Positions 1 through 56,650 of a DNA stretch of 56,650 nucleotides are shown here, piece by piece. The stretch is from Phycisphaerae bacterium (GTDB lineage Bacteria > Planctomycetota > Phycisphaerae > Sedimentisphaerales > UBA12454), in the NCBI GenBank assembly GCA_026386845.1, contig JAPLMW010000077.1, positions 1-56,650 of the forward strand. Reading direction: 5' to 3'. Made by a program: the position numbers and the translations under genes. Each line of letters begins with the position of its first letter. Position 1 is the first letter of the stretch. The notes beneath the pieces were generated by a model. That model made no database searches and was not told the DNA's origin. It saw only the letters and a program-made list of their open reading frames with translations.

Positions 1-1
1 T

Positions 2-1519
2 ATGTCAGACACAAGCGAACTGAGTATCAGTTTAGCTTACGATGATGGCACCGGCGATACGGATTTAGGTCTGCCAACTATGGCTTTTTCAACAGAAGGA
101 GGCGGAGACCCGGACATTCTTTCTCTTGGTACTTTTAGCCAGACTCAGGCCGCTCAAAGCGCAAATATCAAAGTAGACGGCTATCCTTCAACGGCGACCC
201 CTGAAGAGCAAAGACTGACTCTTGGTTCTGTAGCTGCCGGGGGTCATTTCCATCTTACTTACAAGGGTCAAACCACAGGAGAAATTCTTTATGATGCTTC
301 CACCGACGAGATTCAAGATGCTCTCGAGTTATTGTCAAATGTTAACCTTAACGACATAACAGTAGGCGGTAACCCCCTGAATCAGGCAGGATATACCAGT
401 TTTACTTTTCTTAGCTCCGCTGGTGATACCGAAATGATTTCTATTGACGCAACTGCTCTTACTCCCTCCGGTGCAAAAACCGCTACGATTGCGGAATATG
501 CAAAAGGCAGCAACGGCTACATCGAGAGAGGCACCAACAGTATTACCGACGCCCTGAGCGGTATAACATTAAATCTTCATGATATTACAGAAACCGGCAA
601 GCCCATTAAAATAACTATTAGTAAAAACACGGCATCAGTTACACAAAAAATCCAGGCGATGGTTACTGCTTATAACGCTTTAATTACCGAGCTGAAGGCT
701 AAGACTGAGTATGACACTGAAACAAAAAAGATGGGTATATTGAGCAATGATATGGGGGCTTCCCTTATGAAGTCCCAGTCCCGTACTCCCTTTGTTGGGG
801 CAGCCGCCGGCTTCATCGATACGATAGACAGCTTTATTCAGGCTTCGGATATAGGGATTACCATTGATGGCGCCGGAATGATGAAATTCGATACAAGCAT
901 ATTCAACGATGCCGTAAATGAAGACTTTAACGGCGTTCTTGATTTGCTTGGCGCCACCAAAAGCAGCAACAGTGAAAACGGTGTTATCCAGTTTTATAAT
1001 GCCAGCGATAAATATACGACTGCCGCCACCTATAATGTTGCGGTAGATATAAACGGCAGCCATCAGATAACTGGTGTCAGAATCAAATTGTCCACCGAAC
1101 CTGAATCTGCATTCCGCGACAACAGCACCTGGCTCAATAACCTCGTAACCGGCATCAGTACATTCGATGATGAGGGAAATCCGGTTTATCCCGAGAACGG
1201 CCTCCAGTTTACCGTTGATTTAACCCAGGCTGCAGATACTTATACTGCAACTATATCTGTCAAACAAGGCATCGCTGGTGCGTTTGAAGATTTCCTTGAC
1301 AATGTACTTGAAACTGACGGTCGGTTTGATATCAGTCAAGCTATTCTTGATGACAAGACGACAGCAATAGAGAAGAAAATAGAAAACGAACAAACTCGAC
1401 TTGATAAAGTGAAACAAAGACTTGTTGACAAGTATGCCCGTCTTGAAAAAACCTTGACTTTGATTCAGCAGCAACTGGCTGCGGTTAATCAGATAACCTC
1501 TTCTACTTTCAGCAATTAG
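2..1519 (+). CDS. fliD: Flagellar hook-associated protein 2 / filament cap FliD, 5' end outside window
   Basis: ORF is open from the window edge and lacks the usual FliD N-terminus; the C-terminal coiled coil (EKKIENEQTRLDKVKQRLVDKYARLEKTLTLIQQQLAAVNQ) is typical of FliD. Confidence 0.88.
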   Translation: MSDTSELSISLAYDDGTGDTDLGLPTMAFSTEGGGDPDILSLGTFSQTQAAQSANIKVDGYPSTATPEEQRLTLGSVAAGGHFHLTYKGQTTGEILYDASTDEIQDALELLSNVNLNDITVGGNPLNQAGYTSFTFLSSAGDTEMISIDATALTPSGAKTATIAEYAKGSNGYIERGTNSITDALSGITLNLHDITETGKPIKITISKNTASVTQKIQAMVTAYNALITELKAKTEYDTETKKMGILSNDMGASLMKSQSRTPFVGAAAGFIDTIDSFIQASDIGITIDGAGMMKFDTSIFNDAVNEDFNGVLDLLGATKSSNSENGVIQFYNASDKYTTAATYNVAVDINGSHQITGVRIKLSTEPESAFRDNSTWLNNLVTGISTFDDEGNPVYPENGLQFTVDLTQAADTYTATISVKQGIAGAFEDFLDNVLETDGRFDISQAILDDKTTAIEKKIENEQTRLDKVKQRLVDKYARLEKTLTLIQQQLAAVNQITSSTFSN

Positions 1520-1537
1520 ATGTGTCAAATTCGTGTT

Positions 1538-2605
1538 TTAAGTTTTTCTGTGCCGCAGCCTATAAATCATAGCCAATATCTCCGCCACAGCCGCATATAG
1601 CGTTTGTGGTATGGCATCGCCCGGTTTCACTGTGGAATATATTGTTCTGGCCAATTCCGGCTTTCTTACAATAGGCACTCCATACGCCCGAGCTATCTCT
1701 CTGATTTTTTCTGCCAGGAGGTCTGCACCTTTAGCCACCATAATGGGAGCTTCCATTGTCTTGGCTTCGTAGCGAAGCGCGACAGCTACATGCGTTGGGT
1801 TCACAAGAACAACATTAGCCTTTGGAATCTCCTTCAGCATACGCTTCTTAGCCATTTCTATCTGAATCCGGCGGATACGTGATTTGACCTCAGGTGAGCC
1901 ATCAGTATCTTTTCGCTCCCATTTTACTTCCTGCTTTGTCATCTTCAGGTCCCGGATATATTTCCATTTCTGAAAGAAAACGTCAATTGCCGCTATAACC
2001 AGCAGCGCCAAACAAATGCGTATCATCATTCCTAATATTATTTTTGCGATGGCCACCATTATCTGTGCAGACCAAGCCCATCGAATAGCAGCAAGTGTAT
2101 CGATTCTGCTTTGAAGATAACGCCAGACGATAATTGAAATGAAAATAAACTTTGCTATAGAAACGCCCAGTTTTACTGCGGATTTGACATCGAACAATCT
2201 CCCGAACCCTTTTACCGGATTTATCGCATCGAATTTCAAGTTCAGGGTCTTTGGCGCAAAATTCAGGCCGCTGACGGCAACACATGACAATATAGACCCT
2301 ATAGAAAGCGCTGTCAGAATTGGGCACATAGCAAACATCAAACCGATGATTTTCGTATTGAGAAAAATCATGAATGCTTTGCTGTCGGCGAAAACACTGA
2401 TTTGGCCCGACATCCCCTGCTTCATTTGCATGATAAACCATTGCAGCAAAGTCGGTGCAAATAAGACTAAAACTATGACAAGCACCACAATTGAAATGAC
2501 TGCCGGCAGTTCCTCACTCTGGGCAACCTGTCCTTCCTTTCTTGCTTTCTGCAGCCGTCTTAGCGTCGGCTGTTCTGTTTTTTCAGCAGCTGATTTCTCT
2601 GCCAC
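1538..2605 (-). CDS. flhB: Flagellar export switch protein FlhB
   Basis: N-terminal EKTEQPTLRRLQKARKEGQVAQSEEL and NPTH autocleavage motif. Confidence 0.96.
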   Translation of the reverse strand: MAEKSAAEKTEQPTLRRLQKARKEGQVAQSEELPAVISIVVLVIVLVLFAPTLLQWFIMQMKQGMSGQISVFADSKAFMIFLNTKIIGLMFAMCPILTALSIGSILSCVAVSGLNFAPKTLNLKFDAINPVKGFGRLFDVKSAVKLGVSIAKFIFISIIVWRYLQSRIDTLAAIRWAWSAQIMVAIAKIILGMMIRICLALLVIAAIDVFFQKWKYIRDLKMTKQEVKWERKDTDGSPEVKSRIRRIQIEMAKKRMLKEIPKANVVLVNPTHVAVALRYEAKTMEAPIMVAKGADLLAEKIREIARAYGVPIVRKPELARTIYSTVKPGDAIPQTLYAAVAEILAMIYRLRHRKT

Positions 2606-2664
2606 AATTTACACCTGATTTTAGTTTGCGAATCGCAACAAAACAATCATTAATAAATAATCAA

Positions 2665-3420
2665 TTAAAGGGGCGCCAGTTTGCTCATCCAATCAGCGAA
2701 TTCAGCCACAAATCCATTAATAAATGGCAGCAAAAATGTCCCTGTCATTAGCAATCCCAGTCCCACAGTCAATGTCATACTGATGAATAAAATGTCCATA
2801 TCCGGCATTATGCGCGCGAATACAGCCAGCACAACCAACAACAACAAAAACGCAGCCAACATCGGCGCAGCCAATCTTAGGCATGCGATAAGCATTATCG
2901 AACCTGCTTTAACTGTTCCTTCGACCAAAACTGGTATTGTCGGGATACTGCCGGATGGAAATGCCTGGTAACTCCGCGCGATAATTGACAGGAGCAAATG
3001 GTGGCCATTTGCACTTAAAAACAGGAGTATAAATATCATTTCAAGAAGTATACTCAGCGGTTCAGCACTTTCACCGGTCAAAGGATCCAAAACCTCGGCC
3101 ATAGCCAAACCCATCTCTCGTTCAATAATTTGTCCGCTCAATTTGACCACGGAAAATATAAAAATGGCAACCAACCCAAGGGCTAAACCATAAATTGCTT
3201 CGTCACTTATCAGTAACATTGCTTCCAACGCAGAGATTTGTCCGGGATGAACGGCAGAAGGAATAATAGTTGAAAAAAAAACTGAAATTAACAGGACAAT
3301 CGCAACTCTGATTCTAACGGGAACAGCATCCCCGCTGAAAACAGGTGCTACGAGAAAAAAACTCGATATCCTTGTCAGCACCAACACAAATCCGAGCAGT
3401 TTTGTTATCATCAACTCCAT
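2665..3420 (-). CDS. fliR: Flagellar export protein FliR
   Basis: Multi-TM protein between fliQ and flhB with FliR-like RISSFFLVAPVFSGDAVPVRIRV. Confidence 0.93.
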   Translation of the reverse strand: MELMITKLLGFVLVLTRISSFFLVAPVFSGDAVPVRIRVAIVLLISVFFSTIIPSAVHPGQISALEAMLLISDEAIYGLALGLVAIFIFSVVKLSGQIIEREMGLAMAEVLDPLTGESAEPLSILLEMIFILLFLSANGHHLLLSIIARSYQAFPSGSIPTIPVLVEGTVKAGSIMLIACLRLAAPMLAAFLLLLVVLAVFARIMPDMDILFISMTLTVGLGLLMTGTFLLPFINGFVAEFADWMSKLAPL

Positions 3421-3423
3421 AAA

Positions 3424-3693
3424 TTACCGCCCGATACTTTGAATATAACCGAAAATCTCATTCGTAAATTTAAGCAGCATACCGAGCATCCAACTGCCGA
3501 AAAACAATGTGACAAATCCCACGGCCACAAGCTTGGGAGCTACCGTTAAAGACATATCGCGTATTGAGGTAACTGCCTGAAACAATGTTATAACGACACC
3601 TACAACGATACAGGTTAACAAAATAGGAGCGGATATAAGTAAAGATATCTCGAGTGTTTGCCGCCCCAGATAAATGACGAAATTATTATCCAT
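3424..3693 (-). CDS. fliQ: Flagellar export protein FliQ
   Basis: 89 aa, two TM segments, FQAVTSIRDMSLTVAPKL. Confidence 0.93.
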   Translation of the reverse strand: MDNNFVIYLGRQTLEISLLISAPILLTCIVVGVVITLFQAVTSIRDMSLTVAPKLVAVGFVTLFFGSWMLGMLLKFTNEIFGYIQSIGR

Positions 3694-3722
3694 CCGTTAA
3701 ATCCTCATAAAAACTTAATGCT

Positions 3723-4529
3723 CTATTGGAATCCCAGACCAAGGCTCTTGGCTAACAATCCCCATCCATCAACAAGGATAAATAATATCAGCTTGAAAGG
3801 CAGCGAAATCATTATAGGCGGCAGCATCATCATGCCGGCACTAAGCAGAACACTGGCAATAACAAGATCCACAACCAAAAAAGGAATAAACAGAAGACAG
3901 CCTATTTCGAAAGCTGTACGAAACTCGCTGATAATAAATGCCGGAATAACTATATGCAGACCAAGCTCTTTCGGGCTGGCCGGCGGCTCTATTTTGGCCA
4001 TCTGCACAAAAAGCGTTAAATCAGACTGGCGGCACTGCCGGAGCATAAATTCCTTAATAGAGTCACCCGCCCTGCTGCCTGCTGTTTCGAAATTAATTTC
4101 ATCCGCCAGGTAAGGCTGAATGCTGGTTTCGTTAATCCTGGAAAATGTAGGAGCCATCGTATACAGCGTTAGAAACAATGCCAATCCTATAATAGCAATG
4201 GTCGGCGGTATAGTTTGAGTACCCAACGCTTTACGAACAAAAGACAATACTATAACTATTCGCGTAAAAGATGTCATCATCACCAGAAGGCTTGGTAAAA
4301 TCGCCAGGCCGCTAAAAATGATTACAAGTTTGACAGGCGTCGACCAATCTTTACCATTAGTATCTTCATTGGTGGTTGTTTTATCTATTATTGTCATCAG
4401 GTCACTGATACTTGGAAGCGAGCTTGCCGTGGAGTTGCTGTCCTGACCAAATGACAAACCGCTTGCTGACAGAACAACAAAAGCTAAAAAAAACATTCTA
4501 ATAGATTTTACCGCCATTGAAGTCCTCAA
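3723..4529 (-). CDS. fliP: Flagellar export protein FliP
   Basis: MMTSFTRIVIVLSFVRKALGTQTIPP and VLLSAGMMMLPPIMISLPFKLILFILVDGW. Confidence 0.96.
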   Translation of the reverse strand: MRTSMAVKSIRMFFLAFVVLSASGLSFGQDSNSTASSLPSISDLMTIIDKTTTNEDTNGKDWSTPVKLVIIFSGLAILPSLLVMMTSFTRIVIVLSFVRKALGTQTIPPTIAIIGLALFLTLYTMAPTFSRINETSIQPYLADEINFETAGSRAGDSIKEFMLRQCRQSDLTLFVQMAKIEPPASPKELGLHIVIPAFIISEFRTAFEIGCLLFIPFLVVDLVIASVLLSAGMMMLPPIMISLPFKLILFILVDGWGLLAKSLGLGFQ

Positions 4530-5011
4530 TTATCACCTGTTTGGTTTACCGGCAAATCCACTTCAGATAACTGGTCAGTTACATCTGCCAACTTGGTGAT
4601 ATTTTCGTTTGTGCTGCCTATAAGAAGCGTTTGTTTGCCTATTTTAATCAAATGTATCGCTTTGCGCGGCCCGAGGTGAACTGTTTCAGAAACCTGAATC
4701 CTTTTGCCAGGCAGGTTTAACCTTGGCAGAAGTTTTTTTGACAGATAAATCACCGCTGCACCCAGAGAAATAACCAGCAAAACCATTAGTATCATTTTGG
4801 AGAACAATCCGCCCGCGTCAAGATTAGTATCCGAACCTACTGCAAAATTCGGCTTGCTTTCGCCCAGAGAAACAGATTTATCAAAAAGTGATTTTGTATT
4901 CTCGCCTGCGCCAGACCGGGCCGAGTATACGAACGCAACGCCGCTGCACAGCAAAATTGCCGCTAAAAACACCGCTATTTTTTTCTTGTATGATCCCATA
5001 CTATAAAACAA
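4526..5011 (-). CDS. fliO: Flagellar export protein FliO (start possibly at 4999)
   Basis: Single-TM protein preceding fliP, VSETVHLGPRKAIHLIKIGKQTLLIGST. Confidence 0.8.
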   Translation of the reverse strand: MFYSMGSYKKKIAVFLAAILLCSGVAFVYSARSGAGENTKSLFDKSVSLGESKPNFAVGSDTNLDAGGLFSKMILMVLLVISLGAAVIYLSKKLLPRLNLPGKRIQVSETVHLGPRKAIHLIKIGKQTLLIGSTNENITKLADVTDQLSEVDLPVNQTGDN

Positions 5012-5032
5012 TTAAGTATTATCCTTTAAAGT

Positions 5033-5049
5033 AGCAAACAGCGTGCCGA
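5033..5049 (-). promoter_or_regulatory. Sigma-54-type promoter for fliO operon
   Basis: Minus strand TCGGCACGCTGTTTGCT, correct GG-N10-GC spacing. Confidence 0.72.
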
Positions 5050-5189
5050 AAGATTAAAACAGGCACTAATGCGTCATAAACGGCTATTTTTGTGAAAAAT
5101 CGAAGAAAGAATCAGACAAAATGTCGAAAAACTTGACAAGGCTGCGAGTTCCTATTTACTGAGGTGTTGAGAAATGGAGACCTATAAAC

Positions 5190-5948
5190 TTAATTTACTC
5201 TCAGGACCGCAATTAGTATCTGTGACTGTTTGGAAACAGGACCGTCTTGAGCAGTCCAGTCGCCTCCCGGCCCGGCTCCCCACGAATAAATAGGCAATTG
5301 GGATTTCGAAGGCAGATTACTTTTCAGAAAATCTGCGACCGCTTGTGCACGCTTGGTGGAAACTATCCACTGCTGTTCTTCGCTTGTTTCCTGCGAAGCC
5401 AGCCCGACGACATACACCGCGGCTATACCAGCTGTTCCCGCCTCCCCCAAGTTTTCCCTGAATTTACTTAAAAGCTGCTGTGACGTTTCGCTCAGAACAG
5501 CCTGTCCTTGCTCGAATGTAATTGGCAGTACAGTAAACGCGGGGCTTGAGCCTTGTATTTGAGATTTTAAGGTTTTGGCACGGCTGCTAAGTTTCTTAAA
5601 GGTTCGCCGGATATTTCCTTCGCGTGCGTCAATTGTTCTGCCACGGTCTGAACTATCTCCGCCGCTGATATTGTAATAGGCTTTTTCATTGTCAAAAGTC
5701 GTCATATCCTGTCCTGACCCGAAGTATTCTCGTATGCCAAACTTAGCTATTGATGTTCTGAAACCACCGAGTGTCGCTTCGAAAATTCCTGCACCTTCCT
5801 CGCATAACTTGCCGCTGCGCGCTGTCGTGGACATCGTCAACAACACAACAAAAAATGCCATCAGCAGCGATATCATATCTGCAAATGAAATTATCCAAAT
5901 CGGTGCTTTTTCGCCTTTTTCTTCAGGCGGAGGACCATGTTTCTTCAT
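5190..5948 (-). CDS. MotB-like stator protein, second paralogue, OmpA-type C-terminus
   Basis: PIWIISFADMISLLMAFFVVLLT MotB-type TM with Asp; C-terminal peptidoglycan-binding-like region. Confidence 0.85.
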   Translation of the reverse strand: MKKHGPPPEEKGEKAPIWIISFADMISLLMAFFVVLLTMSTTARSGKLCEEGAGIFEATLGGFRTSIAKFGIREYFGSGQDMTTFDNEKAYYNISGGDSSDRGRTIDAREGNIRRTFKKLSSRAKTLKSQIQGSSPAFTVLPITFEQGQAVLSETSQQLLSKFRENLGEAGTAGIAAVYVVGLASQETSEEQQWIVSTKRAQAVADFLKSNLPSKSQLPIYSWGAGPGGDWTAQDGPVSKQSQILIAVLRVN

Positions 5949-6601
5949 TTGGACACACCTTTATCCAGTAAAACTATCTCCAGCATCCGCTCTTTTTCAA
6001 AATTTTCCGCTGGAGACATACCTTGAGCGCTGATATTGCAGTAATCCGCTGAAATGCCTTTCTCGACCAAATATTTCAGCACAACAACAGCCCTGGAGAT
6101 TCCAAAGTCAATGTTATTATCAGGACCGCTTTCGCTGATTATAATTCGGCTCGGTACTTTACTGACAAACGAGGCCAGATTATTAAAAAAATTGCGGCCT
6201 TCCCGAGATAGTACCGTCCCGTTTGCCCAGAAAGCGATTCTGGATTCAAGCAAAAATACCTTATTGGTTCTGAAATTCTTCGGCTCTGTTTCTGTCAAAC
6301 CCCTACCGTCAGAGCTTTCTTGAAGTGTCGGTTTCTCGCTGCCCTGCTTGGTCTTTGCCGAAGCCATTGTCTTCGGTCCTATTGCTGTTTTTGGGGGGCT
6401 CTTGAACCAGCCGTAGTTTGCTAACAAAGCAATTTTCCCTATTCCAGTTAATCTTTCCGATTCAGCCGGCCCGAACGAAGCAAATGTTGTAAGCATCACA
6501 AAAAATGCCATCAGAAGCGATGCCATATCCGCGAATGAAATCATCCACAGCGGTGCACTTTCGCAACTTTCCTCTTCTTGTTGTTTTGCTTTTTCTGCCA
6601 T
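5945..6601 (-). CDS. motB: Flagellar motor stator MotB
   Basis: APLWMISFADMASLLMAFFVMLTTFA; 4-nt overlap with the downstream MotB-like gene. Confidence 0.87.
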   Translation of the reverse strand: MAEKAKQQEEESCESAPLWMISFADMASLLMAFFVMLTTFASFGPAESERLTGIGKIALLANYGWFKSPPKTAIGPKTMASAKTKQGSEKPTLQESSDGRGLTETEPKNFRTNKVFLLESRIAFWANGTVLSREGRNFFNNLASFVSKVPSRIIISESGPDNNIDFGISRAVVVLKYLVEKGISADYCNISAQGMSPAENFEKERMLEIVLLDKGVSK

Positions 6602-7372
6602 TTATACTTTTGCCTTCACATCCTCACGATGTTTTGAGGAGACAAATACATGCATTTTTTCACGTACTGCGGTTGGATTCTCGCCTTTGGCAATCGCACA
6701 TATCCCCTCAACAATCATTTCTTTGACGATAGCCTCTGCCTTGGAATACTGTCCCAACTTCCCTCCCAGCGGCAAAAGTACCAGGTTTGCGAAAAGTGCT
6801 CCGTAAAATGTGCAGACCAGCGCTACTGACATTCCTCGCCCGACTTCAGCAGGACTTTCCATTTTGCTCAACATCGATATAAGTCCAATCAGTGTCCCTA
6901 CCATAGCAAACGAAGGGCACGATGATCCCATAAACTCAAGGATTTTTTTGCCCATCGCGTGACGTTCCTGAAGGTACTGGATTTCAAGGGACATAATCTC
7001 CCGGATTGTCTCCACCTCCTGGCCGTCCACGAGCATCTGTAATCCTCTGGCAAAAAATGGGTCGTTTAACTTGTGGATTTCCTGCTCCAGCGCCAATGCC
7101 CCATCACGTCTGCTAATGGCCGAAAAATTAACCATTTTTTGAATCAGAACCGATTGTGAAGGTAACTTTACAACAAATGTCTTTCTGATTACTGAGAAGA
7201 TTCCCAAAAACTGCGGCAGCGAAAAATGTATCATCGTCGCACATGTCATCCCGCCTCCCACTATTGCCAGAGCAGGTACATTGAAAAAAATCGCTAAATT
7301 TCCCTCGTAGAGAATTGTCCCTATAATAACCACAAAACCCAAGATTATGCCGCATACTGTTGCTATATCCAT
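6602..7372 (-). CDS. motA: Flagellar motor stator MotA (short, PomA-like)
   Basis: MDIATVCGIILGFVVIIGTI...ALAIVGGGMTC...GTLIGLISMLSKM...FYGALFANLVLLPL. Confidence 0.93.
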   Translation of the reverse strand: MDIATVCGIILGFVVIIGTILYEGNLAIFFNVPALAIVGGGMTCATMIHFSLPQFLGIFSVIRKTFVVKLPSQSVLIQKMVNFSAISRRDGALALEQEIHKLNDPFFARGLQMLVDGQEVETIREIMSLEIQYLQERHAMGKKILEFMGSSCPSFAMVGTLIGLISMLSKMESPAEVGRGMSVALVCTFYGALFANLVLLPLGGKLGQYSKAEAIVKEMIVEGICAIAKGENPTAVREKMHVFVSSKHREDVKAKV

Positions 7373-7375
7373 AAG

Positions 7376-8071
7376 TTATTCCTTTTCGGTTACCTGCTTT
7401 AACTTCTGACAAAAATATGCCGAAGTTGCAGGCTCTGTCTCAGCTATAGAAGCTAATACCTTGGCTTTGGTTCTCTCGGACATATAGTAGAGGATTTTCA
7501 CCGCGTCATCGGCATTGTTGTTTTTAGCCTGGTTCATATTCGACAATATTTTACCTGCCTGGGATGAATCCATCTTGTCATAAGTGGCTGCTATCGACAC
7601 CAGATTACTCTTTTCGATATCGGCGATTTTAATTTTGCTCTTCAGCAGCTTATCCTGCTCGTCCTTAATGCTCGCAACGGTCGAGGCAAGTTCGATTCGC
7701 AGATTATCGAGTTCATTGACATCTTTTTTTAACATTTCCTGTACTGTCTGCAGTTTTTGCTCTCGTATTCCCAGCTCCTGCAACTTGCTCTCATACTCTT
7801 TTATCTTTTCCCGGACTTCATAAATAAGTTCTTTGAGTTGTTTTTCCGTCATAGCTGTTTTCATTTTGTCATCGACTGCAGCAACGCTGCCGGCTGTCGG
7901 TATCTGCGGTTGTGTCGAATTCAGATCAGCTTCCTGGCGAGCCGGTGTTGTTTGCTCCGCTACAGGGCTTTGGGCCTGTGGAGTTTTTTTAGTAAGCCAT
8001 CCAATGGCGAACATTCCTGCAAAGCTTATTAATCCGGCCGCTACTGTTATTATTATTAACTTTTTATTCAC
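7376..8071 (-). CDS. MotE-like / MgtE-N-like coiled-coil protein
   Basis: N-terminal TM, coiled coil, then YDKMDSSQAGKILSNMNQ...DDAVKILYYMSERTKAKVLASI (MgtE_N-like repeats), between fliJ and motA. Confidence 0.75.
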   Translation of the reverse strand: MNKKLIIITVAAGLISFAGMFAIGWLTKKTPQAQSPVAEQTTPARQEADLNSTQPQIPTAGSVAAVDDKMKTAMTEKQLKELIYEVREKIKEYESKLQELGIREQKLQTVQEMLKKDVNELDNLRIELASTVASIKDEQDKLLKSKIKIADIEKSNLVSIAATYDKMDSSQAGKILSNMNQAKNNNADDAVKILYYMSERTKAKVLASIAETEPATSAYFCQKLKQVTEKE

Positions 8072-8112
8072 AAGTCTATCTCCTTATCTGGCGATTGACC
8101 ATTTACAAAATT

Positions 8113-8586
8113 TTAGCCGATGAAACTATCAGCTTTATTTCTCTGTATTATCTTTCGAGCAAAACCAATGGTAGTCATCTCATCCGCTTCCTTTTGCTCA
8201 AGCTTTTCCTGTTCCTTCATATATTGCGTTTTTGCTTCAACTCGCAGCTTTTCCAGACTTTTTCTAAATTTTTTGACCTTTAAAACTTCATTGATTTTTT
8301 CTTTTTGCCGTTTTTCAATTTCTTTTACTTTACTTTCAAGCTTTTTTATTAGTTCATCGTTTATTGCCGAACATTTCAGAAAAAGCTCCTGTTTGTCCAG
8401 GCGATTTCTGGGATGTTCTTCTGCTAAACTGTTAATTATGTCTTCTAATATCCTTTTTTGCGTTAACAGTTCGTTTTGCGCCTGGGCTAATTTTTGAGTT
8501 ATCTCAAACAATTCCGCCCTTTTTATTTGTTCTTCCTTTATTTTTATGTCAAGAACCCGCTGCAGACGCCATGTAAATCGTTTCAT
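8113..8586 (-). CDS. fliJ: Flagellar export chaperone FliJ
   Basis: Coiled-coil protein starting MKRFTWRLQRVLDIK, immediately after fliI. Confidence 0.85.
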   Translation of the reverse strand: MKRFTWRLQRVLDIKIKEEQIKRAELFEITQKLAQAQNELLTQKRILEDIINSLAEEHPRNRLDKQELFLKCSAINDELIKKLESKVKEIEKRQKEKINEVLKVKKFRKSLEKLRVEAKTQYMKEQEKLEQKEADEMTTIGFARKIIQRNKADSFIG

Positions 8587-8645
8587 TTATCCTGTACCAA
8601 TTACAACTATCCACCACACCAATCGGATTGATGTGGGATTAATTT

Positions 8646-10061
8646 TCATTTTTTTCCAACATTAACATTTAACAATTCGTCCCATACCTCGGTAATAGCA
8701 ATTAACTGCTTGACAGTTCCTTCAAAACTGGTTCTGTCTCGCACGGGCTGAATAAGAAAGTTGTTTAATCTATCAATTAATGCAATCGCTCCGTCTATAC
8801 GGCGGTTACTGCCTGCCGAAAATGCACCAATGTTTATAAGGTCTTCAGCGTCAATGTAGGTGGCATATATCTCTTTGAGTTTTTGAGCAGCCAGCTTATG
8901 TTCTTTGCTCACCACCGCAGGCATTAGTCTGCTTACACTTGCCAAAATGTCCACAGCAGGGAAATGCCCCCTGTCGGCCAGTTTTCTTGACAAAACTATA
9001 TGTCCATCCAGTAAACTTCTGGCGCTATCTGCTACGGGGTCGGTCAAATCATCGTTTTCAACAAGAACCGTCAGAATTCCTGTTATGCTGCCGTGTTCGG
9101 AGCATCCCAAACGCTCGACAAGTCTCGGCATCAGTGCAAAAACGCTTGGACAGTAACCCTTTGCAGCCGGCGGCTCACCGGCTGCAAGCCCGATTTCCCG
9201 CTGGGCCTGGGCAAACCGCGTGAATGAATCCATCATAAACAAAACATTTTTGCCTTTGTCTCTGAAATATTCGGCAACTGTTACAGCTACAAACGCCGCC
9301 TTCACTCTCTGAATCGGCGGAGAATCCGACGCAGCAATCACAACCACACTGCGAGCCAGCCCTTCAGGACCAAGGTCTCCCTCGAGAAATTCCCGAACCT
9401 CCCGACCACGCTCGCCTATTAATGCAACAATATTTACATCCGCATCACTCGAATTGGCAATATCACCGAGCAGCACGCTTTTGCCTACCCCGCTGCCTGA
9501 GAAAATACCTATGCGCTGTCCTCTGCCGCAGGTTAACATACCATCAATTGACCTGATACCTAAAGCCAGAGGCTGAGTAATTTTTTTCCTGGTTAATGCC
9601 GGCGGACTGCCTGAATCCAATGCCTTCTTCTCATCTCCTGCCAATGGCCCTTTACCATCGATAGGTTCTCCTAATCCGTTTATTACTCTGCCCAATACAT
9701 TCTCACTCAGAGTAATATAGCGTGGGGTGGTTCGAGTCGTTACGGTATCGCCGGGCGATATACCTTCTATATGCTCTAATGGAAGCAGAATAAGCCGATC
9801 CCCCTGGAAACCTACCACCTCTGCCAATATACGCCGACCATCACGAATATTGATTCCGCAAAGTTCACCTATGCCCACTTTAGGACCACTGGATTCAACT
9901 GTCAAACCCGAAACCCGGATCACGGAACCCTGGCAATTTAACAAATTCACCGCACGCAAAATCGAGTGAAATTTATCAAAATCAATTAATTTGCTTTCCG
10001 GGCCCGCAACTACACCCTGCTGTATTTGAAGTTTTTTCTCTTTGACTTTGTTCGCAGTCAT
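8646..10061 (-). CDS. fliI: Flagellum-specific ATPase FliI
   Basis: Walker A GIFSGSGVGKSVLL and FliI-specific motifs. Confidence 0.97.
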   Translation of the reverse strand: MTANKVKEKKLQIQQGVVAGPESKLIDFDKFHSILRAVNLLNCQGSVIRVSGLTVESSGPKVGIGELCGINIRDGRRILAEVVGFQGDRLILLPLEHIEGISPGDTVTTRTTPRYITLSENVLGRVINGLGEPIDGKGPLAGDEKKALDSGSPPALTRKKITQPLALGIRSIDGMLTCGRGQRIGIFSGSGVGKSVLLGDIANSSDADVNIVALIGERGREVREFLEGDLGPEGLARSVVVIAASDSPPIQRVKAAFVAVTVAEYFRDKGKNVLFMMDSFTRFAQAQREIGLAAGEPPAAKGYCPSVFALMPRLVERLGCSEHGSITGILTVLVENDDLTDPVADSARSLLDGHIVLSRKLADRGHFPAVDILASVSRLMPAVVSKEHKLAAQKLKEIYATYIDAEDLINIGAFSAGSNRRIDGAIALIDRLNNFLIQPVRDRTSFEGTVKQLIAITEVWDELLNVNVGKK

Positions 10062-10064
10062 AAG

Positions 10065-10643
10065 TTATTCCGTTTTTTTAAGCGCCTTTCCGATTTGCTC
10101 AAGGTGTTCATCAATTAATGATTTGATTATTCCTTTTGGGCTCTCAAGCACACATTCGGCCCGTCCAATATTGACGTCCGCAACGAGTTTGATTCCGGCT
10201 AATGTATTATCGCCATCATCCTGCTGAGCCTTCTGGCAGTCAGTCAGGTCTTTAGGATTCAAATGCACTACTATATCCCGGTGAGTGGGAGCATTTTTAA
10301 GTATTTCTTTAACAATTATTTCAATTTTATAATCACCATCCTGAATTTTTTGCATTAATACCCTTCTGGCAATTTCAACCGAAAGTTTGGCAATTTCTTC
10401 CTTTTGCTCGGCAAAAATCTGGTCGTAAAACTGGTTGAGCTTAGCGGTCAGGTCTTGAAGTGTCCGGCAAACCTCGCTATACAAACTTTTCTGCGATTTC
10501 AAATCCTCTAACCCGATTTGCTCAGTATTCAACTCCGGATTCATACTGCCCGTAACAGACGATTCGGCATTACTGCTGTAACCATCTAAGATGCTTACAG
10601 ACGTAACCGGCCTTTCAAGATGAACCGTCAGTTTCCGTGACAT
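10065..10643 (-). CDS. fliH: Flagellar assembly protein FliH
   Basis: Position between fliG and fliI; IVKEILKNAPTHRDIVVHLNPKDL. Confidence 0.83.
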   Translation of the reverse strand: MSRKLTVHLERPVTSVSILDGYSSNAESSVTGSMNPELNTEQIGLEDLKSQKSLYSEVCRTLQDLTAKLNQFYDQIFAEQKEEIAKLSVEIARRVLMQKIQDGDYKIEIIVKEILKNAPTHRDIVVHLNPKDLTDCQKAQQDDGDNTLAGIKLVADVNIGRAECVLESPKGIIKSLIDEHLEQIGKALKKTE

Positions 10644-10647
10644 TGTG

Positions 10648-11652
10648 CTACCTTCCGATCACCCTAAGTTTGCCTTCCTCATTAGCGTCCCGCAGCGGCT
10701 TCATAATTTCTTCTCTCGCATCAAGAACTTCTTTTGCCAGCGGCTCCTGCATAAGTGATGTTTCCTCGTCTATTGACGCTGCCGCTCGTTCGGAAATACT
10801 AGACCTGATTTTTTTGATAATTACTTCATCTGCCCCATAAAGTGCTAATGCCAATTTTGCCGAATCAATTCCTCGCAGAGCTTCCTGCAAAGACCTGTCA
10901 GCTATTGTTGGAATATCTTCCCACGTTACCATCAAACGCTTTACCGTCGTGCTGGTTTCCTCATCGTGTTTGCTGATCTCACCAAGCAATTGATCTCGCA
11001 GGTCTTTCTCCAGTCCACTTAACACGATAGCAAGTTTTCGCAGATTTTCTTCCTGTCTTCCCGGTTTTGCCACAAAAGTCTCTCCTTTGAGACTCTTCAG
11101 CCGTTCGCTAACCATAGATGCCATCCGCCGCTTCACTCCATCTGTCAGCAGATCCGAATTCGTCATATTCCACACTACTTTGAGACGGGTCCCTTCGCTC
11201 AAAAGCGACAGAACCTCCTGACTTTTTTTCGGAGTCAGCTCTGACAGTACCACAGCAATCATCTGTGGGTGTTCACCCTCCAGTGCAGAAACCAATTCGT
11301 CCGTGGTGGACAAGTGAATGTCTGCAAACAAATCTTTTTTTTCCGTCACTTTTTTTATCTGAGTTCTAATTTGCTCTGTCTTCTCTTTGCCAAGAAGGCT
11401 TACCAGTATTTCGTTAAGAAAACGTCCTATATTAAGTCCCTGACTCGAACCTTTTTTAAGTGAGGTACAAAACTCTTGCGCAACTTTTATTTTCTCCTTG
11501 CCTTCGCACAAACCTGATGCCTCCAAAGATGCTAATTCCACCGCCAATTCCTGGACCATTTCAGGATCCATACCTTTGAGCAATGCAGAGGCACTTGCCA
11601 CATCAAGACTAATTAACAGCATCGCAGCTTTTTGTTTACCCGTTAATACCAC
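10648..11652 (-). CDS. fliG: Flagellar motor switch protein FliG
   Basis: LTGKQKAAMLLISLD...HPQMIAVVLSEL. Confidence 0.94.
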   Translation of the reverse strand: MVLTGKQKAAMLLISLDVASASALLKGMDPEMVQELAVELASLEASGLCEGKEKIKVAQEFCTSLKKGSSQGLNIGRFLNEILVSLLGKEKTEQIRTQIKKVTEKKDLFADIHLSTTDELVSALEGEHPQMIAVVLSELTPKKSQEVLSLLSEGTRLKVVWNMTNSDLLTDGVKRRMASMVSERLKSLKGETFVAKPGRQEENLRKLAIVLSGLEKDLRDQLLGEISKHDEETSTTVKRLMVTWEDIPTIADRSLQEALRGIDSAKLALALYGADEVIIKKIRSSISERAAASIDEETSLMQEPLAKEVLDAREEIMKPLRDANEEGKLRVIGR

Positions 11653-11656
11653 TTAT

Positions 11657-13144
11657 TTAACTCCCTTTTTTCTCAATCCAGCTTGAAAACAATTGTTTGG
11701 CCTGCTCAGGATTATTTCGCAGGCTATTCGCTATTTGTCTGCGCAGCACCAATGAGTCAGCGCCCTCGGTTCCGGCCGGGAGAAAACCACCAGTTATCTC
11801 ATCTGCCGGCAACTGTGCTGCTGCAGACATTAAAGTCGCTTTTTTCTTTGCTCCGCTGAACATTTTCAGTACTAACAGCGCACAAACCGCCATAATCCCA
11901 AGTGAAGCCTGTCCCGCAATCGCCACAAAATCGAATTTCTTGGTTTCTTCGGCGCCAAGCAAAGATTCTGTCGGACGAGAAAATCTGGCATTAACCACTT
12001 TGATTGAGGTTGCATCCTTAAGACCAAGGGCATTTTTAATAATATCCACAACACTCGCCTCTGTTATTATAAGGTCTTTGGCGTTAGGATCAGCCGGGTA
12101 TAAATCGACAAACGCTGCTACTGCTAAAGATGTTATTTTGCCAGGCAAATCAACTACCGTCTCCACTTTTTCACCGAAAAGCTTATTGGTAGTAATTGTG
12201 TTGTCAGTTTCCTTACCACCCGATGCTATCGGCTTACCATCAGCACCAACATTGCTGCCTGGAGTTTTGGATTTTTCTTTAATCTCTTCTTTTACAACTA
12301 CCCCCGTTGCATCGTAAGATTTTGTAACAAGATTACTGCTGTTCATATCAATCTCGGCACTGACCTTTATAGTAGCTCGCCCAGGGCCAAGAACAGCAGT
12401 GAGCATATTTTCAACTTTGTCCGCTAAACTCTGTTCCACCCTCTCCCTGTAGTCAGCAACGGTCCCTGCTCCACCGCCCATTGCCTGGTCCGATTCACTG
12501 GAAAGAAGCCGGCCCTGGCTGTCCACAATAGTTATATTTTCAGATTTCAGTCCTTCAACACCGCTGGCAACCAGATGTGTTATAGCTGCTATATTCAAGC
12601 CGCTCAATCTATAGCCTGCCTTCAGCCGAAGAACTACAGAAGCGCTGGTTTGCGGGGTTGTAGAAGTAAATAGGGTATGTTCCGGACTTACTATATGAAC
12701 TCGGGCATGAACGACTCCGTCTATCATTTGTATGCTCTTGGCAAGTTCATCCTGAAGGGCACGATTGAGATTAACATTTTGAACAAACGGACTTATTCCG
12801 ATTTTCTCATTATCAAATATCCCGTAGCCTTTCTGGCCGCCCTCAGGCAGACCTTCTTTTGCCATGTCTAAACGAAGCTGGGAAATATTTTCTTTTGGAA
12901 CATAGATAGTTGTTCCCCCACTTGCTAATTTGTAAACAATACCTTTTTCGCCGATTTTCTCAACTATTTTCGCTGCTTCCTCAGCATCGAGACCCGAATA
13001 TAACAGCCCCATATCCGGCATGCGAACCCAACGGGTCAGCAATCCACCGACAACAATAAATGTCAAGACTATCGCTATCAACAAAGCCCGCTGGACTACG
13101 CTCACATTTTGCCAAACTGCTTCTATCTTCTGAAAAAAACCCAT
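11657..13144 (-). CDS. fliF: Flagellar MS-ring protein FliF
   Basis: MPDMGLLYSGLDAEEAAKIVEKI, VHARVHIVSPEHTLF. Confidence 0.96.
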   Translation of the reverse strand: MGFFQKIEAVWQNVSVVQRALLIAIVLTFIVVGGLLTRWVRMPDMGLLYSGLDAEEAAKIVEKIGEKGIVYKLASGGTTIYVPKENISQLRLDMAKEGLPEGGQKGYGIFDNEKIGISPFVQNVNLNRALQDELAKSIQMIDGVVHARVHIVSPEHTLFTSTTPQTSASVVLRLKAGYRLSGLNIAAITHLVASGVEGLKSENITIVDSQGRLLSSESDQAMGGGAGTVADYRERVEQSLADKVENMLTAVLGPGRATIKVSAEIDMNSSNLVTKSYDATGVVVKEEIKEKSKTPGSNVGADGKPIASGGKETDNTITTNKLFGEKVETVVDLPGKITSLAVAAFVDLYPADPNAKDLIITEASVVDIIKNALGLKDATSIKVVNARFSRPTESLLGAEETKKFDFVAIAGQASLGIMAVCALLVLKMFSGAKKKATLMSAAAQLPADEITGGFLPAGTEGADSLVLRRQIANSLRNNPEQAKQLFSSWIEKKGS

Positions 13145-13194
13145 TAAACCCTTTCGTTAATTGGCTGTTTTTTGATGTTTTTCCCAATAATAAA

Positions 13195-13515
13195 TTACAA
13201 AGGCATATTCATAGTTTGTTTGTAGGCCTCAATTAGCTTATTCCTGACACCCACAAGAAGTTTAAAACTCATATCAGCCTTAGCCACTGCGGATACCACC
13301 GAGGTAATATCCTCATTTTTGCCGGCCAACAAATCTTGTATGGATATATCCGATGATTGCTGAAGGTCATCAATTTTGGATATATGTTTTTCGACAGCCT
13401 TAATAGTTTCAGCAAAGCCGGATTCGGAACCGGCGGGTTTGACCTTGGCTGTTCCGATAGCATCGAGATTAGTCATGGATGACACTGAACTTATATTGGC
13501 ATTTAAGTTTATCAT
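13195..13515 (-). CDS. fliE: Flagellar hook-basal body protein FliE
   Basis: ADMSFKLLVGVRNKLIEAYKQTMNMPL C-terminus. Confidence 0.92.
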   Translation of the reverse strand: MINLNANISSVSSMTNLDAIGTAKVKPAGSESGFAETIKAVEKHISKIDDLQQSSDISIQDLLAGKNEDITSVVSAVAKADMSFKLLVGVRNKLIEAYKQTMNMPL

Positions 13516-13526
13516 TTTATTTCACC

Positions 13527-13931
13527 TCACTTAAGTAATTCAAGCGTAGTTTCCACCATATCCTGATAACGCTTTAGAACCGCTGTATTGGCCTGATATG
13601 TTCGTGCCGCAACATTCAAATTCATCATCTCTATCGGCAGTTGAACGTTGGGCATTGTTACAAATCCCTCCGCATCTGCGTCGGGATGGCCCGGCTTCAA
13701 AACCTTCTGGAAAGCACTCGTATCCGCTACTATTTCCTCCAAGCTAACGCCTCCCATATCATCACTGTTTGTTTCTAATACCGCCTCAAGTCTGCGATAT
13801 GGCTGGCCATCGCCGTTATCCGTGGTTTGGGCATTGGCAACATTCGATGAAATCACCTCCATATTTTTGCTTTGCGCTCGCAGACCTGAAATTGCTATAT
13901 CTATCGGGCCAAAACTTGCATTGACTTCCAT
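13527..13931 (-). CDS. flgC: Flagellar rod protein FlgC
   Basis: IAISGLRAQSKNMEVISSNVANAQT; MMNLNVAARTYQANTAVLKRYQDM. Confidence 0.95.
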   Translation of the reverse strand: MEVNASFGPIDIAISGLRAQSKNMEVISSNVANAQTTDNGDGQPYRRLEAVLETNSDDMGGVSLEEIVADTSAFQKVLKPGHPDADAEGFVTMPNVQLPIEMMNLNVAARTYQANTAVLKRYQDMVETTLELLK

Positions 13932-13993
13932 TTGTTTTTGCCTTTCTCTAAAATCCTGATGGCATCCAGATTATTTTTTCTTTCCGCTAAGAA

Positions 13994-14353
13994 TCATTTC
14001 ACATCTATCGCTAAATCGATTTGCTGGTATTTTTTCTGAAGAAGCCGAATATACGCTTTGTGGAGAAGAGTATTCTTCACCATCTCACCAACCTCGATTT
14101 CCAGGCTGACATCATTACCGTTTGATTTTACCGCAGTCTCTTTAGGCTGGTAAATCTCAGGCTCAACTCCATTTAAATCAACAGACCCGGACGAATTCAG
14201 CGCCTTGGCAAGTAATTCCTGGAAGTTGACATCAACCCTGCGGTATTCCGGAGTCTGAAGATTGGCAACATTATTGGCAATCGCCTTCTGACGAAGATTT
14301 TCAGCTTTTATGCCAACTTCGATAATGTCGAATATATTGTTTATTTTAGACAT
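13994..14353 (-). CDS. flgB: Flagellar rod protein FlgB (start trimmed to MSKINNIF)
   Basis: ENLRQKAIANNVANLQTPEYRRVDVNFQELL; a sigma-54-like promoter lies ~50 nt upstream of this start. Confidence 0.92.
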   Translation of the reverse strand: MSKINNIFDIIEVGIKAENLRQKAIANNVANLQTPEYRRVDVNFQELLAKALNSSGSVDLNGVEPEIYQPKETAVKSNGNDVSLEIEVGEMVKNTLLHKAYIRLLQKKYQQIDLAIDVK

Positions 14354-14399
14354 CCATATATTCCAAATCCGGCTAACAACTGTCTTTACGGTAAGAATG

Positions 14400-14416
14400 A
14401 GCAATAATCGTGCCAA
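14400..14416 (-). promoter_or_regulatory. Sigma-54-type promoter for the flgB operon
   Basis: Minus strand TTGGCACGATTATTGCT, exact match to TGGCACG-N4-TTGCT. Confidence 0.85.
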
Positions 14417-14739
14417 ACAGCCGGTATCTGCTATTTTCAACCTGTCAGCCGCGTTTTTTACGCTAAAAACCGCCTATTACACAAACAAGTCCCCGTTTGA
14501 GCAGTACCGGTGATGTCGAAATCCTATACACTTAAATGCATTTTTTACATTTTACATTTTTCACAAAGACCATCTAAATTTGCCCCGGCAAAACCGGAAA
14601 TCCTTTCCTGTTGTTCGGAATATCTCGCCGTAACAGAAACTAAGTTAGAAGGCGTTTCAATTATTTATTATTACAATATTTTCTATAACTACTTAGCAAA
14701 CAAATGGTTATGGTTTTTTACCAAACTGCTTCTTAATAG

Positions 14740-14755
14740 TGGCACAGCAGTTGCT
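14740..14755 (+). promoter_or_regulatory. Sigma-54-type promoter for fliK
   Basis: TGGCACAGCAGTTGCT with GG-N10-GC spacing. Confidence 0.72.
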
Positions 14756-14768
14756 CAAGTATTACCGT

Positions 14769-16601
14769 ATGAATATATCTCTATCGAAAAATCTCTTTGC
14801 GGCCAATGTTGGCTCTCGGCTGGCTCCATCGAAATCTGCTTCAGCCTCAAACAAGCAATCTACCGAAATGCCCGCAGATGATGCACCGATTACCAATACC
14901 GGCAAAACGGTAACGACCGATAATATCCAGCTTGGCGCTCAAAATATGTCCGTTGCCAAGCCATCGGAAAGTTTTAGCCGGACGCTCGGAAAAAAAATAA
15001 CAACCAAAATATCCCCGAATGAACAGACCGACGAAGAAACTAAAAAACAAGCTCAGGACTCAGTAGAGATGCTTTCCAGTGAATCTCTTATACCCCAGGG
15101 AACATTGACTCAGCCTGTGGAACTGGATAAAACCATCGGTGCAAAAGTTGATAACCAGTTACAGCAACAAATAGAAAGTGAGATTTCAGACAAATCTGCA
15201 CAGTTGCTCACTGACTCTAAAACCTCTCAAGCTCCTTCTCTTATCGTCCAGGATGTCAAGCCAATCATTATCAAGCCTGACCAAATAGTATCTGAAATCA
15301 CCAAGCTGGAAAATAAATCTATTCCGCTAACCATTGACCAGAGCCAGACTAAATCCGAGATAATTATACCTGATATCCCTGATAAATCGCTTATAGACCA
15401 GAAAAACAGTCAGGAAATAGCATCGGGTATATATGCCGGCGACAGCAAAATAACCATTAATTATCGGACTGATAGCGGAGAATCAATCAGCCAATCGCTT
15501 TCCGGCAACAATAAGGCAATCACCGGCAGTGAAAAGTCTGGAACAATAGGCAAGCCAATTGTTTCATTAGATACCGAAACAACATTATTATCAATTAAAC
15601 CAGCTATTACATCAACGCCGCCTTCTAACCAGCAAAATCAGCAAAGCGGCAAAGAAGCAAATCCCGAAACACTCATCAGCGGTAACAAAACAATTACCAA
15701 CAGTGAACCATCGGTCGTCACAAACGAGTCTGGTACTGCCGACCGCTCACAAATACAGCTACCAAACATCCAATTTGCCGCTCCTGCCGCTCCTGACAAT
15801 CAAACACAGACTGCAGAGAAAACAACATCCAATAAAGCTGATACTGACCAGAAGGGCCATCGCGGCAAAACAGAATTTTTTGAGTTACTTGGAAAAAACG
15901 GATTTAATATCGAGAATCTCTCTGTTAAATCCATTGCGCAGAAGATGAGTCAATCACAGATGCAGTCATCTGCCCCACAAGCAGAAAATCGCAGCGATTT
16001 AGTTTCACAACAGGCATCCGGCCCAGATATTGAGGCGGGTAATCAGCTGCTCGTCGGCAATAACGTCCAGCCTGCCATTACAGAACAATCACCGGCCTCC
16101 GCTGCATCCACGAAGAGCGCCGGGAATGCCGATTCTGGTGCCGGCGTCAGCAGCCAAATTCAGGAGTCTATCTACAGTTCTTTCCGCTCAGGCAGCCAGC
16201 AAATCGTTATTCGGCTCAATCCGCCCGATCTTGGTAAAGTCGCCATAAAATTCACCGAGCAAGGCAATGGTATCACCGGTTTATTGCAGGTCGATAAGCC
16301 GCAAACCAGAAACCAGATACAGCAGGCACTGCCTGAGATAATCCAAAACCTTCAGAATTCAGGCATTCAGATTAATAAACTCGAAGTTGTATTAACAAAC
16401 CAGCAGGAGCAATATACTCCGAAAGACCAATCGTCGGCAGCCGGACAGAACGGCTGGTCCGGGCAGCAAAATTCGCAAAATCCTGAATCACAAATAAATA
16501 ATACCGTTTACAGTGAACGGCTGACAAATGTTGACAACTTCACGGAATTTGCCGAAATCCGGATGCAATTCACCGATAACTCCATAAACATGCTGGTATA
16601 A
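14769..16601 (+). CDS. fliK: Flagellar hook-length control protein FliK
   Basis: Long Gln/Ser/Thr-rich N-terminus and C-terminal QQIVIRLNPPDLGKVAIKFTEQGNGITGLLQV (Flg_hook domain). Confidence 0.88.
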   Translation: MNISLSKNLFAANVGSRLAPSKSASASNKQSTEMPADDAPITNTGKTVTTDNIQLGAQNMSVAKPSESFSRTLGKKITTKISPNEQTDEETKKQAQDSVEMLSSESLIPQGTLTQPVELDKTIGAKVDNQLQQQIESEISDKSAQLLTDSKTSQAPSLIVQDVKPIIIKPDQIVSEITKLENKSIPLTIDQSQTKSEIIIPDIPDKSLIDQKNSQEIASGIYAGDSKITINYRTDSGESISQSLSGNNKAITGSEKSGTIGKPIVSLDTETTLLSIKPAITSTPPSNQQNQQSGKEANPETLISGNKTITNSEPSVVTNESGTADRSQIQLPNIQFAAPAAPDNQTQTAEKTTSNKADTDQKGHRGKTEFFELLGKNGFNIENLSVKSIAQKMSQSQMQSSAPQAENRSDLVSQQASGPDIEAGNQLLVGNNVQPAITEQSPASAASTKSAGNADSGAGVSSQIQESIYSSFRSGSQQIVIRLNPPDLGKVAIKFTEQGNGITGLLQVDKPQTRNQIQQALPEIIQNLQNSGIQINKLEVVLTNQQEQYTPKDQSSAAGQNGWSGQQNSQNPESQINNTVYSERLTNVDNFTEFAEIRMQFTDNSINMLV

Positions 16602-16677
16602 AAGTTTCTAAAAGCCATTCCGAATATGCCGTTTTCAATGCCTAAAACGCTGTTTTTTGAGGTTGTGAAATGGTCTG

Positions 16678-16692
16678 CAGCAGTAGCTGCTG
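16678..16692 (+). terminator. Candidate hairpin after fliK
   Basis: CAGCAG-TAG-CTGCTG inverted repeat followed by TTTAGTT; weak T-tract. Confidence 0.25.
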
Positions 16693-17052
16693 TTTAGTTC
16701 GTGTTTTGGAATCGGCCTATCTAAAAATGCGAAAAAACAGGGTTAAGCAGTAAGTCAACACGCATAATTACGGATATCGCAAATTAAACAGGAGTTTTTT
16801 CAAACTTTTGGCAAAAATCCTCTATAAATGCCTGCATTTTTCAAAATTTTTGTGTTTTTTCACCATTTACCCGCAGATTGTTGCCCGCTATCAGTATGAC
16901 CATTTGCGATATTAAGGGACCGGCAATTTTACATCATACTTTTTTGCCGACTCATCCGGATTAAACGCGATTATCAGTATCATCCGCAATGATATTACGG
17001 GGATGGAATCCTGGCTGTTTTTCGAATCAAATATTCCCTTAAGTTTTATTTA

Positions 17053-17077
17053 TTCCAATCGAGAATGCAGATTGGAA
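17053..17077 (+). promoter_or_regulatory. Hairpin in flagellin upstream region, terminator/attenuator-like
   Basis: TTCCAATC-gagaatgca-GATTGGAA followed by ggaTTTTTT. Confidence 0.45.
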
Positions 17078-17110
17078 GGATTTTTTCATTCGATGCGCTT
17101 GTTGCGCATT

Positions 17111-17136
17111 TAAAGTAGGGAAACGAGGGCTGACAG
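17111..17136 (+). promoter_or_regulatory. Weak sigma-28-like promoter candidate for flagellin
   Basis: TAAAGT...N...GCTGACAG (partial match to TAAA-N15-GCCGATAA, spacing 14). Confidence 0.3.
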
Positions 17137-17180
17137 GGCCCAAAGAAAAGTAAACGTTTATTTTTTAAGGAGTCAAAACC

Positions 17181-18458
17181 ATGTTAGCGATTAAAAACAA
17201 CATTATGGCGGGTAATGCTGCCAGACACTTAGGTAAAGCTTATGACCGCTTGGCCCAGAGTGTTGAAAGGCTCGCATCAGGTCTCCGCATAAACAGTGCG
17301 AAAGACGATGCAGCAGGTTTGGCCGTTCGCGAATTAATTCGTGCGGATGTAGCCGTTCTGCAACAGGGAGCTCGTAACGCACAGGATGGCATTAGTATGT
17401 TACAAACAATGGAAGGTGCGATGGGTGTTATCGATGATGGCCTCATCCGAATGAAAGAGCTCGCAGAGCAAGCAGCGACAGGTTCATATTCTGACGCACA
17501 GCGAACTATTATGAACGCTGAATTCGCAGAAATGGCCGCAGAAATCGACCGTGTCGCAGGCGCGACAAAGTTTAATGAAATTGCCATGCTAAACAGCGGT
17601 AGCGGCTCCGTTTCGATTCACGTTGGAACTACCAGCACAATAGATGTTGGCAAGGTCGATATGACAAAGGCAGGTCTTGGCATCAACACCGGTGTCGAGG
17701 TCTATGAAGCCCTCTTTACACCTGAACTGGCCGCCACAAGCACAGGTGCTTTCGTTACTATCACTGGTGAACCTGTATCACTGACAGTCATGTTCGATAA
17801 CAATAGTGCTACTGAAGACGCAATTTCTATTAATTTGACTGTTGGAAGCTACACGATTAGCCAGATTGAAGCTGCCCTCAATGCTGTAAGTGGGGCCCTT
17901 GGCTATGCCCCCGATGGTGACAACAAGAGCTATGACATAGCAACTATTGTAACTAACGATGACGGCACATTCTCACTAAAGGTAGCTTCAAGAGACGAGG
18001 CCGACGGCGTATCAATTAAGGTAGCCAGTTCCACTACTAATGCAACAGGCGACTGGAACCTCGGCGGAACAGGTGACACCGCGACGACTAACGCGGCCGC
18101 AGCAGGTGTTGAAATTAATGTCGATAACTACGCTGCTGAACAGGTAACCGGTGGCGTTAATATCGCAACAGCCGCTGCTGCTGCAACAGCGTTAACTACA
18201 CTTACCGACGCGATCAACCTAAAAGACTCGGCACGTGCGACATTCGGCTACAAGATGAACCGTCTTGAAAGCACGATATCAGTTCTCGATATTCAGGCTG
18301 AGAACCTGATGTCTGCACAAAGCCGTATATCTGATGTCGATGTTGCGACAGAAATGGCCGCATTGACCAGAACACAGGTGCTGTCACAGGCAGGTATCGC
18401 TATGTTGGTTCAGGCCAATACGATGCCTCAGATGGCTCTTACACTTCTCCGCGGCTAA
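17181..18458 (+). CDS. fliC: Flagellin
   Basis: N-terminal SVERLASGLRINSAKDDAAGLAV, C-terminal SRISDVDVATEMAALTRTQVLSQAGIAMLVQAN; strong RBS aaggag. Confidence 0.97.
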   Translation: MLAIKNNIMAGNAARHLGKAYDRLAQSVERLASGLRINSAKDDAAGLAVRELIRADVAVLQQGARNAQDGISMLQTMEGAMGVIDDGLIRMKELAEQAATGSYSDAQRTIMNAEFAEMAAEIDRVAGATKFNEIAMLNSGSGSVSIHVGTTSTIDVGKVDMTKAGLGINTGVEVYEALFTPELAATSTGAFVTITGEPVSLTVMFDNNSATEDAISINLTVGSYTISQIEAALNAVSGALGYAPDGDNKSYDIATIVTNDDGTFSLKVASRDEADGVSIKVASSTTNATGDWNLGGTGDTATTNAAAAGVEINVDNYAAEQVTGGVNIATAAAAATALTTLTDAINLKDSARATFGYKMNRLESTISVLDIQAENLMSAQSRISDVDVATEMAALTRTQVLSQAGIAMLVQANTMPQMALTLLRG

Positions 18459-18487
18459 GCATCAATTGATAATTGAAGAATTTTATC

Positions 18488-18516
18488 GGGGGGATGGCAA
18501 TAAAAGCCGTCCCCCC
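18488..18516 (+). promoter_or_regulatory. Strong GC-rich hairpin between flagellin and fliS
   Basis: GGGGGGATGGC-aataaaa-GCCGTCCCCCC, 11-bp stem with one G.T, no following T-tract. Confidence 0.7.
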
Positions 18517-18568
18517 ATAATTAAAAATGCAATAATGTATCCCAATCAGCAAAACGGAGTGCTATATC

Positions 18569-18928
18569 ATGAAGGGCATCGAAACATATCAGGAAAACAC
18601 AATTACCACACAAAATCAGGGCCGTCTCGTCGTTATGCTTTACGAGGGCGCGATAAAATTCTTAAAACTGGCAATCCCTGAAATGAAAACGGGCAACATC
18701 GAAGCAAAGAGTAAATACCTGAACAAAGCCGAGGACATAATAAACGAGCTAAATACTGTTTTGGATATGGAAGCCGGCAGCGAAATCGCGACGAATCTCA
18801 GAGCATTATATATGTTTATGCTTCGCAATCTGCATGAAGCCAATGCAAAACAAGACTCCGGCAAAATTGAGGAAGTAATCAAGCTGTTGGAAGAACTGAA
18901 CCAGAGCTGGAGAGCAATTTCCAGCTAA
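18569..18928 (+). CDS. fliS: Flagellin export chaperone FliS
   Basis: MKGIETYQENTITTQNQGRLVVMLYEGAIKFLKLA. Confidence 0.95.
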   Translation: MKGIETYQENTITTQNQGRLVVMLYEGAIKFLKLAIPEMKTGNIEAKSKYLNKAEDIINELNTVLDMEAGSEIATNLRALYMFMLRNLHEANAKQDSGKIEEVIKLLEELNQSWRAISS

Positions 18929-19039
18929 AACTGACTGCTCTGAAAACCAGTAAGACTGTATAATATCCTGACACTTCTGCCTTGTCCGCAATAAGGCAAT
19001 ATCCGCATTATCAAACAAAACCAGCCCATTGGGGGCATT

Positions 19040-19055
19040 TGGCACAGATATTGCT
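19040..19055 (+). promoter_or_regulatory. Sigma-54-type promoter upstream of the GT41 fusion gene
   Basis: TGGCACAGATATTGCT with GG-N10-GC spacing, ~100 nt upstream of the ATG. Confidence 0.72.
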
Positions 19056-19155
19056 CTCCCTTTTAATGTCGTGTCCCTTAAAAAGTGCGTTTATGTGAAC
19101 GGATATATATTTTTTAACCGTTTTGACTGATTTTTACGTTTATTTAAAGGGCGGT

Positions 19156-22100
19156 ATGGCCAAAAAAAGAAAAAAAAATAAATCCCGTAGAACTCAAAAG
19201 GTTAATTTTTCCGTAAAAAATTCTAACCAGCAAAAGTCCCTTTCATACAATGACTGGAAACCGAATACGCCGATATGGCTTAAGGAGATTCAAACATCTA
19301 TAGATCAAGGAGATATACAAGTAGCTAAAAAATTACTCGCCGAAGAAGAACTCCAAAAAAAACTGGCCGGCCTTAGTAACATATACGACATATATTTTAG
19401 CAAATATGAAATCGCTCTTCAGCTTGTTCGAACTTTTCAGGGGCAAAGAGCCTTACAGTATTGCTTCGATGCCCTTAAGCTCGGGGAATCTGTCGATATT
19501 TATAATGGCATTGGCCTGATTTATGACAGATTAGGTAAATGCTCATTGGCGATTGAAAATCTATATAAGGCTAAGCGGTTAGAACCGAATAATATCGCGA
19601 TATGGAACAATCTTGGCTGCTGCTTTATGAAGGTCGGCAGAGCGCAGGAAGCTATAGATTTATTTAGAAAAGCCATAGCTATCAACCCTAAATATCAGGA
19701 TGCTTATTCAAATTTGCTCTTGAATCTTAATTACCTTCCCGAAGTTGAAGTTGCTGAGATTTTTGAAGAATCAAAAAAAATGGCGCAAATCCAGATGCCG
19801 CCGGCGCTGACCTGTAAAAAATATAACAACTTTCCCGACCCCGATAAAAAACTTCGGATAGGTTATATTTCTCCTGACTTCAAGGTTCATTCGGTGATGT
19901 ATTTCTTCGAATCACTTTTAATGGGACACGACAGAAATAACTTTGAAATTTACGGTTACGGTGACGTTACAAATCCTGATGAGCATACAGGAAAGCTGAT
20001 TGAGAAATTTGATTTTTATCGTAATATCACGAGCGTTGATAACATAGATGCTGTGAAACTTATTAAATCTGATTCAATAGATATCCTCGTCGATTTGTCC
20101 GGCCACACCGGTAGAAATCGACTTGGTGTTCTTGCTTATAAGCCCGCACCCATACAGGTTACTTATCTGGGATATCCAAATACTACGGGAATATCCCAGG
20201 TGGATTACAGGTTCACCGATGCCGTCGCAGATACGCCCGACCAGCAGCAATATTATACGGAAAAACTTGTCTTTCTGCCTAACGGCTTCCTTTGTTATAA
20301 TCCCGGTGATATACAGCCGCCGATTAAAAATTTATCTTCATTAAAAAGGGGATACACTTTATTTGGCTGCTTCAACACTCCCAAAAAGATAAACCATATT
20401 ATAGTAAAGATATGGATTGACGTGCTAAAAAACGTACCAAACTCAAAACTCCTTTTGAAGTTCAAAGACGGAGACGACGAACAGATTAAGGAATATCTCT
20501 GGAATCTATTTGCTGAACATGGCCTCAAAGACCCCAAAAAGGATGTAATGATTTTTGGGGCTATACCTTATGAAGCACACCTCGACACTTATAATTCAAT
20601 TGATATTGCTCTCGACACATATCCCTACAATGGCACTACCACTACCTGCCAGGCGCTTTTCATGGGGGTGCCTGTCATCACTCTTACCGGCAAAAACCAT
20701 GCTTCACGGGTCGGGCTTGATATACTCAGCAGACTTGATATGCAGTTCTTCTCCGCTCAATCTCCTGAAGAATATGTCAAAAAGGCCGTTGCTCTTGCCT
20801 CAAAGCCGGAGGCTCTTGCGAAAATTCGAACTTTTATGCGTCAAAGACTTGCTGCAAGCCCCCTGTGCAATTACAAACTCATTACTAATGATATCGAAAA
20901 TGCATATCGGAAAATGTGGCATCAATGGTGCCAATCCCAAAAAGACTTCCGCCCGACTGATTATGCCACATGTGACAAAACAGCCGAGATTGCTGCAGAC
21001 GGCCTTAATTTCACAAATATTAAAACAACAAAAGTGGGAGATATTTCAGTAGGATTCAACGACAAGTATGTCATAAAAATTGAACACGGAAAACACCCCT
21101 GGAAATTAAGAACATTTTCAGAAGAAATTGAAATAATAAAACTTTTGAACTCCAGAGGATGCGTTTCCTGCCCCAGATTGATGTCCGAAGGAAAGTTGAA
21201 AAACGGCGAGCGATACTTTATACAGGAAAGATTTAACAACCGGAGAGCATTCAATACCGCTGATATAATGTTTTCGATACTTGAGCAGAAAAGTTTTGGT
21301 GTTTGCCAGGGTGACTTCAAGAGAGATAACTTTATATTAGATAACGATTCCATCTGTCACATCATCGACTATGACCAGGCAATATACGATGAGCGATTCA
21401 TTGATATGGGTAACCTCCAATATTTAGAGTGGTTTAATCAATTCTTCGTAAACAGATGGAAAAAATTAGGCCTGAACCTCGGCAACATTTACAACTTTGG
21501 CGGATTTCAAAAAGAAGAGGTTCTCAGCATGTTCAAAAATAACTCATTTAATTTGGCCGAAACCTCAATATTTAAAGAACAAATAACCACCAACACAAAA
21601 AGTGGTATTTATCATAGCCTCAATACCTCCCAAATTTATATAAACGGTGCACGCGATTTAAGCTCAAGGCTGGACGCTTTGAGCAATATTAAATTCGAAA
21701 AGGACGAAAAAGTTCTGGATGTCGGCTGTAATATGGGGCTGCTTGGTCATTACTTACACGATAGAGGATGCAAAGTAACAGGTGTTGATATGGATAAGAA
21801 AATAGTAACTGGCGCCAAAATGGTTGCCAATATTCTCAATAAGGACATCCAATTCAAACATTTAGACCTGGACACCGCAAGAATCGAAGAAGAGTACGAT
21901 ACCATCTGTCTTTTTTCTGTAATTCATCATGTGGCAAATTTTCAGCAGGCAACAGAAAATATAGCGCAAAAATGTAACAGAGTCATATTGGAATGTTCGC
22001 TGCAGGAACATGGGGCAAAACCTGTCCAGGGTAGATGGATGCAGTCAAGCGGATGGGAGTTTAATTGCAGCAGTGAACTAATTAATTATCTTGAAACAGC

Positions 22101-22209
22101 CTTCAAGGGATTTAAATTTCAAAAGTATCACGGCAACGTAGATAGACAGAGAGCAATAATGACTTTCGTCAAGGAACCGCAGATGGCCGCCAGTAAAATA
22201 TGCAATTAA
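19156..22209 (+). CDS. TPR + SPINDLY-type O-GlcNAc transferase (GT41) + kinase-like domain + class I SAM methyltransferase fusion; candidate flagellin glycosylation enzyme
   Basis: TPR repeats; RIGYISPDFKVHSVMYFF and DILVDLSGHTGRNRLGVLAYKPAPIQVTYLGYPNTTG; QGDFKRDNFILDND...IIDYDQA; VLDVGCNMGLLGHYLHDRGCKVTGVDMD. Start chosen at MAKKRKKNK after aaagggcgg. Confidence 0.88.
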   Translation: MAKKRKKNKSRRTQKVNFSVKNSNQQKSLSYNDWKPNTPIWLKEIQTSIDQGDIQVAKKLLAEEELQKKLAGLSNIYDIYFSKYEIALQLVRTFQGQRALQYCFDALKLGESVDIYNGIGLIYDRLGKCSLAIENLYKAKRLEPNNIAIWNNLGCCFMKVGRAQEAIDLFRKAIAINPKYQDAYSNLLLNLNYLPEVEVAEIFEESKKMAQIQMPPALTCKKYNNFPDPDKKLRIGYISPDFKVHSVMYFFESLLMGHDRNNFEIYGYGDVTNPDEHTGKLIEKFDFYRNITSVDNIDAVKLIKSDSIDILVDLSGHTGRNRLGVLAYKPAPIQVTYLGYPNTTGISQVDYRFTDAVADTPDQQQYYTEKLVFLPNGFLCYNPGDIQPPIKNLSSLKRGYTLFGCFNTPKKINHIIVKIWIDVLKNVPNSKLLLKFKDGDDEQIKEYLWNLFAEHGLKDPKKDVMIFGAIPYEAHLDTYNSIDIALDTYPYNGTTTTCQALFMGVPVITLTGKNHASRVGLDILSRLDMQFFSAQSPEEYVKKAVALASKPEALAKIRTFMRQRLAASPLCNYKLITNDIENAYRKMWHQWCQSQKDFRPTDYATCDKTAEIAADGLNFTNIKTTKVGDISVGFNDKYVIKIEHGKHPWKLRTFSEEIEIIKLLNSRGCVSCPRLMSEGKLKNGERYFIQERFNNRRAFNTADIMFSILEQKSFGVCQGDFKRDNFILDNDSICHIIDYDQAIYDERFIDMGNLQYLEWFNQFFVNRWKKLGLNLGNIYNFGGFQKEEVLSMFKNNSFNLAETSIFKEQITTNTKSGIYHSLNTSQIYINGARDLSSRLDALSNIKFEKDEKVLDVGCNMGLLGHYLHDRGCKVTGVDMDKKIVTGAKMVANILNKDIQFKHLDLDTARIEEEYDTICLFSVIHHVANFQQATENIAQKCNRVILECSLQEHGAKPVQGRWMQSSGWEFNCSSELINYLETAFKGFKFQKYHGNVDRQRAIMTFVKEPQMAASKICN

Positions 22210-22654
22210 AACAATAAAGAACTTGCGGTCCCGTTTCAACACTTCCTCAATGTTTTCAATAGCGTGGTCGTTTAGAAGACAAACTGCTTCGCCAATTTAA
22301 CCTGTATCGACTGCATTTTTTGCCTTGGCGAGAAATTCCGGCGTTGAATTTGTATAGATATTGGGCACAAATGGTTAACTGCTCAGCTTATGTGGTTTCA
22401 GCCCGCCTCTTCTTAAGGATAAAGTTTAAAAATCAGGCACTTTCTGAATAACAGCGGGTTATAGCCCCTGTTTTGGATAATCAAACGGCCAATGTGAACA
22501 TACCGTGCTGCTTTACGCAGAATTGCCTTAAAAACAAACTATGAATTATGGGGGCTAAAATGACTACCGAATTTTCTGGAAATCCGGCGAGAAATATCTA
22601 TACTTAGCCTTTTTTAATAGACCAAAGTATCGCAAATTAGGACACAGGCTAAAA

Positions 22655-22966
22655 ATGGAGCTGATAAAACAGATTAAAGAAGCCGAAAACAAGGCAAAAA
22701 AGCTGGTAGAAGATGCGCAAAAATACGCCTCCGAGGCAGTTGAAAATGCTAAGCAGGAGGGAAAGCGGCAGCTCGAACAGGCTGCCCGGCAGCGGAAAGA
22801 GGCTATTACTGGGGCGGAATCTGCGAGCGAAAAAACCGGTCTTGCTGAGGCCGAGCAATTAAGAAAAAAATCAGCCCAGATAAAACAGCAGCTTGAGCAA
22901 AAGGTTACGGCAAGAACGGATACAGCGGTAAAAACGATAATTGATTTTATAAAAAACCAGGGTTGA
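22655..22966 (+). CDS. V-type ATPase stalk subunit G/H-like coiled-coil protein
   Basis: ~100-aa coiled coil directly upstream of subunit I. Confidence 0.72.
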   Translation: MELIKQIKEAENKAKKLVEDAQKYASEAVENAKQEGKRQLEQAARQRKEAITGAESASEKTGLAEAEQLRKKSAQIKQQLEQKVTARTDTAVKTIIDFIKNQG

Positions 22967-22986
22967 TAAATATTTTCATATAACCG

Positions 22987-24987
22987 ATGGCTATAGCACA
23001 AATGAAAAAAGTTATAATCGCCAGCTTCAGAGATGAAGCGGGCGAACTCCTCGAAGCGATTCAGCAGGCCGGCATAATGCAGGTGCTCGACGCCCAGCGT
23101 GCCGTCATCAGTAAAGACCGGCCCGAATTGCAAGGCTCCGCAGAGCGGCCGCCCTCGGCTTCGCCGCGAGGCGAGCGACAAATTGAGGAAAGACTGGAAA
23201 AACTGGAACAGACTATCGACTTTTTGAATATATACGCCGAGAAAAAAACCGGCCTGGCTGCGGCACTTGCGCCGAAAGCTGTTATCGACCAGAACCATTT
23301 TGCAAAAATCGTAAGCAGCGCAAACGCGATGGACAGGCTCGAATCCTGCCAGCAATCGCAGAAAAAGATACATAACCTTACGACAGAGATTGAAAATCTC
23401 TCGGCACAAATACAGCATCTTGGGCCGTGGGAAAACCTCACAACTCCACTGGAAGAAATGGAGCAATTGCAGAAAACCACTGTCTTAGCGGGCTTTTTGT
23501 CTGCGAAAAGCATTATTGAGGCAGAAAAAAATCTCGCTGAACTGGCCATTGTTGAAAGTATAGGAAGACATAACAATTCTGCGGCCTGTATAGTTGCATG
23601 CTTTAGAGAAAACGCACAGGAAGTACACAAGATTCTGCGAGAACTTGAATTTGAAGCGGTTGGTTTTACCGGGCTAAAGGGCATAGCCGCCGAACTTATA
23701 AGAGAATATCAGGAAAAACTGGCTTCTGCACGGGACAAACTGGCCAAGGCCGAAAAAGAGGCAAAGATATTAAGCGAAGGAATAATTGATTTGCAGATAC
23801 TGGCGGATTACTATCGAAATCTGCTCAGCCGCAATAAAACGCAACTGACCTCACCACAGACCGAACAGGCAATTATTCTTGAAGGGTGGGTCAAAAGCGA
23901 GGATTTTGAAAGATTAAAACAAATCGTTAAGAGGTTTTCCGCTTCAAATATAAGCGAAATGCAGATTGGAAAAGATGAGGATATACCGGTTGAAATTGTT
24001 AATAAGCCGTTGTTCAGGCCGTTTGAGGTGGTTATGCGGCTTTACGGCATGCCGCAGCATATCGAATTTGATCCGACTGTACTCTTGACTCCGTTCTTTG
24101 TCGTGTTCTTTGGCTTATGTGTAGGCGACGTCGGCTACGGACTGATAATAATCGCAGCAATGGCTTACTTTATCGTGAAAATGCAGGGCGACAAAAAACT
24201 GCTGTGGCTCCTGCTTATCTGTTCAATATTTGCTGTCGGGGCAGGTGTAATGACAGGCAGTTATTTCGGCGATGCGCCGCAACAGCTATCTGAAAAATTC
24301 GGCTGGACTTTTCTGGTCAAAATCCAGAAGAAACTGATGTGGTTCGACCCACTGGCACAGCCGATGATATTTTTCAAGCTGTCCCTGGGGCTGGGATATT
24401 TTCAGATAATGACCGGCATAGTTGCTGCGTTGATACATAATATCAGAAGAAGAGATTTTATTTCTGCGCTGTGCGACCGGATAACGTGGCTGGTGATGCT
24501 TAACTGCCTTGTTCTTTACTTTCTCGGAGGCAGAATCGGCTTAAGCGACAAAACCTGTTCGCTTCTCGGCAAAGTCGCGATTGCCCCTGCCATTATTATC
24601 GTCCTCTTCAGTCAACGACAGGGCAATTGGGCGGGCAGAATCGGCATGGGAATATATAATTTATTCAGTACGGTATTCTATGTGGGTGATGTGCTGAGCT
24701 ATCTGCGGCTTATGGCGCTCGGAATGGTCGGAAGCGGAATGGCAATGGCAATAAACATTATGGCCAAACTCGCCGGCGAAATCCCTTATGTGGGCGTCAT
24801 CATTGCGATTGTAATACTGATTGGGGGCCATCTTTTTAATGCGCTGATGTCCACGATTGGTGCGTTTGTTCATACAATCCGGCTTCAGTTTGTAGAGTTC
24901 TTCCAGAAATTCCTTGTCGGCGGCGGACGATTGTTCGAGCCGCTGAATAAGGAATATAAATACGTTTATATAAATGTAAAAAAGTAA
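22987..24987 (+). CDS. ntpI: V-type ATP synthase subunit I
   Basis: Long coiled-coil N-terminus and TM C-terminus with GDVGYGL and SYLRLMALGMVGSGMAMAIN. Confidence 0.94.
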   Translation: MAIAQMKKVIIASFRDEAGELLEAIQQAGIMQVLDAQRAVISKDRPELQGSAERPPSASPRGERQIEERLEKLEQTIDFLNIYAEKKTGLAAALAPKAVIDQNHFAKIVSSANAMDRLESCQQSQKKIHNLTTEIENLSAQIQHLGPWENLTTPLEEMEQLQKTTVLAGFLSAKSIIEAEKNLAELAIVESIGRHNNSAACIVACFRENAQEVHKILRELEFEAVGFTGLKGIAAELIREYQEKLASARDKLAKAEKEAKILSEGIIDLQILADYYRNLLSRNKTQLTSPQTEQAIILEGWVKSEDFERLKQIVKRFSASNISEMQIGKDEDIPVEIVNKPLFRPFEVVMRLYGMPQHIEFDPTVLLTPFFVVFFGLCVGDVGYGLIIIAAMAYFIVKMQGDKKLLWLLLICSIFAVGAGVMTGSYFGDAPQQLSEKFGWTFLVKIQKKLMWFDPLAQPMIFFKLSLGLGYFQIMTGIVAALIHNIRRRDFISALCDRITWLVMLNCLVLYFLGGRIGLSDKTCSLLGKVAIAPAIIIVLFSQRQGNWAGRIGMGIYNLFSTVFYVGDVLSYLRLMALGMVGSGMAMAINIMAKLAGEIPYVGVIIAIVILIGGHLFNALMSTIGAFVHTIRLQFVEFFQKFLVGGGRLFEPLNKEYKYVYINVKK

Positions 24988-25029
24988 AAGGAAAAATAAA
25001 ACTAACGTATCATAGAAAGGATTTAACTT

Positions 25030-25560
25030 ATGAGCATTGAATATCTTGGAAATGCTTTGGCACTGACGGGTGCGGCGATGGCGGTGTTCCTGTCCGGCAT
25101 AGGTTCCGGAATCGGATTAAGCATCTCCGGCGGCGCATCAGCCGGGGTGCTGACGGAAAAACCGGAGCGTTACGGCCTGAACTTTATTATGGTGGTTCTG
25201 CCGGGAACGCAGGGTTTTTACGGCTTTTTAGGCGGCTTTATGGTCCTGCAGAACCTCGGATTTTTCGATGTGTCGTATAAGATACATCTGAACTGGCAGC
25301 AGGGTCTGGCAGTCCTCGCAGCCTGTCTGCCGGTTGCTTTTGCCGGACTGGTAACCGCGATTTATCAGGGCAAAATGGCCGCAAGCGGCATCATAATGAC
25401 AGCCAAACGGCCGGAAATGGCATTCAAGGCAGGCGTAGTATACACCGTTATGATAGAGGTCTATGCAATTCTGGGGCTTTTGGCATCTTTGCTTATAATT
25501 AACAACGCTGTGGACTGGCAGGCATTGAAAACAGCGGCACAGACGGCTGTGGGCGGCTGA
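25030..25560 (+). CDS. ntpK: V-type ATP synthase subunit K
   Basis: Duplicated hairpin, LPGTQGFYGF, IYQGKMAASG, MIEVYAILG. Confidence 0.95.
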   Translation: MSIEYLGNALALTGAAMAVFLSGIGSGIGLSISGGASAGVLTEKPERYGLNFIMVVLPGTQGFYGFLGGFMVLQNLGFFDVSYKIHLNWQQGLAVLAACLPVAFAGLVTAIYQGKMAASGIIMTAKRPEMAFKAGVVYTVMIEVYAILGLLASLLIINNAVDWQALKTAAQTAVGG

Positions 25561-25563
25561 TTT

Positions 25564-26148
25564 ATGGATGCAAACCAGGTAGTAGAAAAAATTCTCGCCC
25601 AGGGGCGGGCCGAGGCGGAAAAAATAAAAGCCCAGGCGGATGAAAAAATAAAGGCCCTCAAGGAAGCCTGCGGAGAAGAATTGTCGAAATACCGGCAGGA
25701 AACCCAGCGGCTGGCCCGCATCGCAGGCGAAGAAAAAAAGAACAGGGTCCTCGCCGCCGCCAGAATTGCCATCGCAAAGGAAATAACCGAGGCAAAAAGA
25801 AACCTGCTCAATACGGTAATTGAAAAGACGGGCCGAAATATCAAAAGCCTGGGCGACAGTGAATATCTCTCGATTATGGAAGGTCTGATACTGCGTTCCG
25901 TAAAAACCGGCAATGAAGAGGTCGTTATAGATAAAAATGAAAAACGCATCAATGAAAACTTCATTCGTAATGTTAACCAGAAACTGGCCGACAGGGGCAA
26001 TCTTCGTCTGGCCTCTGACAGAGCTGATATCAAAGCGGGATTTATATTGAGACAGGGCAAAGTACGGAGCAATGCCGCTCTTGATGTGCTGCTCAAGGAA
26101 GCCTGCGGGCAGCTTGAAGGCAGGCTCGCTGAGCAATTGTTTGGATAA
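25564..26148 (+). CDS. ntpE: V-type ATP synthase subunit E
   Basis: Coiled-coil peripheral stalk protein with E-subunit C-terminus; position after K. Confidence 0.88.
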   Translation: MDANQVVEKILAQGRAEAEKIKAQADEKIKALKEACGEELSKYRQETQRLARIAGEEKKNRVLAAARIAIAKEITEAKRNLLNTVIEKTGRNIKSLGDSEYLSIMEGLILRSVKTGNEEVVIDKNEKRINENFIRNVNQKLADRGNLRLASDRADIKAGFILRQGKVRSNAALDVLLKEACGQLEGRLAEQLFG

Positions 26149-26152
26149 AAAT

Positions 26153-27187
26153 ATGCCGATTCTTTCAGAACAACCTTTGTTGTATTTCAATTTGTATCCG
26201 CCCATAGGAGACTGCGACTGGCGATACACATTTGCCACTGCGCAGGTCAGGGCTATGGAAGACAGGATGCTTGCGGCACAGTTTTTCTCGGAACTGGCAA
26301 ACGCAAAGGATATAAACGAAGCTGCGGAAATGCTTGCCGGCACTGAATATGCTATTTCATCACGGATAACCGATGAGGATATAGAACAAATGCTCTGCCA
26401 GAAACGAACAGAAACCAGGGTATTTTTCGAGCAGTTAGTAATAGACGATAAAATCATACAATTGTTTCGGGCAAAGATTGACTTTGCCAATCTGCGGCTC
26501 GCTGTCAGAAGATTTGTTCTTAAAAGGCCGCTTGGCAGCGATTACTGCTGGGAAGGAAATGTCCTGCCGGAAAAGTTCGAGCAGATATTCGAGCAGGAAA
26601 ATTCCAGCGGCCTGCCGGAATATTTTCAGCAAGGTATCGAAGCGGGCATCGTCGGGTATTACAAAAACAAAAACGTCCGCGATATAGACCTCGAAATCGA
26701 CAAGGTTGAGGCGGACTGGCTGCTAAAGTTAGCCGGCGGTATCGGCAGCATTTTTCTGCAGGAGCTGCTGCGGATGCAGACTGATTTGATAAATATCCGA
26801 ACAATGATGCGGATGAAATTCACCGGCCTGCTGAACACAGATGTTTTTCTGCGAGGCGGATATATTGAAAAATCGAGGCTCGTTCAGTGTTCTGACATCG
26901 GATATGAGGCATTGGCACAGCACTTTTACGCAACGCCTTATTATCATTTCATCGAAGTCGGCGTAAATTATCTGGAGAAGGAAGACTCATTTTTGAAATT
27001 CGAGGCGGTTTGCGATGAGCATCTGCTCGGATTCCTGAAAACAACCAGATATATAACGGCAGGAGTGCAGCCGATTATCGCACACCTGCTTTTAAAAGAG
27101 CATGAAATAAGAATGGTAAGAACGGTTCTTGCCTGCAAAAGAGCGAATATTGAACCAAAAGTAATCCTTGACAGGATTGTAGTCTGA
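26153..27187 (+). CDS. ntpC: V-type ATP synthase subunit C/AC39
   Basis: YTFATAQVRAMEDRML...IRTMMRMK...KEHEIRMVRTVLACKRANI; start trimmed to MPILSEQ. Confidence 0.88.
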   Translation: MPILSEQPLLYFNLYPPIGDCDWRYTFATAQVRAMEDRMLAAQFFSELANAKDINEAAEMLAGTEYAISSRITDEDIEQMLCQKRTETRVFFEQLVIDDKIIQLFRAKIDFANLRLAVRRFVLKRPLGSDYCWEGNVLPEKFEQIFEQENSSGLPEYFQQGIEAGIVGYYKNKNVRDIDLEIDKVEADWLLKLAGGIGSIFLQELLRMQTDLINIRTMMRMKFTGLLNTDVFLRGGYIEKSRLVQCSDIGYEALAQHFYATPYYHFIEVGVNYLEKEDSFLKFEAVCDEHLLGFLKTTRYITAGVQPIIAHLLLKEHEIRMVRTVLACKRANIEPKVILDRIVV

Positions 27188-27189
27188 TT

Positions 27190-27513
27190 ATGCAGGGAAA
27201 AGTAGCAATACTTGGCAGTGCGGATTTTGTTATGCCTTATTCGGCGCTCGGCGTTGATTGTTTCGTCGTCGGCGACAAGGCTGATAAGATACTCCGGACG
27301 GCTGAAAAAATCGCCGCTGAAAAATACGCAATTATAATCGTGGCGGAAAACATCGCGCACAAAACTGAAGAAGTTTTCAGGCAGTTCAGCACAAAAACAA
27401 CGCCTTGTGTTCTTGTTGTGCCGTTTACGACAGAATCGGCTGGTTTTGCCGTTGAAAGTCTCGGCAAACTTTTAAAAGCCGCTACAGGAATAAATATCTT
27501 ACAAAATACTTAA
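27190..27513 (+). CDS. V-type ATP synthase subunit F
   Basis: ~107 aa, [25 protein letters not shown]; position between C and A. Confidence 0.85.
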
Positions 27514-27529
27514 TATAACAGGACTGATT

Positions 27530-29311
27530 ATGGCAGAAGCAAAAACAGGAAGAATAATAAAAGTCGCCGGCCCGGTTGTCGCGGCCGAAGGTATGCTCGG
27601 TTCACGAATGTATGACGTCGTGCGGGTCGGAAAGCAGAATCTCATCGGCGAAATCGTCGAGCTTAAAGGCGATACGGCAAACATTCAGGTTTACGAGGAT
27701 ACTATCAGTATCGGGCCGGGCGAACCCGTCGTCAACACAGGTGCACCGCTGAGCGTTGAGCTTGGCCCGGGTTTGATAGGAAGCATTTACGACGGCATCC
27801 AGAGACCGCTTGACCAGCTCTATAAAGTTCAGGGAGATTATATTCTTCGCGGCAGTCAGCTTCCGGGCTTGAACAGGGAAAAGAAATGGCACTTTAAGCC
27901 TGTTATTAAAAACGGCGCCGAAGTTTCCGGCGGCGATATAATCGGCCAAGTTCAGGAAACCGAACTGCTGCTGCACAAAATTATGATACCCGCCGGCATA
28001 AAGGGCAAAATCGACGAATTGAGCGAAGGCGACTTTACCGTTGAACAGAAAATTGCAACAGTTACAGCCGGCAGCGGCCAAAAACACGAAATTAAAATGA
28101 TGCAGAAATGGCCTGTGCGCATGGGAAGGCCGGTAAAGCAAAGGCTCGCCCCCCACACCGTTTTGCAGACAGGTCAGCGTGTTATCGACACATTTTTCCC
28201 GATAGCCAAGGGCGGCACCGCCTGTGTGCCGGGACCTTTCGGCGCAGGAAAAACCGTCGTTCAGCACCAGCTTTCCAAATGGATCGATGCGGATATCGTT
28301 GTCTATGTCGGCTGCGGTGAAAGAGGCAACGAAATGACGGATGTGCTGATAGAATTTCCGCAGTTAAAAGACCCCCGCAGCGGCCAGCCCCTGATGAAAC
28401 GTTCGGTTCTTATCGCAAATACCTCGAATATGCCCGTAGCGGCAAGAGAAGCCTCCGTTTACACAGGCATTACAATTGCCGAGTATTTCCGCGATATGGG
28501 TTATACGGTGGCGCTTATGGCGGACTCTACAAGCCGATGGGCTGAAGCGATGAGAGAAATATCTACAAGGCTCGAAGAGATGCCCGCGGAAGAAGGTTAT
28601 CCTGCTTATCTGGCTTCGAGAATCGCATCGTTTTACGAACGAGCCGGCAGAACCGAATGCCTCGGAAAACCCGCCCGAGAAGCCTCCCTTTCGATAATTG
28701 GAGCGGTAAGTCCGCCAGGCGGCGATTTGTCTGACTCGGTTGTGCAGGCCACGCTGCACGTCGTCAAGGTCTTTTGGTCGCTGGTGGGCAAACTTGCTTA
28801 TCAGAGGCATTTCCCCGCTATCGACTGGCTGACAAGCTATTCATTCTATAAACAATACCTGGCCGGCTTTTTTGAAAACAAAGAAAAAGGGCAGGAAATG
28901 GTGGCTTTGGCTCAGGAAGCAATGAGCCTGCTGGAGCAGGAATCGCAGCTTGCCGAAATCGTAAGACTCGTCGGCTCTGAAGCGATAAGCCCTGCCGACA
29001 GAATGGTGCTTCAGACGGCAAAAAGCATCCGTGAAGATTATCTGCACCAGAACGCATTTCACGAAATCGACACATATACCTCAATGGAAAAACAGTTCGA
29101 AATGCTTAAAACTATACTCTACTTCCATAAAAAAGGTCTTGAGGCTATCGAAAAAGACGTTGATACGGAAGTAATTTTCAAGCTCGCCGTTACTGAAGAT
29201 ATCGCACGAGCCAAATATGTACCGGAAAACCAGATGGAAACAATCACAAAAATACGAAATAAAACAGACGAGCAATTCAAAGCTCAATTTGCAGGAGCAA
29301 AAAATGCTTAA
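27530..29311 (+). CDS. ntpA: V-type ATP synthase catalytic subunit A
   Basis: P-loop GPFGAGKTV and A-subunit signature sequence. Confidence 0.97.
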
Positions 29312-30683
29312 GGAATACCAGACAGTAAACAGTATAAGCGGCCCTTTGATGATGGTGGAATCTGTCGACGACGCTCGTTACGGCGAGGTAGTCGAGATAG
29401 AAATCGGCGACGGCTCAATCCGGCACGGCCAGATACTCCAGGTCGAAAGGGACAAAGCACTTGTCCAGGTTTTCGAAGGCACTGAAGGTATTGATATCGA
29501 CTCCTGCACGGTTAGACTGCTCGGCAGACCGCAGCAGCTCGCCGTTTCGCCGGATATTCTCGGCAGGGTCTTTAACGGCACCGGCGAACCAAAAGACGGC
29601 GGAGCAAAAATAATCGCTGAAAAACTTATCAATATAAACGGCAATCCAATCAATCCCTACAGCAGGGATTACCCCAATGAATTCATTCAGACAGGCATTT
29701 CAACAATTGACGGCTTAAATCCGCTTGTTCGCGGCCAGAAGCTCCCCGTTTTCAGCGGCTCAGGTCTGCCGCACGATGAAATAACCGCTCAGATTGCAAG
29801 GCAGGCGACGGTGCTCGGCAAAGGCGAGCAGTTTGCGGTTGTTTTTGCCGCGATGGGTATAACATTTGAAGCCGCACAGTTTTTTATCAACGACCTGACA
29901 AACAGCGGCGCAATCGAAAGAGCCGTAATGTTCATCAATCTCGCCAACGACCCGGCAATTGAGCGAATCGCGACTCCAAGAGTCGCTCTTACGGCGGCTG
30001 AATATCTTGCGTTCGAAAAGGATATGCACGTTCTTGTCGTTCTGAATGATATGACTAATTACTGTGAAGCTCTGCGGCAGATAAGCGCAGCACGAAAAGA
30101 AGTGCCCGGCAGGCGAGGCTATCCGGGCTATCTCTACACTGACCTTGCTACGATTTACGAACGCGCAGGAAGAATCAAAAATAAAAAAGGTTCGATTACG
30201 ATGGTGCCGGTTCTGACAATGCCCGAAGACGATAAAACTCATCCTGTGCCGGATTTGACCGGCTATATCACCGAAGGCCAGATAATTCTTTCGCGTTCAC
30301 TGCACCGCAAGGCCATTGCTCCGCCGGTCGATGTGCTGCCGAGTCTTTCAAGACTGAAGGACAAAGGCATCGGCAAAGGCAAAACACGCGAAGACCACGC
30401 CGATTTATACAATCAGCTTTATGCAGCTTATGCCCGCGGCAAGGAATGTCAGGAGCTTGCGACAATTCTCGGCCAGGCCGCCTTGTCGGAAGAAGACAGA
30501 AAATATATGACATTCGCGGATGAATTTGAAAAACGTTATATCTCACAGGGATATTACGAAAACAGAACCATCGAACAGACTCTCGACCTCGGCTGGGAAC
30601 TGCTAAGTATGTTTGAGGACTCCCAACTGAAACGTATTCGTGTCGAATTTCTCAAAAAATATATGCCGAAGTTCAGGAAATAG
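29304..30683 (+). CDS. ntpB: V-type ATP synthase subunit B
   Basis: [22 protein letters not shown]; starts 8 nt before the subunit A stop. Confidence 0.97.
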
Positions 30684-30688
30684 TCCCG

Positions 30689-31309
30689 ATGCAGACAAGT
30701 ATAAATGCAACAAGAATAGAATTGCTTTTACTGCGAAGGCGTATCGCGCTGGCGGTAAGGGGACATAAGCTGCTGAGCGACAAAAGGGATGAAATCTCAA
30801 GGCAGTTAATACAGATTTCAAGGCAGCTCGGCTCACTGAGAAAAGAAGTTGAAAGCCGGCTTATTGAGACATCGAGACGGTTTGTAATGGCAAGAGCCGT
30901 GATGGAACCTGAAAACATAAAATCCGCAATGGAAGTCGCCACCAAAAAATTCAGTCTTGCGGTCAGTTTCAGCAGCATAATGAGCGTCAAGGTCCCCAGA
31001 TTCTCCAAGGAAATCCAAGGCGAGATAATCAGCTATGGCTTCGCAAATACCAGCGGCGAACTTGATATCGCTCTTAAGGGTCTGGAAAAAGTTTTTGATA
31101 AACTGCTTGAGCTTGCTGAAAAGGAAAAACAGGCACAGCTCCTGGCAGACGAACTCCAGAAGACACGACGGCGGGTAAATGTACTTGAATACGTCGTTAT
31201 TCCTGAACTGCAGCAGATGATTCGATTTATATACGACAAACTCGCCGAGGTTGAACGCGACAATATAAGCAGGCTGATGAAGATTACCGAAATGATAAGG
31301 GCAGTCTGA
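30689..31309 (+). CDS. ntpD: V-type ATP synthase subunit D
   Basis: MQTSINATRIELLLLRRRIALAVRGHKLLSDKRDE and RRVNVLEYVVIPELQQMIRFI. Confidence 0.95.
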   Translation: MQTSINATRIELLLLRRRIALAVRGHKLLSDKRDEISRQLIQISRQLGSLRKEVESRLIETSRRFVMARAVMEPENIKSAMEVATKKFSLAVSFSSIMSVKVPRFSKEIQGEIISYGFANTSGELDIALKGLEKVFDKLLELAEKEKQAQLLADELQKTRRRVNVLEYVVIPELQQMIRFIYDKLAEVERDNISRLMKITEMIRAV

Positions 31310-31520
31310 AAGAGCAAATTTGCCTGTTTTTCGGGATAATTTTCAATCAAATCTACGGCTGGAATCGGGAAAAAGGCCAAAAATCACTAAAAAAAGGGGA
31401 ATTTGCAACAAATAGGTAACAAAACGGCAATGTTGCGCGTTATAATATATGATAGCATGGATTAGGCACATGGCTGGCAGAGGAGGCCTAAATGTATTGT
31501 ATTTCACATGAGAAATAACT

Positions 31521-32942
31521 GTGAAGAAACGACGTAAGTGGATTGTCTATATTGTTGTTGCGATTTCAGTGCTGCTGGTGATTGGCTGGCTGGCAAACAG
31601 AAACCACAAAGGGAAAGACAAGGGGGAAGTGGTGCGTATCGAGGAGGTCAATCAAGGCGAACTGACAGAGCGTGTTAGCGCACCGGGTGAGATTGAGCCT
31701 AAGACAACCGTTCAGATAAGTGCAAGAGTATCTGCGCGGATTATAGCAATGCCATACGACGAGGGAATCGCGGTAACCTGCGGCGATCCAAACGCAAATC
31801 CGCCGATACCGCCCTCGGTTTTAGTGCAGCTCGATGCGAAGGACCTGGAGAGCCAGTTGCGGTTGGCGGAGGCAAGCCGGAATGCCCAGGAAGCACAGAT
31901 AGAGGTTGAGAAGGCAAAGGTTGAAAGCAGCAAGGCAACCATAGTCGGACTTGAAGCGTCATTGAAGCAGGCGGAAAGTGAACTGGGGCGCAAGCAGGAG
32001 CTGGTTGCGTCCGGGGCCATAAGCAAGGCCGATTTCGAGCAGATAAAATACAAGGTGGACTCGCTTCGCGCGGATAATGAAAGCGCCAAATGCAATCTGG
32101 ATGCGGCGAAACAGAACCTGGTGGTGATGAAACACAATTTAGACGCGGCAGAGGCTAAGATAGCGGAGGCGAAGGAGTCGCTGAGCTATACGACGATAAC
32201 ATCGCCGATAAACGGTGTGGTAACTCGCGTCAACGCCAAGGTGGGTGAAATGGTGATGATGGGGACGATGAATAATTTGGGGACGGTGATTATGGAAGTG
32301 TCTGACCTGTCGCAGATGTTAGTTGTGGCGCAGGTTGACGAGGCGGATATCGGCGAACTGGAAGTCGGCCAGGAGGCTGCGGCGAGCATACAGGCATATC
32401 CGAATATCAAGTTCAGGGGAGTTGTAAGCGAGATTGCATTGAAGAACCGATTCAGCGACAACAAGACGAGGTATTACCGCACAGAGATACTGCTTAATAA
32501 CGACCCGAACATTTTGAAACTTTATACCGGCCTGACGGCAGATGTCGATATTGAGACGCGGAAACACAGCAGCGTAATTAAGGTTCCGAGCCAGGCGGTG
32601 GTTGCCAGAGAAATTGACAGTCTGCCTTTGGAGATTCGCGATAAATCAATTGAGCTGGACAAGGACAAGAAGTTTGCGCCGGTGGTACTCAGATACATCG
32701 ATGGCAAGGCGGTGGTGACACCGGTGAAAATAGGACAGGGAGACCTGACACATACGATAATTTTGTCGGGGCTTAAGGAAGGCGACAAGGTAGTAATAGG
32801 GCCTTATAAGATTTTAGACAGTCTCAAACACGACCAGAAACTGCGTGACGAGCGAGAGGTAGAAGCGGAGAAGAAGGCAAAAGAAAAGAAACCACAGGAT
32901 AAAAAAGGCAAGAGCGACAACAATGAGCCAGCAGGCAAATAG
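31521..32942 (+). CDS. HlyD/MacA-like periplasmic adaptor
   Basis: N-terminal TM, long coiled coil, YTTITSPINGVVTRVNAKVGEMV. Confidence 0.92.
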   Translation: MKKRRKWIVYIVVAISVLLVIGWLANRNHKGKDKGEVVRIEEVNQGELTERVSAPGEIEPKTTVQISARVSARIIAMPYDEGIAVTCGDPNANPPIPPSVLVQLDAKDLESQLRLAEASRNAQEAQIEVEKAKVESSKATIVGLEASLKQAESELGRKQELVASGAISKADFEQIKYKVDSLRADNESAKCNLDAAKQNLVVMKHNLDAAEAKIAEAKESLSYTTITSPINGVVTRVNAKVGEMVMMGTMNNLGTVIMEVSDLSQMLVVAQVDEADIGELEVGQEAAASIQAYPNIKFRGVVSEIALKNRFSDNKTRYYRTEILLNNDPNILKLYTGLTADVDIETRKHSSVIKVPSQAVVAREIDSLPLEIRDKSIELDKDKKFAPVVLRYIDGKAVVTPVKIGQGDLTHTIILSGLKEGDKVVIGPYKILDSLKHDQKLRDEREVEAEKKAKEKKPQDKKGKSDNNEPAGK

Positions 32943-33693
32943 CACAAACAGCAATGATGTGATAATCCGGCTGCAGGGGCTCAAGCGGTTTTATCGAGTC
33001 GGTGTGGAGGAGATTCATGCGCTTGACGGGGTAGAGTTAGAAGTGCGAGAGAACGAATATATTGCAGTGATGGGTCATTCGGGTTCGGGTAAAAGCACAT
33101 TGATGAATGTTCTCGGGTGCCTGGACAGGCCGAGCGATGGCAGCTATGAGCTTGACGGGGATGATGTGACACAGTTGAGCGACGCAGAGTTAGCAAGTAT
33201 ACGCAACGAGAGGATTGGTTTTGTGTTTCAGTCTTTCGAGCTTTTGCCGCAGATGAACGCATTGAAGAACGTGGAGATGCCGCTTCTATATGCGCGTAAC
33301 GGATGGTTTGGCCGGTCTGCGCGAGCAAAGGGGGCTCTTGAACGAGTCGGTCTTGGAGACCGGGTGAAACACAGGCCAAATCAGCTTTCGGGCGGAGAGA
33401 AACAGCGTGTGGCGATCGCACGTGCGCTTGTATGCAATCCGAGCATATTGCTTGCCGACGAGCCGACGGGAAATTTGGACAGCAAGACGAGCGAGAATAT
33501 ATTAGAGCTTTTTGACGAGCTTCACAAACAGGGTCAGACGATAGTAATGGTGACACACGAGCGAGATGTTGCACAGTATGCCAAGAGAATAATCCGGATG
33601 CAGGACGGTCGTATTTGCAGCGACCTGACAAAGGAGCAGGACGAGGCGAAAAGGCAGTCTGGCGGCGATACTTCCGGGAAGGAGAAATTATGA
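32923..33693 (+). CDS. MacB-type ABC transporter ATPase
   Basis: GHSGSGKSTLMNVLGCLDRPSDG, LSGGEKQRVAIARAL, LLADEPTGNLD. Confidence 0.96.
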   Translation: MSQQANSTNSNDVIIRLQGLKRFYRVGVEEIHALDGVELEVRENEYIAVMGHSGSGKSTLMNVLGCLDRPSDGSYELDGDDVTQLSDAELASIRNERIGFVFQSFELLPQMNALKNVEMPLLYARNGWFGRSARAKGALERVGLGDRVKHRPNQLSGGEKQRVAIARALVCNPSILLADEPTGNLDSKTSENILELFDELHKQGQTIVMVTHERDVAQYAKRIIRMQDGRICSDLTKEQDEAKRQSGGDTSGKEKL

Positions 33694-34949
33694 GAAGACT
33701 CCTTTATGCTCCGCTGATGTTTATCCAGCTTGTGTATCAAAGCGTGTATCTGGCGATTAGTCAGATTTGGGCGAACAAGACACGGTCGATACTGACGACG
33801 ATAGGAATTGTCATTGGAGTTGCGTCAGTAATCGCGGTTATAGCGGCATTGACGGGATTGAAGGCAAAGATTCTCAGCCAGGTGGAGACATTCGGAAACA
33901 ATTCGATAATCGTGCAGCCAAGACTGCCTGATATGGGACCTAAGCGGAATTTGTCGTGGTGGGACGTGAGGCTCAGGCCAAATGAATTTGAAGGACTTTT
34001 AGAGCATTGCCCGTCGATAGAGCGATTTACCCGGATAAGCGAGGCGGGACAGCAAATGGTTAAATACGGCGAGAAGGCTGTGCAGAACGCGCAAGTATAT
34101 GGCATAGAGCCGGCGTGGCATGAAATAGAACACCGGGCCATAGTGACCGGTCGGGGAATATCGGTAATAGATGAGAGCCGGGCTGTGTGTTTGATCGAGC
34201 CCGAACTTCGCGACAAGCTTGGGATGGACAAGGACTGCATTGGGGAATCGATTCGAATCGGGTTCAGGAATTTCAGGATTGTGGGGGTGATAGAGAAACG
34301 GTCCGACCTTGAAATCGGCGGAGGCGGGCAGGAGCGATACGAAATAATAATTCCTTTTGAAACGACAAGGAAGTTCCGGCAGGAATTCTGGGTATGGGCG
34401 TTTGCGGAGAGCAAGTCGCCGGAGGTTTTGGATGAAGGAGTAGCAGAACTGAAATTTTTCCTTCGCCGGGGGCGGCATCTTGACCCGGATGAACCGGATA
34501 CATTCAGGGTAGAATCGCTGAAGAGCGCAATCCAGACATTTAATAATATAGCGATTATGGTTACTCTGGTTGCCGGCGGGGTAGTGGGGATATCATTACT
34601 GGTCGGCGGCGTCGGCATTATGAACATAATGCTGGTATCGATATCGGAACGGACAAAGGAGATAGGATTGCGGAAGGCGGTAGGCGCCAAGAAGTCTGCG
34701 ATACTAACGCAGTTTCTGGTAGAAGCGGTGATACTCTGTTTTGTAGGCGGGCTTGTAGGATTGGGAGTGGGGAAGTTTTTGACTTTAGCGATAGCACATT
34801 CACATGCGCTGCTGGCGAAAACATATATACCTGCCTGGGCAGTGGTGCTTTCGTTTGCGTTTGCAGGGACGGTAGGAATATGTTTCGGGATGTTTCCAGC
34901 GATAAAGGCTGCGCGGCTGGACCCAATAGAGGCACTGAGACATGAATAG
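33690..34949 (+). CDS. MacB/FtsX-type ABC permease
   Basis: RSILTTIGIVIGVASVIAV...MLVSISERTKEIGLRKAVGAKKSAILTQFLVEA; ATGA overlap with the ATPase. Confidence 0.94.
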   Translation: MRRLLYAPLMFIQLVYQSVYLAISQIWANKTRSILTTIGIVIGVASVIAVIAALTGLKAKILSQVETFGNNSIIVQPRLPDMGPKRNLSWWDVRLRPNEFEGLLEHCPSIERFTRISEAGQQMVKYGEKAVQNAQVYGIEPAWHEIEHRAIVTGRGISVIDESRAVCLIEPELRDKLGMDKDCIGESIRIGFRNFRIVGVIEKRSDLEIGGGGQERYEIIIPFETTRKFRQEFWVWAFAESKSPEVLDEGVAELKFFLRRGRHLDPDEPDTFRVESLKSAIQTFNNIAIMVTLVAGGVVGISLLVGGVGIMNIMLVSISERTKEIGLRKAVGAKKSAILTQFLVEAVILCFVGGLVGLGVGKFLTLAIAHSHALLAKTYIPAWAVVLSFAFAGTVGICFGMFPAIKAARLDPIEALRHE

Positions 34950-34983
34950 AAATCTGAACTTTTTCTAAAACGGAGATTTATAT

Positions 34984-36444
34984 ATGCGGTATTTGAATTA
35001 TACATTACTGTGCATACTTTATATTTGCTCGCTGACGATAACCGGCTGCATGGTGGGCCCTAATTATAAGCCGCCGCAGACATCCGTTCCATCCGCCTGG
35101 ACTGGCACGGCCGACCAAAACACGGCCGCTATGGACCTTGTTCACTGGTGGACACAATTTAACGACCCCAATCTTGCTTCACTGATAGAAAGAGCCGTAG
35201 AGTCAAACCTCGATTTGAAACAGGCCGAGTCGAGGCTCCGCCAAGCTCGCGCGGCACGTCGAGTTGTATCCGCAGGATTATGGCCTACAATCGACGCAAA
35301 AGGTTCATACAAACGCAGCCAATCCGCAGGTACTGCTACAGCTCCCGGGGTACGGAATGATTTATGGCAAACAGGTTTGGATGCCGTCTGGGAAATTGAC
35401 ATATTCGGCGGCGTTCGGCGAAATGTAGAAGCAGCCGAGTCGGATATCCAGGCCGCTGTTGAGGACCAAAGAGATGTCCTGGTAACTTTGGTCAGCGAGG
35501 TGGCGCTAAACTATATTGAACTTCGCGGATATCAGCAGGAAATTGTAATTTCCCAAAACAATCTCAAGGCTCAGCAGCGTACAGTCGAGCTGACTCGCCA
35601 GCGGTTTAATAGCGGATTGGTCGGCGCACTTGACGTCGCCAATGCCGATGCACAGGTAGGAACTACTGCCTCGCAGATTCCCGTGATGGAGACTTCTGCC
35701 CGGCAGACCATTTATAACCTGAGCGTACTGCTTGGCCGCGAACCTGCGGCTTTGCTGGAGGAATTATCGCCGACATCCACGATTCCTGTTAATCCTCCCA
35801 CCCTGCCGGCAGAACTTCCATCTGTTTTGCTCCGCCGTCGTCCCGATATTCGGCGGGCAGAAGCTAAAATTCACGCAGCAACCGCACGCATAGGCGTAGC
35901 CACTGCAGATTTATTTCCAAAGTTTAATTTAACCGGTTCAGCAGGTTATCAAACCAGCACTTCTTTCGATGGAATGGTAAATTCCCGATACGGTTTCTGG
36001 TCAGTCGGCCCTTCAATAGACTGGCAAATTTTCAACGCCGGCAGTGTTAACGCCAACATCGAAGTCAAAAAAGCCCTTACGGAACAGGCATTGCTCACCT
36101 ATCAAAAGGCAGTCCTTACAGCTCTTCAGGACGTTGAGAATGCTCTTGTGGCGTACTCCAAAGAACAGCAGCGTAACAAGGCTCTTGAGGATACCGCGGC
36201 CGCTAATCGCAAGGCGGTGGACCTGGCTACTCAGCTTTATTCGCAGGGCCAGACCGAGTTTCTCAGTGTTTTGGATGCGCAGCGGTCCCTCTATGCTTCC
36301 GAAGATTCTCTGGTGCAGAGCAACCGCAACTTGTCGACCGATTTGGTAGCACTTTATAAAGCCCTTGGCGGCGGCTGGGAAGAAGAAGAACCTAATGCTG
36401 TTGGGGTTAAGAGCGAACCCAATTTACCTGCCGAGGCGAAATAA
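34984..36444 (+). CDS. RND-type outer membrane lipoprotein factor (NodT/OprM family)
   Basis: Lipobox TITGC, VGPNYKPPQT, LLRRRPDIRRAEAKIHAATARIGVATADLFPKFNLTG. Confidence 0.95.
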   Translation: MRYLNYTLLCILYICSLTITGCMVGPNYKPPQTSVPSAWTGTADQNTAAMDLVHWWTQFNDPNLASLIERAVESNLDLKQAESRLRQARAARRVVSAGLWPTIDAKGSYKRSQSAGTATAPGVRNDLWQTGLDAVWEIDIFGGVRRNVEAAESDIQAAVEDQRDVLVTLVSEVALNYIELRGYQQEIVISQNNLKAQQRTVELTRQRFNSGLVGALDVANADAQVGTTASQIPVMETSARQTIYNLSVLLGREPAALLEELSPTSTIPVNPPTLPAELPSVLLRRRPDIRRAEAKIHAATARIGVATADLFPKFNLTGSAGYQTSTSFDGMVNSRYGFWSVGPSIDWQIFNAGSVNANIEVKKALTEQALLTYQKAVLTALQDVENALVAYSKEQQRNKALEDTAAANRKAVDLATQLYSQGQTEFLSVLDAQRSLYASEDSLVQSNRNLSTDLVALYKALGGGWEEEEPNAVGVKSEPNLPAEAK

Positions 36445-36475
36445 CTTTCAGAAAATTATCACAGGACTTTGAATT

Positions 36476-37612
36476 ATGAATACAGGTTTACGAATATTGA
36501 GAAAAACAGTCATGCTGACAATCATACTGCTGCTGGCCGGATTGGCACTTTCCAGCTGCAGGAAAAAGCAGGCAGCAGTTGAGCGACAGCCCGTATGGGT
36601 ATCCATATCTGAGGCTGTCTCACAGGATGTTCCTGTATATATTGACGAGATTGGCACCTGCACCGCATACGAGATTGTGTCGATTCGTCCGCAGGTTTCC
36701 GGCCAAATCACTAAAATACATTTCACTGACGGGGCGGACCTGAAAAAAGGCGACCTGCTATTTACTATCGACCCGCGTCCTTACGAGGCGGCGCTCAAAC
36801 AGGCGCAGGCAAGTCTGGCAAAAAGCACGGCAGCGCTGGCACTGGCCAAATCGTCGTTTGAACGTTCCAAAGAACTTGTTTCAACGGGCGCTGTCTCCAA
36901 AGAAGGCTACGATATTAAACAGAACGCTGTGATACTTGCAGAAGCTCAGGTACAATCCGACCAGGCCGCGATACAGGCGGCACAGGTGAACCTGGAATAC
37001 TGCTCTATACGTTCACCTATTGACGGCCGGGCGGGGCAGCGGTGTGTAGATGTCGGCAATGTGGTAACTGCCAACAGCGCAGATGCCGGCGCTGTTCTCC
37101 TGGTCATTCAGAAGCTGGACCCGATATATGCCGACTTTACCATTACCGAGCAGGACCTTGAGTCTGTCCGGCAGGAGATGGCAAAGGGGAGCCTGAAAAC
37201 TTATGTCCGGCTGCCTGACAAACCTGATGCCAATGCCCGCCAGGGAACCCTGACGTTTCTGGATAATGCCGTCAAGCAGGAAACCAGTACGATTAAGCTC
37301 CGCGCCACGCTGCCGAACCCGGAACATTATTTCTGGCCCGGGCAATTCGTTCACGTAAGACTCGTGCTTAGTGTCGAAAAAGATGTGGTGCTGGTCCCAT
37401 CTGAGGCTGTGCAGAATAGTCAGAGCGGACAATTCGTTTACATTGTTAAACCCGACCAGACTGCAGAGTTCAGACCTGTCATTGCCAAAAGAGCCCTGGA
37501 CGGTAAAACTGTTGTCGAAGGTGTGCAGGCCAAAGAAGTGGTTGTTACCGATGGCCATCTTCGTTTAGTGCCCGGCATTAAAGTTCAGGTAAAAACATCT
37601 GGTAAGAAGTGA
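36476..37612 (+). CDS. RND efflux periplasmic adaptor
   Basis: Lipobox ALSSC, YEIVSIRPQVSGQITKIHF, SIRSPIDGRAGQ. Confidence 0.94.
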   Translation: MNTGLRILRKTVMLTIILLLAGLALSSCRKKQAAVERQPVWVSISEAVSQDVPVYIDEIGTCTAYEIVSIRPQVSGQITKIHFTDGADLKKGDLLFTIDPRPYEAALKQAQASLAKSTAALALAKSSFERSKELVSTGAVSKEGYDIKQNAVILAEAQVQSDQAAIQAAQVNLEYCSIRSPIDGRAGQRCVDVGNVVTANSADAGAVLLVIQKLDPIYADFTITEQDLESVRQEMAKGSLKTYVRLPDKPDANARQGTLTFLDNAVKQETSTIKLRATLPNPEHYFWPGQFVHVRLVLSVEKDVVLVPSEAVQNSQSGQFVYIVKPDQTAEFRPVIAKRALDGKTVVEGVQAKEVVVTDGHLRLVPGIKVQVKTSGKK

Positions 37613-37624
37613 GGCAGTGAGTCT

Positions 37625-40600
37625 ATGAATTTTACATCTCTGTTTATTAATCGACCGATTATGACAACTCTTGTTATGTCGGCCATATTGATTTTTGGCG
37701 TTGCGGCTTTTCGTCTTCTTCCCGTCAGCGATTTACCGAATGTGGATTTCCCAACAATTCAGGTTTCCGCTTCGTTGCCCGGAGCAAGTCCCGAAACGAT
37801 GGCCGCCGCCGTTGCGACTCCTTTGGAAAAGCAGTTTTCAACTATCGCCGGCATCGACTCTATGACTTCGGCCAGCGCTTTGGGAAGTACCCAGATAATT
37901 CTTCAGTTCAATCTTAATCGTGATATAGACGCAGCCGCTCAGGATGTGCAGGCCGCTATCGCGCAGACTCTTCGGCGGCTGCCGCAGGATATGCCCAGCC
38001 CGCCAAGTTATCAGAAAGTAAATCCCGCAGACCAGCCGATTTTATTTATTGCGCTTACCAGTCCGACTCTGCCTTTGTCCTCTCTGGATGAATACGGCCA
38101 AACTTTGATGGCCCAGAGAATTTCAATGATTAATGGTGTCGCCCAGGTACAGGTGCACGGCTCGCAAAAATATGCAGTAAGAATTCAATTTGACCCGATG
38201 ATTATGTCTAATCAGGGCTTGAGCATCAACGAGGCCGTTGCTGCTATTCAAAAAGGCAATGTAAATATACCCACAGGAGTTTTGTACGGCCCTCATCGCG
38301 CCTTTACCGTTGAGGCAACCGGCCAGCTTAATAACGCAGAGGCTTACCGTCCTTTAATAGTCGCTTATCGAAACGGTTCGCCCATTCGTCTTGATAAAAT
38401 CGCGCATGTTATGGACAGCGTCGAAAATAATAAAGTTGCCGCCTGGTATATTGACAGTAATTCTCAGCAAAGATCGATAATTCTGGCTGTTCAGCGTCAG
38501 CCCGGCACTAACACAGTCGAGGTCGCAAACGCTGTTAAAGAACTGCTGCCTACTTTCGCCGAAAAATTGCCGGCTTCCGTTTCCGTGAAAATTTTAATTG
38601 ACCGCTCTATCCCGATTAAAGAGTCGGTCAATGATGTCCAATTTACTCTGCTTCTTACTCTGGTTCTGGTTGTTCTGGTTATCTTTATTTTCCTGCGTAA
38701 TGTTTCCGCTACTGTTATTCCAAGTCTTGCCCTTCCGATGGCGATAATTGGCACCTTTATGGTTATGTACCTGCTTAATTATAGTCTGGACAATCTGTCT
38801 TTGATGGCATTGACCCTGTCGGTCGGTTTTGTTGTCGATGACGCTATTGTTATGCTCGAAAATATTGTGCGGCATATGGAAATGGGAAAGACCAGATTGA
38901 AGGCTTCTATTGACGGCGCAAAAGAAATCAGTTTTACCATCGTGAGTATGACCGTTTCTCTTGCGGCCGTATTTATCCCGATTCTTTTTATGGGCGGCCT
39001 TATAGGAAGGCTCTTCCGCGAATTCGCTGTTACTATCGGCACCGCCGTTCTTGTTTCCGGTTTTGTCGCCCTTTCGCTTACTCCTATGCTTGCCAGTCGC
39101 TTTCTCCATTCACCCGAAGAGGTGCACCACGGCAGAGCGTACGAATTTACCGAGCGAATTTATAAATGGATGCTCGCTTTTTATGAACGGACGCTTAGGT
39201 GGGTCCTCATAAATAAACGAAGCTCAATGGTCTTCTCAGCAATTATTCTTATTGGCACTGTCTTTCTGTTTATCTGGCTTCCGAAAGGATTTTTGCCCAG
39301 CGAAGACCGTGCCCAGATATTTGGTTCCACAGAAGGCCTGCAGGGTATTTCTTATCAATCAATGTTTGAGCACCAGCAGGCTGTTAATGCTGTTTTACAG
39401 AAAATGCCGGAAATCGATTCGTTTATGTCCAGTGCCGGTTCTCGCGGAAGTTCCGGCAGTAACACCGGCTCTTTTTTTATCCGTCTAAAACCCAAATCGG
39501 AGCGTAAATATTCTGTCGACGAGCTGATTCAAATGTGGCGCAATGATTTGGCCGCTGTGCCGGGCATCAAAGTTTATTTGCAAAACCCCCCCACTATCCA
39601 GTTAGGCGGCCGAATGGCAAAAAGCCAATATCAATATACGCTTCAATCTCCTGACACCGAGGAATTATATAAATATGCCGCCATAATGGAGCAGAAAATT
39701 CAGGTTCTGCCCGGCTTTCAGGATATCACAAGCGATTTACAAGTCAAAAATCCGAAAGTCAGCATCAATATTCAAAGAGACAAGGCTGCAACCCTTGGTG
39801 TTACCGCGGAACAAATTGAAACAGCTTTATCTTATGCTTACAGCTCAGGCCAGGTTTCGACTATACTTGCGCCTGATAATCAATATCTGGTCATTACCGA
39901 ATTGCTTCCTGAATATCAGCTCGACCCTTCTGTTTTAAGTTTGCTTTACGTCCGCTCGGATATTACAGGCAAGCTTATTCCGCTGGATTCCCTGGCGAGC
40001 TTTACCACCGGCGTAGGTCCTCTTACTATTAACCATCAGGGGCAATTACCTGCTGTTACAATATCTTTCAACTTAAAACCCGGCATTTCGCTGGGTGACG
40101 CCGTTGACACCGTTGACCGACTGGCAAAGGAAAATTTGCCGTCAACGATTAATACAAGCTTCCAGGGAACCGCTGCCGCATTCCGTTCTTCCCTGCAGGG
40201 GCTTGGTTTATTGCTGGTACTGGCGATTCTTGTCATTTATATTGTGCTCGGCGTTTTGTACGAAAGTTTTATTCATCCTATTACTATCCTTTCAGCTCTT
40301 CCTTTCGCGGGTTTCGGCGCATTACTCACTCTGTTAATTTTTAGGACGGAGCTGTCAATATACGCATTTGTCGGGATAATTATGCTTGTCGGCCTGGTCA
40401 AGAAAAACGGCATTATGATGATTGACTTTGCCATTGAAGCCCAGCGGACTGAAGGGAAAAATCCGCACGATGCTATCTTCGAGGCCTGCCTGATAAGATT
40501 TCGTCCCATTATGATGACCACAATGGCCGCTTTGATGGCCGGCCTGCCGATTGCGATGGGCTTCGGCGCAGGCGCCGAATCAAGAAGACCTTTAGGTCTT

Positions 40601-40714
40601 GCTGTTGTTGGTGGTTTGTTATTTTCGCAAACCCTGACGCTTTACGTAACACCGGTCTTTTATCTGTATATGGAAGCGTTAAGGCACAAACTAAGTTCAC
40701 ACAAGACTAATTAA
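37625..40714 (+). CDS. HAE1-type RND efflux pump
   Basis: 1,029 aa; INRPIMTTLVM, SVGFVVDDAIVMLENI. Confidence 0.97.
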   Translation: MNFTSLFINRPIMTTLVMSAILIFGVAAFRLLPVSDLPNVDFPTIQVSASLPGASPETMAAAVATPLEKQFSTIAGIDSMTSASALGSTQIILQFNLNRDIDAAAQDVQAAIAQTLRRLPQDMPSPPSYQKVNPADQPILFIALTSPTLPLSSLDEYGQTLMAQRISMINGVAQVQVHGSQKYAVRIQFDPMIMSNQGLSINEAVAAIQKGNVNIPTGVLYGPHRAFTVEATGQLNNAEAYRPLIVAYRNGSPIRLDKIAHVMDSVENNKVAAWYIDSNSQQRSIILAVQRQPGTNTVEVANAVKELLPTFAEKLPASVSVKILIDRSIPIKESVNDVQFTLLLTLVLVVLVIFIFLRNVSATVIPSLALPMAIIGTFMVMYLLNYSLDNLSLMALTLSVGFVVDDAIVMLENIVRHMEMGKTRLKASIDGAKEISFTIVSMTVSLAAVFIPILFMGGLIGRLFREFAVTIGTAVLVSGFVALSLTPMLASRFLHSPEEVHHGRAYEFTERIYKWMLAFYERTLRWVLINKRSSMVFSAIILIGTVFLFIWLPKGFLPSEDRAQIFGSTEGLQGISYQSMFEHQQAVNAVLQKMPEIDSFMSSAGSRGSSGSNTGSFFIRLKPKSERKYSVDELIQMWRNDLAAVPGIKVYLQNPPTIQLGGRMAKSQYQYTLQSPDTEELYKYAAIMEQKIQVLPGFQDITSDLQVKNPKVSINIQRDKAATLGVTAEQIETALSYAYSSGQVSTILAPDNQYLVITELLPEYQLDPSVLSLLYVRSDITGKLIPLDSLASFTTGVGPLTINHQGQLPAVTISFNLKPGISLGDAVDTVDRLAKENLPSTINTSFQGTAAAFRSSLQGLGLLLVLAILVIYIVLGVLYESFIHPITILSALPFAGFGALLTLLIFRTELSIYAFVGIIMLVGLVKKNGIMMIDFAIEAQRTEGKNPHDAIFEACLIRFRPIMMTTMAALMAGLPIAMGFGAGAESRRPLGLAVVGGLLFSQTLTLYVTPVFYLYMEALRHKLSSHKTN

Positions 40715-40786
40715 AATCCCAAATCAGATAGCCGAATCTTTTTCGATTACCTCCTGCCTCTGAAATTTTCTAAACTCCGTAAGTCG

Positions 40787-40849
40787 AAGGAGTTCGAACC
40801 CTCAACTGCCGTAAGGCATCCCATAACGGACTTCGGATCGACAGTCCGA
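40787..40849 (-). other. tRNA-like fragment (T-arm and anticodon-arm-like segments), not an intact tRNA
   Basis: Minus strand TCGGA-CTGTCGA-TCCGA (anticodon-like GTC with T33) and GAGGG-TTCGAAC-TCCTT; no matching acceptor stem seen. Confidence 0.35.
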
Positions 40850-41265
40850 TTAAGGGCTTTTGTAACTATTTGCAGGATAAGATGTTACAACAGACCAGAA
40901 AAGTACTTACGGAATTAAAGTAGAACTAAAGAAGAACCCAAGAAGCACCAAAGAAGAAGCTTTGGTGCAAATTTTGGTGCAGAAGGCGGTTCACGCAATT
41001 CAGCTTTTTAAAGATAAAATGGATAGTTACAGTCCTGTTATTCCATTTTATAGGGGCCAGAAACGATTCAGTGCTTGGCAGGATAGTCTTTTAACCGTAA
41101 AGGGAATTTGTCGCTGAACCTGAACAAAGGCTACAGACAGTAAGGTTTTAAATAATGCTTGAAAAAAAGTCAAAAATGTTGCCTAATGATATGGCACTAC
41201 TGCTCCAAAACCCGTGCACAGGTGTAGATATGCAAAGAACTCGAGGTTAGGTTTGAAAGTGTAAT

Positions 41266-42672
41266 GTGTTAAAGCAATATGCAATTTTTGTGTCTTTGTT
41301 TCGCTCGGCTAACGACATTTGTATCACAGGCTGTATCTGGCTTTTTGTCTTCTATTTCAGATTCCTGTCAGGATTATTTGCCACACCTAAGGGAATACCG
41401 GATTTCAAAAGACATTTGGCATTAACTCTTCCGGTAGTCCTGATTTGCTATCTGAGCTGTCTGCTTACCGGTCTATATAAGCCCAAAAGAACACAAAATA
41501 TATTTTTCCAGCTTGTGGATATTTGCAAAGCCAGTCTCTACAACGGATTTTTTTTATTGGCATTTTTTTACTATCTCCAGAATGTTCCATATTCACGCAA
41601 ACTATTAACCATGTTTATACTTATGTTATTTGCAGGCTTGTTCTTTTCACATTTGTTCACAATGGCAATAATGCGACATCTGCGTGCGAAAGGATACAAC
41701 CTGCGATATTATATTGTAATAGGAGCCAGTCAAAAAGGTCAACAACTTGTCCGTGACATCGAACAGATGGGGTGGCTGGGGTTAAAGTGTGCTTTTTTTG
41801 TGGACGATAATCCAAGTTGCATTGGCACTGAATTGCTTGGAGTGCCTGTATATGGTCCTATTGATAGACTAACTGAATTAGTCAAAACCAGCGTAATAGA
41901 CGAAGTCTACCTTACCTTAGGCGGAAATGAGGCACAAAAAGCATACCCGAGCCTCAAAGCCATTCAATCTTCAGGTACAACGATACGCATTATGCCGGAC
42001 TGGGGCGACCTGACTTCGGTAAGTGCTATTACCATTATAAGCATAGGTTCTAATATTCTATTTTCCGCGGCAGATTCTCCGCTAAGCGGTGCCAATATAA
42101 TTTTAAAGGAAATTTTTGATCGTGTTATTGCTCTAATATTATTAGTTTTATTTGCAGTACCGATGGTAGTCATAGCTGTTTTAATCAAGCTGACTAGTAA
42201 TGGGCCGGTGTTCTATAAACAGAAGCGAATGGGAATAGGTCAGAAAGAATTCGAGATAATCAAATTCCGGACTATGACAGTGGATGCCGAAACCGAAACC
42301 GGTCCTCAATGGGCCAAACACAATGATATCAGGCGTACGTTTATTGGGGTGTGGCTGCGCCGCATCAGCCTTGATGAACTTCCTCAACTTATAAATGTAG
42401 TAAAGGGCCAAATGAGCCTGGTCGGCCCGAGGCCGGAGCGTCCGGTTTATGCAAAACAATTCTCTGAAGAATACAAAAATTATATGCTTAGACACAAGGT
42501 CAAAGCAGGCATGACCGGCTGGGCGCAGGTGCATGATTTACGCGGGGACACATCTCTTAGAAAAAGGTTGTTATATGACCTGCATTATGTCAGAAATTGG
42601 TCATGGATGCTGGATATATGGATTTTGCTGCGCACACCATGGCATGTTATAAAAGGTAAAAACGCATACTAA
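41266..42672 (+). CDS. Undecaprenyl-phosphate sugar phosphotransferase (WbaP/WcaJ-type initiating transferase)
   Basis: FDRVIALILLVLFAVPMVVIAVLIKLTSNGPVFYKQKRMGIGQKEFEIIKFRTM...LVGPRPERPVY. Confidence 0.95.
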   Translation: MLKQYAIFVSLFRSANDICITGCIWLFVFYFRFLSGLFATPKGIPDFKRHLALTLPVVLICYLSCLLTGLYKPKRTQNIFFQLVDICKASLYNGFFLLAFFYYLQNVPYSRKLLTMFILMLFAGLFFSHLFTMAIMRHLRAKGYNLRYYIVIGASQKGQQLVRDIEQMGWLGLKCAFFVDDNPSCIGTELLGVPVYGPIDRLTELVKTSVIDEVYLTLGGNEAQKAYPSLKAIQSSGTTIRIMPDWGDLTSVSAITIISIGSNILFSAADSPLSGANIILKEIFDRVIALILLVLFAVPMVVIAVLIKLTSNGPVFYKQKRMGIGQKEFEIIKFRTMTVDAETETGPQWAKHNDIRRTFIGVWLRRISLDELPQLINVVKGQMSLVGPRPERPVYAKQFSEEYKNYMLRHKVKAGMTGWAQVHDLRGDTSLRKRLLYDLHYVRNWSWMLDIWILLRTPWHVIKGKNAY

Positions 42673-42674
42673 AA

Positions 42675-44165
42675 ATGACTTCTGAACAATCAGTCAAACA
42701 TAAAGATTTTATCAACATTTTAATACTGCTTGCAGCAACGTTATGCATCGGCGTATATTTAATTGCTACAACAGTTTTGATAGCTAATGACGGCTGCTAC
42801 AACATACAACTTGCCCAAAATTTTGCAAAAGACCCCATTGGCATAATAAAAACATCTTATTTCGCTTATCCCTTTCTTATTCTTTTAACACATAAACTGG
42901 TTCTATTATTTACCAACGACAACTCTATTCAAACATGGATATATTCGGCTCAAAGCATGACATTATTATTCAGATTGCTTGCTATTATACCTTTGTATTT
43001 TATCGGTAAAATACTGGTTAGAGAGAAACACAGCTTTTGGGGAATATTAATTTTAATTTTCCTGCCATATCCGGCAGAATACGGCAGTGATGTTCTTCGC
43101 GAATGGCCGCATCTTTTTTTTCTGGCGACAGCTCTTTTATTCCTAATTTATGGAAGCATTCTGGGGAACTGGTGGATGTTTGCAACTGCAGGATTATTTA
43201 CAGGCTTTGGATATATGATAAGGCCTGAGTGCGCCCAAATCGTATTGTATGCAATGCTTTGGTCATTAGTTGGCTTATTCATTCCAAAGCCTGGTATTAG
43301 CAGGGTTAAAGTTGTTTGTTTGACGTTAATTTTAATCGTTGGATTTTTGATGCCGGTTGTTCCCTATTCTAAAATAAAAGGTGAAATTTTACCCCCAAAG
43401 CTAAAAGCTGTTATAAGCTTCGATAAGAATTGTCAATCCGAAAGAGTTGAAAGGCCGGCTTACATAGCATCCGTAATGCCGAAAGATATACTAAAGGCTT
43501 TAGGTAAATTTACGGAGAGAATTGGTGAAAATCTGATGTATTTTTTTATGCTGCCGTTAATAATTGGTCTTTATTATCATTTCCGAAGGCCAAAGGAATT
43601 TCTGACGGACAGCAGATTATTTATATTGGCTTTGATAATTTTATACGTAGCAATGATGTTGCTGCTGCATATCAATTATGGCTATATAAGCAGAAGACAC
43701 TTTATGCCGATGATTGCCTTTACTGTTTTTTATATACCGACAGGCCTTGTTATAATTGCAGACTGGATAAGCGGAATTAATATAACAGAAAATGAGAATA
43801 AACAGAAAAATACACAAAAATGGTTTTTCATTTTATTGACAGTGGGAATGCTGATTTGTCTTGTGAAGCTATCGGGGCTTATTAGTGAAAAAAGGCAGGG
43901 CTACAGAGATGCAGCAAAATGGTTGAAGGAAAATACTGCTCCGGCGGATATTATAGCCGTGCCGGATATGCGGATAACTTTTTATGCTCAGCGAGAAGGG
44001 GTGATATATGAGAACGAAAGTATTCCATCCAGTGCTGTATATGTTGTGAAAATATTGAAAAATCCAAAAGATGAAGCGGCAATAGCAGAACTGTCAGGTA
44101 AAGTAGTATACAAATATACCGATGAAAGGGAAAAAACTATCAACATGGTTATATATAGAAAGTGA
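42675..44165 (+). CDS. GT39/ArnT-like membrane glycosyltransferase
   Basis: Multi-TM with ANDGCYNIQLAQNFAKDPIG N-terminal loop and LREWPHL. Confidence 0.75.
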   Translation: MTSEQSVKHKDFINILILLAATLCIGVYLIATTVLIANDGCYNIQLAQNFAKDPIGIIKTSYFAYPFLILLTHKLVLLFTNDNSIQTWIYSAQSMTLLFRLLAIIPLYFIGKILVREKHSFWGILILIFLPYPAEYGSDVLREWPHLFFLATALLFLIYGSILGNWWMFATAGLFTGFGYMIRPECAQIVLYAMLWSLVGLFIPKPGISRVKVVCLTLILIVGFLMPVVPYSKIKGEILPPKLKAVISFDKNCQSERVERPAYIASVMPKDILKALGKFTERIGENLMYFFMLPLIIGLYYHFRRPKEFLTDSRLFILALIILYVAMMLLLHINYGYISRRHFMPMIAFTVFYIPTGLVIIADWISGINITENENKQKNTQKWFFILLTVGMLICLVKLSGLISEKRQGYRDAAKWLKENTAPADIIAVPDMRITFYAQREGVIYENESIPSSAVYVVKILKNPKDEAAIAELSGKVVYKYTDEREKTINMVIYRK

Positions 44166-44203
44166 TAAGTGTATATCGTAAGAAAAATAAGTTACCAGGA
44201 TGA

Positions 44204-45100
44204 TTATAGATACGTATCATGTTTCTTGTGGAATAATATCTGGTAATACCAGCCAAGTTTAAAAGCAATTACTTTTATGGTAAATTCGGCAAACATCGCA
44301 ACTATACAATACGGCATTCGTTCCTTCCAGAATGTTTTTACGCCAGCTTTTAACATATCACCGCTGTAATTATTAAGACCAGCATGCTTGAGAATCCATT
44401 TGTTGTCGGCAAAGAATCGTCCAATATTAAAATAACGTTTAAACGTTTGCGGTAAAGAAAATGGGTGGCTGTGATAGACTTTTGCCGCTGCTGAGTAATA
44501 AACCGAATAATCATTGATAATGGCCTTAGCAGCAAAAAGCATATCTTCATTTACAATGACATTATTTTTGAATCCATCCAATTTGTTAAAGATAGAGCAA
44601 CGAATGGCTGAGCATGTATTAGAACAGAAAAAAGTTTTCAGACCCAGGGTTTTAATATCATTCTTGGTTTTTAGAATGGACTCGGCAGGATAGTTAAACT
44701 CCCGTGCAAAGCGTTCCAGAGGAGCGGCATTCGGTCTGGGCAATTGGCGACCATAGCACATAGCTATCTTCGAGTCCGCTTGCATAGGTCCTATTAGTTC
44801 GGCAATCATATGTTCATCGACAGGGGTTGCATCCTGAGTGAGAAATATCGCGAATTCACCTGAGATTTCAGACGCTGTCAGGTTTCTTGTAGTTCCATGA
44901 TCAAAATTGGCACGGTTAATTGTGATTACTTTGCAGTTTCGGCTTTCGGCAAGTTCTGCTGTTCCGTCGGCAGATTCAGAGTCAACTACCAAAATTTGGG
45001 CAGGTTTTACAGTTTGTTTTTGCAATCCGTCCAGCAGGCTCGAAAATTCACGACCTGCATTATAGGTAAAAATAAGAACAGAAATTTTCTTTTCAATCAT
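44204..45100 (-). CDS. GT2 glycosyltransferase, rhamnosyltransferase-like
   Basis: ISVLIFTYNAG..SLLDGLQKQTVKPAQILVVDSESADGT, FLTQDATP. Confidence 0.88.
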   Translation of the reverse strand: MIEKKISVLIFTYNAGREFSSLLDGLQKQTVKPAQILVVDSESADGTAELAESRNCKVITINRANFDHGTTRNLTASEISGEFAIFLTQDATPVDEHMIAELIGPMQADSKIAMCYGRQLPRPNAAPLERFAREFNYPAESILKTKNDIKTLGLKTFFCSNTCSAIRCSIFNKLDGFKNNVIVNEDMLFAAKAIINDYSVYYSAAAKVYHSHPFSLPQTFKRYFNIGRFFADNKWILKHAGLNNYSGDMLKAGVKTFWKERMPYCIVAMFAEFTIKVIAFKLGWYYQILFHKKHDTYL

Positions 45101-45139
45101 AGATTTTTAATTTTATGAAAAAACAATTTATGGCAACTT

Positions 45140-46078
45140 TCATACGAACAAAAACAATTTAATATTTCTCAGAAAACCCATTTTCAAAAAGCTATATTTT
45201 ATTAGATTCAATCTTTTAATAAAAAAACTTTGCCGGTCAAGAGTTGAATATACATTCAATGAATCTATATCTTTTTCTGTTAATTCATCTCTGAAAATAT
45301 CTAAAAAAGCTTTTGCCTGCTGTTGGGTTTTTTGCAAAATACTTTTAAGATTACTCCTGTTTAATCTTGCCATATTCATTATATAACCCAAGTTCCACTC
45401 TTTGGCGCCGATGTTATTGCTATCATGCTGTCTGTATAATATAGTGGCTCTCGGCACATAATCAATTTTACCAAACGCAGCGGCTGCAAGAGATATCCAC
45501 CAGTCATACATGATCGTTTGCTCCGGCAGCAATTTAATCTTGCCTTTTAATGTTTTGTTTATCATCACCGTGCATCCGGTTATGGCATTTTGGACCAGCA
45601 ATCTATTTAAAGTTTTTCCTTTTTGAGGAGCCAAGTGCTGATATTTCCAAAACGAGTTAGAAACTATATCAAGATTTTTATCAACTACCTTAAGGTCTGT
45701 ATGGATTAATACTGGGATATCCACGCCAAATTCTTCTTCGATCTCTCTCATTTTATTAAAAGTAATCTCAATTTTGTCTGATAACCATATGTCATCCTGA
45801 TCACAAAACATAACATAGTCTGTATCAGCATGGTTAAGAAGGCGTAAGAAATTTTGCGAAGTGCCGATATTGCTATCTCTATCTGATACTAATTTGATCT
45901 TCTCGGGATATCTCTGAGTATATTCCTTTATTACATCCTGTGTGTTATCTCTGGAATTATCGTCCCGTATGGTCAGCTGCCATTCTTTATAGCTTTGTCC
46001 AAGTATAGATTTTATTTGATCAGATAAATATTGCCCCCCACTATAAGTGGCCATAATTATTGAAATTTTAGGAAACAT
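45140..46078 (-). CDS. GT2 glycosyltransferase
   Basis: ISIIMATYSGGQYLSDQIKSILGQSYKEWQLTIRDDNSRDNT, DYVMFCDQDDIW. Confidence 0.9.
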   Translation of the reverse strand: MFPKISIIMATYSGGQYLSDQIKSILGQSYKEWQLTIRDDNSRDNTQDVIKEYTQRYPEKIKLVSDRDSNIGTSQNFLRLLNHADTDYVMFCDQDDIWLSDKIEITFNKMREIEEEFGVDIPVLIHTDLKVVDKNLDIVSNSFWKYQHLAPQKGKTLNRLLVQNAITGCTVMINKTLKGKIKLLPEQTIMYDWWISLAAAAFGKIDYVPRATILYRQHDSNNIGAKEWNLGYIMNMARLNRSNLKSILQKTQQQAKAFLDIFRDELTEKDIDSLNVYSTLDRQSFFIKRLNLIKYSFLKMGFLRNIKLFLFV

Positions 46079-47000
46079 GTGAAAATATCTTAAACCACCT
46101 GTATGTTTTCTTAAGCCCTTTTTCTAAATCAATACCAGCATACCAGCCAATTTTCTTCGTTTTACTTATATCCAGGGATCGTCTAATATTACCATCGGGT
46201 TTGGTGGTATCGTATATTATTTCCCCTTCAAAACCAACAACGTTTTTGATACATACTGCTAATTCTTTGATTGAGGTTTCAATACCGGTACCGATGTTAA
46301 TAATATCATTCAAGTTATATTTCTGCATAAGAAAAATGCAAGCATTCGCCACGTCATCGGCATATATAAATTCCCGCTTTGGCTTGCCTGTACCCCATAT
46401 TGTCACGCTATCGGCGTGGGTTAACTTTGCCTCGTGAAATTTTTTTATAAGGGAAGTTAACACATGCGCATTTTCATCGTAGTGATCATTGACACCATAA
46501 ACATTCGCCGGGACAACGGAAATAAAATTCGTTTTATATTGACAGTTATACGCTTGACACATCTTAAAGCCTGCCAGCTTTGCGATCGCAAATGGCGCAT
46601 TTGTCGGTTCAATTGCCCCAGTTAAAATGTATTCCTCTTTCATTGGCTGCTTACAAAACTTCGGATACACACAGGAACTTACCAAAAAAAGAAGTTTTTT
46701 TACTCCATATTTGTAGGCAAGGTCAATGATATTTGTCTGGATCATAATATTTTCGTAGATAAATTCGGCAGGATATGTGCTGTTAGCGTAGATACCGCCG
46801 ACTTTTGCCGCTGCTAAAAAAATATACTCCGGTTTTTCCTTACGAAAAAAGTCTTCGGTTCTTTTGCGGTTAATAAGATCGAGTTCTGTGTGACTCCTGG
46901 TTAAGATGTTTTTATAGCCCTGCAAATTCAAGTTTCTTACGATAGCAGAGCCTATAAGACCGCTATGGCCGGCAACATATATTGTAGAGTCTTTTTTCAT
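46068..47000 (-). CDS. GDP-L-fucose synthase-like SDR, catalytic Tyr replaced by Phe; possible epimerase-only enzyme
   Basis: YVAGHSGLIGSAIVR, SSCVYP, EPTNAPFAIAKLAG, NAHVLTSLI. Confidence 0.88.
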   Translation of the reverse strand: MKKDSTIYVAGHSGLIGSAIVRNLNLQGYKNILTRSHTELDLINRKRTEDFFRKEKPEYIFLAAAKVGGIYANSTYPAEFIYENIMIQTNIIDLAYKYGVKKLLFLVSSCVYPKFCKQPMKEEYILTGAIEPTNAPFAIAKLAGFKMCQAYNCQYKTNFISVVPANVYGVNDHYDENAHVLTSLIKKFHEAKLTHADSVTIWGTGKPKREFIYADDVANACIFLMQKYNLNDIINIGTGIETSIKELAVCIKNVVGFEGEIIYDTTKPDGNIRRSLDISKTKKIGWYAGIDLEKGLKKTYRWFKIFSHVS

Positions 47001-47005
47001 CTTCG

Positions 47006-48199
47006 CTATGCGACCTTTTTCAAAAAATCTCTTAGCGTCTTAAAGAAGTAATCAATATGTTCTTCGCCTAAATCCTGATGTACTCCTATATGTAAACCAT
47101 TATTACCTATATATTCGGCATTAGGAAAATCACCCAATTTATAGCCTAAAAAGGAAAATCCAGGGCATTGTGTAGGCATTGAGGTAAATAAATCTCTGGT
47201 GTCGATGCCGTTTTTATCCAAATAATCGGTGAGTTGGTCCCTGGTAAAAGGGAGGCCTTCTTTCAGAATTATAGGAAATGCATGCGGCCCGATTTTTTCA
47301 TTTTTTTCTTCATGAATAGTAGTAAAATATTCGTCAAATTCAGTCAGCCTTTCTATAAACTTAAGTAAGTTTTCTCTTCTCTTACTGATTATCTTCTTGC
47401 AGTTTTTTAGGCTTCCTATACCTACAGCAGCTTCTATCTCGTTCATCTTGCAAGAATAACCGACTCTTTCAAAAATAAATCGAATATCTCTGCCATAATT
47501 GAAGCGTTTTTGGCAATAGCCGGAATTAGTGTTAACCACGCATAATTTACATTTGCAAGCCCGTCCATGAGAACGCAAAGATCTCAGAATTTCAGCAAAA
47601 TCTTCTCTATCGGTGGTAACAACTCCTCCTTCTATAGTAGTAATGATATGCGCAATATATAAGCTATAAGCAGCCATATCAGCCAAGGTACCGACATTTT
47701 TACCCTTATAAACACCGCCATGTGCTTCAGCGGCATCTTCGATAACAAACAATTTATGCTTTTTGGCAATTTTATTTATCTCATCCATCTTGGCCGGTTT
47801 ACCCATAAGATGTACCGGCATTATAGCGCGGGTTTTTTTAGTAATAGTTTTCTCGATAAGCATAGGATTAATATTTAAAGTTTCTCTTTCAACATCAACA
47901 AACACAGGCTTAAACCCGGCTTGTAAAACTGCATTACCTGTCGCGACAAAAGACAAAGCCGGAACAAGTATCTCATCCATGCGTTTCGCACCAAAATCAT
48001 AGAGAACCGCTAGAGCTAAAGCGTCTGCATCAGTTCCACTGCTTAATGCCACCGCTTCCTTAGTTCCGGTCAATTCCGCAAACTTCTGTTCAAATTCACG
48101 AACGTATTTACCATTGGAAACACGACCGGAAACAAGTATACTGCTGATTAGACTCTTAGATTGTTCTGTTATTGATATTGTTCCGAATGGGACTTTCAT
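47006..48199 (-). CDS. DegT/DnrJ/EryC1-family PMP-dependent dehydratase (E1/ColD-like) with active-site His
   Basis: SLYIAHIITTIEGG (His where aminotransferases have Lys) and Cys-rich RACKCKLCVVNTNSGYCQKRF; start at MKVPFG after ggagaaaacga. Confidence 0.85.
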   Translation of the reverse strand: MKVPFGTISITEQSKSLISSILVSGRVSNGKYVREFEQKFAELTGTKEAVALSSGTDADALALAVLYDFGAKRMDEILVPALSFVATGNAVLQAGFKPVFVDVERETLNINPMLIEKTITKKTRAIMPVHLMGKPAKMDEINKIAKKHKLFVIEDAAEAHGGVYKGKNVGTLADMAAYSLYIAHIITTIEGGVVTTDREDFAEILRSLRSHGRACKCKLCVVNTNSGYCQKRFNYGRDIRFIFERVGYSCKMNEIEAAVGIGSLKNCKKIISKRRENLLKFIERLTEFDEYFTTIHEEKNEKIGPHAFPIILKEGLPFTRDQLTDYLDKNGIDTRDLFTSMPTQCPGFSFLGYKLGDFPNAEYIGNNGLHIGVHQDLGEEHIDYFFKTLRDFLKKVA

Positions 48200-48377
48200 T
48201 CGTTTTCTCCATAAAAATGGCATTAATCAAATTACTCTTCATATTGGGCGACAACACTTTAAATACACTGATTCTGCAGAAATAAGCCTGATAAACTATT
48301 CCTTTTATAAGAAGCTGCAGTTGTTGTTATATCTTTTTTGCTTTGCCCACCACCGCTCCGTGGTTGATAACAAAAGA

Positions 48378-49142
48378 TCAGTATTTTCCCCCATAAGCCA
48401 CTTTCTTATTTGGTATATTAATAGTGCTAAAATCTTTTAATAACTGTTTCGCTTTGGCATATCGCTCTGGAGTGCCGATATCTATAAACAGGCCCTTTGT
48501 TAAATATCCGTATATCTCTCTATTAACAATCTTTGGAAAAAAATCGTATTCAAGAGAAAATTTTCTGGCACTCGGCATCAAAGAAAAAATTTCACGATTA
48601 AAAAGGTAAATTCCTGCGTTAATCATACTTTCCTGATTCTTTTCTTTTTTCTCGCAGAATTCCACAATCCTGCCTGAATTATCTACTTCTATTGAGCCAT
48701 AACTCTTTGCATCTTTAGTATTAATTAAAGCGATTGATAAGAGAGCCTTTTTCTCCAGATGAAACTCAACAAACTTGCATAAATCCATATCAAGAAATGA
48801 GTCGCCATTTAGAACCAAAAACGGATTACTACCGATCAATGGCTGGACATTCTTAACAGCGCCTCCCGTACCCAAGAGTTCTTGCTCTTTTATTACAAGT
48901 ATCTCAACTTTGCATTTTTTGCTTTTATAATATTCTTGTATAGATTCAGCCTTATAACCTGCGCAAAGAATAAACCGCTGAAATCCAAATATAGAAATAT
49001 ACCCAATTAATATATCAATAAACGGACGGTTATCTATTTCAGCCATAGGCTTAGGCTTGCCATCAACAACGGTCTTCAACCTCGTTCCCATACCGCCGCA
49101 CAAAACAACCACATCTACACACCCAGTATCAAAAACAGCCAT
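48378..49142 (-). CDS. hddC: Sugar-1-phosphate nucleotidyltransferase, HddC-like
   Basis: VVVLCGGMGTRLKTVVDGKPKPMAEIDNRPFIDILI. Confidence 0.83.
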   Translation of the reverse strand: MAVFDTGCVDVVVLCGGMGTRLKTVVDGKPKPMAEIDNRPFIDILIGYISIFGFQRFILCAGYKAESIQEYYKSKKCKVEILVIKEQELLGTGGAVKNVQPLIGSNPFLVLNGDSFLDMDLCKFVEFHLEKKALLSIALINTKDAKSYGSIEVDNSGRIVEFCEKKEKNQESMINAGIYLFNREIFSLMPSARKFSLEYDFFPKIVNREIYGYLTKGLFIDIGTPERYAKAKQLLKDFSTINIPNKKVAYGGKY

Positions 49143-49200
49143 TTTATTATTTGCCCCTCCAGGTATTTACCGGCAGAACCAAACTTTTACTTTCGATCAA

Positions 49201-50328
49201 TTACCGTAAAATTTTACCTGTTTCCGGAATTGTGTCTTTTGATTTCGTTCCAACCTCAACAATTTTAGTTTTTGCTTTTTCCTTTGCTTCTATTAATTTA
49301 CCCGCAGGAACAGGTTGAATCTCAATATCGCCAAGAGGCTCATAAGAATCGCTATGAAAAACAATTTCGCTGCCTGATTTCTCAAATTTAAATGGGACGT
49401 GCAGGAAATCTTTCAAAGAATTCTTTATCATATTTTGTTTATCAGGTTCGGCAAATAATATTACAAAACCGCCTCCTCCTGCACCCAGTAATTTTCCCCC
49501 GATAGCCCCTGCCTTATGAGCGACCTCGTAGATATCATCTATTTGGGAAGTAGATATCCTATCAGTCAAACTCCGTTTTAACTTCCATGACTCATGAAGT
49601 AATTTCCCAAAATCTTTAATATCTCTGCCGCTGGTAAGAATCTCTATTGCCACATCTACCATGCTATACATATCCGCTAATTCAGACTTCTTCTTATGGA
49701 TATTTTCTATCTGACTCTTTGCTATATCGGATGCAAACCGGGAAAATCCTGTAAAAATAAGCATTATATGGTCATTGAGCTCCTGTAGCCTGCTGGGAGT
49801 CACTACTATAGGTGTCAACTTGAAGTTATCATCACCACTAAAGTTGATTTTTTTAAAACCGCCAAAAGCTGCCAGAACCTGGTCCTGCGAACCTACATTC
49901 TCCTTAAGAACATCGCGTTCAATGTGAATCGCTTCCTTGGCTATACGTGATTTAGTCGGCATCAACCCCTTTAGGGCATAAAAACTATGCAACATACCTA
50001 CGGTAAAAGAGGAGCTGGAACCAAGCCCGGTTCTCGCGGGCAAATCGCCATCATGGTGTATCTCCACACCATTCTTAATATCCATATATTGGAGCGTGGC
50101 CCTTACAGAAGGATGCTCAATTTGAGAAATACTTTTTACGTCTTCTACTTTCGAATAAACAACTCTATATTTATGCTCGAAAAAAGGCGGCAAATACCTG
50201 CAAGAAATATAGCAATATTTATCAATAGTTGTTGCTAAAACAGCACCATCATTTTCCTTGTACCAGACAGGATAATCCGTTCCGCCGCCAAAAAACGAAA
50301 TGCGATATGGAGTTCTACAAATGATCAT
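49201..50328 (-). CDS. hddA: GHMP kinase, heptose-7-phosphate kinase HddA-like
   Basis: MIICRTPYRISFFGGGTDYPVWY, GLGSSSSFTVGML, GGKLLGAGGGGFVILFA. Confidence 0.87.
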   Translation of the reverse strand: MIICRTPYRISFFGGGTDYPVWYKENDGAVLATTIDKYCYISCRYLPPFFEHKYRVVYSKVEDVKSISQIEHPSVRATLQYMDIKNGVEIHHDGDLPARTGLGSSSSFTVGMLHSFYALKGLMPTKSRIAKEAIHIERDVLKENVGSQDQVLAAFGGFKKINFSGDDNFKLTPIVVTPSRLQELNDHIMLIFTGFSRFASDIAKSQIENIHKKKSELADMYSMVDVAIEILTSGRDIKDFGKLLHESWKLKRSLTDRISTSQIDDIYEVAHKAGAIGGKLLGAGGGGFVILFAEPDKQNMIKNSLKDFLHVPFKFEKSGSEIVFHSDSYEPLGDIEIQPVPAGKLIEAKEKAKTKIVEVGTKSKDTIPETGKILR

Positions 50329-50349
50329 TTTTTCAATCTCCTTTATTAG

Positions 50350-51282
50350 CTAAATATTCGCATATTGATTTCTTTTTAAAACATTATACGCCTTTATCAG
50401 TTCATTTATGCCGAACTGTAGGTTATATTTGGGTTTAAATCCTGTCAATTCTATTTTTTTATTACTGACAATATAATCCCTTTTGTCGGGATCCTGCCCC
50501 ATTTCTGATTCTAAAATATGAAATTCCGGCACAAATTTCTTAATTTCTTCACATAATTGGCGTTTACTTATATTACAGTCGCTTAGCCCGATGTTATACG
50601 GCTCATTTTTCATATTTTCAAAATTATCCAGACAATGAATAAATACTCTGGCGATATCACGAATATGAATATAATTCCGCTTAAAGTGCGCCTCGAAAAG
50701 AACTATAAAGCGGTCATATACCGCTCTATAAGTGAAATCATTAACCAGAAGGTCCAGACGCATTCTGGGGCTTGCGCCAAAAACGGTTGCCAGCCTCAAC
50801 GTAATGCTGTTGCCGGCACCAAGGATGGCTTTTTCTGCCTCCATTTTCAATTGGCCATATAAGGAAATCGGGTTTAAAGGGGTATTTTCGTCGCAAAATT
50901 TGTCTTTTTGTCCTATGCCATACCCGCTGTTGGTTGTCGGGTAAATTACTATTTGTTTTTTGCTGCATAAACTCAATATCATTTTTATTGCATCCAGAAT
51001 TACAGTCCGAGCCGCAATAGGGTCTCTGACACAAATCGGTGCCCCTGTCAAACAAGCCAAAGGCAGTATAACATCAACATCCTTTATATGTTTAGACATA
51101 AGTTTTTCATCACGCGTATCGCCGCGAACAATAGTCAGTTTTTCATAAAAGCAACTATCCAATAATGATGTCTGATTATACATAAAATTATCAATGGCGA
51201 TTACCTCATGACCTTTTCTTAATAATTCAGGACAAAGGACAGAACCAATGTAACCGGCCGCACCTGTAACTAAAATTCTCAC
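50350..51282 (-). CDS. NAD-dependent epimerase/dehydratase (extended SDR), GTG start
   Basis: ILVTGAAGYIGSVLCPELLRKGHEV, TTNSGYG, YGQLK. Confidence 0.92.
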   Translation of the reverse strand: MRILVTGAAGYIGSVLCPELLRKGHEVIAIDNFMYNQTSLLDSCFYEKLTIVRGDTRDEKLMSKHIKDVDVILPLACLTGAPICVRDPIAARTVILDAIKMILSLCSKKQIVIYPTTNSGYGIGQKDKFCDENTPLNPISLYGQLKMEAEKAILGAGNSITLRLATVFGASPRMRLDLLVNDFTYRAVYDRFIVLFEAHFKRNYIHIRDIARVFIHCLDNFENMKNEPYNIGLSDCNISKRQLCEEIKKFVPEFHILESEMGQDPDKRDYIVSNKKIELTGFKPKYNLQFGINELIKAYNVLKRNQYANI

Positions 51283-51536
51283 CTTATTACCTCCTTTACA
51301 GCGTTAATAATTTCTTCCACTCCGGGATAAAATGCTTCTTCTAAAACATAGCTGGCTGGTATAGGTATATCCGGCCAACCAATTCGCTGGATTGGTGCCT
51401 TTAAATAATTGAACCCTTTTTCCGCCCATAATAGCAGCAATTTCAACTCCTACTCCACCTGTTATCCAATCCGTATCAATAATAAGCAGACGACCTGTCT
51501 TTTTTACAGAATCAAGAATAATCTCTTCATTAAATC
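51279..51536 (-). pseudogene. 3' remnant of an E1-beta/transketolase C-terminal-domain gene with one frameshift
   Basis: Reads NEEIILDSVKKTGRLLIIDTDWITGGVGVEIAAIM / (frameshift) / AEKGFNYLKAPIQRIGWPDIPIPASYVLEEAFYPGVEEIINAVKEVIR*; no ORF start. Confidence 0.78.
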
Positions 51537-51544
51537 ATTCTTTC

Positions 51545-53062
51545 CTAAGATTCGGTTATATACTTCCGCTCTAATTTATATGATGCCATCTCTTTGACAT
51601 GTTCGACGATTCCAGGTCCAAACGCAGCCAATAGCATTTGGTGGTATTTGGGATTGTTGAAATAAGTACCAAAGGCCCTGTCACGGAATTTGAGTACCTC
51701 AACACCTTTTAAATAGTTTGTCGGCAGTGGTAAAGTATCATAAGCATGCTGAGAATAACCAGCCCAGTTTTCCGGTAAGGGCAGGCCTTTTTCCTTTACC
51801 TGATCATACAATTTGGAACCAGGATAAGCCATGGCACAATAAAAATTAGCAAATTCACAATTCAAGGTAAGGGCTAGATCCAGTGTTTCCTGCATACTCT
51901 TCATATCATCTTCCGGCAGACCAAAAAGATAGTTGGCAATAATATGAATACCGGCATTCCTGAAAGCTTCCACCGCAGTAAAGACATCCCTGTGCTTATA
52001 CCCTTTATGCACATTATCACATACATGTGAATTTCCGGATTCGATCCCAAGACATATCCAGTGGATACCAGCCTGTTTCATTCTCGCCAGAACTTCTCCA
52101 CTCCATAAATCGACTCTGGCATAAGCCCATATATTAAGATCATATCCGCGTTCTATGATAAGATCGCAGATACCCAGTACATGTTTTTTATTTAAGACAA
52201 AGATTTCATCAGCAAACTTTATGTTTTTTACGCCGTAGTCATTAACCAAGATATCTATCTGTTTTATAATAGACTGTGGAGACCATTTCCTGTAAGTACT
52301 CACCTCAGGAGAATACCCAAGAACCTTTTCTCCTGCTTTAAACGGAGCCTGAATACAACAGAAAGAACAGCAGAAAGGACATCCAAGAGTAGTATACAAA
52401 GAAGCATAAGGCTGACGTTTATTTATATGTGCAAAACATTGCCAATTATGGGCCCTGTACAACTGCATCGGAAGAAGGTCCCATGCAACACCTTCCATCT
52501 CACTGTCCAGGTCCATAACCAATGAGGCCGATTCATTATGAATGATATTATCGTCATCCCAATATAAAAGCCCTCTTACCTTCTCAAGAGCTGGTTTTTT
52601 CTGCTTCAGTACCTCTAAGAGCTCTACAACGGTATAGGGCCCTTCACCGTCACAGACAAAATCGCAATCTTCTTCACGTAACGTCTGCTCGGGAATCGCT
52701 GCAACATGCCCACCGACTAAAAGAACTTTTTGATCAGGGATGGTTTGTTTGATCTGACGGCAGGCGGTACTTACGGCAGGCATAACCATGGTCGAGGCAG
52801 AAGGGTTCTGTCCATAAACTACAATAGCTGTCAAAACAGGCCCAATCTGGGCAACACGCTGGGCAGTATCAACCGGACCAAGTCCTTCCGCGTTGGCATC
52901 TAAGATCTGTACACTATACCCTTTGTTCCGTACAAACGTCGCTATTAAACCTGCCCATATAGGAGGCTCTATTGCCGACAGATTACTACCTAATTTTTGA
53001 TAAAGCTGTTCTCTGTTACCCGGATTAATCAGCAATAAATCAAGCCTATTTTTTGCAGACAT
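51545..53062 (-). CDS. B12-binding-domain radical SAM protein
   Basis: N-terminal B12-binding-like domain and TTLGCPFCCSFCC (CxxxCxxC). Confidence 0.92.
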   Translation of the reverse strand: MSAKNRLDLLLINPGNREQLYQKLGSNLSAIEPPIWAGLIATFVRNKGYSVQILDANAEGLGPVDTAQRVAQIGPVLTAIVVYGQNPSASTMVMPAVSTACRQIKQTIPDQKVLLVGGHVAAIPEQTLREEDCDFVCDGEGPYTVVELLEVLKQKKPALEKVRGLLYWDDDNIIHNESASLVMDLDSEMEGVAWDLLPMQLYRAHNWQCFAHINKRQPYASLYTTLGCPFCCSFCCIQAPFKAGEKVLGYSPEVSTYRKWSPQSIIKQIDILVNDYGVKNIKFADEIFVLNKKHVLGICDLIIERGYDLNIWAYARVDLWSGEVLARMKQAGIHWICLGIESGNSHVCDNVHKGYKHRDVFTAVEAFRNAGIHIIANYLFGLPEDDMKSMQETLDLALTLNCEFANFYCAMAYPGSKLYDQVKEKGLPLPENWAGYSQHAYDTLPLPTNYLKGVEVLKFRDRAFGTYFNNPKYHQMLLAAFGPGIVEHVKEMASYKLERKYITES

Positions 53063-54005
53063 ACGACTCTTTCAATTGCGACATAATGGCCTGAACAATA
53101 CTTTTTTTGTCGAGTCCATACAAAGATTGGATATTATCTCTTCCTCCATACTTATAACAATACCCTGTTTTGAAATTCATTCCTATTCGTTTTACAGGTT
53201 TAAGCAACTGATTATCACACAATACTTCACAGACAGCGCTTCCCAAGCCACCGGGCAAGGTATGTTCCTCGAGAGTCACGATCTGTGCTGCATCTTTGAC
53301 TTTATTCACAAAAAGATCCTCGTTTATCGGAAACATATATACATCCACTACACCTGCTTTGATGCCGTTTTTCTTTAAATCTTCGCTGACATGGAGCGCA
53401 CGATGAACCATATTCCCAGTCGCTACAATACATACATCTGAACCAGATGCAAGTTCTGTTATACCAGTTGAAAAATCAGTGTTTTTATCATAGATAGTCG
53501 GCAGTACTTTCCTGTCCAGACGAACATAATTGGGATGGTCCAGTTTACACGACATATCAGCAAAGGCCTTTGCCATAACCGAATCAGTTGCATTATATAT
53601 CTTCAAGTTCGGCAAAATACGCAAAACAGAAAGATCATCAACCGCATGATGTGTAGGACCTGAATCATCGTAGCTTACTCCTGCACCAACACCAACAAGA
53701 GTAACAGGAAGATTCATGGAAGCCAGGTTGACCCGCGTATGTTCATAGCATCGCAGCGCAATAAATGGTGCAATCGCATATACAAATGCCTTCTTGCCGC
53801 TTAAAACTAACCCAGAGGCAACAGCAACACCCTGCTGTTCGGCAATTCCGACATCGATATATTGTGCTGATAGCTCTATTTTGAATTTATCAAGAGCTGG
53901 CGCCCCCATATCTGCTATCACGAGAACAACATCTTTGTCCTGCTTGGCAATCTCATAAATCCTGTCCCAAAACGCATCGCGTTGTGATATTTTTTCCATA
54001 AGCAA
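53046..54005 (-). CDS. Transketolase C-terminal half (split transketolase)
   Basis: IDVGIAEQQGVAVASGLVLSGKKAFVYAIAPFIALRCYEHTRVNLA; GGLGSAV. Confidence 0.93.
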   Translation of the reverse strand: MLMEKISQRDAFWDRIYEIAKQDKDVVLVIADMGAPALDKFKIELSAQYIDVGIAEQQGVAVASGLVLSGKKAFVYAIAPFIALRCYEHTRVNLASMNLPVTLVGVGAGVSYDDSGPTHHAVDDLSVLRILPNLKIYNATDSVMAKAFADMSCKLDHPNYVRLDRKVLPTIYDKNTDFSTGITELASGSDVCIVATGNMVHRALHVSEDLKKNGIKAGVVDVYMFPINEDLFVNKVKDAAQIVTLEEHTLPGGLGSAVCEVLCDNQLLKPVKRIGMNFKTGYCYKYGGRDNIQSLYGLDKKSIVQAIMSQLKESYVCKK

Positions 54006-54041
54006 TAACCCTTCATTATATTTTTAATACAAAGAATGATC

Positions 54042-54878
54042 CTATAAATATTGTAACTCTGCCTTAGCTGAGTGCACATCTTCTTCGCTGGTAGGTGGTA
54101 CACCATGCCACAGAGGTTTATCGCACATAAACGACACACCTTTACCTTTAACCGATTTGGCTATGACTACAAGAGGTCTGGAAGATTGCCTGGACCGCAC
54201 GCCTTTAAGAACACCCAGTATCTCTTCAAAAGAATGTCCGTCAATAGAAACTGCATTCCACCCAAAGGACTTCCATTTTTCCTCCAAAGGCTCCAACTGC
54301 AGCATATTCTCTGTAAAATTTGTTACGCCAAGATAATTTCTGTCAACAATAGCGACCAGATTATTCAATTTATTGTGATTGGCAAACATCGCAGCCTCCC
54401 AGATGGAGCCTTCATAACATTCCGCATCACCAAGCAAAGCATACACCATATGAAGTTCGCTGTTTAGCTTGGCTGCCAAAGCTATTCCGGTAGCAATCCC
54501 AAATCCCATACCCAGTGAACCGGAAGTTATTTCAGCTCCCGGCACACTATGCTGGAGATGAACACCAAACTTACCCTCCGCCTTACAAAAACCGCCAATA
54601 TCCTCCTTCGGAAAATAACCGACATCTGCCAAAATAGGATATAACAGTACACTGGCCTGCCCCTTGCTCATTATAAACCTGTCTCGACCTTCCCATGACG
54701 GGTTTTTAGGATCATACCTGAGAATCCCCCCATGATATAAAGCTACTAATATTTCCACGCTGGAGAAAGCTGATGTTACATGACCGGTTCTGGCTTCACA
54801 GCACATATCTAAAAGCACCTTACGGATCTCACTTGCCTTTTGCTGCAGTTCCCTAATATTTTTCCCATTTACAGTCAT
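54042..54878 (-). CDS. Transketolase N-terminal half (split transketolase)
   Basis: CCEARTGHVTSAFSSVEILVALY...GSLGMGFGIATGIALAAKL...LLGDAECYEGSIWEAAMFANHNKLNNLVAIVDRN. Confidence 0.94.
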   Translation of the reverse strand: MTVNGKNIRELQQKASEIRKVLLDMCCEARTGHVTSAFSSVEILVALYHGGILRYDPKNPSWEGRDRFIMSKGQASVLLYPILADVGYFPKEDIGGFCKAEGKFGVHLQHSVPGAEITSGSLGMGFGIATGIALAAKLNSELHMVYALLGDAECYEGSIWEAAMFANHNKLNNLVAIVDRNYLGVTNFTENMLQLEPLEEKWKSFGWNAVSIDGHSFEEILGVLKGVRSRQSSRPLVVIAKSVKGKGVSFMCDKPLWHGVPPTSEEDVHSAKAELQYL

Positions 54879-55012
54879 TTTGTTCTCACTTTCTTATACA
54901 TTACTTTTCCCCAAAGTTTAGGACTCTTGGTGCAAATTGTATCAACATCCATTCCCTGCTCAAGTATAAAATTAGCATTTGCAACTGGTACAGTTTTCGG
55001 GGGGCAGGTCAC
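54875..55012 (-). pseudogene. Short 3' gene remnant of unknown family ahead of the transketolase
   Basis: Reads ...VPVANANFILEQGMDVDTICTKSPKLWGKVMYKKVRTK*, stop overlapping the transketolase ATG (ATGA). Confidence 0.45.
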
Positions 55013-56118
55013 TTAAAGTCAACAGAAAACTTTTTCGGCAGATGTCTGCCGGAAATATGTATAACTGCTCCCGGCAACGAAGAAATCATCAGAAAAACTC
55101 GCTGGCATAACGCTAACGCTAACGCCGCTTCTGGTTCTACGCCGGCAAAATTAATGAACATATATGCCAATAATCCCTCTACTACTACTACACCGCCAAT
55201 ACTAACTGGCACTGAACCTAATACCCATGTCAATGTAAAGAAAACATAATAATATTCCAAACCGACTCCGATTCCAATATTTCTGCCAAGAATCCAAAAT
55301 CCTGTAATCGTCAGTATCAGCAAAAAAAACGTCAAACCAAATGCCGCAATAACCGCCAATGGTTTACTGCAATAAATCACAATCGCATCGTATAGTTTCT
55401 TTAAAGTTTTGGCACTGTAAAAATAAATTTTTGAAAATATTTTTCCGAATATTATCCTGCCGGATTTAAATATAAAAGCTAAAGCCGAAACAACCAATGC
55501 CACAATAACAAACCAAAGTAAAATATTACTATGGTCGCCAACGATTTTGAAAAAATTATCTTCACTAATTTTTCTTCTTGCTTCCGATGTAAGGAAAACG
55601 GCATAGGAAAAAGATGCTACCAGCAAAATGCTGAATAATCCGATTATACGGTCAACAAGCACACTTAATGCGGCCTCAAATCTCTTGTTAGTATGCTGTG
55701 TAACATACCAGGCACGAATTAAATCCCCCCCTACAGAACCTGGCATAAAATTACTGTAAAATAAACCCAAAAAATATAGCCTCACCACTGCAGAAAAACT
55801 TATAATAATTGATTGAGTTCTCAGCAATAGCCACCACCGAAAAGCCAACATTATCTGACCAACAACAAAAATCCCAAATGTTGCTCCAAAAACAAGCGGG
55901 CTTATCCGGCAAAATATTGACAGAAGCTTATCCCATCGCTGATCGCCGCTAAGCCATATCACCCCAAAAACAATGCCTGTTGAAACAACTAATATTCTCA
56001 GTAACAAAAAAGTGTATCTACTCTTCTTTTTTGTCGATTCTGATATCGCCTGATAAACAGCCTGCCGGCTACCAGGATTCACAAAGACGACATCGATATT
56101 GTTGTTATCCAAAGTCAT
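55009..56118 (-). CDS. LPG synthase-TM/UPF0104-like membrane protein with a chimeric N-terminus
   Basis: Multi-TM body (SFSAVVRLYFLGLFYSNFMPGSVGGDLIRAWY); first ~28 aa resemble a B12-radical SAM N-terminus. Confidence 0.85.
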   Translation of the reverse strand: MTLDNNNIDVVFVNPGSRQAVYQAISESTKKKSRYTFLLLRILVVSTGIVFGVIWLSGDQRWDKLLSIFCRISPLVFGATFGIFVVGQIMLAFRWWLLLRTQSIIISFSAVVRLYFLGLFYSNFMPGSVGGDLIRAWYVTQHTNKRFEAALSVLVDRIIGLFSILLVASFSYAVFLTSEARRKISEDNFFKIVGDHSNILLWFVIVALVVSALAFIFKSGRIIFGKIFSKIYFYSAKTLKKLYDAIVIYCSKPLAVIAAFGLTFFLLILTITGFWILGRNIGIGVGLEYYYVFFTLTWVLGSVPVSIGGVVVVEGLLAYMFINFAGVEPEAALALALCQRVFLMISSLPGAVIHISGRHLPKKFSVDFK

Positions 56119-56247
56119 AATTTTCCCGCTTTTTTTATTGCGTTTGCCGCAATAGACGGATTTTCAAGGCAATACTTTTTTAGCATCACTAATAGGGAGC
56201 ATTACATTTGACCGTTCAGCATAGAAATGTAAAAGTTATTATTTGTC

Positions 56248-56643
56248 TTATGCGTTCGATCCATTTTTTAAAACAGTACTTAATCCTAATAGATACAGTA
56301 ACGATATAATCGGCATCATTAAATTAAGACCGAAGTACATGCGACCGTCAAGACCGCCCATTGATACAGAAATATAGCCCATAGCGATTGAAAAAACTAC
56401 GTAGTAGGTTAAAAAACTTACAAACAAAAAAACTACCGGATTAAAAAATATTTTAGGCCTTTTTATCAAATCGATGATCAGCTTAATTAGTGCAACTACA
56501 AATATCAATACTGTGTACTTTAGAATATATATCAATGACTTCCACTTTGAAAGCAGTGACTTGTGAATAATGAGCGGCGAATTCACAGCATTAGTGTTTG
56601 CAGATAACAACCATGATCTGCCCTCATTCCTGCCACAGTTCAT
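56248..56643 (-). CDS. Hypothetical membrane protein, probably truncated by the window edge
   Basis: C-terminal TM segments; ORF reaches the end of the window. Confidence 0.45.
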   Translation of the reverse strand: MNCGRNEGRSWLLSANTNAVNSPLIIHKSLLSKWKSLIYILKYTVLIFVVALIKLIIDLIKRPKIFFNPVVFLFVSFLTYYVVFSIAMGYISVSMGGLDGRMYFGLNLMMPIISLLYLLGLSTVLKNGSNA

Positions 56644-56650
56644 ATAATGA

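Follow-up and report, generated by a model that had tools for sequence, protein, structure and literature searches.

The window, which is the whole 56.65-kb stretch of DNA analysed here and contig C8 of the genome of an uncultured planctomycete (G000), carries a flagellin locus composed of: (i) fliC (17181-18458, +), which encodes a flagellin of 425 aa that matches the NCBIfam flagellin models and is the proposed substrate, (ii) fliS (18569-18928, +), which encodes the flagellin export chaperone (TIGR00208, 112 bits vs. a cut-off of 53.75), and (iii) an open reading frame (ORF) at 19156-22209 (+), 0.2 kb downstream of the fliC-fliS pair, which encodes an enzyme of 1017 aa with a TPR - GT41 - kinase - methyltransferase (MT) layout. 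An earlier, sequence-only reading of this DNA placed the enzyme directly after flagellin and fliS, as is the case, and proposed a sigma-54-like promoter of the type found at flagellar operons. The latter is upheld by a promoter-like site, TGGCACAGATATTGCT, located 100 bp 5' of the ATG (19040-19055, +), which reads TGGCAC-N5-TTGCT and is an exact match to TGGCACN5TTGCW. The window has three exact sites compared to 0.06 expected, none of 100 shuffles reached three, and all three precede flagellar-type genes. The other two are back to back (14400-14415, - and 14740-14755, +) between two genes named flgB-like and fliK-like from their sequence only. Past the enzyme gene, after ~0.45 kb, starts an operon (22655-31309) that, by sequence alone, reads as a V/A-type ATP synthase.

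The ORF runs without an internal stop across 1017 codons. The ATG at 19156, rather than an upstream TTG, is supported as the start by close homologues from other genomes, whose alignments begin at residue 1 or 2 of the enzyme. Pfam matches of the full-length protein include Glyco_transf_41 (2e-52), TPR, Methyltransf_23 (2.9e-10) and APH (6e-5), which bears out the sequence-only description of one intact polypeptide with TPR, GT41, kinase-like and SAM methyltransferase parts. The TPR repeats (residues ~114-187; 19495-19716, +; Pfam TPR_1 1e-12 and TPR_12) are followed by a SPINDLY-like GT41 domain (residues ~229-595; 19840-20940, +) that matches AtSPY at 2.3e-95 when taken as a domain, an APH-type kinase domain (residues ~615-808; 20998-21579, +) and a class I SAM-dependent MT domain (residues ~833-977; 21652-22086, +). 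The same TPR-GT41-kinase-MT fusion is present in an independent genome (G016) at 55% identity; this recurrence, together with the lack of stops, rules out an assembly chimaera or a frameshift as the origin of the fusion. A phage or plasmid origin is also rejected: the whole protein has no phage match, plasmids return only generic methyltransferases, and one weak match is to a viral contig. Among the open-access papers searched, no description of the architecture was found.

The GT41 enzyme is linked to flagellin well beyond the window. Strong matches occur in 38 of the 161 genomes of the order, and in 27 of these 38 the GT41 gene has fliC on its own contig at a distance of no more than ~15 kb, a count made by hand from the locus outputs in which several of the remaining GT41 genomes are short contigs or contig ends. 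The usual gene order in the linked genomes is fliC-fliS-GT41, and a sigma-54 site between the fliS and GT41 genes is also found in L050, L051, L052, L053, L056, L057 and L058. By contrast, a flagellin is near GT41 in only 2 of 20 control loci from the rest of the phylum. Thus, the sequence-only expectation that homologues would not lie mostly away from flagellins holds within the order but fails elsewhere in the phylum. The GT41 gene is accessory within the order; genomes G093 and G129 encode flagellins ~74% identical to that of the window and have no such GT41 gene beside fliC-fliS. Genomes that have GT41 do not differ significantly from those that lack it in the Ser/Thr content of their flagellins (p = 0.17). 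In the window genome, the single GT41 gene and the single flagellin match (E <= 1e-40) adjoin; this arrangement, the sigma-54 site and the order-wide linkage agree with the sequence-only choice of flagellin as the likely target, and flagellin is very probably the substrate.

Other arrangements of these genes are also observed. Outside of the order, a further case of linkage is L147:4000-6549, where two TPR-GT41 genes come after the gene for a flagellin of 849 aa. In G053, the genes after fliC-fliS form a long tandem GT41 array (L075:1443-20000 and L076) with some twelve catalytic domains, a number of them in double-GT41 proteins, and similar arrays are found in G083, G084 and G085. In G086, two fliC-fliS pairs lie in tandem (L124:8361-12288), and no GT41 was found in the stretch read.

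The C-terminal half of the flagellin-linked GT41 enzymes is exchangeable, with at least five kinds of module observed. The tails include: (i) kinase+MT (window and G016), (ii) a second GT41 (L050 and L051), (iii) an FkbM methyltransferase without a kinase (L053 and L055), (iv) two sulfotransferase-like domains (L063 and L067), (v) FkbM with a sulfotransferase (L066), and (vi) a GT8-like module (L058 and L095), named from the sequence alone as Pfam gave no family there. The fusions of GT41 to Pfam Sulfotransfer_1 (L063:5033-8809, L067:5883-9488 and, with FkbM, L066:14550-18605) suggest that some flagellin glycans are sulfated. The GT41 domains nearest to that of the window (67-70% identity) carry other tails or none. 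In a maximum-likelihood tree, the window GT41 groups with L050-L053 (support 100/100), and a single clade for both triple fusions is rejected (log-likelihood difference 116, p-AU 4e-62). The tree and the sister enzymes with other tails rule out the kinase+MT half as a fixed part of the GT41 family of the window. The triple fusion is better seen as one member of a flagellin-linked GT41 family with exchangeable finishing modules.

Among the several tails in the order, the kinase+MT half would thus represent a mobile cassette for tailoring. It occurs in 3 of the 161 genomes of the order (the window genome, G016 and G068); no full-length match was found in 392 genomes of the phylum, nor in 397 genomes of the class except the window genome and G016. 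In all three copies the kinase precedes the MT and the two are joined. The cassettes are 66-67% identical to one another, compared to 54% for the GT41 domains of the two GT41 fusions, and their G+C content (~38% in each copy) is below that of the host loci (42-44%). The cassette is joined to at least three scaffolds, since the GT41 lineage of the G016 fusion is other than that of the window and the G068 copy resides in a GT2 polyprotein of 2530 aa with several GT2 domains. All three cassettes lie in flagellar islands. The G016 fusion gene comes fourth and last in a series of GT41 genes and lies ~18 kb beyond fliC-fliS, and the G068 gene (L049:6803-14395, -), which encodes TPRs in addition to the GT2 domains and the cassette, is between flgK/flgL and fliD. 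No flagellin gene was found in the stretches read of the G068 contig.

Of the domain claims, that of the kinase has the weakest sequence support. The APH profile matches the kinase segment alone at 7.2e-7 (29.6 bits vs. a curated cut-off of 23.2), and Pfam APH is matched by each of the three cassettes known. Five residues (K641, E657, D720, N725 and D738) are invariant in an alignment of the three kinase homologues; by motif, K641 is the predicted ATP-binding Lys, D720 and N725 the predicted catalytic Asp and Asn, and D738 the predicted metal Asp. By motif, the catalytic Lys and Asp, on which the sequence-only reading had made the kinase depend, are in place. Solved kinases are matched weakly (best 0.0055, to eukaryotic kinases), and two AlphaFold models from one sequence have a pLDDT of 33 and 35, too low for reading a fold. 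The MT domain has the motifs DVGCNMG (855), GVDMD (876) and SVIHH (921). Its similarity is generic (UbiG and TehB), and WbdD is among its PDB matches at 2e-5, in an aligned stretch that does not cover the phosphate-pocket residues 31-36 and 194-197 of WbdD.

Enzymes that combine a kinase with an MT are known from O-antigen synthesis. WbdD, which caps the Escherichia coli O9a O-antigen with methyl phosphate, phosphorylates the terminal mannose and then methylates the phosphate (PMC3482155). Like WbdD, the window enzyme has a kinase and a class I MT in one chain. Unlike WbdD, which has no glycosyltransferase (GT) and the order MT-kinase, its kinase is APH-like by sequence and its predicted target is a protein-linked sugar; as the kinase comes before the MT, the window protein is not classed as WbdD. 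ORF6 of Klebsiella pneumoniae O7 has GT2 domains and a methyltransferase-kinase in one polypeptide, with a kinase that resembles AmiN, and makes methyl phosphate on the repeat-unit acceptor of the rhamnose-containing O7 glycan in vitro (PMC11231755). Compared by description, ORF6 is similar to the window enzyme in its single chain of GT, MT and APH-like (AmiN-like) kinase and its deoxyhexose acceptor, and is nearest to the G068 version of the cassette protein. By contrast, the window enzyme has GT41 in place of GT2, the reverse of the MT-kinase domain order, and a link to flagellin rather than O-antigen. With both domains in one chain and the catalytic residues present, WbdD-like work of a kinase and methyltransferase on a glycan, as the sequence-only reading had it, is supported by analogy, and phosphorylation and methylation of a sugar are predicted from the likeness to WbdD and ORF6.

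A tentative proposal is that the enzyme decorates flagellin as a single polypeptide, by transfer of a sugar from a GDP-sugar to Ser/Thr followed by phosphorylation and methylation. The TPRs would bind cytoplasmic flagellin that is unfolded or in complex with FliS, and the SPINDLY-like GT41 would glycosylate Ser/Thr residues of this flagellin from a GDP-sugar donor, for which GDP-L-fucose is the most likely candidate. The tethered kinase domain would phosphorylate a hydroxyl of the flagellin-linked sugar, and the MT domain would then methylate the phosphate, to form a WbdD-like cap, or the sugar. The kinase probably acts on the sugar. Placement of the methyl group on the phosphate, judged by analogy, has about an even chance.

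The position of the methyl group separates this proposal from a rather unlikely alternative, in which flagellin is glycosylated and the MT O-methylates the sugar, while phosphorylation by the kinase is either an independent modification of that sugar or comes first, with the free sugar as substrate, such that no methyl-phosphate diester is made. The similarity of the MT to WbdD is no greater than that to O-methyltransferases such as UbiG, an FkbM-type methyltransferase occurs in sister enzymes that have no kinase, and methylation of a sugar hydroxyl would be as compatible with the MT sequence as a methyl-phosphate product; however, the kinase and MT are joined in the same order in all three copies despite their differing scaffolds, which suggests one two-step reaction.

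The proposed use of a GDP-sugar follows from the GT41 domain. SPINDLY of Arabidopsis, an O-fucosyltransferase, is the best solved relative of the enzyme (8.7e-117) and is by far nearer than human OGT (5.9e-71). The assignment to GT41, made in the sequence-only reading, is confirmed by Glyco_transf_41 and by H245 and K411, which align with the catalytic-site positions H495 and K665 of SPINDLY (SPY), with the refinement that the domain is SPINDLY-like rather than OGT-like. The enzyme shares the TPR and GT41 layout of SPINDLY and conserves H495, S496, V497, K665, K689, Y744, T747 and T748 (SPY numbering). It is unlike SPINDLY in that it is bacterial, linked to flagellin, and joined to a kinase and methyltransferase, with Gln in place of E752 and Thr in place of A731. 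Human OGT has the GT41 family and TPR layout in common with the window enzyme, but its similarity is lower and its R904 and C917 are missing here. Residues K689, A731 and Y744 of SPY are reported to separate the users of GDP-fucose from those of UDP-GlcNAc (PMC10027727). These correspond to K435, T478 and Y491 of the window enzyme, such that two of the three (Lys and Tyr) are of the SPINDLY type and the third, Thr478, is neither the Ala of SPY nor the Arg of OGT. Y744 is also singled out elsewhere, where a Tyr at this site is argued to clash with GlcNAc (PMC9715652).

The source of a GDP-sugar is suggested by two genes. A GDP-L-fucose synthase gene (fcl; 46068-47000, -), whose product is 49% identical to E. 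coli Fcl (E 9.7e-99) and scores 438 bits against the NCBIfam model GDPFucSynFcl, under the equivalog cut-off of 500, is a possible donor source, and a GDP-mannose 4,6-dehydratase gene (gmd) that scores above its curated cut-off is on contig C1 of the same genome. Thus, the window genome can plausibly make GDP-fucose. The fcl gene sits in a glycan cluster, which may use GDP-fucose for something else. This biosynthesis cluster (41266-51282) encodes a bacterial sugar transferase, two GT2 enzymes, the GDP-fucose synthase, a DegT aminotransferase, an NTP transferase, a GHMP kinase and an epimerase.

The sequence-only reading had GT41 add GlcNAc from UDP-GlcNAc, followed by phosphate and a methyl cap, to yield GlcNAc-phosphate-methyl on flagellin. 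Several points favour such a product: OGT belongs to GT41, UDP-GlcNAc is a general bacterial metabolite, type A flagellin of Clostridioides difficile carries GlcNAc-phosphate (PMC10714395), and there are prokaryotic TPR-GTs of an intermediate group whose specificity residues are mixed (PMC10027727). Against it stand the closer relation to SPINDLY, K435 and Y491 at the sites of SPY K689 and Y744, the missing R904 of OGT, the predicted clash of the Tyr with GlcNAc, and the presence of gmd and fcl in the genome, which make GlcNAc improbable as the added sugar and disfavour an OGT-type donor. Fucose or another GDP-sugar is the likelier choice, since the domain is SPINDLY-like, the Lys and Tyr are kept, and fcl is in the window with gmd elsewhere in the genome. 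A donor of the GDP-fucose type is therefore probable, if not certain given the mixed prokaryotic group.

Phosphate is known in some flagellin glycans, including the GlcNAc-phosphate of C. difficile and the glycan of Pseudomonas aeruginosa b-type flagellin, a deoxyhexose with phosphate (PMC11833859). As predicted for the window, these systems extend a flagellin monosaccharide by phosphate and methylated material, with genes in a flagellin glycan cluster. They differ in using separate enzymes and other GTs. In the current model of both, the phosphate is drawn from CDP-threonine and enters together with threonine, the methyls are on threonine, and a kinase takes no part (PMC10714395, PMC11833859); the window enzyme does not match this C. 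difficile-type mechanism.

It is quite improbable that the substrate of the cassette is not a flagellin-linked sugar but a surface polysaccharide, a lipid-linked glycan or a protein side chain, with its place beside fliC down to chance. In favour of this reading, O-antigen chains are the substrates of WbdD and ORF6, and the G068 cassette lies among GT2 domains and nucleotide-sugar genes. Against it, the cassette is fused twice to flagellin-linked GT41, flgK/flgL and fliD lie on either side of the G068 copy, and the window gene has the sigma-54 site common to flagellar genes.

For the order as a whole, the decoration of flagellin by a GT41 enzyme with a finishing tail may, as a possibility not yet favoured, amount to a combinatorial and horizontally exchanged flagellin glycan code, in which a SPINDLY-like enzyme adds the first sugar, a swappable tail finishes the glycan, and the window version is a methyl-phosphorylated O-fucose. 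Bacterial SPINDLY-like GT41 genes are widespread, and very few are characterised (PMC10027727). If the proposal is true, methyl-phosphorylated O-fucose on flagellin would be a cap new to glycoproteins, and bacterial SPINDLY-like enzymes would gain a first class of natural substrate. Substrate and donor are directly testable, because the lone GT41 of the genome adjoins its lone flagellin. If the methyl-phosphate step is right, capping of the WbdD type, known for O-antigens, would also work on glycoproteins. From the exchangeable tails, a general scheme suggests itself: a single protein both initiates and completes a flagellar glycan, with different lineages exchanging the chemistry of the last steps. 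As speculation, pressure from phages or grazers may be behind this exchange.
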